From positions 2,426,501 to 2,490,500 of the forward strand of contig SMSO01000034.1 of assembly GCA_004764695.1 (NCBI GenBank): a stretch of 64,000 bases of DNA, read 5' to 3'. Made by a program: the position numbers and the translations under genes. Positions 1 to 64,000 of this stretch are shown here, piece by piece. The number at the start of each line of letters is the position of its first letter. Within the stretch, counting starts at the first letter, position 1. This stretch comes from Schizochytrium sp. TIO01 (Eukaryota > Sar > Bigyra > Thraustochytrida > Thraustochytriidae). Below the pieces are notes generated by a model. The model did not search any database and had not been told where the DNA came from. It was given only the letters and a program-made list of their open reading frames with translations.

Positions 1-2394
1 TTTTGGTTCTTGATTGGCAACCAATGCAAAGATATCAAGCGCCATGATGCGTCTGAATGCTTCCTCTGATATGGTATCATGATTCTGCCTGCCATGTTGC
101 TGAAGCAGAACTTTAGATGGTAAAGCAATGAGGCCAGCCCGAACCTGAGCAAGCCAACTTGTAGATTCTAGTGCGTCATCTCTTAAAACACTCAACAACT
201 TCGCTACTACGTCGCAACAGATGCTTGAGTCTTGCATAAGTTGCAAGTAGTCTCCCATAAGTAGTAAGAAGCTTAGACAACCTCTACACAAATCTGCATC
301 CAAAGATTCTTCTTCAAAATCTACCAGTAGGCGACCAAAGAAGTCCGAAAGCATGGGACGCGCTTGCAAAAGTGCTTTTAATTGGTCGATCAACGGTGTC
401 AAGCTTATAGACTCTGTCATGTATGGAAGGGCCTCAAAAGCACACACCTGACTCAAATGCAACTCTTGCTTTAACTTTTGCATTTGCTTTGGTTCAGTAT
501 ATAAATCCAAAGCCAGGGCATAATCAAAGAGTTGGCGTATATCTGCGGTGGAAACTTGTTCTTGGGGCTCAAGTTCAACCTCTTTAAATTCTTCCTTGAA
601 CACCTTTTGCATGGCGGGGGTTGATGCTTGGGGAATCTTCTTTTGTGCAACAATATCTAGGGAACCGTTCAGAAAAGCTTCTCGAGTTGCTCGACGCTTG
701 ATCTTTCCACTAGTGGTCTTGGGAATTGAACGCGGCTTAATAAGTACGACTGCAACTGGCCGAATACTATGGTCGCTGACAATGTGAGATGTGATTTCAT
801 CAAGGAGCGCCGACGCAAATTTACACTTCGCGTCACGGACCTCAGCAACTACAACAACATCTTCGGTGCCCTCAAGAGCAAAGGCGGCACAACAACCAGG
901 GCGAATCTCTGCACTCGTCTCGTCCACTGATACTTCAACGTCTTGTGGAAAGATGTTTCGCCCGCGGACAATGATCATATCCTTAATACGACCACATACA
1001 AAGACCTCACCTTGATGGAAGAAACCCATGTCTCCTGTTCGTAGATAAGATTTTCCTAGGTTTTCAGTATCAAGACTGCTATTTGAATCTCTGTTTGGCG
1101 CCAGTCGCGCATTTAGTTGCTCAGTAGATTGTTCTGGTTTGTCCATGTAATTAGCTACTTTAGAAGGACCAGCGACCCAAATCTCGCCAATTGTATCTTC
1201 GTCAAGTTGAACATGAGAGTCAGGGTGAACGATCGCAACTTCGATGTTGAACCCAGGCTCTCCATTTCCTGCGAGATCCTGTCCTTCTTCATTTGGACCT
1301 GCGAGCTCGATTTTGGTTCCAGGCTCTTTCGCGAAAGAAGCTTTCAAGCGAATAATAAGAGGAGGGCTAGGTTTGCGATGCGTTGAAATTAGAACGACAT
1401 TCTCTGCCATTCCATAAAAGGGATCGAGATACTCAGGCTTGACACCCTGGGGAGCGAAAGTCTTGAGAAATTCTTGAAGTGTCTCAACTCTAACAGGCTC
1501 GGCACCATTAGAGTACCGTATACACGAGCGGAGGTCAAGTTTAGCTCGTTTTGCAGCGGGGATTTTGCGCACTGCTAAAGCATACGCAAAATTAGGTGCG
1601 CAGGTAGTAGTCCCGCGATACTTTGAAATGGCATTCAACCAGATGAATGGATTCTGCAAAAATGTGATTGGAGACATTGCAACCATTGTACATCCAGAGA
1701 AGATTGTCGTTAGGATCGCACCGACAAGTCCCATATCATGATAGAATGGAACCCAGGTGACACCAACGGTAGCCTCCGTCATCCCCATGGAAGCTTGAAT
1801 GCTTGAGAGGTTACCTTGAAGATTTTCGTGTGTGACGCAGACACCTTTGGGGTCTCCAGTGCTTCCACTCGAGAATTGCACAAAAGCAAGACTATCGGCC
1901 CCAACCTGCATTGGTGTGTCAATAGAAGAGGCTGGCTTTACTTTTGAGCAGTCATGCCACTTGAGGCCTTGCGGAAATTTGCTTGTGCCAATGACCAGAC
2001 GCCGCACATGAAGAAACTTTGAATGGGAAAGAACAGTCTGCACGCGAGCTGTCTCGACAGCTTTGGCCAACTTTACGAGTCCCGGCTTTGCTCTATTCGG
2101 ATCCGGGGGATAAACAGGCACAGCTGCATAGCCACCAAGGAGGCATGCCATCATTGCAATTACAAAGTCTGTGCCTGGAAAAAATACCAAAAGAATTCGT
2201 TCGCCAGGTTCAAGTCTCCATTGTAATTTCATGGCTTGAGCAAGGCCCTGGGCTCGAAGGTAAAGGTCACTTCTTGTAAGCACGGAAGCTTCCTTGCCCT
2301 TGTCATCAAGCCAAATTAACATTCGCTTGTCTGGTTGTTCTTTTGCATAGCGAGCTAGGCGTGAGCGAACATCGTCGCTTATATTTGACGCCAT
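1..2394 (-). CDS. Fatty-acyl-AMP ligase (FAAL-type adenylating enzyme), 3' end outside window
   Basis: The frame is open from an ATG at 2394 through position 1 (798 codons, no stop), so the gene runs off the window. The protein has the ANL adenylation fold. The A3 phosphate loop FSSGSTGDPKG is near residues 172-182, YGMAEN near 325, the hinge region GRIKDMIIVRGRNIFPQD near 455-475, and the C-terminal catalytic lysine motif PKTTSGKIKR near 560. The N-terminal part (LARYAKEQPDKR, PVYPPDP) reads like fatty-acyl-AMP ligases. Family knowledge: these enzymes make acyl-AMP from a fatty acid and ATP and usually pass it to an acyl-carrier domain. Residues from about 600 onward are a helix-rich extension without a motif I recognise, and no carrier-protein serine motif appears before the edge. 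It is intronless as far as seen. A long-chain acyl-CoA synthetase is the main alternative. Confidence 0.92.
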   Translation of the reverse strand, partial: MASNISDDVRSRLARYAKEQPDKRMLIWLDDKGKEASVLTRSDLYLRAQGLAQAMKLQWRLEPGERILLVFFPGTDFVIAMMACLLGGYAAVPVYPPDPNRAKPGLVKLAKAVETARVQTVLSHSKFLHVRRLVIGTSKFPQGLKWHDCSKVKPASSIDTPMQVGADSLAFVQFSSGSTGDPKGVCVTHENLQGNLSSIQASMGMTEATVGVTWVPFYHDMGLVGAILTTIFSGCTMVAMSPITFLQNPFIWLNAISKYRGTTTCAPNFAYALAVRKIPAAKRAKLDLRSCIRYSNGAEPVRVETLQEFLKTFAPQGVKPEYLDPFYGMAENVVLISTHRKPSPPLIIRLKASFAKEPGTKIELAGPNEEGQDLAGNGEPGFNIEVAIVHPDSHVQLDEDTIGEIWVAGPSKVANYMDKPEQSTEQLNARLAPNRDSNSSLDTENLGKSYLRTGDMGFFHQGEVFVCGRIKDMIIVRGRNIFPQDVEVSVDETSAEIRPGCCAAFALEGTEDVVVVAEVRDAKCKFASALLDEITSHIVSDHSIRPVAVVLIKPRSIPKTTSGKIKRRATREAFLNGSLDIVAQKKIPQASTPAMQKVFKEEFKEVELEPQEQVSTADIRQLFDYALALDLYTEPKQMQKLKQELHLSQVCAFEALPYMTESISLTPLIDQLKALLQARPMLSDFFGRLLVDFEEESLDADLCRGCLSFLLLMGDYLQLMQDSSICCDVVAKLLSVLRDDALESTSWLAQVRAGLIALPSKVLLQQHGRQNHDTISEEAFRRIMALDIFALVANQEPK

Positions 2395-5300
2395 AATACA
2401 ATCGCTTCAGGACAGTAACCGATGACTGTAAAGGAGTTGAGGTTCTGCAGTTCTGTTTGCCTGAGTCCATCCTCATGCCTTGAGTAGTCGTTTTTATATT
2501 TTGTATAGTCATGGTTCTCTCTGCTGAGCTTATTTGGCGGACAATACAGTCAGACAATCCCAAAAATAAATTGAAGTACCGTCTCACAATCAAAAAGGAT
2601 CGAATTATTTAGAAGTGAACGAATCAGGCGCATTCTTCTGCACAGAGAGAAACAGAGGGAAACAGGAAGAGAGAGAAAAAAACAAAAACAGAGAGATTCT
2701 TAAGATAAAATAAAGCTCAGCAGCAGTTTTGAATACAGTTGGTACGACTAACTTATTCGATCCAGCATAGTACTATTTTCCAAATTCGATATCCTCAACT
2801 CAAAGAAACTTGCCACACTGCACAGAAAGATCACTCTTTTCTCAACTAGCTTTTATTTAAACTAGTGATATGTCCCGTGCCCGCGTCAGTTTGTTTCTCA
2901 TTGATCAGGAATGATCGTCAAGCCGGTCCACATGTGCTTTATTCATCATTTCCATAAGCTGCGAAGCCGCCTAATCAAGCCGACCCATGCTCGATGCAAA
3001 AAGAAGATTATCAATCAGGACAGAGAAATTGGTTTAATCGAGCCGGCTGCAAATGTTACCTAGCTTCACAAGTTGCGAAGTTTGTATTTATCAGCGTATG
3101 CCATTGTTGTTGGCGTGGTCAAAAAAACTAATTTTCTCAATGCAGAATTCAGATTTTCTCTTTCCCCCCCCTTTTTTTGTAGCTGCATCACTTCCAAAAA
3201 GTAAATCTTTGATCGATCTTCGTTGCACTCAAAATAAAATAACCCACACGACTTTTTCATTCCCCAATCGAATAAAAGAAAGTAAAAGAAAAAGAAAAAG
3301 AAATTGGGTGTTTTCGCTAAATTATTCAGAATTGAAGTCGAGCTGCAAGTTTCAATCCAAAGCTTAATTAACACAGCATTATCTATATAGTCATGCGAGT
3401 TTTTTAAAAAATCAGTATTGTACAAACGAACAAGTTGAGATACTCGCTTCCAACTTCGAATCGCAAAAATCCTTTGAAGAAACTCTATGTTTTTGTTTTC
3501 GAACCTATTATTTTTTAATGCTGATATATTTTGAAATATTGAACAGATTTAAGACGGGTTGTATGCTACGTGCCCAGACCAAGCAAGATTATCATCCAAG
3601 GCTTCGATCCTCCAGCATTCACTTACAATCAGTGAACAGTTTATCTTAAACCTGAGAGGCGGGCGAAATAACCAGGTTAAAGAGTCTTGAACATTACTGA
3701 TTCATGGCCGGAGAAACGTCCGGACTGACCTGTCGACCTTCCCACCTGCATAGCAGACATTAACGATGTGTCCTAATCCTGTGATGGATCGAATTTCAAA
3801 ATTTAAAAAAGGGAAAAGTTATAGAACAGTTGGAGTCCCAGATCCCCCCTTGTATAGACCCGGAATGCTACTTGCGCTACTATTTTTTTTTTCGTGAAAA
3901 GAAACACATTTTAAGCTGGTCCTCTCGTATGATTATTCTCACTATACTTAAATTATATGTTAGTAAGACTCAGATAATAGAGTTGCTAGTTGTTGTTATT
4001 ATTGACTATTGTAGTTATTATAAAGTATAGTAGGCATACTATTTTGTTAATTTTAAGTAAATAAAAAACAATTGTTTTATTTTTTATTTTTACAAATGAA
4101 ATAAAGATAAAATAAGTCAAACGTTGTCCAGTATCCAAGTAATGCGATGGCATGACCGATATATGTTTATGATTAAACAAGGTAAGGATTTTCAAATTCC
4201 CACCTATACGTCATTGTATATGGAAGGGGGATGGATGTGGAAGGTCTGGTCACCGTTTCCTTTTACTTTTCTTTTCTTTTATACAATTTCTCAAGTTTGC
4301 AAGCGGTATTGCAAATGTCAAGTCGATTCGCAACTTCAACAATTTGGCTGGTCTCAGCAGTCACGCACGCAACTCAAAACCAACATGATGTCCTTTCAGT
4401 ACGACTTTGAAGAACAAATCAACCAAACCGAGCCGAGAAGAGAACATCTGTGGTTGTCGACCTCGGCTCGCCTCTCGCCACGCGCCATTGACCCTTCTTC
4501 ACTCCAAATCTGAGTATTCAGACGATTAGTTCCCAGACGTCGACACCCCCTTTTCAATAGTCAAAACAACTGATGTGACTGTCAAGTATCTCTTCTGTGT
4601 GTGCAATATAGGGATACAAAGACCCTATCTCTATAAACATAGCCACAAACACTGCGCAACAACGCCCAGATTCACGATTCATCCTTGTTTGGTCTTTCTT
4701 AGTAATCATGAGCAGAACACCTTCCTAGGATGTTGAAACTACTGCGCTTATCCTCTCTCTCTTTCTCTCTCTCTCTTTATTTATTATTTTATCCTATGCT
4801 TTAATAAAAAATAAGTTGAAACAAATAAATAAAAATTATATATAGCGTATATAATTACATTTGTTTTGCAGCTGTAAAAAATAAAGGAAAAAAAGTGAAA
4901 AAAAGGAGTGATCTCACTCGTTTCACACTCCTTGCCTGTCGGTGTCATCGTTTCTCGATCCCGCTCTCAGCCTAGTACCTCCTATGGGCCTTCTCTCTCC
5001 GCCTTTTCTCGCATACATAGAATTACTAATCCATGCCGGAGCTATAGCGTTCTATCTTGTATTGTCAGAATTATTTATCGACCGATCAAATAGTGAGGCT
5101 TGTGATCAGAGCTTCTTGCTGCTCCTTTGACCCCCTCCTTATCTCTATCCGCCTCGAGATGGTAGGACTTCTGTGAGAAAGATTGCTATGGTAGAGTCTA
5201 ACAATAGACTAGAACTACAAGGGTTCCCACAGAAGCTCCGTTGGGCCACTTCTTTCGTCGCCCACCTTTTTCAGACTCGATGTTCAATACTTGTATATGT

Positions 5301-8180
5301 CGGCGATTTCAGGCATTGGACAGCCAGGCGTCCTTCTCAGTTCAAGCGCCGACACATGCAGGACGTTCGCAGCGGAACTTCTTGCCTTAACCCTTTGTCT
5401 GCGAATTGTGGAAAAACAGAACCTCACGGGAGAGGGAGTCTAGCAATATCTGACACAAACTTTAAAGGGTTGTAATCTAGAAGACAACGATATTTCAAAG
5501 CTGTCGTGAATCCGTCACAGGGATCCTTTTTTCGATTGCCTTTCCTCTTAGCACTTGTGATATGTGTGGCAAGCTTGTTATATAAAATACAGCCCAATAA
5601 CACTCACAGGAAAGAGACTTGATACATGCAGTTCGACTAGTGATATGGCTGAAAGAGGCAAGAAAGTAAGTTTGACTGCACTTGACGGGACGTGCCAGAT
5701 CCAGCAAGATGAATTCTTCTTATGCTAGATTAATACTGCGCTTTTAAAGATATGACAAAGGAAACTGGGCAATAGACAGAAATCATACTATAGTTATCCA
5801 ACGCTGGTCTCATTATAGACAAGTTGGTATTACTAACGTAAATATCATTCATGGCAGTCCATTCGAGAATAGTGAGTATTCGCCAACCTCAAGTCAGCAC
5901 AATCCCCCCTGGGCACGTTTCTGAGTCTCGATCCATTAAAATCAGTATATAATTTTACTTTATTTTAAATCCATCAGACTCCATCCATCCTAGCGTCTAG
6001 ATCAAGAAGCAATGAATCCCCATCCTGACCTCACTGGGGGAGAATTAAAGAATAGGATGTAAACTCATATCATAAGACCCTCTGCTATCTTGCCCAAGTG
6101 CAAACCTAATCGGTTGATTGATAAGCAAAGAGCTCTTACATCTGGCGTACACACAGGTCTTTCGTGTCTTTCAACAATATTCACTGCCGAAAAAAAAGAA
6201 AAAGGAAAAAAGAGTATAATAACTTTTTTGGTGCAGAATACTTATCTACCTTTAAATTTCTCTTTTGAAGCCAAATTAGGTTCGAACTGAACCAAACCAT
6301 GAAGTTCACTCGAAATCCAACTTGATAAGAGCTAAAAGAACATATTTACCATAGAACATAGATAGCAGGGATAGAAGGAACATTAGATATGCTTGAAAGG
6401 TTCTGTTTAAAATGCCTTGTTCTATTGCATCAGAGTTTAGAAACCCCTCGATGGGCTATGCAACCATAATAAATACGCGCCCTGAGTGAATAATAAACTA
6501 ATCGAACTTATTTTTCTTCTTCTTTTAATTATAATTAAAACAGAAATCATTATGATAACCCTGGAAAAAAAAAAAACGTTTTTAGTTCTTATTCACACGC
6601 CACTCAAGATCATTACCTATCATTGCATAATTCAAAATTGCATATTTTAGAAAAGTACCTATGTAACACAAATTGAGTTTATATTTATAGGTTGGTTTCT
6701 TGAAAAATTTGAAACACGCGCTCCGACCTAGGCAATTAGTTTATTTTCTTCATTGCCACTTTCAGATATAAAGGGCCAAACCTTTACTTAGACAAAAGCC
6801 TTCGTTGAACCGACATCGGACGGGTGCTCGTGATTATATGAAGGAGAGTAATATCTCACGCAATGACGAACCCAGAGGCAAGTGTCCAATCCTCGCTGCC
6901 CTTGTTAACTTTCACTTTTGCGAGTGTATGCGAATCTCCGATTTCTCCGCAATTCCTGCGAACGACATTGATCTCTGCATCTCAAGGTACTTGTTAGTTA
7001 GCAACAAATCTTGAAATAAATTGCTTATAAGGACAGTAACTCGATGTTGTCACCCGTGGCTTCCAAATATCTTTAATGAAAAGGATGTCGGAGAGCTTGG
7101 CTAAACTTTAGTTTGATTTGAATAAATAAGCCACTCAGAACAAAGCTCGATAATACACAAGCCAATAAGTTAAAAAAAAAAATAGTTTTGAATGTTGGAA
7201 TAAGGCCTATTTTAAAGCAACAGAGGCTTGCTAGGTAGAGGTAAAAGGTTAGAACCTCTTAGCTTGGATGAAAAGTTCAGCCAAAACACTGTTTCTTAGT
7301 TTGGAGGTGGAAAGGCATATTACCTCGGTACATAGGTACCTCAAGCTTATGTTTCTAATGTGTAATTTTTTCTATACATAAATATATATTTATTTATTTA
7401 AAGCTTTGGTTATTCCACCCAAATGACTTTTTTTTTTCTTGCCTCTTTTCCACACGGATTTTTTTTTCATATTCTAAAAACTCGAGTTAAAGGAGAATTT
7501 AGAGGTACTAAGTAACTTAAAGTAGTATACATAGTAGTCAGATAAGAATCTCAAGGGTGTGTGAGGTTTTCAGTCTGACCTTGGATTATGATGGGGTAAT
7601 CAAAGGGGTTCCGTTTTTTATTTCAAATTTAGTTTACCAGAGAGAAGAGTTGATGCGTTAGAAGTAAAACATGACATTTCCCTGATTGTGATATAGCAGT
7701 TCGCTTTCGAGAGACATGCGTGGGTCCTTTACGGCGGCACTTCTTTTTATTTAAAGATTGTTTTTTGCATTCTTATTTTTTATTTTTTATTTTTTTAATA
7801 TTAATAATAGTATCGTGGGCGATCTTGCGATCTCCGGGAGCGTCGATTTAATAATTTGTGGAACTATTGCCATAACAAACTTGAGTTGATCAATCTCGGA
7901 AGTTCCTTTTGAGTGTCCTTTTGTCCTTTGTTTAGGGAGAAGTTGTATTGTTCTGTCGTAGTTGCATCAAAGGCTGGCAATTTGAGTAGTGCTCACTCGA
8001 TTTATGTCTTGGATGTATTTTCTTTGCTTCTTTGCTGCATACATTGCGAATTGCAAAAGAATTAAGATTCAAAGCATACATAACTTATTCTTAGGTTAGG
8101 CGATCTTTCGAAGGAGGTCAATACTCGCAAGCGAAGTCGCTTTCTTGCTATTATTAATTATATCAAACTGCAAGTACGCG
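2395..8180. other. AT-rich intergenic stretch, no supported gene
   Basis: No reading frame here combines an ATG start, sensible length and recognisable protein character. Open frames are short, often begin at non-ATG codons, and run through low-complexity DNA such as a CT run near 4753-4778 and A/T homopolymers. The upstream region of the fatty-acyl-AMP ligase lies at the left end. I see no RNA gene or mobile element. Confidence 0.6.
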
Positions 8181-11100
8181 GGTGATTGGGTTCACGCAAT
8201 TTGTTTATTATCTGTTATCAAAGCCAGAGACAATAAGCTTGGAGTCTACATACTCGCATCATAGGTTGACAAAACCTAATCACCGAGAAGGCTATGCATC
8301 ATTTAGGTGCGATGTATCAAGCTGCCAACTGCCGCGAAATCACTACAATGAGAATAGTCACGAGTGCACTTTCTACTTTTCCTCTGTGACTTTCTTGGCG
8401 TCATTCATCTGCCATCGCGTGCAGACTCTCACACTAAAATTCAGGACAGACCAAACTTCACGATGCCGACTACAGCAGATTATTCAAGAGACTGTCTCCA
8501 CCACTGATCCAGGACTTATCAGTCAGCCATGCTCAAAGGGTTTCATGCGCGCTACCGATGTTTTGAATGGCGATCCAAGCTCGCTTCCACCTTTCTAATG
8601 AGGTTTCCAGCTGTCATGAGCTGTGGCCAAAGATCTCTTCAAAGAAGCGTTACTCGTAGAACTAGCTCTACTGAGCCATGCAGATTTCAGCTCCAGCTCC
8701 GCATGCTCTCATATTTCCCAAGGCGCTCAACCACCAAGAAAATGAATTCGAGTGCGCGTGCGTGAATCATGATCAACCTTGTCCTTCTATTCCTTCATTT
8801 GCTTTATTGGACAACCTTTTCTATTTCTTCTTTTTCTTTCCTTCATCTTACAAAAGAAAAGAAACGAAATGAAAAAGTTAAAGAACTGTCTTAGACTCCT
8901 TACCTTGCCAATCATTAAACCAATAATGAACGTGTCCCCACAGAAGCCATTGCCACATGTGTGCCAGCCAGTCATTCGTTCCCCATCATGAAATAAATTC
9001 GCACGTTTTGCCGAGACGATCCTCGTTTCTTCGTCTGAGTGGCAGAGGCACTTTACTCTTATTTTCGTATCCAGCCTCCACCCAGGTGTTTGACAATGGC
9101 CAATGGCTTCCTGCCATATACCTACACCCCTCGTGATTGTTACATCAGCAGCTAGCTCATAGTGTCGCTGCACTCGTGACCGGTCGACAGGGCATAATTG
9201 GAGCTCCCGGGGATTCTCAGGGAGTGGAGCCACGATACAGAGATTGCTCTGCTCGTGTTTGGGGACTTTCTAGAGCACTCAACGTGTGCGAGTTGGCTCC
9301 GCCAGATGTTGCGATCTTCTTGCTTTGGTCGAAAAGTGAAGAGTAGGACCGGGTCTCAAAGGGACGAGCAAATGTGCTGCAGATGAATTTCTTTGGTATT
9401 CCTTTTTTCTCTTTCTTTTTCATTTTTTAAAAGATATTTTACTTTTTACTTTTTTTAAACTTTTTTTTTTTCAAACAGCAGGTACGGTAGTAGTCGAGTT
9501 GATGAAATTAGTAGTATACAGACAGGTTTATGGGTGAATGCCACGGGCTGTGCACTCTTCGTATAGGAATGTCCCCTAGATCTGACTGGTTGGCCGATCC
9601 TTAGGTCTACAAAGCAGTTCGATATACCAGGCCTACCGCATATCTAGGTCTTACGATTCTGAAACTACCTATCCAAACGACGTCCTTGGTCAGTGCGCTT
9701 TCTCCTTCATGGCTCTAACCTTGATCATTTTGAGTGTCCGGAATAAGCAGCGAACTCAACGATCTTCCTCCCTCACTATACTCGCCATAGAAATCGTTGG
9801 CGTCGTTGGGGGTGTGGTAGAAGGAATTAAGTGTTTCTCAGACTTGGACAGATCTTTAAAGAGGGCTCGCAGGTTACATCTGTCGGGCTTCTTAGATTCC
9901 AAGTCGTACTGGATTGGCGGATCGGACGTCTTCGGAAGTAGCAAATGGAAGTGCAAACCGAGTTCGAAGATTGGGGCCAACATGCGGACAAAAGTGTCAA
10001 GTATGAGGTACAAGTAAGGTCGTCTACTGTCTCCTCCCTCTTCCTTTTTGAGGAGATCGTCTCACGTTTCTCAAGCCCATCTTTTTCCGAGTTGTTTTTC
10101 ATTCATCCAAAATTTCTTACGATTGCGATGACTTTTATAAAGCGGGCTATTTGCACAAGCTTGATATATACCAACCCTTCGACCCTGTTGTGTCATTCAA
10201 GACGCTTTAGTAAGTACCTAGGTGCTGGAAATCAACTGCGTCTGATTTGATGGCTCTGAGATCGAAGCAAAGTTTGCTACTTACTCTCATATAAATGTTG
10301 ATTATGATAAGTAAAAAGATTCCCTGCAAATATAAAAAATAAATGCTGATCTCTGCAAGCGCAAGGGCCGTTTGCAAGATATAAGTGCCCTGGTATTAAC
10401 TTCCAAAGAATCAACTTATTATTTGCGAGTTAAGGCTGGAATCCATGAGTTATGATGCTTTTTAAAATCGTTGCTGATATTTTAATTACATGTGCAGATT
10501 GATCTATTGGCATGGGGGACATCATCGTCATGGAATTTTTCAAGATCATGCTTTCTCAAAGAAACCAAATCTGTGATTTTTAGAATTTGATATAACAACA
10601 TCAGAAGCTAATAAATATCCTACCATCTCATGCAAAATGACGGGATGAAAGAGTCATATACCATTTCATGCAAAACTACATAACCATCAGAGTCAATATC
10701 TGTATATCGGAGTCTTACGCAGTAACGGTTGGTAATTTCTTTCTTGCTTTTTTTCATGTTGATATGAATTCAGTAGATCGCGCATTCAAAAGATCAAGTA
10801 TGCAATGACTTTTCAGTCAGCTACATCAAGCTGTCTAAGTGCCTTGTCCTCATCTCCAAAGTTCACCTTTAGTTGATCAATAATTAGTTTTGGGAACGCA
10901 AAACTGAAAATAATACTGGAACTGAATGCACATGGAGACGTTTATCTTCATCAATGATCTCGTTAAAACCTTAAGCAGATGGACGATTCATTATAGATCA
11001 AATGATAGATATGAAATTTTATTAGTTTCGTACAAATTTAATTACGAGGGTACCAATTCAAGTCATGAAATATGAAGCTTCACCTTTTACGCTCGTATTA

Positions 11101-11799
11101 GTTCGCGAGCTGTTGGAGACTCCGACGTCTAAGCTCGAAATGCTTCATCTTATTTCACCTGAACTATAACACATACCAGAGTACATGCGGTCCTTTCATT
11201 ATTACAGCTCTCAATGGAAGACCTTCCCGATCTCGAAATTGCTCATCATAAACTTGAATATAATCCCATCGATCGAATTCTGTCTATCTTTCCTACTTCA
11301 AAAGGGGGGGGGGGGGGGGGGGGGCGTATTTAGTTGTTATACTGCCATTAGCTACACAAGAGATACCAAAACGAATATACTATCCAAGTGAACCAGGGAG
11401 TTGCTCCAAATCCTTTTTTCCTCTTGATTTCCATCCGCTCAAAATAACACAACCAAAGTTCTCTGGCATTTCATCTGAAGGAGTGTTTGCTGTTTGCCCC
11501 AAGGCACCTTTCTCAAAGATATCAATCATCGATTCGTTATTTTAAGGGAACGGCAGATACGACTATGATCTTACAAGATGCTGAAATTACCTAGTTATTT
11601 TTCTCAAACACGATCGGTGATTCGTATGAAATTGGCGTATCGAAACATAAAGCAGCACCGCAAAAGATTGAAAATAATTGTGCATGATTATTATTTATTT
11701 GAAGATATGCTTAGTTGAAATCCTAACTTGAGGTTGCTGCAAAATCCATCAATGACCTTCACATCTTCACTGAGTATGGCGGTTGGGGTCATCAATAGA
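8181..11799. other. Intergenic stretch with short, unassigned open frames
   Basis: Several overlapping open frames of 60-140 codons occur at 8182-8765, 9137-9386 and 9709-10250. The longest (8182-8598, +) starts at GTG, not ATG. An ATG-started 102-codon frame at 9709-10017 (+) overlaps open frames on the other strand, so none stands out as coding. Decayed gene or transposon fragments are possible, but I recognise no motif. Confidence 0.4.
11304..11324 (+). repeat. G21 homopolymer
   Basis: A run of 21 guanines in otherwise AT-rich intergenic DNA. Runs like this are prone to length error in sequencing and could form a G-quadruplex. Confidence 0.95.
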
Positions 11800-14121
11800 T
11801 TATTTCAGCCTCCTTCCGATTTTTTGTTCTAATTCGTTTTGCTCCTCATTCAATTTGACTTTGTCTCTCAGGTTATTAACTTCATCCTCGAGATTCTTTA
11901 TTTTCTTTTTGTAGAATGCTATTAGTTCCATTTCAGAACTCTTACAGCCACAATCAGGGGTTTGAGAGGGCTGATTTTCAGGATGCTTGATCGACTTCTG
12001 AATGGCACCTTTTAGTTGTTTGATTTCGATAACATGATTTTCCAGCTCGTTCGTCTTATTGCTCAATTCACCTTTTGTGTCTCTCAATTGCTCTTCTAGG
12101 AGTTTGATTTTGCTAAAAGCATCTTTGCAATCACTCTGTAACGTTTCTTCGTTCTCCTTGGTTTTCTTTTGCTCTAACTGAAGCTCAACGATTTTTTTTT
12201 TCAGCGCCTCGCAGTCTGCATCCTTCAACTCCTCTTGTCGTTTGTTTGAAACCTTCTTGATTTCCACGATCTCCAAATTTACTTGCTTTAGATCTGCTCT
12301 CGACTGAATGAGTTCTTCTTTTGTTGATTGCAACTCAGAACTATCTTCCTTAATATCCTCCTGCTGGGGTGATTTAGCTTGCAAGATTGAACGCAGATTT
12401 TCCTCCTCAGTTGATGATGCTTTAACACGCTTCAATAGCGCGCCTCTTTCCTGTTTTGAGCTATCTGTTGAACAAACTTTACGTTTGCCTTTTGGGTCGG
12501 CCTCCGATGGCGATGGACCTCCCTGATCAGTATCTTGGATAGTGGGTGCCAAGTTATTCTCGGTAAAGTCACCACCTTCTATGCTGTGTGAATACAGTCC
12601 AGTAGAGTGTTCATTATTCGTGTCATGGTTCACTCGGACAGTTTTATCATATTCGAAATCATAGCCAGAGTCGCTACAATGGTCCGACTGAACAGGACCT
12701 AACCGCAGCTTGAAGTGCTGTTTTTTACTATCCTCAGCATTTTCAAACTCAATCACCTTGATAGAACTATTACTTTCCCTGAGAAGGCTATTCAAATATT
12801 CTGTGGGAGAGTCACGAGTGCAGACCTTTTTCAGAAGAGCTGCAAGATCTGATTTCTTGATCTTCTCGTTTTTGTTCTTAATGAAGAGACTGTGCTTCGG
12901 AAGACTAGAGTCAGCGTCAAAGAAAGCCAAAATTTTTCTCTGGTAACAATCAAGCATCAATGCAGGAACACAACTTGTCTTCCCGTCCCATTCATCGGAG
13001 ATATACTCGAAAGTATTCTCTAAAATTTCTATAGATCTAGCATGAGAAAGTTCGTTTTCCTCTGATGACGATCTCGCCTGCTTTCTGCCTGCTTTCATGC
13101 GATCTGACTGACTCGGCTTAGTATCGACAGTGCCCCTTGTTGCAGACGAACTAGGTTCATTTTGGGTTTGGCTCCTTGCGATTGATGAGTCCATTGAATT
13201 GTTTTTTTCACTTTCACCAACCTTAGCTGCTTTGGAAGAGTCCTCGGTTGTTTCGAGGCTCTTTGAGCCAAGAGGAGGGCTAAATTGTAGCCGCCTTGGA
13301 TCAGTAGTATCGTGTTTCGAATCGTTGATACCCGAGCTATCGCGACGTTTGGCTGTTTTTGATTTATTGCCAGTGTCTAGATCGCTATCATCATCGCTGT
13401 CATTGTCATCACCATTGTCTTCACTGTCACCATCGATACCATTGGTATCATTACCAATAGGAGCTTCTATATCGTCATCAACACCATTACTACTAATAAC
13501 ACCGGTTTCAATCATCTCGTCATCGGTATCTTGGTCCATCTCTCTAATTTTTCTTGTAGCTGCGGCTGACGACTGTCGTTGTGACCGCCTTCTTGTAGCA
13601 GGAGTTGACATCTCCTTGTCAGCATTTTTACGATTTTTGGTTTGAATTTTGGGACGCAACTTCTTATCCTTCTGAAGAACAGCAGCATCTGCCTTGGACT
13701 TATCGGAGAGTGTTGTATCATCTATACTCTCCACCAGCTCAACATCACTATCATCACCTGGTGGGTTGATCAAATCATTGAAATCAGATTCAGTTCCTTT
13801 GACCTTGTCGTTAAGTGTATTTGACAGGCTATCGTAAGACCCGCCTGTTTTTGTTTGCGGGTGGTTTTTTCGGAGGTCCGCGTCTGAGTCGGAGTCGGAG
13901 TCGGAGTCGGAAGGGATGTCCATGCAGAGCGAGTCAGACGCACCCGACTTCTTGTTTTGTCTTGGGGGAGAAGGAGGTTCAGCATCACCAACAGTTTCGA
14001 GTCCCCTAGCTGGATATGTTGATTCTTTGGAATTGGTGCTCATTTTGCCACAATTATTCACTTCTCGACTTCTTGTGAATGCCGATTGGGATATTCTATT
14101 CCCATAAAAATTGAAATTCAA
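11800..14121 (-). CDS. Acidic/coiled-coil protein, member 1 of an unrecognised three-gene family
   Basis: 773 codons from the outermost ATG at 14121; an internal ATG at 14043 (residue 27) is an equally good start. The N-terminal 350 residues are disordered and charged, with an alternating Ser-Asp tract near residues 70-80, many acidic patches and basic clusters that could be nuclear localisation signals. A compact domain lies at about 360-480. A long heptad-rich coiled coil runs from about 580 to the end, interrupted near 722 by a Cys-Gly-Cys motif. The order of acidic disorder, globular domain, cysteine pair and coiled coil is shared with the two genes to the right, though the middle domain here is clearly more diverged. 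No known family is recognised. A nuclear scaffold or chromatin-associated role is a guess from composition only. Confidence 0.75.
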   Translation of the reverse strand: MNFNFYGNRISQSAFTRSREVNNCGKMSTNSKESTYPARGLETVGDAEPPSPPRQNKKSGASDSLCMDIPSDSDSDSDSDADLRKNHPQTKTGGSYDSLSNTLNDKVKGTESDFNDLINPPGDDSDVELVESIDDTTLSDKSKADAAVLQKDKKLRPKIQTKNRKNADKEMSTPATRRRSQRQSSAAATRKIREMDQDTDDEMIETGVISSNGVDDDIEAPIGNDTNGIDGDSEDNGDDNDSDDDSDLDTGNKSKTAKRRDSSGINDSKHDTTDPRRLQFSPPLGSKSLETTEDSSKAAKVGESEKNNSMDSSIARSQTQNEPSSSATRGTVDTKPSQSDRMKAGRKQARSSSEENELSHARSIEILENTFEYISDEWDGKTSCVPALMLDCYQRKILAFFDADSSLPKHSLFIKNKNEKIKKSDLAALLKKVCTRDSPTEYLNSLLRESNSSIKVIEFENAEDSKKQHFKLRLGPVQSDHCSDSGYDFEYDKTVRVNHDTNNEHSTGLYSHSIEGGDFTENNLAPTIQDTDQGGPSPSEADPKGKRKVCSTDSSKQERGALLKRVKASSTEEENLRSILQAKSPQQEDIKEDSSELQSTKEELIQSRADLKQVNLEIVEIKKVSNKRQEELKDADCEALKKKIVELQLEQKKTKENEETLQSDCKDAFSKIKLLEEQLRDTKGELSNKTNELENHVIEIKQLKGAIQKSIKHPENQPSQTPDCGCKSSEMELIAFYKKKIKNLEDEVNNLRDKVKLNEEQNELEQKIGRRLK

Positions 14122-16066
14122 AGAAAACCGCGACCAGAGCAGTCAGAAACACGCCGATCTCTTCGTGAAGATCAGGGGACTTATGCAGAGACTTTAAATT
14201 TCTTTTTATCTCTGCGTAAGGAGGCTTGATTGATAAAATTTCGTAGTTCCGCCAGCAGCCTCAAGCCAAGCCTTCGATCTATGTCTACGTTTCTCTGCAA
14301 CGCCGAAGTAAATGTCAGCGCTATTGGTCAACCTGTTGCTGACGGTCACGCAAGGCAGCAAGTCTTTTGAAATGAAGACTTCTTCGCGCCTCGCTGTTGA
14401 TGCTCAGGTCCTCCACTCCCTTTCGACTCACAGATCAGGCAGGCGTTGCTTGCACACGACACCGAGAGCGGCGCAAGCAGCCTTCTGATTGCACGTAGTC
14501 GCTTTGGCAACTGTCAGAAGTTGTGCGTGGCGTGCACGAGGCTCTTCTCCTGCGTCTTGCCCGCTCGCTCGCTGATTTCGCTTTGCTGTCTGTGTAGATA
14601 GGTTCCACTAATTCAATGGTTTGTTCTAAGGACACTTACAGCTAGAGCGAACTATAGTACTCGCAGTTTTTACTAGGCTCTAGCTAGTACCACTTAGGTG
14701 TAGATATAGCGCTCTCAAAGACCAAAGTCAGAGAGAACTGGACGCAGAAACTGCTGCTCTTGGGCAGCTTGTAGCGTGAGTTTGACAAACGCGAGGCAAA
14801 GCAGTTGCTGATCGAGCGTAAGGACCAGGCTTGATAGCACAGCTCTGAGCGGACAAACCAGCGATCAAGGCAGGAATAATGAATGAAGTCTACGCCAGCC
14901 GATCTATCGGATGACGAAATTGAGAGCGAACTTGAGAGCGGAGCTGAGAGCGAACTTGAGAGCGAAATTGGCAACGCTCGCCAAAAAAGCCTGAATGAGC
15001 TGCTTTCTGTGCAAATATAGGCTCATTGAGACTTCTCAAAGCTCGTGCAAGCCAGTGCGCGAGACCTACCCGCGAGGTGAATTGGTGAAGGGGGAGCTGA
15101 GTTGATTTTGCAGACTTTATTCTTTGCTTATGCACAATGCTGCACACGAACAAATGAAGACGCAGGGCTGCTCATTCTGCATCAAAGTGTTCCAACCGAC
15201 TCTAAGCGAGTGCTTCTGGAGTGAAAAATTGAACAAACTAGCTCAACCGTGATGAGCACATTGAAGTGCTATTCCCAGTAGGACTGTCGCAGTCATGCAA
15301 GATTGACTAGCTAGACTATTTCGTAGAAATCAACATAACACGACACCAACAGAGTTTTGCTTTGATAGTACTGGTCGCTAGCCTCAGACAGCAGCGTAGC
15401 TGCCACTTCTAAAACACAAGCTAGCACTAGGTTGGCTCGGAGTTTGAAGAAAGAAAAGGGCAAATCAATCAACTCTTCGTGGCCTGTCGATTGGTAGTGT
15501 ACAGTAATTCGAGCGGGCCAATGATGCAAAAATACTAAACACACCCTGCATAAGGAACGTTCTCATCTCATATTTTGAGAGAATAAAGCAGCCTCAATGT
15601 GCACCCGAGCCCGAATATTAAATCCTCTGGGTGCTTCTGGATTAGGTATTAGGCTCTTCCCAGGTAGTCTACACCTCAAGTTGTGACGGTAACCAAACGG
15701 ATTAATTCACCTCATTCTTTGAACCCCCAAAATTAAAACTATTTTTACTTTTTGAGGGAGAAAAGAGAAAAAATGTAGGAGGAAGAAAGAGGTTTTTCCA
15801 TTGACCTAACGACGGCGGTCTGTCAAATGATCATCAAATGAACAGCCGACATTTAGTTTGAGCAAAGCCCAACCCGGCAAGGCGAGAGAAGGGCACCTTG
15901 GGCACAAGCCTCGTTCAAGCCAGCGCCGTGCTCGCGAGTTTGATTGAGCAAGTTAACCTCCTGCGCGGCCGTTCACAACTTCACATGGATCGATTCGTTT
16001 ATCTGAAATAAAACTCAAAGTTGCTACATCGAGCTTGTGGGAGCAATTGAGGGTGCTCGCCGGAGG
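14122..16066. other. Divergent intergenic region between family members 1 and 2
   Basis: About 1.9 kb separates two divergently transcribed family members, so it should hold both promoters. It contains a short acidic reading frame at 14883-15020 (listed separately) built on a degenerate 12-bp tandem repeat at about 14919-14968. No other supported feature is visible. Confidence 0.5.
14883..15020 (+). CDS. Short acidic reading frame, possible remnant of the same family
   Basis: ATG at 14883, stop TAG at 15018-15020, 45 codons. The peptide is strongly acidic (DLSDDEIESELESGAESELE) and ends in a short helical segment. The composition resembles the N-termini of the neighbouring family, and it lies between two members. 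It may be the first part of a decayed fourth copy, a small peptide, or a chance product of the 12-bp repeat (Glu-Ser-Glu-Leu units). No downstream continuation in any frame was found. Confidence 0.25.
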   Translation: MKSTPADLSDDEIESELESGAESELESEIGNARQKSLNELLSVQI

Positions 16067-18220
16067 ATGGATACTCCTCATGAACAGAAGCGGCAAAGGT
16101 CAGATAGTGTTGGCTCTCTCTCTACTACCGGCGGGTATGCTTCTGACTCCCAACACTCGCCCAAGCGCCGTCTGAAAGAAGCTGTGCTAGACAAGCTTGA
16201 GGACAGTGACAGCGACGATGACCTTATTTTATGCATTGGGAACCATCTCTCAACACCAAAGGCAATATCTCGCAGAACGTTGGATAAAACAGCTGCCGAT
16301 GCATCGTCAATTTCCCCAGCTCTTCCGCCAAAGTCCATAGGATCCTCAGAATTGAAATCCAGAGAAATTAAGATCTGCAAGGTAGAAAAGGACAGCAGTC
16401 AAGTCGAAATGAAGAAAGTAGCAAGCATAAAGACACCTGCAGCTGCATGTTCTCCAGTTCGAGAGATTGAAAGTACAGTTAACGTTGTCGACGAAACCCA
16501 AACTGAATCTACAAGGATCTCAGATGGTGATCAAGAAAAAAGTATATCACAAAGCGCCCCAGAGTACTGTTCTGAAGGCACTAGAAGTCCATCGAGTATT
16601 GATAATGGACATTCGTGGAACGATGCATATCTAGATGATATGTACGATTATAATTCTGATGAAGATGTTGAGGACTTTGAAAAATACAAAGCCCCTCCTG
16701 CTCAATCTAAATCTTCTGAGAAAGAGAAAGCATCATCTGCAGATAGTAGTGAAGGCCCCAATCCTCAATCAATACAGGATGAAAACAAATCGCTGAAAGT
16801 GCTACGGAAGAATTTTTGGTCCTCTATATCTGAACGTGCCGAGGCTGAGGAATATGCGAAGACATCGTCGTTATGCCAAACCAACACATCTTCCGGGACA
16901 GAGAACGATGTATTAGACAGACCTATCTACAACTCGTCAAAAACCGCCAATTCTGCTCATCAAAAGGAACACACAATAAATTCTTCCTTTCCAGTGCAAT
17001 CTAAATCACAATCCGATAGACTTTCGAATACCACAGAGGCTGGCCACACTTGCGATTTAGCAAGCCCCTCACCGGCCCGAAACTTTGAGGCAAAGCAAGC
17101 GCTGCATCAGACAAGTTTATCGCACGGCACCCAAAGAAGGACTCCGGAGCAGGCTTCTAATTCGTCATGCCCCAAGCCACCTTCCATGGCAAATACTGCC
17201 GGTCAGTCAGTAAACAGTCCCAATTTGGTGTCTAATCATTTTTCTAATCATTTTGGTGATCCCACAGCTGAAAGTTCGTCAAGTACAAGCCAGATCACGA
17301 CTTCTAACCAGGTGCAAATGTCTTCTTCTGTATCACATACGCCTTCTCAGTCTTCACGACCCCCGCCTTTACGTCAATCCAGTAGGTGGTCAGCAAACCC
17401 TGAACGAGCCACTATTCAGCGCGCTCGCACCATGATTCGCTACTTGAATAGGTGCTATCAACGCTGGAACGAGGAATGTCCTGATGATTCAATGGTCGAA
17501 ATCGACATAGGTCCAGCTAGTCGAGGAGCGGGGGCTGCTAGTTCATATCTTGGGGGTTCAGGTCCAGAAAAGGGGAAATTGCTCACCTATATGCGGCCTA
17601 GCAACAAAGCGTTTTTAGATGCCGTAATGGAAGAGCTTCGCATCGCAAACAACCAAGATGCCACAGCTATTGTGAACGCTGCTATTGGAGATCCAAAATC
17701 TCTGTTTACGATGAAGGAGTTAAAGTTAGCCCAATTTGTGAAGCCCGGTTACCCTGGAAAGTACTCCTACACTGGTAAGTTACGCTTTACACCCTCGGCA
17801 CTTGCCCCACCGGTAGTATCATCAAAACACGAGCCACGACGTCCCGACATACCGCGAGAACAGCAACGATCGAATTTTTCAAACACTTCTAGAACCTCTT
17901 CTGGAGAATGCCAACAATGCTTTAACATGAAGCGACGTCTCATTACGCTCCAAAACGAGACCGTGGTTATGCACACTGAGCTAGAAGCCTTAGAAAATGC
18001 GTCAGCAAGGGAAAATTCGATCCTCAAAATGGAGCTAGAAGCAAGGGAGACCTCCGCGAATCGCGAAAAACTGCTGCTGAAAATGGAAGTCCAAGATGTC
18101 AAGGAGAGGTTTAAACTCCTTGTAAAGTACTACGAAAGTCAGCAACTCTTGAACCCTGGATCAGTAACGATTCCTTCATGGGCTAAAGCCTATGCAGACA
18201 CAGAATGCTCAAAGTCTTGA
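16067..18220 (+). CDS. Acidic/coiled-coil protein, member 2 of an unrecognised three-gene family
   Basis: 717 codons from the ATG at 16067. The frame is open a little further upstream but only from a GTG at 16037, which is not a likely eukaryotic start. Residues 1-450 are Ser-rich and disordered with an Asp/Ser patch near 45-50. A conserved domain at about 450-580 shares with member 3 the pattern RxMIxYLNRCxQRW, then RGAGAAS, RPxNKxFLDxVxEEL, IGDPxSxF and KYxYxGxxxFT. A Cys-x2-Cys pair follows near 614-617, then a coiled coil to about 690. It is intronless, on the same strand as member 3 and divergent from member 1. The function is unknown. The conserved basic/aromatic pattern might bind nucleic acid or protein, but nothing decides this. 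Confidence 0.8.
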   Translation: MDTPHEQKRQRSDSVGSLSTTGGYASDSQHSPKRRLKEAVLDKLEDSDSDDDLILCIGNHLSTPKAISRRTLDKTAADASSISPALPPKSIGSSELKSREIKICKVEKDSSQVEMKKVASIKTPAAACSPVREIESTVNVVDETQTESTRISDGDQEKSISQSAPEYCSEGTRSPSSIDNGHSWNDAYLDDMYDYNSDEDVEDFEKYKAPPAQSKSSEKEKASSADSSEGPNPQSIQDENKSLKVLRKNFWSSISERAEAEEYAKTSSLCQTNTSSGTENDVLDRPIYNSSKTANSAHQKEHTINSSFPVQSKSQSDRLSNTTEAGHTCDLASPSPARNFEAKQALHQTSLSHGTQRRTPEQASNSSCPKPPSMANTAGQSVNSPNLVSNHFSNHFGDPTAESSSSTSQITTSNQVQMSSSVSHTPSQSSRPPPLRQSSRWSANPERATIQRARTMIRYLNRCYQRWNEECPDDSMVEIDIGPASRGAGAASSYLGGSGPEKGKLLTYMRPSNKAFLDAVMEELRIANNQDATAIVNAAIGDPKSLFTMKELKLAQFVKPGYPGKYSYTGKLRFTPSALAPPVVSSKHEPRRPDIPREQQRSNFSNTSRTSSGECQQCFNMKRRLITLQNETVVMHTELEALENASARENSILKMELEARETSANREKLLLKMEVQDVKERFKLLVKYYESQQLLNPGSVTIPSWAKAYADTECSKS

Positions 18221-19727
18221 GAGTTTACCTCGAGAATTGTCTTTTCCTGACAACCAGCACAACCCAAATAATGATTCTGATAGAAACTAGTCTGAAATTA
18301 TCTAATTTAAATATAGAATTGGATCTTCTTATTCACATAATCTACAAACCATGGCACGAATAAACTCGGCTTTGAAAGCTGAAATGGGTAGTCTTGAAGA
18401 TTCCTTGGTGTATAACGCATGGACTTTGCCTCGTACTTCGCATATACATGTGAATTGAAATAGTTTATGTTGTCTTCTCAGTGCTGTTTATTTGCCGCCT
18501 CCAGTGTTGGGATGACTAGTCCATACAACACTGACTCACGATTGTTGAGATTAGAACTCCGTATAATTTTCTGTGCTTGGAATTCGTTTCGTAGCACAGT
18601 CTCGCTAGCACAGCACAAAGCTGAAACAACTTGAAGTGTAATAGTGAACGGAAAGAGCAACAGTATCAACCATGTACAAGAGACATCAGCCGTCAAGTTT
18701 TGGGAGCTACTTTGTACGTACTGTTTCTTCCATCACCGATTCAAAAAAGGTGCAAGCCCAAAACAGTCGCTATGAGCAGGCATCGTTCGATGAATGCAAA
18801 GTAAAACGTCAAAAAGCAAAGATTGAGCCCCTTTTACCATATTCATCAACAAACAGGTTTCATAAGTTTGGTTTCCTTCGGTTACTTGTTCTTTTTCTTT
18901 TGGAACTTGGACGCTCTCAAATCATTAAAAAAGGCAGACTAAAAAGAAAAAAGATATTTTTTTTTAAATTTTTTTTCATGTTTTGACGTTTTAAAAAAAT
19001 TAAAAAGTTCCGCACACTGCACTTTGCTTTATTTCATTTGAGTGCAACTCAGCCTGGTCTGCCATGCTCGCAGTAGCATCTTGAAGTGCATAGTTGCCAT
19101 GCAGTGCAGCATCTCCATGACGAACCTTCGTTTGTTCTCTAATCAAGCTAATAATGGACCTGAGGCCTTTGCCAAGCTTCAGGCCGCAGGGAACTCACTC
19201 ACTTACTCGCTCTCAGCATGAACTTCTCCCTCTTGGGCTTATAGTACTTATCTAGTTACAACGCTAAGGTTCCTCTTTTAAAACAAATCGGTGTGCTGGA
19301 TGAGAGCGCTTCAGTTAGGGCGAACGACTTAAAGATGTCTCGTTTAGATTAAGGATACCTACCTCTGAAGAGGCGTGTCGGAAATTACTACATTCTTGAC
19401 CCACTCGAAGCTTGCTAAGACCCTTTAGCTTATGCTAGCACAGCACAGAGTATGGCGCAGCTCTGCAGAGGGTTTGCCACTGCGAGTCTGTGAGAGCGGA
19501 TACACTCTAAGAGCGAAGTGCTCCACTACAGTGAACTCTAAGAGTTATATAGGACCGTGCGCTCTCAATATTGAAGGGCTCTCGAAGCAGGCCACCGTCG
19601 AAGAGGCAAACCAAACTCAGATTGTTGAAGACTAGAAGGTAGACTTGCGTCGTGTTGCGAGTCCGCAGCACTCAACGCCTGGGCTTGCTAAAGTAAGAAA
19701 CAAGGATCAGGGATCGTATCTGCAAAG
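18221..19727. other. Intergenic between family members 2 and 3
   Basis: About 1.5 kb. A 72-codon frame on the minus strand (18478-18696) with a hydrophobic N-terminus starts at TTG and has no ATG. Two ATG-started plus-strand frames (18672-18986 and 19432-19635) have no recognisable features; the first ends in a Lys/Phe-rich tail read through A/T-rich DNA. None is called. Confidence 0.5.
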
Positions 19728-19817
19728 ATGGGTGACGAGCACCCTAAAATCGTTGTGAAGCAGGAGGAGGACAGCAGCAGCGATGCTGATTTCCCCGACA
19801 AGAGCAGCCGGCGATAG
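19728..19817 (+). CDS. 29-codon acidic frame overlapping the start of family member 3 (uORF or broken N-terminus)
   Basis: ATG at 19728, stop TAG at 19815-19817. The peptide contains KIVVKQEEDSSSDADFPDK, acidic and serine-rich like the N-termini of this family, including a VKQE motif that fits a SUMO-acceptor consensus. It overlaps the 408-codon frame by 35 bases in a different frame. It could be an upstream ORF, or the true N-terminus separated from the rest by a one-base shift (biological or sequencing). Confidence 0.35.
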   Translation: MGDEHPKIVVKQEEDSSSDADFPDKSSRR

Positions 19818-20194
19818 CTTCAACTCGGGAGAAGGCATGCCGACTGAGACTCTCAGGAGCCGGAAAAGAGAGCGCATGGAGAGATCTCGTACACACGAGC
19901 AGAAGGTTAACGATAAGATACGTACGCCACCCTCCCAGACAAGCTCTGAGAGAGGTTATCCCAACCCAATTCGCAGAAGTGACAGCGACGTATGCTCAAA
20001 TACGAAGGGGTCTACCAGATTGCCCAAAAGACGGTGTACAAAATCGGTAAATTATAAGGAAATTGAACCTTCTGATGACGACCACGAAGTCGATTATGAG
20101 TGCTGTTCCCAACACAGTGGCAGGTCAGCAACCAATAGTGTCAAGCCGACGCAGAGAAGCAGCAGAAGTAGCAACAGCAGCAACAACAACAACG

Positions 20195-20253
<59 letters not shown>

Positions 20254-21009
20254 GGTGCCAATCAGCCAAGTGCGGTCTCTCATAAAGTGACACCTAAAAA
20301 AACTTGGATGGATCTTGCAAAAGCCAAACGAGCTAGGAGGCGCTTAATGATTAAATACTTAAACAGGTGCAAGCAGCGGTGGAGAGACGTGTACGACCCA
20401 TCAAGTGGTGGTGAGAGCAAAGTGATCAAGATTAAGATCACACATGCTGCTCGAGGCGCAGGTGCAGCAAGCGTCTATCTCGACGGATCGGACGCTGAGA
20501 AGAATACGCTCGTAAAAGGACTGCGACCAACCAATAAACTGTTCTTGGACTCCGTGATTGAAGAGCTCGATGGTCAGGACTCAGAGAACATTGCCCATGC
20601 CCTTAATGCAAAAATTGGGGATCCTGTTTCGATCTTTAGGATTGACCAGTTTAAGTTGAAGAAAACTCAAAAAAATGGAGACAAAAGAAAGTATAACTAT
20701 TCTGGCTACATACATTTTACAGCCTCTGATTTACCAGAAAATTCTTCAGATTATGTGAAGAACGAGGTCTCACGAGACAGAAACCCAGAGAAAGATGTAC
20801 CGAAACCTCGTGAAACAATAACATCACAAACTTGTCAACCATCGTGCGAGGCTGCAAAGTACAAAAGGTTGTTCAATGAAGAAAAGAAAAAGTCAGAACG
20901 ATTAAGATCCGAAAATTCAAAACTTCAAAAAGAGATGAACGACCTAAGAGAAAAAGAAGAGCGACTTCGACTCAAAATTGAGAACATATTGAATGCTGCC
21001 AACAATTGA
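19783..21009 (+). CDS. Acidic/coiled-coil protein, member 3 of an unrecognised three-gene family (shortest copy)
   Basis: 408 codons from ATG 19783; ATG 19840 is an alternative. The order is a basic/charged N-terminus, a Ser/Asn homopolymer at about 125-157 encoded by an AGC/AAC repeat, the family domain at about 183-312 (MIKYLNRCKQRW, RGAGAASVYL, RPTNKLFLDSVIEEL, IGDPVSIF, KYNYSGYIHFTASDL), then a Cys-x3-Cys pair near 351-355 and a C-terminal coiled coil of about 50 residues. It is the clearest relative of the gene at 16067-18220 and lacks that protein's long disordered region. The first 19 residues may be out-of-frame sequence, because an acidic frame that looks more like a family N-terminus overlaps here. 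Function is unknown; a homo- or hetero-oligomer through the coiled coil is likely. Confidence 0.8.
20155..20251 (+). repeat. AGC/AAC trinucleotide repeat inside the coding sequence
   Basis: About 32 triplets of AGC, AAC and close variants, encoding a Ser/Asn tract in family member 3. It is in frame, so length changes would only vary the linker. Confidence 0.9.
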
Positions 21010-22063
21010 AGGTTATTGTCACAATTGTCTTTCCTTATTACGAGGAATACACTTAAACACCTTGTAGGTAGTATTTTATATTGAATTTTTTTTTCCCCCT
21101 AAAACCATAATGTTTATTCCTCAATCATAGAAGCGCAGAGACTTGCTTGATTAAAAATGGGTTTTGTTGATGTAGTTATTTCTTGTGGTTTGTTTGTAAA
21201 CGTTTTCTCTCGGGGCGAGTCAGAAAACGTTAGCTACAGTTTCACGTGTTCTTATCGGCGATGCACCCTGCTATGTCAGAGTGCACGGCCCTTGTAAAGG
21301 CCATTGGTTCCTATGACACTCTTACCTTTTCATCTAATAGAGCCTTTTATACTGTGAGAGTATGCAAACACTATCAGTTTCTTGAAACCCCATTCAGCTT
21401 TGCTTCAGCTGCTTTCGTTTCGTGTTGAAGCGGTGCAGTTTCACTGCCATGCACTCACATTGGGTTTGTAGAAGTCTGAATGGTAGCTCTAGGTCCCAAT
21501 AGCCGCGGTGAAAGTTATGGGCTGGTTTGGTCCCTTTCGATACCTCCTATAAAGATAAGTGCGTCTGAAGGTAAAACAAACTATAACTTGAAGACAATAC
21601 AAATTAATTAAAAGTAAAAGATGCAAAATAAAATGCTCGCTCGTTCAGTCTTGAGATGGGAAAGTACAATAAGAACCAGTAGACCGTGTATGAGCGCAAA
21701 TGTAGAGGTTCCTAGAAAGTCGAGTTTCATTCCAAACTACTAGCCGGGCTAGTCATGATTGATTCTTCACCTCACTTTACAGTTACACCTACTGTTATAC
21801 CCATGTGCTATGCGGGAGATCTTCTGTATTTGATAGGCAAGCGTACGAGGGTCGAAAAGGCGCAGCGCGTGAAAGGAAGAAATGTCTCGAGAAGCTGGCA
21901 GTTATGATTTGCAAATAAGCCTCTGATGAAGAAGTCCTCCTGAAGAGTATTCTGCATGAAAGCAAAACCCGAGCCTCGGTTCGAGGCGCGCAGGGCTTCA
22001 AGTCGTTGTGAAGGTTTGATTGCTATTTTATTGCATTACGCTGCGTTCCATTGCGATACTAAT
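21010..22063. other. Intergenic, upstream of the first kinase gene
   Basis: About 1 kb with no supported gene. The frame of the kinase is open for a further 36 codons upstream of its chosen start (ATG at 21956), but that extension does not match the N-termini of the two paralogues. Confidence 0.5.
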
Positions 22064-25000
22064 ATGGAGATTACTCCAATAGGGGACGATGAGGATATTG
22101 AGCTTGTGCTGCGACTAGTGCGCAAAGTATCCAATCTGCTGCATAGTGCGAGAACCTGCAAGCACAAGGCTTCTCATCTTGAAATGCTTGTGGAGAAATT
22201 ATCTCGGAAACTTGAACAGCCCCAGGCCGGAAACATTGACACCCTAGTTCTTGAGGCGACGCTGCGCGAAATCATTGCCATTTTGCAACCTTACTTTATT
22301 GAGACGCGAGGGCCTGCCAGCGTCATCCTAACACTTTTGCATAGCCGTCAGGCTTATCAAGCTCTGCTTGATGCCGAAGACCGTATATTTACAATGCTCA
22401 AAGTCTGTCAGCTCAGCCTGGGTGATCTGCATCGAAGACCCGAGAAGGATATAGATCATCGAGATATTGAAGACGACCATAGCTTACTTACACAGCTTCT
22501 CGAACAACGTATCGAAAAGGGCTCCTACAGTGAACATGATTTACAGATCGTTATAGAGCTCTTAGAGAAGCAACACGGTGTTGATACCATTTCTGTTCTT
22601 GATAGATCGTATGGCACACGACGTGAATGTCAAGCTATGCAAGCGTTGTTTGCCTATTTACTTAAAGAGCAACGCTACGAAATTGCTACTCTTTCAAGAG
22701 AGAGTATACTCAAAATTGACACAAGCAATACTCTGGGCCACGGTCATTTTGGGCAAGTATTGCAAGGTGCTATCGTTGATGACTTGGGCATCAGGTTTAG
22801 TGTTGCTCTCAAACGTGTACGTCCATCAAGGGACTACCTCCCATTGCATGAGCAAAGATCACTTCTTCTTGAGGCAGAACTGTCGCGTGGCCTCAAACAT
22901 AAGAACCTTGTCAATTTTCACGGTAGTTCTGTTGTGGATGGGCATTTATATCTTGTCATGGACCTCTGTGACTTTTCTCTAGATGACTTACTATATGATG
23001 CTGGAGCTCGAGGGCCAACTAAGCTTTTGATCAAAGACAAAGAAGCAATACTACGAGGTATCGCTCGCGGATTATCTTACCTTCATAACAAAGGCATTAT
23101 TCATTGTGATCTAAAGCCGACTAACGTTTTGCTTAGAGCGGATCTTGGACTTGTTAAGTTATCGGGTTTTGGTCTCAACACATTTAACTCCAATGCAGCC
23201 TTAGTTGGCACACCTGCATACAAAGCACCTGAAGTGATTCAAGCCCCAGCACGCTGGACCAAGCAAGCTGATATATATTCTTTTGGAATGGTCATGTGGG
23301 AGATCTACCATGAACGGTGCCCCTTCTCATCTCTGCATACGGCGACCGATCTTGAAGCTCGTGTTCTGAACGGTGATCGGCCCATTCTTAACCTTCCCGA
23401 TGATAAGTCAGCCATAGATATAGTTGAAATGATCGAAGAATGCTGGGAACATAATCCTTGGGACCGACCACTTGCTTCTGAAGTTCTCAAGAAACTTGAG
23501 AACCGTCGCTTTCGAAACAGGAAACGAGGCTCAGTGAAAATAATTCAAGGCTTAATGGCGACAATGACCAAGAACAGAAGCCACAATGATCGAGAGTCTG
23601 CTCGTGTAGAAAGTATAGACATTGTACAATATCTATTGCAGGACCTTGTCGACGACACTGGTCTGTATGGCCGTTTACATACATTAAAGGCTCTGCATGC
23701 GGGCTTGAAACAAGAAAGAAATGCTCTAATATCTGACGACCTTCGTGCAGAGGTCAGGAGTCGGGGAGTTACCTTGCAAATAAGCAAATTATTACAAGAG
23801 TTCGACCAAGAACCAGAAGTATACTGTCATGCTTTGTGGGTTCTTTATTATGCTCTCACAGGCAGCAGTGATACAATTTCTTTTCGTGAAGCGGCAGTAC
23901 AAGACTACCACATTGTTGAGACTACGTTAGTGCTAATGCATGACCACTACGATAATGCGGATTTGTTAGCTGCTGCGTTAGGTGTTTTCCAGAACCTCTT
24001 GCATGCATCTGAGCGTAACACCGAAATATTGGGGCAAGGGCTTGACGTCGGATCTGTCATTGTCGATGCTATGCAAGATCATCCAGAGCACCAGGGTATT
24101 CAAGAGCACGGATGCGGTGCACTTTGGAAGCTAGCAACAAACGAGCGTAATCGAGAATTACTTGGACTAGAATTAGATGCAGGGTTTGTGGTCCTGGCTG
24201 CGATGCAAAATCATAGTTCTCAAGATTTACTCCAAGAAAATGCCTGCGGTGCGCTCTGGAACCTTGCAATAAACACAAAATATTGCAAAATTCTTTGCCA
24301 TAAGTACAATGTCACTGAGATAATTACTCAAGCTATGGACGTTCATAGATTCCAAGCCGGAGTGCAAGAACAAGCATGTGGCGCACTTTGGCACCTCGCA
24401 CGAAATGGTACTAACAACAAGAAGCTTTTGATAAAGGACCCCTCTATTGGACATGCTCTTGTGAAAGCAATGCAGACACACCAAAGCAACACTAATATTC
24501 AACGACTAGCTTGTACAGTCATCTGGAATCTAGCAGTCGATGAAACAAATTGTGAGCTTCTTGGTCAAGATCTTAATATTGGTGTGGAGATCATCGCTGC
24601 CATGCAAAAGCACCGATCAAATGCCCTCTTGCAACAACACGCCTGTATTGCACTACGTAATTTAGCTGTGAATCCGTATAACCAAGCATTACTTGGGCTA
24701 GAGCTTAAAGCTGGAGCAGCGATCATGTTTTCAATGCAAGCGCACTGGAGCAACGCGAAAGTGCAAGAGACTGCCTGTATGGCTCTGTGGAACCTTGCCT
24801 GGGATACACAAAATCAAGATTTATTTACGCAGCAGTTGAATATTGGAGAGACGCTTGTACTTACTATGCGTAAACACCCAGACAATGTTGGTGTGCTCGA
24901 AAACGCATGTTCTGCTTTACGAAATTTGGCTGCAAATATGCATCATAAAGAAAATATAGCTCAAGAGGTTTTGTCGGTTATGCAAAAACATCTAACATAT

Positions 25001-26101
25001 GCTGGCATTCAAGAACAAGGTTGCGCCGTGCTACGCAACCTTGCAGCTAAGGAAGAACTTGAGAAGGTGATAGGCGATATTGATGGTCTTGTAAAGATTA
25101 TAATCAGGACCCTGCAGACCCATCGATTCGACTCAGGCGTACAAGAGAATGCTTGTGCGGTCTTACGTAACATAGAAATGACGGTTAAAAATCAAGAGAT
25201 TCTTGGTCAAACTCTCAATGTTGGCCAAGAATTAGTTGTAACAATGCAAACACATCGTCAATGTGCTGCTGTGCAAGAGAATGCTTGTGCCGTGATACGT
25301 AATCTTGCGATGAATGCTCAGAACAAAGAAATCCTTTGTCAACAGCTTAGCGTGGGATACGAAATTATAATGGCCATGCAAATTCATCTTAAGGATGCTG
25401 GGGTACAAGAGCAGGCTTGTGCCGCTCTTCGCAACCTTGCTGTGAATGCTCGAAATCAAGAAATTCTAGGTGGCGAGCTCAATGTAGCTGACGAACTCAT
25501 AGAAGTCATGCAAGCGCATCGAGACTGTGCAGTTGTACAAGAGCATGCTTGCGCTACGATTCGGAACCTTTCTTGGAATGCGCGTAACAAGGAGATTATT
25601 GTGCAAGAATCGCAGACAGCCAGAGAGATTATCATTGCAATGCAACGCCATTGGAACAACGCAGAATTGCAACGATTGGCCTGCACTGCCCTTCGCAACC
25701 TTGCTGCAAATAGTGAAAATCAAAGGATTCTTGGTCAAGAGCTCAACGTTTGTGATGAAATTGTAGTAGCTATGCAGGCTCATCGTGACAACGCTGCCGT
25801 GCAGCGCCTCGCGTGCGGAGCTCTGAAAAGTTTAGCCAAGAATGCACGCAATTCTAAACTTCTTTGTCGCGAGCTCAACATTGGCAAGGTTCTTGCTACA
25901 GCTATGCACGCTCACCCATACAATGCAGAGGTGCAAGAAAATGCTTGCCGAACTTTGCGAAATTTGGCGCAGCACAGTAAGTCTAGAGATTCCCTGCGGA
26001 GGCAAGGTGTGTTAGATGAAATCAAGCGGGCCATGGATAGATTTCCTGCGCTTCGTTCCCCACCGGAAGCGCTCCAGAGATTGTCTTCCTTCTCAACCTA
26101 A
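22064..26101 (+). CDS. Helical-bundle / TKL pseudokinase / 16 armadillo repeats (paralogue 1)
   Basis: 1345 codons from ATG 22064, chosen over the in-frame ATG at 21956 because here the N-terminus aligns with both paralogues. Residues 1-120 form a helical bundle with the shared pattern TCKHKASHL. The kinase domain spans about 220-480: glycine loop GHGHFG at 225-230, VALK lysine 250, catalytic loop HCDLKPTN at 347-354 (HRD changed to HCD) and GFG at 368-370 where DFG is expected. Loss of the magnesium-binding Asp predicts a pseudokinase. A linker shared with the paralogues follows, then 16 repeats of about 42-44 residues at about 635-1330 with the core ACxALRNLAxN, read as armadillo-like helices. 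No introns, signal peptide or membrane segment. Likely a cytoplasmic regulator or scaffold. The repeat array is the longest of the three copies. Confidence 0.92.
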   Translation: MEITPIGDDEDIELVLRLVRKVSNLLHSARTCKHKASHLEMLVEKLSRKLEQPQAGNIDTLVLEATLREIIAILQPYFIETRGPASVILTLLHSRQAYQALLDAEDRIFTMLKVCQLSLGDLHRRPEKDIDHRDIEDDHSLLTQLLEQRIEKGSYSEHDLQIVIELLEKQHGVDTISVLDRSYGTRRECQAMQALFAYLLKEQRYEIATLSRESILKIDTSNTLGHGHFGQVLQGAIVDDLGIRFSVALKRVRPSRDYLPLHEQRSLLLEAELSRGLKHKNLVNFHGSSVVDGHLYLVMDLCDFSLDDLLYDAGARGPTKLLIKDKEAILRGIARGLSYLHNKGIIHCDLKPTNVLLRADLGLVKLSGFGLNTFNSNAALVGTPAYKAPEVIQAPARWTKQADIYSFGMVMWEIYHERCPFSSLHTATDLEARVLNGDRPILNLPDDKSAIDIVEMIEECWEHNPWDRPLASEVLKKLENRRFRNRKRGSVKIIQGLMATMTKNRSHNDRESARVESIDIVQYLLQDLVDDTGLYGRLHTLKALHAGLKQERNALISDDLRAEVRSRGVTLQISKLLQEFDQEPEVYCHALWVLYYALTGSSDTISFREAAVQDYHIVETTLVLMHDHYDNADLLAAALGVFQNLLHASERNTEILGQGLDVGSVIVDAMQDHPEHQGIQEHGCGALWKLATNERNRELLGLELDAGFVVLAAMQNHSSQDLLQENACGALWNLAINTKYCKILCHKYNVTEIITQAMDVHRFQAGVQEQACGALWHLARNGTNNKKLLIKDPSIGHALVKAMQTHQSNTNIQRLACTVIWNLAVDETNCELLGQDLNIGVEIIAAMQKHRSNALLQQHACIALRNLAVNPYNQALLGLELKAGAAIMFSMQAHWSNAKVQETACMALWNLAWDTQNQDLFTQQLNIGETLVLTMRKHPDNVGVLENACSALRNLAANMHHKENIAQEVLSVMQKHLTYAGIQEQGCAVLRNLAAKEELEKVIGDIDGLVKIIIRTLQTHRFDSGVQENACAVLRNIEMTVKNQEILGQTLNVGQELVVTMQTHRQCAAVQENACAVIRNLAMNAQNKEILCQQLSVGYEIIMAMQIHLKDAGVQEQACAALRNLAVNARNQEILGGELNVADELIEVMQAHRDCAVVQEHACATIRNLSWNARNKEIIVQESQTAREIIIAMQRHWNNAELQRLACTALRNLAANSENQRILGQELNVCDEIVVAMQAHRDNAAVQRLACGALKSLAKNARNSKLLCRELNIGKVLATAMHAHPYNAEVQENACRTLRNLAQHSKSRDSLRRQGVLDEIKRAMDRFPALRSPPEALQRLSSFST

Positions 26102-28481
26102 AATGAAAAGATTCGCCATTCATATACTAAAGAGCCTACTTTGTGCCACATCTTTCTTGCCTCTTCCAAGAGAACGGCAACTTTTTTCATCAGCCGTACA
26201 TGCGTGCAGATTCGAGTGGCCTGTACTCGAACCACAAGGACAAAGGTCTAGTCTTTAAAGGCCAGGCATGGTAGCGTCTGGCAGCCACTGATTTCGAGAC
26301 ATTGGCATGACAAAACAGCTGTCGCAGAACTTCTCACAGCATAGACAAAGAATCTTTTGACTCTATCCTTGCTGCAGTAGGCGTAGTAGTGATCGAAGGT
26401 TAAGCCTCGTACTTGTAGCATTCTGATGGTCATCACCCTCGCTAGATTAGGAACAAAAGAGGTCTCACGACCTTTCATTTGCTGATTGCTTTGGTGGTAC
26501 GTGCTACTTGCTGTCTGCCTCTGGGCCACTGGGCCTCCCCTTGTGGGTCTTGGCATTCGCATTCTAGATAGCGAGCCCATGCTCTCTTTACTGGCGATTT
26601 CGAGCCCCATTCACAATCATGACTAAAAATGACCATGACGATGATGGATCTTCACTGTGCAATTGTTTTGCGCTCTGCTGTGACTGTGACGTTGGCGAAC
26701 CATCCTCGAACGATGCCTCCGAAAGGGTGTCGTGAACCAAGATTCGTTCAATTGCCTTTAGGCGTTAATTGCCGAGCTGTCTCCACCACATGGAACAGCC
26801 AAGGACCTTCTAACTGCCCCCAATCATTCGCAACTTAGGCGAGAGTGAGGCTGTTACGAAGTAAAATGAAGGACTTCGTCGCAGCACGTATCGATCGCAG
26901 CACGTATCGATCGCAGCATTTAATAATCACAGCATGTCAAAATCATAGTGAGGAAATTCTGCGCATCTTGGAGAGCGGACCATCTCGGCATCAGGCGAGA
27001 GAGCAAGCTCGTTGATCACATCCTGCTCAGCGTCGAGTGCTTGGGATTGCTTTGCTTTTCTTTCAAATTGGTTGCGCAAATAATCATGAAAGACTGTTTC
27101 ATCGATTGCAGCCTGGCCATCATCGTGTACGAGATTGGCTTGGCCGAAATCGCATCTTCCGACGAAAGGCTGAGAAGAATGAAGCGGTTCTCAAAACCAA
27201 CAAGAGCACAGAATTTGCAGGCGTCGCATTTTGGCTTTTTGCGAATACCTTCAGGCCTCGCCTCCTGCTCTGCACGTTCCAGTGCCGGACCTCGCAGAAT
27301 CTGCGCGAGCCAGCTGGAAACCGCATTGAGTTCGACGGTCGGTCTTTATGATTCTATTCAAGGACTTCCATGATATAACAACTCCCTGTGATTTCATTTC
27401 TATTGAGCGAGTACCGCCCAAGCTACGACTACCGTGACGAAGCCAGATATTTCCATCGCTGGCTCATTCATTCACAGCTGCGCAATTGCCTCTCTGCAGC
27501 TGCACTTATGGAGAGAGAAAGGTGACCAATCACCCAGCTGATGGTAGGATTAAGGCAACAAGTCTTCCGCAGTCTTCGCAGCTGTGTCCCTCCAAGTTTT
27601 GGTTTAGTAAATTCAGACTCTGTGCTTAGTTAGGTAAACTTTAGCATTTGGGTCTTTCGCAGAGAGTTTTTCTGAAGCCTTGGCCCCTTCAAGCTCTATC
27701 GAATTTGATTTTCCAATTCGCCACAGCCATTTCGTTCAGTGGGTGCTAAATGAATGCTCCTGACACACATTTCCAGTTGAGCAACTACCTCGACATTGCA
27801 GTTGCTTCGATGTAATGTAAGACTTCGTCTACGAAGCCCAAAGATACAATTCAAGCCTCGTAATTTCAGATCCCAAGATGCTCCCAGCTCTAGGAGCTGC
27901 AAAGTCTCTCCGAAAGCTCGTTTGCGAGCTGCTCTGTAGCAAGATTCGGACTCAGGTGCATATAGGCTCGGGAGAATATAATTAGTACCGTTACTGTAAA
28001 TATTGCCTCTAGGAGTAAGTCAAGTTATTCCGAGATGGAAAAGAGATGTTAGAAGGTTCAGTTTCTGCACACGTGAAAGTTCTTCTTAACTAAACAAGGT
28101 AGTAGATGAGAGTACCCAGTATATACACTTTTGTTCAAGATGATGTAAGAACTAGCTAAGGTTCAAGAAGTCCCTAAGAGAGCTGATAATTGATAACTAA
28201 TAGTTGTTATGAGAAGAAGAAAGTCGAAGTTGGAATCACTTGTACACGAATTCGTCAAATACAACCTTGAGAGTTGAGACGCCCAAAAATTTTAGGGAAC
28301 TCATGAATGGAATAGATCATAAAACCTGAAAAGTGGGTAGAGAGAGAAAGAACCATGGATATCACGGCAGGGGTGAACGAAAAAAGACAAAAACTAAAAA
28401 GGTCTGCGAGATGGAGCAAAACCCAATCGCAGGGAATCTGCCAACAGCTGGGAAGATACCTAAGTTAAAAACTAAAGAAAG
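26102..28481. other. Intergenic between kinase paralogues 1 and 2
   Basis: About 2.4 kb. Overlapping open frames on both strands at 26248-27373 (up to 141 codons) show no motif and look like non-coding DNA of somewhat higher GC or decayed sequence. A 16-bp tandem repeat lies at 26881-26918. Confidence 0.45.
26881..26918 (+). repeat. 16-bp tandem repeat, 2.4 copies
   Basis: The unit GCAGCACGTATCGATC is repeated twice exactly and then partly, in intergenic DNA. No function is suggested. Confidence 0.85.
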
Positions 28482-30869
28482 ATGGACCCTATATCAACGC
28501 TATCGATGGTCATTCAGCTTGGCCAAAAGGCATCAGAACTTCTCCAGGATGCTAAAACGTGCAGACACAAAGCAGCGCATCTAAAAACCTTGCTTGATGA
28601 ATTCACTTCTCGCGTAGACCAGTTAGAAGATGCTGATGTTGACGTGTCGGTGCTGGAGTCAAACATGCGCGAAATTTATACAATGCTTAAGCCATATTTT
28701 AAGCACAATCGAGGCGTTGCTTCAAACATTATTCGCTTGCTTAACTCAAGGCACACATACGAAGCTCTTTGTGATGCAGAGCAGCGTCTGCAAACAATCT
28801 TGCAAATCTGCGCTATCGACCTTGCCTTACAAAACCGAGCACGAAGCATCGCATCTAGTGTTGATGAAGAGCAGTCTGACACAGAGGAGGCAGATCTTCA
28901 AGAGGACCATGATCACCTTGTTGAAATGCTCGGGGAGCTTCGTGGACAAGGCCGCCTAGATGACAGTCAGATTGACGCTGTCCTGGACTTGAATGAACAC
29001 CAGCAACAAGAACGTCTAAGCATTACTGATGTAATTCAAGGCCGCGTAGGAACCGAGGAGCAAAGCGAAATTGTTAAGTTGCTGCTTAAGCACCACCTAC
29101 AAGAAGAGCATGACGGCATCGTAACTCTAGATAAAAACATGCTTACGTTCAACGACCCAGAAGAAATGCTTGGCCATGGTCGATTTGGCGAAGTTGTTGG
29201 GGGAGTCTTACGAGATGAAGATGGCAAGGAAACCCCAGTAGCAATTAAGCGCGTGCGTCCGTCAAGCGAAGATCAAGAACTCATCGAAGAGAGAGCTCTC
29301 ATTTTCGAAGCTGATGGCTGGCAGGAATTACAACATCCCAACATTGTTTGTCTTTTGGGAGCGTGCATCATTGAAGAAAAGATCCACTTAGTCATGGACC
29401 ATTGTGATCTTTCTTTGCGCGACCTTTTGCGTGAGAGTAGCACAGCTGGGCCGACACAGCTTTCTGATGAAGATAAAGAGACCATTGCGCGCAGCATCGT
29501 TCGCGGTCTAGACTACTTACATGGTCAAGGTGTGATTCATCGCGATTTGAAACCTGCGACTGTACTTCTAAGTGTTGATTTTGGACTGGTTAAGTTGTCT
29601 GGATTCGGCCTCTCAACACGTACAACTATCGGTACAACCGCCGCAGACACTCTCTCAGCTGAGGGAACCTCCCTTTACATGGCTCCAGAAGTGATGACCC
29701 CGCCAGCTCGGTGGACAACTCGTGCAGATATTTATTCTTTGGGCCTAATTTTATGGGAAATCTACAATGCTCAAACACCTTACATGCACGTGGGTTCTGT
29801 CACAGAGCTAGAATCTCGTGTTATGAGTGGTGAACGGCCTTCAATTTCAGAAGAGATTGTCACGTCCAAATGGTTAGTACAGATAATTCAGCAATGCTGG
29901 CAACATGACCCGAAGCAGCGCCCTCGCGCCTCTCGGATACTGAAACGTTTCCTTTCCCGAGGTAAATCCAGTCGGCGCTCCACCCGAATCATTCGAGGTT
30001 TAGTCGCGACCATTACTCGCAGTCGTTTCCAGAGTACTTCCTATGGAGAAGAAAATGAACATATCCAGCAAATGCAAGATCTTCTCCGAGATATTGCCGA
30101 AGCTGAGGATCTTAGTGATACAGGCGAGTCGTTGAAAGCTCTGCATGCTATCCTGCAAAAAGAATATGAGGTTAATCTCTCAGAAAGTGTGCGATCTGAA
30201 GCGTGTACACGAGGTGTTCTTACGCGTATGCGCAGAGTTCTCAGTGATGAGGACTTAGATCCCTCGATTCTTGCCGAGGCAATGTGGATTTTGACCTATG
30301 CGCTTTCCGGAAGAGGAAATGCGATTCTCTTTCGCGAGGCTGCTGTTCGAGACTATCACTTTGGTGAGAGCATTCTTGAAATTCTACGAGGAGATATTGA
30401 AAATGTCGACTTGCAAACCGCAGGGTGCGCTATTTTGATGACCTTGGCTCATTCTCCTGCTCGTAATCAGCAAGTCCTAGGCATAGAACTCAATGCCTGC
30501 CAAGATTTGTATGAGATAATGCAAGCACATCCAAGTAATGCTGATGTTCAGCAGTGGGCATGTGGTGCTTTGTGGAATCTGGCAATGAATTCTTCAAATC
30601 GAGAATTCATGGCTCTTGATCTGAATGTCGGCCAGGTAATTCTCGAAGCGATGCAGTTTCACGAAAAGAATTTAGAGGTTCTTGAGAACGCATGCTGGGC
30701 TTTATACAATCTCGCGCAAGAAGACAGTGTCAAAGAGATTCTCTGCCAACAAGGAGCCGTTGCTGAAGTGCAGATTGCGCATCGAAGATACCCTACGCTT
30801 CGAGCTGCAGATCAGGCTCTTGAAAGGCTTGTTGAAAACCAAATCGAGGTCGTGGAAGGAGAAGTTTGA
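28482..30869 (+). CDS. Helical-bundle / TKL pseudokinase / 3 armadillo repeats (paralogue 2)
   Basis: 795 codons from ATG 28482, intronless. Residues 1-115 are the helical bundle (LGQKASELLQDAKTCRHKA), whose LGQ...C spacing resembles the MLKL four-helix/HeLo-like domain; this is a pattern-level match only. An acidic linker near 128-140 follows. The kinase domain is at about 226-485: GHGRFG at 231-236, VAIK lysine 256, HRDLKPAT at 353-360 with Thr where the metal-binding Asn is expected, and GFG at 374-376 instead of DFG. Two metal ligands are lost while HRD is kept, so catalysis is unlikely but nucleotide binding is possible. Only three armadillo-like repeats are present (about 640-780). It lies 2.4 kb downstream of paralogue 1 in the same orientation, consistent with tandem duplication. 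Confidence 0.92.
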   Translation: MDPISTLSMVIQLGQKASELLQDAKTCRHKAAHLKTLLDEFTSRVDQLEDADVDVSVLESNMREIYTMLKPYFKHNRGVASNIIRLLNSRHTYEALCDAEQRLQTILQICAIDLALQNRARSIASSVDEEQSDTEEADLQEDHDHLVEMLGELRGQGRLDDSQIDAVLDLNEHQQQERLSITDVIQGRVGTEEQSEIVKLLLKHHLQEEHDGIVTLDKNMLTFNDPEEMLGHGRFGEVVGGVLRDEDGKETPVAIKRVRPSSEDQELIEERALIFEADGWQELQHPNIVCLLGACIIEEKIHLVMDHCDLSLRDLLRESSTAGPTQLSDEDKETIARSIVRGLDYLHGQGVIHRDLKPATVLLSVDFGLVKLSGFGLSTRTTIGTTAADTLSAEGTSLYMAPEVMTPPARWTTRADIYSLGLILWEIYNAQTPYMHVGSVTELESRVMSGERPSISEEIVTSKWLVQIIQQCWQHDPKQRPRASRILKRFLSRGKSSRRSTRIIRGLVATITRSRFQSTSYGEENEHIQQMQDLLRDIAEAEDLSDTGESLKALHAILQKEYEVNLSESVRSEACTRGVLTRMRRVLSDEDLDPSILAEAMWILTYALSGRGNAILFREAAVRDYHFGESILEILRGDIENVDLQTAGCAILMTLAHSPARNQQVLGIELNACQDLYEIMQAHPSNADVQQWACGALWNLAMNSSNREFMALDLNVGQVILEAMQFHEKNLEVLENACWALYNLAQEDSVKEILCQQGAVAEVQIAHRRYPTLRAADQALERLVENQIEVVEGEV

Positions 30870-33648
30870 AGGTTTTTTCTTGGCGAGGTGCTTTGAGTTA
30901 GTTTCATGCGCTTCAGAGCACTTCCTTTTTTCTCGAATCCCTTCGTCAACTGCCCTGCAGCATAGATTCGGACATGTCAAGTAGAAGATCATAGACTTTA
31001 CAAAATAAGCAATTGAGCATAAAATAAAAATGTTTTAGTATGTACAATAGTATGATTTACGGTCTGGGATTTTGCTTTGACCAACATTTTAGCAAGCTCC
31101 TTAAGTTTCCTTCAATTTCCCCGATCCAAACATTAAACATATTTATTGTTTTACTCCAAGATTGCGGGATGCGTATGAATGAACTTTTGGACTACTTGCT
31201 CATTTGAAAAGTAGTTGTCCTGATACATAGCAGCTTTCGCAATCACACGGAGTCTGATGACTCAGATCATCCTTCTTAAAACTAGCCATGGTTATGATAC
31301 TACTGAATTAGAAACTGCTGAACCGGGTGAAGTGGTGATCTTGTTTATCATATTTGCGATGCCCTGGCATTCAAATTTACAGAGTAAAGAGATTATTCAG
31401 CTGCTGTATCGCTAATGGCAAGCTTTGTTGATGGTTTCAGACCGTCAAGTTAGATTTATATAATTCAAACATCATCGTGTCTGAAATCTTCGTTAGAGAT
31501 CATGCAGCATATCTGCCAAGTAACACGTATATGTTGGTTCAAGAAAAGAGCACCTTGATTTTTCAGCATTGTCCATTCTCAGATCAGGATAAATTGACCA
31601 ATTGAATAATTGCATCGGGGTCGAATTCAGATATATATGCTAGTAGGGGAGAATGGGACATGATGCTGACGGCAAGGTGACTTAGTTCACAGCAAATGAG
31701 TAGAAAGCTCCGCTGCCATTCTGTCCAGCACCAGTTACGGTTCATGGCCCACTGCAGTAGCCGTTCTGTATTACTTTTGTCATCTGTGCTGCTCTTGACA
31801 TCCTCCTTTTTAGTTCTCGCAATGCTTGCCCGCTCTCGCCATTATTCTTCGAATCAGTACACTCATCTTCGAAACTAACAGCCATTCCAAACTTTGCATG
31901 TACTTTGTTCAGGTCTTTCGCCCGCAGGACGTTGATCGCATGCAAGGAAGAAGCACAGCAAATTGCAGTACTTCTGTACGCGGCGCAGAATGTATTCAAT
32001 CGGCCGAAAAGGCTGATCCAGCTCGGTAAAGGTGCACACATTTTGTCATTAAAACTACGTCGTGAAGTTCAAGTTTTTATATATAATCAAGCGTTCGGGG
32101 CGAATAAAAGTTAAATCTTACCGATCGTTCGAGGAAGGGATTAAGTTTATTGCCAGTGCGTTTGAACGGGCGTATGCTCCAGAAATCGTACACTGCAGAC
32201 TGTTCTTCAATCTTTATTTCCAAATATCTGGGGTGAAAAAAAAACTTAAAAAAAACTATAAATTGAACCAGAATCGTTTCTGGGGTGGCTGCTGAAGAAG
32301 ATTCAGGTTCTGAGGAGAGCAGACATCGCGGTAATGGGTGGCCAGATCTAGCTTAGTAAGGGTGGTGCGTCTGTCTCTAGGGCGGCGCGCATTTTTGCGA
32401 GGGTGCGGCTCTGAAGGGTCGGCCTCAGTCTCTCCTGGTTTGCGGTCTTCGAAAAGTAGCGTCTGGTGATTTGAAAGCCGCACCTTGCCGCGTTTTCTTT
32501 TCATTTCTGTTTTTCTTTTTCAAAGTGGGATGCGCTCGAAGAGTTTTAGCGAGCATGCACATAATAAGTAAGCACGTGTCAAAAGGTAATTTAATCTTGG
32601 GAGCCAACCTTTCGAGAGCGAGCTAAGTCAAGCTACATAACTGCTTCAACTTCTGTGTGAGCACGTGAAAGAGCTTATAAAAGAGGATTTGGATGGAGCT
32701 CAGAAATTTGCAAATCGGGACCTTGAGCTGAACACGCACGCTCCCAAGATTCTGTACTGGAGACGGGGGAAATTACTACTCGCAAATAGTTTTCGGTAAT
32801 TCTGCGTCCAGTCGCCACTTGAGGGACGAACGAAGCGCTTCTTGGTAAAGACGACGCACTGGAGATTCGAATCGAAGTATATGGAAATCTAAACGTGTAG
32901 CTACCACCAATTTGAGTATTTGTAAACGATAGAAAGCTTCCCTCAGAAATTCCCGTTGCTTAGAGTATTTAATTGAAAGTGTCTAGCTACGAATAAATAT
33001 AGAGTCCATTGCAATCTTTCTGATAGTGTGGTTTCCAATCGGCATGAATATCTTATAGAGCGTAAAATGACCTTAACTTTAACGTGCTAATGTTTTTTAA
33101 AATCGGAAATCAAACAAAACTTCACAGATTCGCATTCTGAAACTAGCATTTTGGTCAAAAGTACAATAATGAAGTTGGTCTTGCAGATCCATAAAGATCA
33201 TTTTGTCAGCATCTGGAAGCGTGAATCATGCTGCTTATGAAAACGAGCCTAACGAAACGAGCCATTGTCTATTTACAAATTAGCCACAGACGAATAATAG
33301 CATAATTATTTTTTAAAGTAGATATATGTAGGAGTTTGTGACTCAACAAAACATTTAGACTTTAAGTATAGAGTAGGTCGATTACTCTATCATGCAAAAG
33401 GGCCACTTTGTCGAGACGATTGAAGGATCTTCAGTTTTAAGCAGTAAGTAACCTTCCAGATATAATATCGTCCAGCCATTTGTAGCACCCTTGAGCAAGC
33501 TCGATTTACTGTACAAGCTCATCTTTCTTTTTCTTGTCTCTTTTGGTAAAGATTTCAGGGGTAGGTAGTGTGTACCTTTGTAGGATATATTTGATATTCT
33601 CCCGAAGGTTACTCAGTACCGCATATAATTTTTGATAATAAATAAATA
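30870..33648. other. AT-rich intergenic stretch, no supported gene
   Basis: Only short overlapping open frames are present (for example 31742-32114 on both strands). No motif, RNA gene or mobile element was recognised. Confidence 0.5.
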
Positions 33649-34265
<617 letters not shown>

Positions 34266-34266
<1 letters not shown>

Positions 34267-36400
34267 AAATTTGTGCTCTATTTTTGAGGCATTCGCAACT
34301 TAGGCAAAAGGGTTCCAGTACCCTAAGCTTTGCAAAATAAGCTTCCATCTTTTATAACGCCACCGGTGTAAGGCTTGCATCATCAATGTATCCTGGCTCA
34401 TGAGCAACTCAAAACTTTAAAAGAATTCATACAATTGAAGCATAATAACGGCGTGGTTGTTTGAAAAAAAAAGAAAAAAAAAGTTATTGGGATTAAAAAC
34501 TATAGAGGTCTATATCATAAGTGTTTTGCTGTTGAACATCAATTTAATCATGTTATTTTAAGAGAGTGCATAGCATTGTTTGAAGATCAGGTTATTTATC
34601 TCAAGCGGCTTCGTTAAGGAATCATCTCGAAGAAACTCTATTATTGAAATATGTCAAAATGACGCCTCCACCTTCGTGAAAATGATGGGGCAAGTGGTGT
34701 TTTTCGAACTGGACATGCATAATAGTTATGTCGCGTAAGGTGTGATTTCCATTATCGATTTGTAATGCCATGCCTCACTCTATGTAGATATTGATCAACA
34801 GTGAGATACTTTAATCCTATTACTTTCATTTATTTATTTTAAAATACTAATCGTCGATGTTATATTTATAATTTTTTGAAATATGATGTACTTTCCTGCC
34901 AAAGTGCTCACGTTTTTTCAGCGTTACGCGCGTCCGGGCTCCTGGCAAGGCGTCGTGATGTTTGGTGTCTATCGAGGCTCAATGCTATCTTCTCGACTTC
35001 TGAACATGACACTCGATTCTCTACAATCACCATTGTGACCCTCGTGCGTAATATGAACTATAGCTTGACAATACTTGCATGGCGAGTGCAAACGTTTGGA
35101 CGATGTCTTGCATCTGGCAAGACCAGTCCTAAATGCTTTTTGCAGCGCATATAATCTTCACTTGCTTTTAAGTTCTCAAAACTTTTTATTTTAAAATTTG
35201 TTCCTTTTAATTGACTACGTAGAGATTCGCCGAGGCGAATACCGGCGTTCTTGAACCAAGACGACCTTTCCAAGCCAGCCACAAATTCAGACTAATGATG
35301 CTACTGCTGCCAGGCGATTATTAGTCGCGTCTTGCACTGCTGTGCCTGAACTTGTAAAGGTGCTATTGTGGCCCATTTGTAATTGAGGGATGGATTAATT
35401 GATAATAAATAGCTCTTATAAATCATTAAGTTAGGTACCATATCATCATTAACGGGGAAATGAAGTAGCAAAACTGATCAATGCGATATTTTAGGGATTG
35501 CGACAAGAGTATTTCGGAGCTCATCCTCAGCGCCTTCCATCATGTTGCACTCGACAAGAATGGAAGCTGGAAAATATATTCGAGCCTACGATAATCCATC
35601 ATTATCGTTATGATTATCATCCCATCAACATGCTTCCTTCGACTAGCATTATTAGTATCTGCAGATATAAGAGTCCTCGAGTATGCATCTTGCTCAAAAT
35701 TCTTGGGCCACGCTTGTTTGCCATTCACAGGACAGCTTGATAGTTTCTCCAGCTCTATTCGCTAACACGCAAACCCATTCGAAGCATGTTTTTGAGCCAA
35801 CATGAGTCACTGTCTCTAGTGATCAATCAATTCAATCTCTAAGGATAACTATCTTCGGATCGATCACCCTCTTCAACGATAGTTCTATACCGGTCCTGAC
35901 GAGGTACACACCCTAAAACAATTTTAATACTCTCTTCACTTCTACACAAGTGGAAACACGCAGCCTACATGCTAGGTTAGTGAGGAGTAAGTGATTTGGT
36001 CAATCCCTTTCTGTTAACTCAAGTCGCCTGTTTACAAAAGCCTTTTGTAGGCGCTCAGCATTCATTCAGCTTCTCAGGGTGGGAACCTCGTCCTTCTTCC
36101 TTATTTTTTAAATTAAATTGTAAAAAATGAAGAAGAGACAAGAAAAGATAGATGTTTGTGCTAAAACCTCGGGGCATAGTAACATATTAAGTAGTAGGCC
36201 GAGTTCCAACGAGGAGTTCAAGTTTGGGATTCCTTAAACTTGAAAGGCCTGGAGAGAGAGGACAAAAGGTACCAGTAGGTAGGCAGGCTTTTGAGTGAGT
36301 TTCTCCGGTGCTAAATTGGAGAACATTTCATCTTCTATCAGAGTAGGAGAGCAAATGAAATGATCTCGTATGGCCTCCACGCGATCTCCCTGTACCTAGA
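34266..36400. other. AT-rich intergenic stretch, no supported gene
   Basis: Open frames are 60-92 codons long and overlap on opposite strands (34876-35282, 35498-35740). None has recognisable protein features. Confidence 0.5.
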
Positions 36401-37600
36401 ACATCAAGCTACCATGCTCTGCCTTTCAATCGTCCTTGCCGTGCCCCACCCGGCGCCTTCGCACGAGACTTGAGCAGAATCTTTTCTTCAGGAGACGAAC
36501 CTCGAGGCGAGGAAAGGAGAGGTTCCTACCTACCTGCTACAGGTCGCGAAGACGAAACCTGACATGAAAGAAAAGGAATGGCAGGAAAAGCCAACCCACG
36601 TAAGCGTAAGCGGTGCTGCTCGCTTCGAGTATATTTGTGGGCCCTCAGGCACAATTCGCCGCCGCGAGCAGGTCGTGCGCTGCGAGGAGCCCTCGTGTGG
36701 CTCCTGGAGACGCCAAGCCACTCGCTGCCCTCGCCGCGAAAGAGCCTTTTTTCAAGCCAACATGGGCTTGGATTGGAATTTCTCCAACCTCAAGTGAACT
36801 ACAAAATTGTGCCATGGGCCCATGACGACGATGCCATTCCGCCGGGCGGCGTGACCAAAACACGGCTGTTCGGTCTCCTTTGGCAGCTCCAGCGGCAGAG
36901 CCTCCAAGTCCGTCTCGAGGCATCGCTGCTAGTGCTAGAAAGCAGCTGTGATGGCCGCTTCGAGAGCGTCTCCTTAGGATCCCTTCTTCCTGAGGCCTTT
37001 CCTCCGAGTGTTGGACCAGGAACTCGCGCATTCGTGAGTTCGCTTCCCTCGCTCGCGCCAAAACTCAGGCCGGCAAGCGTCTGGGCGTCGAGCATGAAGT
37101 AGCCCGACACCGGCAGCACGTTGAGCGAGGCCGGTGTCGATCGATCCCTGTCCGCAAAGAAGCCCGAGTTCGAGTTTGGCTTTGCCGCTTCGTCGCCTTC
37201 GAAGACGGACGAATTTGAAATTTGAAATTTGAAATTCTCTGGAAATTTGAAATTTCAAATTTGTTGAACTTAAAAAATAAAAAATAAAAACAGAGACGAT
37301 AGATTTCTTTTCGTCGAAAAAGAAAATGACCTTCAACATTCAAACGAGGATCTTCGAGGAGGCCCACTTCAAGTTCAGGCAACTTCGAACCTTGGCAGAC
37401 CTACGGAAAGACCTCCGGAGAACTCCGGGCGTGGGCTGAGGTTCCCGAGGATCGCACCCGCCGGTCTGCCAGATGCGGCGGTGGTCTCTCTCTCTCCGCC
37501 AGCGAGGCCCGTGCCCAGGTGCGAAGCAGGAATGAGAAAGCGCTGCCAGCTCGCAGCTGTAAAATCGGTCGATCACCATTTCTAAATTACAAAACAGATT
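36401..37600. other. GC-richer segment with overlapping open frames, possible gene remnant
   Basis: Base composition is visibly richer in G and C than the flanks. Long frames are open on both strands: 36578-37102 (+, 174 codons from an ATG), 36645-37061 (-) and a minus-strand frame open from about 37250 down to 36799. High GC alone makes stops rarer, so none is called. An internal run of GAAATTT units at about 37205-37260 forms tandem and inverted repeats. It could be a decayed gene, an inserted fragment or a CpG-rich regulatory segment. Confidence 0.3.
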
Positions 37601-37626
37601 CTGTTCAAAGTTTTGCAGTTAAAATC

Positions 37627-37669
37627 TTTTTTCTTTTTCTTTTTCTTTTTCTTTTTCTTTTTCTTTTTT
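37627..37669 (+). repeat. (CTTTTT)n hexanucleotide repeat
   Basis: About seven copies of CTTTTT; read on the minus strand it gives a poly-lysine frame that is an artefact. Confidence 0.9.
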
Positions 37670-39590
37670 AAAATCGAATTAAAAACCTCCAAAGAAAGAA
37701 GAAAACGTCGGAGATACTTGAGAAAAGCTTTTCTCTCCTTCTTTCTCGAGGGAAAAAGAGCGCATAATACAACGAGTAAACAATGAGGGAACAAAGAGAG
37801 CGAGCGAGCTAAGGTCTGAGCGTGGGAGGCGCGGGCTCTCCCACGCGCACGCCAGAGGCAGCCGGCAGCTCGAGTAAAACGCCAGGCTGTTGAGCCGGCG
37901 CAGCGATTTAAAACTCTGGGGTACATACCTACCTGAGGCTTCTTTCTCTTCGTGTCTGTGGGTTAAGCTCTTGCGATCGTTGGTCTCGCCTCTTGGCCGG
38001 AATTGATGATCTTCGCTCTTTCATTCCATTTACTCATTTCGAGCTTAGATCTGAGGCTCATTGACCTCGTAAATAGTTGCTAGGAAGTCGTTCGAAGTGA
38101 GCCAACGGAATGGATCACTTCGCAGATGTCCCTAGCTCGCAAAGTTTGCCACGATCCTGTTTTCCTTCCTGCCGCCAGCAAGGCTACGGCTACGTCCTCT
38201 TATCCTTCTTTAAGTTGATAGCATCTATCATGTGGGCTTGGAAGAGGTTACCTTGTCTCGGCAGTACCTAGGTACTTTTCGAACCAGCGATTCACGACGA
38301 GATAAAGGTATTCAAGATTAAGATTGTTGATCATCCGACTCGAGTGATATTCTCTTTGAGGCAAACTCACTGCATTTTACTTGTTTCCCTCTGTTTGGCT
38401 GTTGTACGAGATGCATGCATGTTACGGTGTTATTAGTGCTGTTGCCCCTGCTGACAAGTCCTCATGTGCCTACCTATCAGTTTTGTTGCCGTTAGCGTCA
38501 CGATCTGAAGCAGCAGTACGGTACTTTTTCCTGAACCAGAATAACATGACAGAGACGGTGACTGTAACTTGACGGCTACAATGGATGGTGCCAAGGGCAC
38601 TGTAACGATCTGACAATCTCCAAGGGCTAGCTTCGCTAGGATCTTAATCCTCGGTAATCTTTGCCAAGGACACTTCTAAATTCGCAAGTTTCACATTTAA
38701 ATCTCTACCTTCGCCAGCGACAAACACCAATGGCGAGGTAGAAAACGGTCCCAAGAGCCTGAACAGATCTATTCAGTGTACCACGGCCCAAGCAAATACA
38801 TGCTCACGGCCCACTCACACGGCCGGCATCCTCATATCTTCAGAATTCCTCATAGGTCTTTACTTGTGTAATTCTGGGCAATCGCAAGCTATTTGTCCTT
38901 GCAAACTTTAAGTTTCTGTGCATCCACCTGATGCAAGATTCTACTTTCAACGCTCATTTGTTCAAGAGGATCTTGGCCCGCCCCAGGGACTTGAACTACA
39001 TTCTTACCCGCCCACCAGTCGTTGCGTTGCCCTGCTCTCGAGTCATGACATTTCACGAGGCAAGCGTTGTTTTGCTGAGAACGCACTTACATGAATCTGG
39101 ACCTGGGACCTTTTGGCGGCTGCACTTGCGATGGGAGATGCAGATTTTCGAGCGAAAGCTGGAGCGGCTCGGATCATTTCCGCGAGAGCCACCGCTATCT
39201 TGAGCTTCTGCATGCCAATTTCTAACTCTGCCTCGATATTCCAGAGCTATGCAGGGCTGGAAAGCGGCACTTGAAGCAGCTTCGCAGGGTGCGGCGGTCA
39301 GGACTTGCATCCGCCAAGGGTGGCGAGGAGCCAAACGATGTGTACCGTCCATTACTCTGTTGAGGCGACGGTTTATCTTCGAGTTCTCCTCATTATTTGA
39401 TTTTCAACATTGTTATTATCATTATTTTGTATTTGAACTAACTAACTAAATAAATAAATAAACAGATAAACAAGTACAAGCGCCGCACGTGCACGCTTCA
39501 TAGTGTCTGGTATTATTATATATAATGATTATCTTAATTTTAATCTTAATTTTGGTTCTATTTTTTAATTTTAAGAAAAAAGGGAAAAAA

Positions 39591-39613
39591 AGAGAGAGAG
39601 AGAGAGAGAGAGA
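39591..39613 (+). repeat. (AG)n dinucleotide repeat
   Basis: About 11 AG units in intergenic DNA. Confidence 0.9.
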
Positions 39614-40681
39614 CTTACATTTTTGTGGGTTGTGTACTATCTGCGTTAAAACAAAAGTAAAAGTTTTAAAAGGAATATCCTTGCATCTTCTCCTTCTTTA
39701 TGTGCTAAATTAGTTACACTGACAGACTTTGAAGAGAGCCCGAGGTAATAACCAAACGTAGTCCGGTAAGCTTGGGCTGGCTCGATTTACGAGTGTTGCT
39801 AAACAAGCGGAATCTAACACAACAACAGCAGATAATTGTGTTGCAGCAGGCACTTTAAAAAAAGGTGAAAGAAGAGGGCGAACGGGAGAATAAAAAATAA
39901 AAAAGTAAAAAAAATGATGCCATATACATTTTCATAGGCATTCCGTTTTGATATTTTAAGCCAAAACAATTGTAGCACAACAGACTTGCGCAGTATGTTT
40001 GCATCTTCGAATATGGCAAATATACCATCGGAGCCCAGATTCTGACGTTCTTTCAAGCCTGGTGTGCTAACGTGTTATTACGTGCGGGCTCTACTCCAAT
40101 GGTCGTGTCGGCATTTCCTTCGCATCTGAGACAAAACGAAAACTATCTCTAGAGGTTACTATGAGGAAGGAAAGGGTTAACATTTTCAATCTTAATTTTT
40201 TGTCAAGAATAACTAACAATGAAAACTTGCAGCAGAAGAGGGCTTATCTAACGACGAATCAGGGCTCCAAGCTCTTTCGATTCCAAGTCAAGTTGGCTGC
40301 GAACCAGCAATGTCATCGCCGGCTAAGATCAAATGCAAACTCGAAAGTCTTTTGCATCACCGGAGTTACCGGAGCTTCGCACGCCAATCACTCCGAGCCT
40401 GCCCCACAACCGCCATGATTCAGAACCGAAGCTGCCTCAATGCTAATCTCATAAATCTCCTTTAGTTAGGTTGTAGTACACAATGCAAAATGTATAATGC
40501 AGAGCATTATACCACCTTACTCGCCGCTGGGAAGCAGGTCAGCCTGAAGAGAGGACATACTGGCGACTGAGACTGGCCAGAGGGCACTCGCTGCTGGCTG
40601 ATTTATCTGCCTCTGCCGAGCCTGCCGGCGTTTCGGGCGAGCCATTGGGGTCATCGACTGGACGCGAGGAGCGAAGAGATG

Positions 40682-40682
<1 letters not shown>

Positions 40683-40721
<39 letters not shown>
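40683..40721 (+). repeat. (CTTG)n tetranucleotide repeat
   Basis: About nine to ten copies of CTTG in intergenic DNA. The unit is not a multiple of three, so the open frames it creates on both strands are artefacts. Confidence 0.9.
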
Positions 40722-40723
<2 letters not shown>

Positions 40724-42954
40724 TCCTGTGCTGCTTCTTGCCTAACGTTTTATTTGCGAGTGCCAATCAAATCTTGGTTCACAAAAAATAATATAAAAAA
40801 TAAAAAATACAGCCAGGCTGAAGCCGGAGGAAGTGGCTTATGCTCAAACGAGCACTCGGCTGTCACTCTCTAGAGCCCGATATCCTGTATTGCAGAGGCT
40901 TAGATCCCTCCAAGCTTCAAGCTTTGCAGGCTTGCGGAAGCGACATATATTTTTCGTTATTTTTTATTGTTACGTATTTTAGCCTTTAATTGAAAGAAAC
41001 TAATCGTCTTCAATTTATAATTTAATTGATTAAAAGAAAAAGAAAAAGAAAAAGTGAAAAAGAAAAAGTAGAGAGGTAAAGCCGGAGCCCCCGAAGAGCA
41101 TGAGCTTGTGCTTGAGCTTGAGCTAGGCCGCCTCCATAAACTATGACGAACTAATCACCGGTGTGTCGAACCCTCTGGAGTGCCTGACCTCCTCTCTCCT
41201 GGTTTATTCGTTTATCTGCTTACTCGTTCGTTCATAGGTTTTCCCCATCATCCACGTGGCTCTTGGTGACTGCCTTGGCACACTCCCTCGCATGCGAAGA
41301 GTGTTGAGTCGTTGTGTACCATCAAGACTTCGATTCAACTTCCAGTCCCAGTAGTAGCTCTGACTTAGGCACGCACGTGAACAAGTCATTGCACGCACGT
41401 GAATAAGTCATTTGTAAATAGATCGCGATCGTAAATCGTCGTCACCGGTACTCTGGCTGCCTTATAAGAGCGATCAAATTGCAAATTGAGGGCTGCCAAG
41501 TTCATGCAGACTTGGTAGAGACTTTGGGCACGCGGCGGCGGAGTTTGGTCAATCGGGCGCTTGAGCGATTTTGCTCGAGGCGAAGAATTTTGCTTTGCTT
41601 GACGCTCTCGTTTCGTTTGACGATCAGAGATTTGGTATTCGCAACCAGGAAGCAAATCGTTGTTTGCATCGCTGGAATCAAGCGCGATTCTCCGTCAAGC
41701 GCGATGCGAGGAGGGCGTAGGGTATGTGGGCAGGCAGGCAGGCAGCGTGCGGCTTCAATCGAGCTTCGAGCTCAAGTTGGCGGGAGACATCCATCGAACC
41801 AGCGCGCCCGCGAGGTTGAGATTGAATGGTCAACTTCGTAAGTATGTTTGCGAGAGTCGATTTTCATTTGCTGTCTGAATGGGAGAGGTGTGCACCGTCG
41901 CATTTCTTTCGCGCAGCAAACATTTTTTGTTTTGGAATTTTTTGTTTTTGTATTTCTTGCTTTTCTAATTCTCTTATTGTTTTAGAATATGATCATACGT
42001 TTGTACTTTAACATTATTGTTTCACTTTTTTGTTTTTTATATTCACATGTATTTATATGTGTGCCATTGTCTTTCTTCAAAGCCTTCTTCCATAGAGTAG
42101 AAGACGGGTCGGATAATCGTTGAGAATTCAGATCTCGCCAGATGCGCGCAAGAGAAGTTTTGCCGACACTGGCAAGTCTACTCACAGCCACATATCTGTG
42201 CACGTGCCAATCAGTTGAGAAAGCAAAACTATGAAGCGAAGGTTTCGAAAGCTGAAAAGAACTCGGGAAAATATTTTGCAAAGAAAATACTTACCAACAG
42301 CACTTAAGAATAGGAAAAAGAAAAGAAAAAGCCGCAGCTCAACAATAGTGCTTTTAGCTATTCTGTAAAAAATGAAAATAAGATAAAATAAATAACAAGA
42401 TTAAGCTCGCTTCTCCCGGGGCCTCAGCTAAAAGCGAGTTGGTCCACATAACTACATTGATGCTACAGCCAGCGCTCGGGCTGAATATTCCAGCAATCGC
42501 GCGAGACATGGCCTTGCTCAAGTCGAAACAAACGGAAAAACTCACACTCAGTGATAACGCTCGAGCACGCAGAACTGGCGATTCGGAAGTGACAATCAAT
42601 CGATCTCTTTTTTTACCTTTTTAATTTTATTTTACTTTACTTTTTATTTACTTATAATATATCAGCCAATAGTGGGCTCCTCTGGCACGCGCTCGACGGA
42701 GCACTTTTATTAATACATTATAGCCCAAACAATAGCACTCACATGCGCCCACGCACACCAAAGTTTCGGAAAGTCTCGACGAGCTCTAGCAAATCCAGAA
42801 CTCGGAAACATTCTCATCACAATTTAGCAGGGCCTAGAAGTCCTCGTGCGTTTTGCGAAGTATCGGGTTGTCATATAAAGCTTTGAGTTGTGAAAGCGGA
42901 GTCAGTACTATTTACTTGGAGCAAGGGCGAACATAGGTGTCAGGGTGCACCACA

Positions 42955-45900
42955 ATGGACCCTCGAAAAGGGGCTGGGTTCGTGCAAGAGCTTGTATGCG
43001 AGGCCTCGAAATTGCTCAAAGGAGCAACCACATGTCATCGACGAGCAGCACATCTTGATGAAGTGCTTGCCATCCTGGCGGAGGAGCTCACGAAGCTAAA
43101 TGAGGACAACCGTGGCGTGGATATATCACTTGTTGAATCAGGTGTACGTGAGTTTGTGACAGAAATCCGGCCACATGTTGGAGAGCAACAAGGTGAAGTC
43201 TCACAAATCATTCGTCTTATGAACACGAGGCAAACGAGGTTTGCGCTCTCAGATGCTGAAAAACGCATCCGCAACACAATGAACATTTGTCAGATCGAGC
43301 CTACCTTGGCGCTAAGTCTCGACGATGCGGATGACATCGATCTAAGCGATGCTAGTGATGACTCCGCACAGCTTCTATCTATTCTCGAAGGTTTGCAGGA
43401 AGAAAATAAGATTGGAGAAGAATATTTGACAATCATCATCGACCTTTGCCGGGAAGATACGATGGTAGACTTTGATGCGATGCTTGATGGTCTTGCTGGA
43501 TCTCGCAGACAGCGACAGGCAGTAGAAAAACTTGCAACCTACCTGCTGCTGAGGCAAGAATCCGAAATCGCGTCTTTGTCTCCAGAGAGTGTGACTGTCA
43601 ATGAACCGATCGAAGTTCTTGGCCAAGGCCATTTTGGTCAGGTTCTTGCTGGTGTTCTGCAAGGCCCGAACGGTCGCAAAATTGATGTAGCAATCAAACA
43701 CATTCTTCCGTCTCGCGATCGACTTCAGCTCAAGGAGCAAAAGGCACTCATCACTGAAGCAGAACATTGGCGCGGCTTACAGCACCCGAACATTGTGTGC
43801 TTGCTGGGAACTTGTATTTTGCACAAGCGTCTTCAACTTATTATGGATAGATGTGACCTTTCTCTTGACGAGTTACTTTATGATACTGATGTGGCAAACT
43901 CTAATCCCCTGACTATGGAAGGCAAAGAAACCATTCTACGGGGAATGGCTCGAGGTCTCGATTACTTGCACAGCCAAGGCATTATTCACCGTGACTTGAA
44001 GCCTGCAAATGTCATGCTTAGCAAAGACCTTGGGCTTGTTAAGCTCACAGATTTTGGTTTAGCCACACACACACTCCCCAACATGAGCATTGCAGAAAAT
44101 ACCATCACCGTCGGCACTCCTGTATACATGGCCCCGGAAATTATTCACCCACCAGCTCGCTGGACAACTCGTGCAGATATTTACTCCTACGGCTTGATTA
44201 TGTGGGAAATCTATCACGGAGAATCTCCTTTCGGACGAATGACGTCCACCTCTGACCTTGAACAAAGAGTATTAAATGGTGACCGGCCTGTCATTTCAGA
44301 TGAACTCAATCTTCCAGCATGGGTCAAACAAACCATTAAACAATGCTGGCAGCATGTACCCGAAGACCGCCCTCACGCCGTGGACATTTTGAAAAAGTTA
44401 GAGTCTAATGGTGTTCGTTCTCGGCGCTCCACAAAAATTATTCGCGGAATTGTTTCTACCTTGGCTCGCACCAGAAGCCGCGGAAGTACCACTTTAGATT
44501 CAAAGGCGGGTATTGTACAAGAGGTACAAGGCCTTCTGCGCGACTTAACGGAAGGTGACGTTTCCGACGATCTTCTCCCAACACTCAGGGGTATCCAGCA
44601 AGCTTTGGAGAAAGAGCGGATGGCTGGGAATGGCAGCGAAGAACTCCGCACAGAAGTACGAAGCCGCGGTATTCTAATTCAAGTCCGCGGCATTCTCGAA
44701 AATGAATCCCACGAAGTTGAAACCTATACACAGGCTTTGCTTGTACTTCGTGATGCGTTGACTGGTACCAATGCACTTCCATTCCGCGAGGCAGCTGTGC
44801 AATCATACCACATGGGTGAAGCGGTTATCAACCTAATGCAACGATTTCGTGAGGATGGTGACCTTCAAGCAGCAGCATGCAGTGTCCTTGCATATCTTGC
44901 CTTTTCGCTAGAAGAAAACATGGAGATCCTTGGTCATCGCTTGAAGGTTGGTAATGATATTGTAGCTGCTATGGATAACCATCGCGAGAACCAGGATGTA
45001 CAAGAAGCAGCTTTGGAGGCCGTATACTATCTTTCTGTGAATGAAGAAAACCGTCAACGTCTTGTACATGAGTTAACCATCGGCGAGAAAATAATGACTG
45101 CAATGAAGACACACCCGGATAATGCAAGCCTTCAAGAATATGCATGCGGAGCAATTGCAAATCTTGCTGTTGACGAACAAAATCGCGAGATTCTTGTTCG
45201 TGTGCGCCATGCAGGAGAAGAAATTATAAAGGCCATGGAGACCCACATTGACCATGCCGGAGTTCAGGAAAAAGCATGTGGTGCAATTTGGAATATGGCA
45301 TACAACGAAAGCAACTGTGACTTTCTTGGTCAGAACCTCCATATTGGCGTTGAAATACTTGCCTCTATGCAGGCTCATCGAACCAATCCTGGTGTACAGC
45401 GAATGGCATGTGGCGCGATTGCTACCTTGTGTGACAATGAGCGAAATCAAATTACCTTTGGCCAGGAGCTGCACGCCGGAAATGAAATACAGGCAGCTAT
45501 GAGGGAGCATGTCAATAACCCCGCAATTCAGGAGCAAGCATGCAGGGCTATCTGGAAACTGGCTTGCAATGAGCGTAATCGTGAGATTTTGGGTCAACAG
45601 CTGAACATTGGCGCTGAGATCGTTGCAGCTATGCGAACACAACGCAGCAGTGTTTCTGTTCAAGAAAAGGCATGCGGTGCGATATGGCAGCTTGCCGAAA
45701 ATGAACATAATCAGGGAACTCTTGGGCAGCAGCTCAAGGTTGGAACTGAAATTGTTGCAGCTATGAAAAGACATCGTGCCAGCGCAGAAGTTCAAAAGGC
45801 TGCATGCAGTGCTCTTGCAAGCCTTGCAGCAAATGACCGAAACAAAGAAATTCTTGGTCAAGAGTTAAACGCAGGCAAGGAAATTATTGCAGCGATGCAA

Positions 45901-46089
45901 GCACATCGTGCAAACGCTGCTGTACAGGAGGAAGCTTGCAGTGCACTCACAAATCTTGCTCTGAACGGATCGGTAAAGACACTTCTACGACGCCAAAGTG
46001 CTGCTCAAGAAGTCAAGCTTGCCCACGAGCGATTTCCCTCGCTTGAGCCAGCGAAAAGAGCCCACTCAAAACTCAAGTCCTTTTTCTGA
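42955..46089 (+). CDS. Helical-bundle / active-looking TKL kinase / 9 armadillo repeats (paralogue 3)
   Basis: 1044 codons from ATG 42955 (the frame is open upstream only from a GTG at 42937). Residues 1-115 match the N-terminal helical bundle of the two paralogues (TCHRRAAHL). The kinase domain at about 218-475 keeps every catalytic element: GQGHFG 223-228, VAIK lysine 248, HRDLKPAN 345-352, DFG 366-368 and APE 393-395. By family knowledge this should be an active Ser/Thr kinase of the TKL group. A shared linker leads to nine armadillo-like repeats (about 635-1030, core ACGAIWxLAxNExN) and a short C-terminal helix that ends like the paralogues (ERFPSLEPAKRAHSKL). Intronless, same orientation, 12 kb from paralogue 2. 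A natural hypothesis is that it phosphorylates or heteromerises with the two pseudokinase paralogues; nothing here proves it. Confidence 0.93.
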   Translation: MDPRKGAGFVQELVCEASKLLKGATTCHRRAAHLDEVLAILAEELTKLNEDNRGVDISLVESGVREFVTEIRPHVGEQQGEVSQIIRLMNTRQTRFALSDAEKRIRNTMNICQIEPTLALSLDDADDIDLSDASDDSAQLLSILEGLQEENKIGEEYLTIIIDLCREDTMVDFDAMLDGLAGSRRQRQAVEKLATYLLLRQESEIASLSPESVTVNEPIEVLGQGHFGQVLAGVLQGPNGRKIDVAIKHILPSRDRLQLKEQKALITEAEHWRGLQHPNIVCLLGTCILHKRLQLIMDRCDLSLDELLYDTDVANSNPLTMEGKETILRGMARGLDYLHSQGIIHRDLKPANVMLSKDLGLVKLTDFGLATHTLPNMSIAENTITVGTPVYMAPEIIHPPARWTTRADIYSYGLIMWEIYHGESPFGRMTSTSDLEQRVLNGDRPVISDELNLPAWVKQTIKQCWQHVPEDRPHAVDILKKLESNGVRSRRSTKIIRGIVSTLARTRSRGSTTLDSKAGIVQEVQGLLRDLTEGDVSDDLLPTLRGIQQALEKERMAGNGSEELRTEVRSRGILIQVRGILENESHEVETYTQALLVLRDALTGTNALPFREAAVQSYHMGEAVINLMQRFREDGDLQAAACSVLAYLAFSLEENMEILGHRLKVGNDIVAAMDNHRENQDVQEAALEAVYYLSVNEENRQRLVHELTIGEKIMTAMKTHPDNASLQEYACGAIANLAVDEQNREILVRVRHAGEEIIKAMETHIDHAGVQEKACGAIWNMAYNESNCDFLGQNLHIGVEILASMQAHRTNPGVQRMACGAIATLCDNERNQITFGQELHAGNEIQAAMREHVNNPAIQEQACRAIWKLACNERNREILGQQLNIGAEIVAAMRTQRSSVSVQEKACGAIWQLAENEHNQGTLGQQLKVGTEIVAAMKRHRASAEVQKAACSALASLAANDRNKEILGQELNAGKEIIAAMQAHRANAAVQEEACSALTNLALNGSVKTLLRRQSAAQEVKLAHERFPSLEPAKRAHSKLKSFF

Positions 46090-46915
46090 GCATATAGATA
46101 TTGGGTGTTGCTCCATGTTATTTACACACACCTTCAACTTGAACATTATATGATTTTTATTAGTTCTCGTATATCTCAGCTCTACCACAGCTGTGAAATG
46201 CGGGAACAGACCCTCCTCGTGCGAAGTAGTCGAATTTTGCTAATCTTTGATCCTGTATGCATGGCAACGGAAGACTTCTTTAATTCGAGACGTATCACCA
46301 TCTTTTTTGTTTTATTAGATTGCAGTCGTAGATTTGTTATTTTCTTTTTAGTTATCAATCTTTACCTCATTAAAGTTCTTAATCGGAGTCATCAATCTCT
46401 TATGTATGCTCAAATCTGGATTTATTTCTGCATCAATTGGAAACTGTTTTTTTAGTAAGAATGACTATAAAATCTTTCGAATGTGTTTTATTGCCCTTTG
46501 GCCATAGAAGGGTGTGTATGTGGTGAACTAGTGCTTTGAAGCTCTACTCGGTTCATTTCGTCCAACCAAAACTTCTGCAGTATTGGATTTTTGAAGTCAT
46601 TCCCTCGCTACACATTCAAAAGGATAGGAGCACATTTGAAAACATTTTGTTGAAATAAACTGTAGAGAGCCACACCTTTCTTAATGATTTCTGAAAGCTT
46701 CTGTTCAAGTGACCGCATCCTCTCTTATCTACTCTTTCAAATAAACAAACAAACAAACAAACAAACAAACAAACAAACAAACAAATTGATTCTAGGTGGC
46801 GATCTATTTAAAATGTGTAACTAGCAGATAACAGAGGGTTGTTTCATTTGTTCAAGGAATGTCAGCGCTTTGGACATCACTGTGTTCAGCAAACTCATCT
46901 TTGTAGTGAAGAACT
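46090..46915. other. Convergent intergenic region
   Basis: Lies between the 3' ends of kinase paralogue 3 (+) and the membrane protein gene (-). It holds an (AAAC)n repeat and an AT-rich 116-codon frame (46105-46455) that looks like 3'-flanking sequence rather than a gene. Confidence 0.5.
46742..46784 (+). repeat. (AAAC)n tetranucleotide repeat
   Basis: About ten copies of AAAC between convergent genes. Confidence 0.9.
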
Positions 46916-47719
46916 TTACTTCGAACCAAGATCGAGTATTTCAGCATCTGAAATTAGTAAGATGGTACCCTGAGAACCCCCAATGCGAAGTTTACTTCGG
47001 CCATCAGCAAGTTTCTCGATGCCGGATACGTTAATATCTCCATATAGCACAAACAAATCTTTCCTATCTTCCGGCGAAGACTCCAGGCCATGAGGAGCTC
47101 GAACAACATGGACTCCAGTTTGGGTAAAGTTGATAAACCCAAGATCTCTCTGTCCCTGAAAACCGTTCGAAGTGGCTTGAAGCATATCCTCTTCGTCGTG
47201 TAGAGTCACCATATCCACAGAATGCTCTTGGGCTTCTTTCATGTAGCTCTGCACCCAACTTGCGTCATCTCTGGTTGATTGTGTGCCTACTACTTGGGCA
47301 ACCTGTGGTGAATTTTGGCCATTAGATAAAGTAGCTATGACAGCAGGGGCGACGGCTGCAGCAACGTTATATGGTTGGCTTGTTGGAATACGTACATTAT
47401 TTAGGGTTCCAGACTCTGCAACTTTTGCAATGCAAACAGCTATTGCACAATAATACAAGATAGTGCCAATAACAGAGAGACCAATAATAACGCCAGCGAC
47501 GATGCCAATGATTTTCCCTGTGTTTTGAGCACTGCTCATAGTTTCGGACACTTCATCTGAATTGCAAAAATAGCCTGAGATAGTATATCCTGACGCACAT
47601 TCGGTGCAATCATAAGTTGTGCATGATAAGCAATTAGTCGCGCATGAATAAGTCTGCGCAATTTGAATGAAGATCAAGATTAGACTAAACACACCAACGC
47701 GAGTCATATCCCTTCTCAT
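46916..47719 (-). CDS. Cys-rich type I single-pass membrane protein, function unknown
   Basis: 267 codons from ATG 47719 (ATG at codon 5 is an alternative). Residues 1-25 form a signal peptide (hydrophobic core VGVFSLILIFIQIA). A short Cys-rich ectodomain follows, with cysteines at 26, 30, 33, 38, 41 and 52 in the CxxC-like spacing seen in furin-like or variant-surface-protein repeats. One membrane helix lies at about 70-93 (IIGIVAGVIIGLSVIGTIL). The cytoplasmic tail of about 170 residues has no motif I recognise. The ectodomain of about 45 residues is very small for a receptor, so it may be a subunit, an adaptor or a truncated form of a longer surface protein. It is convergent with kinase paralogue 3. 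Confidence 0.75.
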   Translation of the reverse strand: MRRDMTRVGVFSLILIFIQIAQTYSCATNCLSCTTYDCTECASGYTISGYFCNSDEVSETMSSAQNTGKIIGIVAGVIIGLSVIGTILYYCAIAVCIAKVAESGTLNNVRIPTSQPYNVAAAVAPAVIATLSNGQNSPQVAQVVGTQSTRDDASWVQSYMKEAQEHSVDMVTLHDEEDMLQATSNGFQGQRDLGFINFTQTGVHVVRAPHGLESSPEDRKDLFVLYGDINVSGIEKLADGRSKLRIGGSQGTILLISDAEILDLGSK

Positions 47720-50562
47720 TGTCTTGACCTTTATACCAAAAAAATTACTCTTCCCTCTATCACCAATGCCACAAGGGCTTTCTCACAGCTCCAGTGAGTG
47801 TTGAAGACTTGATGATTTGCTTCAGAGTTTTTGGTCTGCTGTGCCTCCTAAGCTGTCTGCGCTCTCTTGGTATCATGAATGTTGACAAGGTACTCTAGTT
47901 CTACTGTTCTACCCAGTTTTTATGACGGTAGCTATACTATCATAGAGTGCTCTTACCACCATCTAAAACTTCGCTCTTAGTATTCTTTTTAGCACTGAAA
48001 AGTCTCACGAAAGAGGGAAATTGGGATGTGCACCTCACTAATTAACACTATGTCATTATTACGATTACTATAGTAGGGTAAGACCAAGCATGCACGTGGG
48101 TTTGTCATGCGCACGCCCAACTTTTCTGTAGTCATTTGTATCAGTCATTTTCATCGAGGGGGGGTAACATTGCTTAGGCTTTCACCTCGCTCTAACTACC
48201 TAGATGGGTATCTAGGTAACAGTGACTTCAAATTTAGATTGTTTTGGATTGAGTCTTTACCCAAGCTAACTGGCTACCTATAAGTCGTACACCCCGTGGG
48301 GCTTGGGTGTGTATATTGCTTTGCGAGGGAGTGCATGAACGTGGGAGACGATAGTCATATGTGCGCTGTTTGTAGATTAAACATATAGTACTACAATAGC
48401 AACCATATATTTTTGTATTGTAAGGTACAGTTCCAAGATTGCACCGCGTGCCTGGAAAAGAGATCTGATCTGAGCAGGTACCTTCATAGAGGAATTGCTA
48501 AGTAATCATGATGACGAATTGTTTTAGCCCAACATAATTTTTTTAACTTATAACCTTTTTATCTTGAGGAGGAAGAGATCGTTGGGTGCCAACTTGCACA
48601 CCCTACCTCATTAAAATCTATTCACAGTTAGTAAAACAAACTTAGGCCAAAACAATCACTCCTAGGTACGAAGAAGTATTTAATACTTAGGTTGGTAAAT
48701 AAAAGAAACCTCACTAGCTTTAAATCATCATGATAACTCATATGTCTTAGTGTTTCAAGGTTTCAGAGTCAGGCCAGCTAAGGCTTGCAACTCTGCCGAA
48801 AATGGTAGTGTTGGCGTGTTAGTTGCAAAGCAGTTTATCGATTACTAAGGAAAATAAAAGCCACAACAAGAAAATTAGATTTAGTTCTTGCTCTAAGGAC
48901 GTGCATTGATTCAATCTGAACGTCTCTACTGTTTTGTGAAATACAGTTACCAGTGCAGTTTTTGTTCAAGTTTCCGTTCTAATCTTGATTATTCTTGAAA
49001 TAGGGAACTTCCAGTTAGTGCACATATTTCTCAGACAGAGTTGTCAAGACTTACGTTTGCGAAAGATTGTCCATCTGGCCGATGCAATATCAGCAATATC
49101 TCAGACATTGCCATGTTTGAGTGTAAAAGAACCAAACTGGAATTGGGATGTTTGAGTGCAAAAGAACCAAACTGGAATTGGGATGTTTGAGTGCAAAAGA
49201 ACCAAACTGGAATTGGGATGTTTGAGTGCAAAAGAACCAAAATATCTCGATAATGGTGGGTGCAGTATTTGGTGGGTGAATTTTACCCTATGCACGAAAT
49301 TGAGGTCGATCTCGGACTTTGAAGTATGAGACAAGAAGATGGAGAGAACATGATATGCGGGCTTGTAAGCATTTCTACCATGGGTTTTTGGAACACGGCT
49401 TAGTATACGTTTAAATAACAAGTTACTCGATAGGCTCTTGCATGAGGAATAATCATTTGTTATTGACCATATCTATAGCTGGACACCACAGCAAGGTGGC
49501 TAAGGGCCTTGATTAGGCGTCCAGGTTATTATAACATTTGCCTGGCCGATGCCATTCCGTAAGTCTGTTTTGCACAGTACACATAATGCAAAATGCTTTA
49601 TTTTGGATGAACTCCCTTCACAATGGGTGCTCATGTATGCGGGAAGCAGACGGAGGTCTATGCAGAAATTGTGATCAATGGAGAATGAAGTGACGAAACT
49701 CACACGTTTTCGTGGTTCCCTAATCTATTATTATTATTCTCTTCGTAGTTTACGTGGTATATAATGCACGAGATGCAGTCTAAAGGCACCCAAGAATCTA
49801 GACTCTTAGTATATTTAAATAACTCCCTAGACCGCTACAGAGGACTCACCATGTGTTCTTGCATTTGTTTACTCTTTGCTATCAAAAGCCAGTCTACGTT
49901 TCAGACCAAAAAAAAAAAATTACAAAGAAAGGATCGTTTGATGAAAATTGAACGGAGACAAGAATATCAAATTTTAAATTTATAGTAAAGTAATAATTGT
50001 TCCGCTGTTCTGTGCTTTCCCCAGGAAACAAAAACAAGAGGACATTGTTGTCGGGTAGTTGAGGTACGCGAAGAGAGAGGGGGAGAGGAGGGCTTGACAT
50101 ACTTGACATATTTCAAATATACTAATATATAAATATACTACAGTAGAGACCATAATTATTTTATGCTTGTCTTTATCATGATTCTAGGTACAAATCCTTT
50201 GATGTGCAGTGACCCCTATCTCAAAACGGGACATGAAAGCTGTATTTTTGGACTATAAAAGGCTGAGGTATTAACTCCACCAGGGCCATTATTCTTTGCT
50301 TTTAAAATATGGTTAGTATGGTTAGTATGATTAGTACAACCGTCTAAAGTTAAAGCTTTAAAAAAAAATTAAAAATAGAGAAGATGGGGTACTAAGAAAG
50401 GGTTTTATCTTGATTGAAATCCCCAAAACCTACCTAAAATTCGATGCAGTCACATTCTTCATATAATTGAAAAACAGATTTCAACAATATAGACAGTATG
50501 TAAACTACTAATGCAGGATTCCGTAGAAGCTCCTCAAGGTAAAAGTATTTGATAGAGCACCT
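47720..50562. other. Intergenic stretch between the two membrane-protein genes
   Basis: About 2.8 kb, AT-rich. It contains a 35-bp tandem repeat (listed). Other open frames (49500-49703, 49764-50109) are short and unremarkable. Confidence 0.5.
49116..49241 (+). repeat. 35-bp tandem repeat, 3.6 copies
   Basis: Units at 49116-49150, 49151-49185, 49186-49220 and a partial one from 49221 are identical except for one base in the first. Because 35 is not a multiple of three, the minus strand is open in more than one frame with a frame-shifted repeating peptide; this looks like a minisatellite, not a gene. Confidence 0.9.
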
Positions 50563-51390
50563 TTAAGGTTTTGAACTATAGAATGTTTCTCCTAGCTTCA
50601 GTAGATTTAGTAAGAAACAAACTCGATCATCAGGTGCACAGGCTCCGCGGATACTAAATGCAAGGGCCTTTTTACAGAGCCCCATGCTCACAAAGGGGAT
50701 AGATCCAAAGGTTTTTCCTAGTGGTGTATGCTCACATGCAATGTCAGCAATGCGATCAGGAGTTCCGAAAACTAAGAGCCAAGTTAATATACACAAGCAA
50801 ACTAGGATAAGCGCACGGGCAAAAATGACACTTAGGCTATGCGCACCATGGCTTGAGTTTGAAAAGGTAGAGGGTTCCTTCTTTGAGCCCTTGCGAACGC
50901 TTTCAGATTGAGAGCCTTTAGTTGGCGTACTGTCTACTCCAGCTGGTTTCCAGAGCTCTGCTCGGCACATTTTAACTGCGATTTTCTCAATCAATGCCTT
51001 GAATTCAGGGTCAAACAGATCGCTATCTCTGAGAAGCAGGGATTCGTAAGCACGAAAATTGATCTCGTTGGCTTTCAAGCGTTCTCTGTCTTCTTTGCAT
51101 AGACCGTTCCGGGCTTTTGAAAAGGCGGCCTCGATATCTTTTTTGGACGTATTTACTCCGTACTTCTTTGCCATCATATGCAAATGTGAAACATTTACCG
51201 CATGTTCTTGACTCGCTACTTGAAAAACTAGCTGGGCCCCGCTAGATCTTAGTGAGTCATCTTGGACATCAGTTTGGGACTCTGCATTGGATTGGCTCTG
51301 GTTGAGCCTTCTCTTCGCGGACGGTGTTTTCGATCTGCTTTTCCTTGCACCATTGCTGCCTTGAACAGTGCTTCTGCCTTCCCTCGGCAT
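50563..51390 (-). CDS. Single-pass membrane protein with long charged N-terminal region, function unknown
   Basis: 275 codons from ATG 51390; the frame is open further upstream only from a GTG at 51441, so an upstream exon is possible. No signal peptide. The first 45 residues are basic and Ser-rich, followed by a predicted helical segment (VNVSHLHMMAKKYGVNTSKKDIEAAF, given in part here only as a position guide near 72-97) and more charged helix to about 140. A membrane helix lies near 197-217 (LILVCLCILTWLLVFG), then a tail of about 55 residues with four cysteines. This suits a type II or tail-anchored-like protein of an internal membrane. No family recognised. Confidence 0.6.
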   Translation of the reverse strand: MPREGRSTVQGSNGARKSRSKTPSAKRRLNQSQSNAESQTDVQDDSLRSSGAQLVFQVASQEHAVNVSHLHMMAKKYGVNTSKKDIEAAFSKARNGLCKEDRERLKANEINFRAYESLLLRDSDLFDPEFKALIEKIAVKMCRAELWKPAGVDSTPTKGSQSESVRKGSKKEPSTFSNSSHGAHSLSVIFARALILVCLCILTWLLVFGTPDRIADIACEHTPLGKTFGSIPFVSMGLCKKALAFSIRGACAPDDRVCFLLNLLKLGETFYSSKP

Positions 51391-51916
51391 AGTTGGTTGC
51401 CTCTCTTGAGGTAGCCGAAGAATACTTTTTCTGATCGACACAGCTTCGCACAGCCTTCGATCCTAGAAATAGATCAACCCACGCAGCGCGCCAGGCTCTC
51501 TTTCTTATAAGACGAGACGGGGAACGAGCTCTTCTCTCGCAGTAGGTTCTTGTCGCGTGATTGTTGCTTTGTAGTCCCAGCGTGGTGATCACACACGTAT
51601 ACGACTAATGGATTATTGCGCGAGAGCGCTTCGCTGGCGCTCTCAGTAAGAATATCAATCTTTTTATCTTGAAAAGAACCTATGAGGAACTTAGGAGGAA
51701 CCGGCTGCACCAATTCTATGTAAAAACTTAGAACTTAAATACCCCCTCCAACTAGTATCGCGAATTGACTATAGAGTTCGACTGTTCCATGTCACGGTAA
51801 ATGATATATTGTAATCAATCAGGAAAATGGAGGAGGTCAGATAAGAAAATGGACAGTACAATTGTCCATGTCATAAGTGTGCCCCGCCAAGCAAAAAGAG
51901 AATTCCAAATGCCGGA
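51391..51916. other. Intergenic with an 80-codon frame lacking an ATG
   Basis: On the minus strand 51474-51713 is open and reads like protein (FLIGSFQDKKIDILTESA, then LVVYVCD) but starts at TTG with a stop just upstream. It may be an exon of the neighbouring minus-strand gene or of a lost gene. No splice junction could be assigned with confidence. Confidence 0.3.
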
Positions 51917-52397
51917 TTGGTGCCTCCGCCGTCTACAAGACATCGATCGGTGGAGCTGTCAACTTCAAAAGGCCGGGCTTGCTCGCCCTACTGGACTACC
52001 GAGATTCCCCGTAAGCTTGCAATTTGGCTCTGTCAAAACTACGGTGCTATCGCCCTTTTTGGCCTAAATGTGAAACCTCAACAAGTTAACAAGATGGATC
52101 AAAATCAAGTCAGCTCAAACGATATGTCGTTGGTTGGATTCCGAACAGCGCCCATTCGCAAAGCCGAGCTTTTCCCCTGGGAGTGGTGTAAACTGGTTAT
52201 TTGCCGAGAGGATTGCACTTGAAGACCATGCAATAAATATTGTAGCATCCACGACAAGCTCGGAACATCCAAGGTTCTCAAACTGCACATTCGTAGTCGA
52301 TCGTGATAGCCACGCCGCCAGAGGCATCCTTTTGCGCTACATATTTACCCAAGGACACTGTCTAAGAACTGTCTTCGAGCCGCGATTTAGTTTTTGA
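51917..52397 (+). pseudogene. Decayed C-terminal fragment of a Fanzor/TnpB-like RNA-guided nuclease
   Basis: Two overlapping plus-strand frames together recall the C-terminal half of TnpB/Fanzor proteins. The first (51917-52222) carries IPRKLAIWLCQNYGAI and NVKPQQVNKM, matching the helix and strand between the RuvC I and II motifs. The second (52134-52397) carries FVVDRDSHAARGILLRY, the RuvC III signature in which the DRD aspartate is catalytic in intact members. Zinc-ribbon remnants lie between them but are split across frames (C-x3-C and LGTSKV in one, SNC in the other). RuvC I is absent, so the piece is 5'-truncated and frameshifted, hence dead. Family knowledge: Fanzor genes travel with eukaryotic transposons. 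I found no terminal repeats. Confidence rests mainly on the DRD...AARxILLRY signature. Confidence 0.6.
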
Positions 52398-54753
52398 CCA
52401 TGCTTGGGCCTTGGCCACTATAGGAAATGCAAGTTTTGCAAATTTTATAAGTTGAATCTGTAGAGAATATTCATTCACACTCTCACTAGTAGGCAGAGGT
52501 GACAAGTTGAAGCCGTCATTGCAGCACACGCAAAAAGTGCGTAAACGTGCCAGAAGCACTTATAATTATACCTCCACACCCGACATGACAAAGTATGCAG
52601 CCCTTCAACCTTTACGGTTGCAGAAGACTTTGCCATTAGTGGTTTGCGACCCGATGCATTTGCAAGAGCATGTCCCAAAATTGAAACAAGTGGCTGATAG
52701 ACTGATTCACCCTAGATTGGCCACAGATCGACTTGGTGACCTAGAAGCCAAAGAGTTGCAAACCCTCGGTTTTCACAATACTCTGGAGGCAGTCATCTTC
52801 GGTAGAGTGAATGATTCTCTCAAGCACATGATGCACATGAATTATGGTATGATTTCTTAACTTTAACTTATTTCAGTCCATAATCTCAACTGCGCCCTTA
52901 TGGTGATTTAAGTGCGCATCCAGTCTGACCTTTAGCGCACTAAGGGCTCTTTCAGCGCTGCCTTTATGCAGAATCATGTTTGAGGGCAGCTCTGCGTTTG
53001 TCTTTGCCATTGAACTTGCACACGATGCCATCACTCGCTTCCTAATGGACAGGAAGTCTATTCGATGAAGCAAGCCCTAGCGCTGTTTTGATCTGCTGCG
53101 TGCTCGACTGCGGCCAACTGGCGAGGCTTTCCTAAACCAAGCGTGATGCCAAAGCTGTTTCTATGCATCGACAGCTCCACAGACAAGCAGATCACTGCAT
53201 CTCACTCGGTGCTCTGGCTAAAGCACGACGCGGCACATCTTCATCTGTTAGAATGCCAGCCTTAGAGGTGAAACATTTCTCAGTAGTTTTCTAAAGCCAA
53301 GGAGAGGCCAAGGAATTGGTTGCAAAGATAGACGAAGCAGAACTTAGCGACATCCTCCGATCACGCACGCGCGCCAGTCGATAGTCCATGCAGATACTGC
53401 AGGAGGTCTGGCACTGCCAATGGTGAGCTGGCTCGATTGAAGCGAAGTGAAGTACGTTGACGTTATCGTGCAATGAAACAGTGAAAGAGGGTGTCACCAA
53501 TTCCACTTCGGGCGTCATCGTCCTTTCGCAGGGATATTCGGACTGATCCACAGCACTCGCACTCGCCAAAAGCAGAACCAAGCCAGACCAACAACTCGAG
53601 GAGTAGTATTATGTGAAACCCATACATGGTTGCAATGTATATGAGGTCAACAGTTTGGAGTCTTTTGCGCAGCATTACAACTGAAGAGGATTATCATTGC
53701 ATCCCACTTCACCTCTTGTAAAGTGCCAATGGGAAAGGAATATTATTTCATGCGGGTTGTAGTAATAGAACACTCGCACTCATCAATCATACGGACGGAG
53801 GCCGCTGCCAAATAAAAACTCAGCTAAAGGAATTGTGCTTGTAAAGAAAGAAGAACTGGTAATTGAAGGCGTAAGTACACACCCTCCGACAGGCTGTTCT
53901 GTTCAAACATTCGCTCGAGTTTGTGTTAAAGTAAAGGGCTGCAAAGAGCACCGGCAGAAGGCTGTATTATTTAGACATGGTGTTGTGCATCTGAGTCGTG
54001 AAATGGAATGAGAGATAGAGAAGCTTTAATTTGAGCTTTTATCCAAGCTGCATGATCGATAGCGATAGAAGAAACTTCTGACTAGAATCGAAGATTGATA
54101 GGAATAGGAATGGCCCAGGAGTGAAAGTGTAGACCTTTGTGTAACTCAAAGGGTACTCGTATAGTACCAACTCAAAATATCAGTAAAAGATTGAAAAGAG
54201 TGCCCGGGAACGAAAACGGAAATTGAAAGATGCGAATGCCCGAATTAGTGCTTGAAAATTTTCATATTCTGGTCATGGTGAGGTATATTCATGAAATTAA
54301 TTAACCTTTCAACCTTTCAACCTTAATAAATTGAGAAGACATCTTGAGAAATGACTTCTGCAGTGCAAAGTAGGTACTTTTCTACCTGTATCACTCTCAC
54401 GAGGTACTGAATATAAATTTCTTTCTGTAATGTATAACTTCGAACAAAAGGATAAATAGTAATAGGGAGACTCAATACGCTTAGAGACTTCGAAGTTTAA
54501 GACATAAATAATAAACTATGCCTAAACATCTCTTAATTTTGGTAGAACGTTGCTTCTTAGTAATTTATTTAACTTCAGGGCAGACAAAACAAGCATACAG
54601 ACTTGCAAAACCGATAGCCAAGTTGCAGATTCACGCGCGCAAGGAGCACTTGCTTGCAAAGACTACATCTCTCGATTTCGTGGCCCAGGACGAAGGCGTG
54701 CAGTATTTGTGAGAGATTGGGATTGAAAGTGTTGCTCTATCGAGGGAGCTACC
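52398..54753. other. Intergenic stretch with unassigned open frames upstream of the ROCO gene
   Basis: A plus-strand frame from ATG 52585 to 52860 (91 codons) has even amino-acid composition and could be a small gene or transposon remnant. Another frame at 53771-54013 (+) is open for about 80 codons without an ATG. Minus-strand frames at 52873-53073 and 53291-53675 are similar. None has a motif I recognise. Debris of a mobile element around the Fanzor fragment is a reasonable reading. Confidence 0.35.
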
Positions 54754-57700
54754 ATGTCGCATCACCCAGAGGTCATCACAGCACTTGAAGCGCTTCGTCA
54801 GGGTTCAACAAATATAACGTAGGTTTACATTGCATTGTCTCCTTTCGAAGTGGTGCTATACGAAATAGAAACCGAGAGGAATTACCAAATAGGATGACCG
54901 ACTTTTAACAGTATGCATACGTGCAATATGTTGTTTATGAAAAATTAATTGAGCCTACAGCCTTGACAAAGCCGAAATCGGTGACGAGGGCGCGAAAGCA
55001 CTTGCGGCAGCCTTGGAAAACCATCACTCACTTACAGAACTTGGGTAAGTTATCTAGTTTTTTGGACACGTTTGACACTTGAGCCAAGTTTTGTTGTTCG
55101 CTAGCCCAATATGATGCATGTTGGGGTTGACAATTGAATCACTTGTGCCAACACCTATGTTATTGTCAATTAGTTTAATCTTGGGCGTGCCTACTTCTAC
55201 GTAGACAAGTAAAAAACGCGGCAACTAAAGATGGCATCTGGAGCTAAACGACTGACGGATATGTGTATTATAATATGCTTGCTTGCACTGTGGTTCTTGC
55301 GATTGGGGAATTCACGCAACAGTCTTTATTCAAATAAGATTGGTGATGAGGGCGCGAAAGCACTTGCGTCAGCCTTGGAAAACCATCACTCACTTACAAA
55401 ACTTGAGTAAGTTATCTAATTGTTTGGACACGTTTGAAACCTGAGTCAAGTGTTGTAGTTCGCTAGCCAAATACGATCCCAGTTGACATTGCAAATTGAA
55501 TCACTTGTGCCAACATCTATGTTACTGTCAATTGGTTTGCTCTTTAGCGTGTCTGCCTCTGCGTAGACAGGTAAAAATGAGGCAACAAAAGATGGCATTT
55601 GGAGCTAAACCACTGACGCATTTGTGTGTTTGAAACATGCTTGCAAGTGTTACTTTCGATTGATTTATCATAACATCAGTCTTGCCTATAATGAGATTGG
55701 TGATGAGGGCGCGAAAGCACTTGCGTCAGCCTTGGAAAACCATCACTCACTTAAAGAACTCTCGTAAGTTATCTGATTGTTTGGGCACGTTTGAAACCTG
55801 AGCCAAGTTTTGTTGTTCGCTAGTCAAACATGATGCCAGTTGAGCTTGTAAATTAAATTACCAGTGTCAACATCTATGCTATTGTCCATTGGTTTGATCT
55901 TGAGCGTGTCTACTTCTACGTAGACAGGTAAAAATGAGGCAACAAAAGATGGCATTTGGAGATAAACGACTGACGTATTTGTGTGTGTGACACATGCTTG
56001 CAATGTGTTACTTGCAACTGATTGATCATAACGGCAGTATTGGCGGGAATAAGATTGGTGAGGAAGGCGCGAAAGCACTTTCGTCAGCCTTGGAAAACCA
56101 GCACTCACTTACAGAACTTGAGTAAGTTATCTAGTTGTTTGGACACGTTTGAAACCTGAGCCAAGTTTTGTAGTTCGCTATCCAAATATGATGCAAGCTG
56201 CGGTTGCAAATTGAAGCACTTGCGCCCACATCTATGTTACTGTCAATTGGTTTGATCTGGGCCGTGTCTACCCGTGTTAGACAGGTACAAAGCGAGGCAA
56301 CTAAAGATGGCATTTGGAGCTAAACGACTGACGTAGTTGAGTCTTGCAACATGCTTGCAATGCGTTACTTTCGATTGATTTATCATAACATTAGTTTTGC
56401 CTATAATGAGATTGGTGATGAGGGCGCGAAAGCACTTGCATCAGCCTTGGAAAACCATCACTCACTTACAATACTCTTGTAAGTTATCTAATTGTTTGGA
56501 CACGTTTGAAACCTGAGCCAAGTTTTGTTGTTCGCGAGCCGAATATGATGCATGTTGGGGTTGCAAATTGAATCACTTGTGTCAACATCTATGTTACTGT
56601 CGATTGGTTTGATCTCGAGCGTGTCTGCCTCTGCGTAGACAGGTAAAAAACGAGGCAACTAAAGATGGCATTTGGAGCTAAACGACTGACGTATTTGAGT
56701 CTTGCAACATGCTTGCAATGCGTTACTTTCGATTGATTTATCATAACATTAGTCTTGCCTATGATGAGATTGGTGATGAAGGCGCGAAAGCACTTGCATC
56801 AGCCTTGGAAAACCATCACTCACTTACAAAACTTTAGTAAGTTATCTAATTGTTTGGACACTTTTGAAACCTGAGGCAAGTTTTGTAGTTCGCGAGCCGA
56901 ATATGATGCATGCTGGGGTTGCAAATTGAATCACTTGTGTCAACATCTATGTTACTGTCGAGTGGTTTGCTCTTCAGCGAGCCTGCCTCTGCGCAAGTTT
57001 TGTAGTTCGCGAGCCGAATATGATGCATGTTGGGGTTGCAAATTGAATCACTTGTGTCAACATCTATGTTACTGTCGATTGGTTTGCTCTTCAGCGTGTC
57101 TGCCTCTGCGTAGACAGGTACAAAACGAGGCAACTAAAGATGGCATTTGGAGCTAAACGACTGACTTGTTTGTGTCTTGCAACACGCTTGCAATGTGTTA
57201 CTTTCGATTGATTTATCATAACATCAGTCTTGCCTATAATGAGATTGGTGATGAGGGCGCGAAAGCACTTGCATCAGCCTTGGAAAACCATCACTCACTT
57301 ACATCACTCTAGTAAGTTATCTAATTGTTTGGACACGTTTGAAACCTGAGGCAAGTTTTGTAGTTCGCGAGCCGAATATGATGCATGTTGGGGTTGCAAA
57401 TTGAATCACTTGTGTCAACATCTATGTTACTGTCAATTGGTTTGATCTCGAGCGTGTCTGCCTCTGTGTAGACAGGTAAAAAACGAGGCAACTAAAGATG
57501 GCGTTTCGAGCTAAACGACTGACTTGTTTGTGTCTTGCAACACGCTTGCAATGTGTTACTTTCGATTGATTGATCATAACATCAGTCTTGGCTGGAATAT
57601 TATTGGTGAAGAGGGCACGAAAGCACTTGCGTCAGCCTTGGAAAACCATCACTCACTTACAAAACTTTAGTAAGTTATCTAATTGCTTGGACACGTTTGA

Positions 57701-60700
57701 AACCTGAGCCAAGTTTTGTTGTTCGCTAGCCCAATATGATGCATGTTGGGGTTGCAAATTGAATCACTTGTGCCAACATCTATGTTACTGTCAATTGGTT
57801 TGCTCTTTAGCGTGTCTACCTCTGCGTAGACAGGTAAAAACGTTGCAGCTAAAGATGGCATTTGGGGCTAAACGACTGACTTGTTTGTGTCTTGCAACAC
57901 GCTTGCAATGTGTTACTTTCGATTAATTGATTATAACGTCAGTCTTGGCAAGAGTAATATTGGTGATGAGGGCGCGAAAGCACTTGCGGCAGCCTTGGAA
58001 AACCATCACTCACTTACAGAACTTGGGTAAGTTATCTGATTGTTTGGACACGTTTGACACTTGAGCCAAGTTTTGTTGTTCGCTAGCCCAATATGATGCA
58101 TGTTGGGGTTGACAATTGAATCACTTGTGCCAACACCTATGTTATTGTCAATTAGTTTAATCTTGGGCGTGCCTACTTCTACGTAGACAAGTAAAAAACG
58201 CGGCAACTAAAGATGGCATCTGGAGCTAAACGACTGACGGATATGTGTATTATAATATGCTTGCTTGCACTGTGGTTCTTGCGATTGGGGAATTCACGCA
58301 ACAGTCTTTATTCAAATAAGATTGGTGATGAGGGCGCGGAAGCACTTGCGTCAGCCTTGGAAAACCATCACTCACTTACAAAACTTGAGTAAGTTATCTA
58401 ATTGTTTGGACACGTTTGAAACCTGAGCCAAGTGTTGTAGTTCGCTAGCCAAATACGATCCCAGTTGACATTGCAAATTGAATCACTTGTGCCAACATCT
58501 ATGTTACTGTCAATTGGTTTGCTCTTTAGCGTGTCTGCCTCTGCGTAGACAGGTAAAAATGAGGCAACAAAAGATGGCATTTGGAGCTAAACCACTGACG
58601 CATTTGTGTGTTTGAAACATGCTTGCAAGTGTTACTTTCGATTGATTTATCATAACATCAGTCTTGCCTATAATGAGATTGGTGATGAGGGCGCGAAAGC
58701 ACTTGCGTCAGCCTTGGAAAACCATCACTCACTTAAAGAACTCTCGTAAGTTATCTGATTGTTTGGGCACGTTTGAAACCTGAGCCAAGTTTTGTTGTTC
58801 GCTAGCCAAATATGAGGCCAGTTGGCGTTGCCAATTGAATCACTTGTGCCAACATCTATGTTACTGTCAAATGGTTTGCTCTCTAGCGCGTCTACCATTC
58901 CTTATATTAAAATAAAAGTCGGGGCAACTGAAGATGGCATTTGGAGCTAAAGAACTAACGCATTTGTGTTTGGAACATGCTTGCAATGTGTTACTTTCGA
59001 TTGATTGATAACTTCAGTCTTATCAATAATCAGATTGGTGATGAGGGCGCGAAAGCACTTTCGTCAGCCTTGGAAAACCATCAGTCAATTACAAAACTTT
59101 AGTAAGTTATCTGATTGCTTGGAAACGTTTGAAACTTGAGCCAAGTTTTGTAGTTTGCTAGCCAGACATGATCCCAACTGGATTGGTGAATGAGAATATT
59201 TATGTTTATTGCTATGTAATTGTCCATTAGGTTGTCATTGAGCGCGTCTTCCATTCCTTATATTAAAATAAAAGTCGGGGTATCTAAAGTTTGCATTTGG
59301 AACTAAATGACTGACGTATTTGTGTGTTTGCCACACCCTTGCAATGTGTTACTTTCGATTGATTGATCATAACTTCAGTCTTGGCGAGAACAATATTGGT
59401 ACTGAGAGCGCGAAAGCACTTGCGTCAGCCTTGGAAAACCATCACTCACTTACAGCAATCTCGTAAGTTATCTAATTGTTTGGACACGTTTGAAACCTGA
59501 GCCGAGTTTTGTTGTTCGCGAGCCGAATATGATGCATGTTGGAGTTGCAAATTGAATCACTAGTGTCGACATCTATGCTATTGTCAATTGGTTTGCTCTT
59601 TAGCGTTTCTACCTCTGCGTAGACAGGTAAAAATGAGGCAACTAAAGATGGCGTTTGGAGCTAAACGACTGACTTATTTGTGTGCAACACGCTTGCAATG
59701 TGTTACTTTCGATTGATTGATCGTAACGTCAGTCTTGTCGGGAATAATATTGGTGTTGAGGGCGCGAAAGCACTTGCGTCAGCCTTGAAAAACCATCACT
59801 CACTTACAGCAATCTCGTAAGTTATCTAATTGTTTGGACACGTTTGAAACCTGAGCCGAGTTTTGTTGTTCGCGAGCAGAATATAATGCATGTTGGAGTT
59901 GCAAATTGAATCACTAGTGTCGACATCTATGCTATTGTCAATTGGTTTGCTCTTTAGCGTTTCTACCTCTGCGTAGACAGGTAAAAATGAGGCAACTAAA
60001 GATGGCGTTTGGAGCTAAACGACTGACTTATTTGTGTCTTGCAACACGTTTGCAATGTGTTACTTGCGATTGATTGATCATAACATCAGTCTTGGCGTGA
60101 GTAATATTGGTGATGTGGGCGCGAAAGCACTTGCGTCAGCTTTGAGAAACCATCACTCACTTACAGAACTCTAGTAAGTTATTTAAGTGTTTGGACACGT
60201 TTGAAACCTGAGCCAAGTGTTGTAGTTCGCTAGCCAAATACGATCCCAGTTGTCATTGCAAATTGAATCACTTGTGCCAACATCTATGTTATTGTCAATT
60301 GGTTTGCTCTTTAGCGCGTCTACCTCTGCGTAGACAGGTAAAAATGAGGTAACTAAAGATAGCATTTGGAGCTGAACGGCTGACTTGTTTGTGTCTTGCA
60401 ACATGCTTGCAATGTGTTACTTTCGATTGGGGGATGCACGCAACAGTCTTACCGGGAATAATATTGGTGATGAGGGTGTAGCTGCTCTGGCAGCAGCCTT
60501 GGAATACCATCACTCACTTACAACACTGATGTAAGTTATTGGATCAGTTTTACACGTGTGTAACCTGGGCTATGCTTGCTGTACTTTTTAAACTGTTTCA
60601 AGTTGAAACGATTACTTAATCCATGATAAATTAAATCTAACTGCCAAATGATTAAATAAAGAGGAATTGTAAGGAGATAGAGGGCTGACTTTCATGCTTT

Positions 60701-63700
60701 GTATGTCTGATGTATCTTTCTATGACAGACTTCAAAACAACCTGATCAGATCAATTGGCGCTAAAGCTTTGGCTTCGGCACTAAAAAAGAGCCTGTCACT
60801 GAATAATCTTGAGTAAGTTCTTGCAGATAGCATACGAGCCTGGATACAATACTTATTTGCCATCATGTTCACCGTCTGAAAGAGCATCCTAGGCTATTTT
60901 TAAAGATCAATTTATGGAAAGGAAGTTACTAAAGGAAACCAAATAATTGATTGATTTGAGCATTAGATAAAAAGCAAGATGACTAACTTTGAAGGTATTG
61001 GCGCACGGCCTGGCATAATTTATACGATTCATTAGTCTCGCCTATAATTCTGTCGATGACAGCGGCGCAAAGGCACTAGCTCGAGCGTTGAAACATAACG
61101 TATCACTAGAATTTCTCGGGTAGGTTTTCTTATTTCTCAAGGTTATATATATGAAGTATAGGTGAAGCTATCCTCATCGTTTCAAGAAACGGTTTATTGG
61201 GTTATTCTTATTTGCATCTGTGCTTTTGGCTTGATGTTCTTTTTCAAGTCAAGTGAAAAGCAAGACTAAAGGTATACTTGGTAACTGACTACCGAGGACT
61301 TGTGAATTGCTTTCTATCATATAAATGATCAACAGTTTGCAAGGTAATAATATAGGCCCATCAGGCTTCACGGCATTGGCCGATGCACTGGAGGAAAATG
61401 ATACTATTTTGCTAGGGTAAGTTTCGTACCCGTTTCTTTTGGGTCAAATCCAGAAAAGCGTTAAGGTTGAAGAAGCCAAAGAGAAATCTGCAATCATTTA
61501 AACTGACCTCAAGTAATATAATAGGCTTCATCCTGATACTATCCCTGAGGCCACGAGACTTCGCATTGGCGATCGCTTTAGGTTTTCCGAAGAAATTATG
61601 GAATATGCCGAATTTTCGAAGTCCGCAAGAAATGCACTTTCAAAAGATCAAACGGCACGGTGGGGCCGAGCAAAGCTGATGGTGGTCGGAAAAGCAGGTG
61701 CTGGCAAGACTTCGACCATCCGGACATTGCTCGGTAAAGATTTTAAATCAGAGCACGACTCGACTATTGGTGTAGACTTAAAGCTCATTCGCACTAAAGA
61801 CTGGCAAGAGCAAGAGACGGGCTATCGGTCGGCTGATCTCTGTGAGGTTCTCGTAAAGCATCAGCTCTTTGGGGAACGCATGAGTCTACCGAAGCCTGTT
61901 GTCCCCAAACGAAGTGGAAGGTCACTAACCAGGCTGTTTGCACCTTGGAAAAAAGACAAGCCGAAACCAAAGATTGTCGAGGATGAGGTTGCAAGATCTT
62001 TCAATCTGGCTGTAAAGCTTGAGTTTCAAGAGAAAGGGCGTGCAAAAGTCGACCGAGAGATCAGCTTCACGGTGTGGGATTATGGCGGACAGGAAGTTTT
62101 CTATGCTTTGCATCACCTGTTCTTAACCAACTATGGCGTGTGTGTCATTGTTTTCGATATGCGAGAAGTGGTTGGAAAGGAAAATTTCCAGAACCATCCA
62201 GATTACGAATCCATGCAGGACGAGGAGGTAGCGTTGAAGACCATACAGTTTTGGCTAGACTCGATAAGCTTACATGCAGAAGGGGCAGATGTAGTTCTTG
62301 TCGGGACATACCTCGACGCCATGGGCAATCTCGAGGAAGACCTAAAGCTCGTCAACTCCAGGTTAGAGGATGTCTTGCGCCAGGCTAATAAGGACCTTGC
62401 ACTTGTGCACAACCTGGGAGATAGTCTGTGCTATTATCCTCTGGACAACACTGAACGGCAAGACGAAAGGCGTTGCAAAATGCTACGTGACTCTCTCTGG
62501 AAAACAGCTGTCTCAAAAGATTACGTTCAGGAGAAGGTGCCATTGCGGTGGTCTCTGTGTTTGGAGCACATGTTCTTATCAAAGAAAGATTATATGGAAC
62601 TTGATGCCGTGAAGGAGCTTGCAACGAATACCTGTAAGATTTCAGAAGATAGGGTACCAGAAATGTTGGACTTTATGCACCAGCTGGGTGTCATTGTGCA
62701 TCTAACCTCCACCGAAGCCCTAAAAAAATACGTGATCCTGCACCCTCAATGGCTGTTGAATAACTTGACATACGTAATTTGTGACCCAAGACACATGGAC
62801 GTGCACGCCACAAAATTGAAGAAAAGAGTTATGCAACCAATCTCACCCATTAGTTTGTTTCGTGATATAGAAAAGTGGGAGAAGCGTGGCATTGCAACCT
62901 CTGCATTCTTATCACAGGTCTGGAAGGATTCACATCTAGTGGTCTATTTTACCGAACTCATGATTGAAATGCTTCTTGCGAGCTACAGTCCTTGGATCCC
63001 AGACTTGGACGAAAAAGGCGATTTGCTAGTGCCGAGTTTGTTAATGCCAATATCCAAGGCTGAGCTGAATACACTCCTTGAAAAGTTCGACAACGCAGCT
63101 CTGGCATATATCCAGTTTGACATTTTACCCAGAGGGGTCTTTCAACGCTTTATTGCTGGGATGGTTTCGACTTTTGATAAAGGGATGGTGAGTATTAAAC
63201 AAGACAAGGTGTATGCAGATGCAGCAAGCATCGTCTTTGACGGAATAGATGTCCTCCTTCTTGTGTGTGAGGCTGAACGTCGCATTGTCCTTCGCTTCTC
63301 AGAGGACGATGCCACAGTATCGACGCCGGGAGGGTTATCCAACTGCATAGAGCTGCTGCAGTCTCAAATCATGTTGCTCGATGAAGCTTTTATGCAGCAA
63401 AACTTGAAAACCAAGCTAGTTTTAAGCTGCGACGGAACTACAAACGAGGAGAGCTGTGGCTTCCTTGAGGCTCTTACGATCGCTCGACGTGGAAAGTGTA
63501 TGTCTGTTGGAAATACCGAAACTTTAATGCAATCATCTTTCTCAGCGTTCTTCGCAAACGAAGAAGAGATCAAGGGGATGAATAGAAGGTTAACGCCACA
63601 TTGCCAGAAAACTTATGACGTTTTCTTATCACACTCTTGGGGCAAGGACAAATCTATCCACAAGCTTGCGCGCGACGTGGGTGATGTCCTACAGAAAGAG

Positions 63701-64000
63701 TATGGTATTTCGTGTTGGCTCGATGAAAAAGAAGTAAAACATGGTGACATTTCGACAGTTTTGGCACAAGGAATCAATGACTCTACTTTGGGTGTCGTCT
63801 TCGTCTCACGGGAATACATGGATAAGGTAAACTCTGACCCAATAAATGAGCCTGAACAGTTCTGCCGGGCTGAATTTAAGTACATGGTCAAAACGATGTC
63901 TATTCGTCGTTTGATTCCAGTTGTAGTTGAAGAAGAAATGCTGGAACAAAGAGAATGGAAAGACCTTTTCGCGTACCTTTGGGAGGGGACCCCCAGATAT
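54754..64000 (+). CDS. LRR-Roc-COR-TIR (ROCO family) protein, 21 exons seen, 3' end outside window
   Basis: Exon 1 is 54754-54818 (ATG, 65 bp). Exons 2-19 are 84 bp each and exon 20 is 81 bp, one LRR per exon; all junctions are phase 2 with GT..AG ends. Exon 21 is 61525-64000 and still open, for 1378 codons in total so far. After the LRRs comes a Roc GTPase: G1 GKAGAGKTS at 61688-61714 and G3 DYGGQE from 62078; the G4 position reads GTYLDAM, not NKxD. There is a long insert between G1 and G3. A COR domain follows from about 62530 (VPLRWSLCLEHMFLSK, ILHPQWLLNNL). A TIR domain starts near 63613 (YDVFLSHSWGKD, ISCWLDEKEV). Glu in FCRAEF (63872-63874) sits where catalytic TIR enzymes carry their Glu. 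Likely a cytosolic sensor/switch. An earlier 5' exon cannot be excluded. Confidence 0.9.
54970..55800 (+). repeat. Three-exon block (LRR 1-3) duplicated at 57952-58782
   Basis: The segment covering most of exon 2 through exon 4 and part of the next intron recurs 2982 bp downstream as exons 10-12. Exons 4 and 12 are identical. Exons 3 and 11 differ by one base (Lys to Glu). Introns 55407-55679 and 58389-58661 differ by a single base. The left breakpoint lies inside the LRR exon, after its variable first codons. Confidence 0.9.
56876..57109 (+). repeat. 117-bp direct duplication inside one intron
   Basis: Copies at 56876-56992 and 56993-57109 differ at only a few bases and explain why this intron is 391 bp instead of about 274 bp. 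Confidence 0.9.

Follow-up and report, generated by a model that had tools for sequence, protein, structure and literature searches.

A probable intracellular LRR-ROC-COR-TIR recognition gene of Schizochytrium sp. TIO01 with near-identical one-repeat exons and introns

Results

The window, a 64,000-nt stretch of contig SMSO01000034.1 of Schizochytrium sp. TIO01, harbors a gene, with near-identical one-repeat exons and introns, whose product is probably an intracellular recognition protein. A search limited to phase-2 candidates located 19 LRR exons at 54961-61416, preceded by the start exon (54754) and followed by a ROC-COR-TIR exon (beginning at ~61525). The first-pass annotation had claimed 19 one-LRR exons, all in phase 2, and this was confirmed with exact coordinates: 18 exons are 84 nt long and the last is 81 nt, and all 19 are in phase 2 and open. 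They are bordered by AG on the 5' side and GTAAG or GTAGG on the 3' side. The spliced chain of 19 exons has no stop and continues in frame into ROC-COR-TIR, where the frame is still open at the window end and reaches a stop ~0.2 kb past it. The start exon resembles those of relatives, for example, MSDHPRVVAALEQLQNGATTLK. The exons are as follows.

54754..54818, + strand: start exon, MSHHPEVITALEALRQGSTNI plus a split codon; similar start exons in relatives
54961..55044, + strand: LRR exon 1, 84 nt, phase 2
55323..55406, + strand: LRR exon 2, 84 nt
55680..55763, + strand: LRR exon 3, 84 nt, identical to exon 11
56038..56121, + strand: LRR exon 4, 84 nt
56395..56478, + strand: LRR exon 5, 84 nt
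56753..56836, + strand: LRR exon 6, 84 nt, 3' end TA
57228..57311, + strand: LRR exon 7, 84 nt, 3' end TA
57586..57669, + strand: LRR exon 8, 84 nt, 3' end TA
57943..58026, + strand: LRR exon 9, 84 nt
58305..58388, + strand: LRR exon 10, 84 nt
58662..58745, + strand: LRR exon 11, 84 nt, identical to exon 3
59018..59101, + strand: LRR exon 12, 84 nt, 3' end TA
59379..59462, + strand: LRR exon 13, 84 nt
59733..59816, + strand: LRR exon 14, 84 nt
60090..60173, + strand: LRR exon 15, 84 nt, 3' end TA
60447..60530, + strand: LRR exon 16, 84 nt, border of the homogeneous part
60729..60812, + strand: LRR exon 17, 84 nt, diverged, first base A
61036..61119, + strand: LRR exon 18, 84 nt, diverged
61336..61416, + strand: LRR exon 19, 81 nt, diverged
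61525..64000, + strand: ROC-COR-TIR exon, inferred acceptor at 61525; Pfam Roc, COR-A, TIR_2

The encoded protein scored above the Pfam cut-offs for Roc (65.6 bits; cut-off, 27), COR-A (51.1 bits; cut-off, 35.3), and TIR_2, and thus has the ROC GTPase domain followed by COR by which ROCO proteins are recognized; LRRK2 chains are among its matches. Vertebrate NOD genes have 84-bp LRR exons. The solved LRRs nearest by sequence include ribonuclease inhibitor (3tsr) and NLRP14 (9w2m), a likeness of ribonuclease inhibitor and NLRP-type domains at the level of the repeat, for which orthology is not claimed. Seven further ROC-COR-TIR loci of the same design were found in the genome, and in a search restricted to phase-2 exons of 75 to 99 nt, one-LRR phase-2 exons were present, within the stretch read, at all eight full-length loci (the window and these seven). 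The short-tailed class gave 52 tail matches in the genome, 34 of them no more than 150 kb from a contig end, ends that may not be telomeres; no telomere repeat was seen at the single contig end inspected (C23). In the larger class, the short C-terminal tail (one copy scanned) had no Pfam match up to an E value of 0.1.

The homogeneous part of the array consists of exons 1 to 16 and introns 1 to 15, whereas exons 17 to 19 are diverged. Tandem Repeats Finder detected periods of 357 to 358, far above chance. Duplication within the array, in keeping with the first-pass annotation, is evident from an 838-bp recent internal duplication with five mismatches and from a direct repeat in intron 6.

54986..55823, + strand: recent internal duplication, copy 1, units 1-3
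57968..58805, + strand: recent internal duplication, copy 2, units 9-11, offset 2982
56876..57110, + strand: 117-bp direct repeat, two copies, within intron 6

Of the ordered exon pairs, 166 of 171 join safely in frame, and the remaining five, all joins of a TA-ending exon (6, 7, 8, 12, or 15) onto exon 17, create TAA. The same five exons joined straight to the ROC exon would give TAG, its first base being G at the inferred acceptor. The idea that the exons are frame neutral therefore stands apart from these joins, and skipping of an LRR exon is predicted from the sequence to be frame-safe in nearly all cases. Three near-identical contig pairs resemble second copies (C14/C31, C5/C30, and C23/C7), 0.02 to 0.14% apart outside the tract described below. 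No change in exon number or order was found in these pairs (9/9, 11/11, and 6/6 exons in the overlap). In six other arrays of the window kind, intron pi was 0.023 to 0.108 in four and 0.197 and 0.246 in two, so that the window introns (pi, 0.158; mean difference, ~15%) are older than those of four and younger than those of two. Both results lean against the earlier description of the array as young and expected to be unstable still.

The first-pass annotation had also noted that introns are as alike as exons. The averages agree (mean pi, 0.163 for exons 1 to 16 and 0.158 for 14 of the 15 introns), but they mask the main pattern, because the exon mean mixes hypervariable codons (pi, 0.55) with a near-frozen framework (0.06), against 0.16 in introns. 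Exon differences cluster at five codons, x27, x1 (the split codon), x3, x4, and x6, all on the strand predicted to be concave. The LRR consensus serves to locate concave-strand positions. From this consensus and PMC11378527, the variable codons are predicted to lie on the concave face.

The variable codons were chosen on the window array and afterwards tested on six other arrays, the observed mean pi being compared with 20,000 sets of intron columns drawn at random (one or two diverged edge exons were left out in four arrays). For x1, x3, x4, and x6, none of the 20,000 draws reached the observed mean in five of the seven arrays, the window included among the seven, and 27 and 11 draws did so in the two smallest. 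With x27 added, the numbers of draws were 0, 0, 0, 2, 298, 0, and 76. Each of the six other arrays showed variation at x1, x3, and x4; x6 was weak in C4a (0.17) and 0 in C4b, and pi of x27 outside the window was 0 to 0.29. In six older arrays, the contrast is weak or absent because the introns are near saturation too (pi, 0.31 to 0.56). Framework-matched exons at 11 loci, a set limited to copies with at most 16 mismatches among the 53 framework positions, were all open with AG and GT borders (139/139). Random hypermutation of whole units was rejected, since framework and introns are conserved.

Base entropy at x3 is near saturation at all three codon positions (1.82 to 1.89 bits), beside near-invariant bases. 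At x4, the third base is C in 51 of 65 codons while the first base varies; x9 is almost exclusively TCA (34/65) or GAC (27/65), codons separated by three base changes and linked by few intermediate forms, and the final base of codon 28 is associated with the state of the split codon. Linkage (r2) is 0.315 at a distance of 1 nt and drops to 0.026 at 4 to 6 nt (chance, 0.017). No clear diversity shoulder was found beside the variable codons except at the third base of codon 2, which counts against old linked alleles, since these predict one. Only 2 of 108 distinct 12-nt variable blocks were common to more than one of the 11 loci read, and exchange of cassettes between arrays is thus disfavored as the main source of the variable codons.

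Within x3, x4, and x6, pN/pS was 1.9 (1.1-9.8) in the window, 2.2 (1.0-3.7) in C7, and 0.3 to 1.3 in the other five arrays; the ratio is not clearly above 1, and the NG86 rates, being saturated at variable codons, are a rough guide only. In C32, pN is ~30 times the intron value, and pS at variable codons is 0.57, versus 0.02 in introns. This raised pS, an excess over introns, is not what plain positive selection acting on new mutations would give.

In the young arrays, introns are 94 to 98% identical, yet variation at the variable codons is close to saturation and shows no coupling to the neighboring intron. In a comparison that covered 57 of 59 introns at six loci, unit pairs differed at 6.4 to 7.2 of 12 variable bases whatever their intron similarity class, whereas framework differences climbed from 1.0 to 3.0 across the classes. 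Intron p was 0.052 between loci versus 0.046 within arrays. Six unit pairs had only one or two intron differences; in four of them, 9 to 12 of 12 variable bases differed, and in two, none did, these pairs not being independent, as three use the same C32 units. Between C14 and C31, 27 of 34 mismatches fall within 150 bp, running from the exon 3 framework into the exon 3 intron, and at 157 of 161 positions the C14 sequence is identical to unit 7 in the same array. This ~150-bp tract is conversion-like, a single case that could alternatively be an assembly fault. The split codon x1 lies within the tract but reads AA in the donor as well as in both copies, so that sparing is shown for x3 to x9 only. 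The two-unit genome query, which skips very common words, found no second copy of the window array in the assembly; mobile, introner-like introns are disfavored for the window type because it gave no match outside the array.

Discussion

We favor, with moderate confidence, an explanation in which conversion and duplication homogenize the units while selection keeps the binding face diverse, in an intracellular LRR-ROC-COR-TIR receptor. The gene is one of a large genomic family. Its product would be an intracellular protein, and the domains suggest that a horseshoe of 19 ribonuclease-inhibitor-type repeats does the sensing, that the ROC-COR GTPase acts as a switch, and that TIR provides the output. 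Exon-intron units would be copied and homogenized, within and between loci, by unit duplication and presumably frequent short-tract gene conversion. In each repeat, selection for diverse recognition would hold three to five codons of the predicted concave strand different, and the phase-2 intron of each one-repeat exon would place a cut, frame-safe in nearly every case, midway through the variable strand. We infer immune or non-self recognition as the function. Weighing against this explanation are the pN/pS ratios not clearly above 1, the raised pS, the lack of a clear shoulder, the weak or absent contrast in the six older arrays, and the single occurrence of the conversion-like tract.

A recent burst of unit amplification with strong positive selection in place, each new repeat being selected to differ and little conversion taking place, would account for introns nearly as alike between loci as within arrays and for the constant third base of x4 beside a varying first base. 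We consider this rather unlikely, since it fits poorly with the raised pS, the ~30-fold excess of pN in C32, the conversion-like tract, and the unit pairs with almost identical introns, which differ either at most variable bases (4/6) or at none (2/6). Targeted diversification, in which the variable codons themselves are the target of mutational or templated rewriting and introns are alike because the units are young, appears quite unlikely. The saturated x3 beside near-invariant bases, the raised pS, the lack of a clear shoulder with little linkage past 3 nt, and the scarcity of shared 12-nt blocks speak for it, but the variable codons are unchanged in the 9, 11, and 6 shared exons of the three near-identical pairs. 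The x9 split and the tie between codon 28 and the split codon also look like inherited alleles, given the three-step gap with few intermediates, and argue against random change. Still less likely is a dedicated process that rewrites three to five codons per LRR exon and spares their neighbors, giving a heterotrophic protist a programmable repertoire in dozens of arrays. TALE repeats, with variable residues within repeats, lamprey VLR, and adenine-directed retroelement mutagenesis may be likened to the present system.

It is improbable that receptor variants arise from an unstable array, through exon gain, loss, or skipping brought about by recombination (germline or somatic) or by alternative splicing. 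The frame-safe junctions and the 838-bp duplication would favor this, as would the splice variants on record for brown-algal ROCO genes (PMC11378527, in its available part), but copy number is constant in the three near-identical pairs, and TA-ending exons would create stops if joined to exon 17 or, given the inferred acceptor, to the ROC exon. An assembly artifact, with look-alike units produced by repeat collapse or false expansion, is extremely unlikely: such arrays are hard to assemble and some contigs resemble second copies, yet the units vary at defined codons, all 139 framework-matched exons are intact (within the mismatch limit given above), paired contigs agree in exon order, and the window introns are by no means identical.

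Brown-algal ROCO genes were reportedly the subject of an earlier study by Zambounis et al. in 2012. As far as described in the available part of Teng et al. 2024 (PMC11378527), these genes have 72-nt phase-2 LRR exons and splice variants, and they share with the window gene ROC-COR with an N-terminal LRR array and one phase-2 exon per LRR; the likeness proposed in the first-pass annotation thus holds. Their positively selected sites, 14, 16, 18, and 19, have the 2-2-1 spacing of x27, x1, x3, and x4, a comparison by spacing only. However, the window exons are of 84 nt and 28 residues rather than 72 nt and 24 residues, so we do not assign the gene to the brown-algal shuffling-exon ROCO group. 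Unlike the brown-algal proteins as described there, it has TIR after COR. Unlike a brown-algal host, the organism is apparently non-photosynthetic, its 64-Mb genome having given no match to the light-harvesting family PF00504. The available part of PMC11378527 does not describe homogenized introns or chromosome-end placement in terms of "concerted," "gene conversion," or "subtelomer."

The Tetrahymena LRR arrays, in the available part of Xiong et al. 2019 (PMC6564038), resemble the window gene in exact exon length, phase 2, very many exons, and, in young genes, intron-exon repeat units. The youngest genes are pericentromeric and subtelomeric, a placement that would have a parallel in the present family if the contig ends near its tail matches are chromosome ends, and a LINE-like element lies beside LRR units. 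Exons there are 90 bp rather than 84 nt, and that part of the paper neither describes ROC-COR-TIR nor uses the term "positive selection." Podospora HNWD NLR repeats are near-identical through concerted evolution except at a few hypervariable interaction-face codons (PMC12222747 and PMC4986451, in their available parts). The window array likewise has repeats near-identical but for a few codons on a predicted interaction face, although as LRR in a ROCO protein rather than WD40, ANK, or TPR repeats in an NLR. The intron uncoupling has no Podospora counterpart in the available part of PMC4986451, since introns are not mentioned there.

The family adds a further case of one-LRR-per-phase-2-exon genes beyond brown algae and Tetrahymena. 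It bears on the open question of how a repeat receptor, as in immune and allorecognition genes, remains sufficiently uniform for folding and recombination while differing at its binding sites. Here, the introns provide an internal yardstick for each repeat, so that the end of homogenization can be measured codon by codon, and the many arrays serve as replicates with which conversion tract length, selection, and any targeted mutation would be separable by long reads.

Anatomy of the gene and frame of its exons

The genome comprises 64.06 Mb in 37 contigs (labelled C here, with L labels for stretches of them), and the window occupies C33:2426501-2490500. The first-pass annotation had claimed one LRR per exon, all in phase 2, and this was confirmed for the 19 exons at 54961-61416.

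Parts of the ROC-COR-TIR gene
54754 onward, + strand: start exon, which opens the gene with MSHHPEVITALEALRQGSTNI
54961-61416, + strand: 19 LRR exons (18 of 84 nt, one of 81 nt), AG upstream and GTAAG or GTAGG downstream, all phase 2
From 61525, + strand: long last exon, ROC-COR-TIR, with a predicted acceptor; Pfam Roc, COR-A and TIR_2 all score above cut-off

The stop codon of the last exon lies about 0.2 kb beyond the window end. The spliced LRR part is of the ribonuclease-inhibitor type (13 LRR_6 stretches in Pfam), and its best solved relative is 3tsr. From its domains, the natural reading of the protein is a putative cytoplasmic sensor, in which an LRR face would act through a GTPase switch on a TIR output. 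Codons are numbered 1-28 (x1-x28) from the split codon; an 84-nt exon begins with the last base of split codon x1 and ends with the first two bases of the following split codon, and thus each intron interrupts the repeat inside the strand xLxLxxNx.

Frame-neutral skipping, also claimed earlier, holds for 166 of the 171 ordered exon pairs of this array, which join without a stop, but not for five joins onto exon 17, which create TAA since its first base is A. The predicted ROC exon begins with G, so joining any of the five TA-ending exons there would yield TAG. Across ten arrays, the first exon base is T in 108 of 111 exons; because no split codon of the form NNT is a stop, exons are freely joinable in arrays with this base, which may simply have been inherited from the founding unit.

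Other features of the window
1-2406, - strand: incomplete open frame, running off the window edge, that by eye resembles a fatty acyl-AMP ligase
16007-18220 and 19759-21009, + strand: two frames with, by eye, a common block resembling RYLNRC..RW and GAGAASxYL
21944-26101, 28476-30869 and 42937-46089, + strand: three long kinase-like open frames, similar to one another by eye (N-terminal region, protein kinase, then repeats)
33650-34265: TTTA repeat, about 154 copies, which produces several false open frames
49113-49241: 35-bp tandem unit, 3.7 copies, 98% matches

The three kinase-like frames seem to form a family next to the ROCO gene; two were scanned, those at 21944 and 42937, and both match Pfam protein kinase and ARM_LRRK2. 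Frame 16007-18220 has no Pfam match at E 0.001.

The family in the genome

Seven more full-length matches to the ROC-COR-TIR exon were found, at 40-56% identity (one reported as two pieces, the shorter at 61%), making eight loci with the window. A search restricted to phase-2 exons of 75-99 nt found 84-nt LRR exons at all eight, in the stretch examined. A two-unit query from the array at C32:39k (contig and position) gave 204 matches, 83-98% identical among the matches listed, besides itself. Array counts are lower bounds, since 28 of at least 54 candidate clusters were scored. A ROC-COR gene cluster was also seen at C4:245000-264999 (L054-L055), L031 and L032, where one stretch holds 21 look-alike LRR exons and the following one five. 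The genome gave no light-harvesting match.

In four of the arrays matched by the C32:39k query (C14, C5, C7:1.04M and C23), those whose 3' flanks were examined, a conserved tail of about 100 residues replaces ROC-COR-TIR; one copy scanned against Pfam gave no match. The tail has 52 matches in the genome, two being pieces of one place and the weakest partial. Thirty-four are no more than 150 kb from a contig end, including ten on contigs of unstated size that were counted by distance from the contig start; these ends may or may not be telomeres. On contigs above 1 Mb of known size, 21 of 39 are near an end, versus 6.8% of sequence qualifying, and the arrays themselves may break assemblies.

Variable codons stand apart from framework and introns

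That introns are as alike as exons, as first proposed, is true of the mean diversity per site in the window array (0.158 for 14 of 15 introns; 0.163 for exons 1-16), but the exon mean hides two codon classes. Codons x27, x1, x3, x4 and x6 have a pi of 0.55 at positions 1-2, and the framework has 0.059 there and 0.093 at position 3. These codons, chosen on the window array, were applied unchanged to six others (C30:62k, C32:39k, C13:4.08M, C7:1.03M and two stretches of C4). Variability recurred at x1, x3 and x4 in all six (0.30-0.73). At x6 it recurred in four (0.27-0.59), the two C4 stretches giving 0.17 and 0, and x27 was low (0-0.29). In five of the seven arrays, none of 20,000 random draws of intron columns reached the mean of x1, x3, x4 and x6; in the two arrays with 6 and 5 exons, 27 and 11 draws did. 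Including x27 raised the number of such draws to as many as 298 in one array. Four arrays were tested after removal of one or two diverged edge exons. At C32:39k, introns differ by 2.1-2.3% on average and framework pS is 0.00; pN at x3, x4 and x6 reaches 0.65, roughly 30 times that of introns. In six further arrays the introns are short and old (pi 0.31-0.56), already so diverse that little contrast to the variable codons (0.42-0.73) is left.

We compared 57 of the 59 introns at six loci, in 1,596 pairs, with the variable bases of the next exon. These differ at 6.4-7.2 of 12 positions in every class of intron similarity, including the 315 pairs with more than 20 intron differences, while framework differences climb from 1.0 to 3.0 across the same classes. 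Of six pairs with 1-2 intron differences, four have 9-12 variable differences and two have none. Introns diverge nearly equally between loci (p 0.052) and within them (0.046). Linkage r2 is 0.315 at 1 nt, 0.158 at 2-3 nt, 0.026 at 4-6 nt, 0.04-0.05 at 7-50 nt and 0.017-0.028 farther (chance 0.017); it drops more slowly in the window array, starting at 0.27 and still at 0.10-0.14 past 25 nt (chance 0.07). Codons 3-6 of 139 framework-matched exons from 11 loci form 108 distinct 12-nt blocks, 2 of them common to more than one locus; control blocks number 26 in framework and 41-51 in introns, with 3-6 shared between loci. None of the 139 has a stop codon or a lost AG or GT, in a search blind to copies that mismatch the framework at more than 16 of its 53 positions.

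Near-identical arrays and a conversion-like tract

Three pairs of arrays on different contigs, C14/C31, C5/C30 and C23/C7, are near-identical, perhaps as alleles or as recent copies. Contig pairs carrying such near-identical arrays (99.1-99.8%; L058/L059, L056/L057 and L060/L061) are possibly second haplotypes retained in the assembly. No change in exon number or order was found in the three array pairs over the stretch compared. A single site separates C5 from C30; C23 and C7 have five differences, one of which falls in a framework codon of an exon.

Between C14 and C31 there are 34 differing sites, of which 27 fall within 150 bp running from the exon 3 framework into its intron and 7 lie outside this tract. 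Against the other units of six loci, 157 of 161 bases of the C14 tract are those of unit 7 in the same array, and the best match of the C31 version is 139 of 161; C14 is thus most likely the overwritten copy, with a sister unit as the probable source. The three exon changes in the tract are all silent, and C14 and C31 agree in all nine coded exons. The tract leaves out codons x3-x9 but includes split codon x1; this is AA in C14, C31 and unit 7, so the tract is uninformative about x1.

Possible origin of the variable codons

We consider the most likely mode of working to be one in which copying and homogenisation would act on exon-intron units, conversion tracts of less than a unit would renew introns and framework while leaving x3-x9 alone, and selection would afterwards keep x3-x9 different. 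Against this reading, most arrays show no clear excess of pN over pS inside the variable codons, and pS is raised there. Saturation could produce this result, as could old alleles: x9 is almost only TCA (34 of 65) or GAC (27 of 65), and codon 28 is linked through its third base to the split codon, both of which look like old alleles moved by recombination. Targeted change could also produce it, and the entropy of x3, about 1.8-1.9 bits at all three codon positions, is more like randomisation. The absence of any variable-codon change in the three close pairs argues, with limited power, against fast present-day change.

Comparable systems are known from elsewhere. In brown-algal ROCO genes (PMC11378527), the LRR exons are of 72 nt and phase 2, splice variants occur, and the selected sites are 14, 16, 18 and 19, whose 2-2-1 spacing is that of x27, x1, x3 and x4 here. 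In Tetrahymena, 90-bp phase-2 LRR exons number in the tens of thousands, and the youngest LRR genes sit in pericentromeric and subtelomeric regions (PMC6564038). The HNWD repeats of Podospora evolve in concert and carry four hypervariable codons on their interaction face (PMC12222747 and PMC4986451). The family described here unites traits of all three systems. A search of a limited literature collection on subtelomeric phase-2 LRR exon arrays matched only the Tetrahymena paper (PMC6564038), which is no proof that the family is undescribed.

The earlier interpretation is partly supported: the exons of the array are mostly joinable in frame, but exon number and order agree within each of the three near-identical pairs of other arrays. 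More interesting than movable exons is that the units of young arrays are uniform almost throughout, within and between loci, except for a handful of codons.
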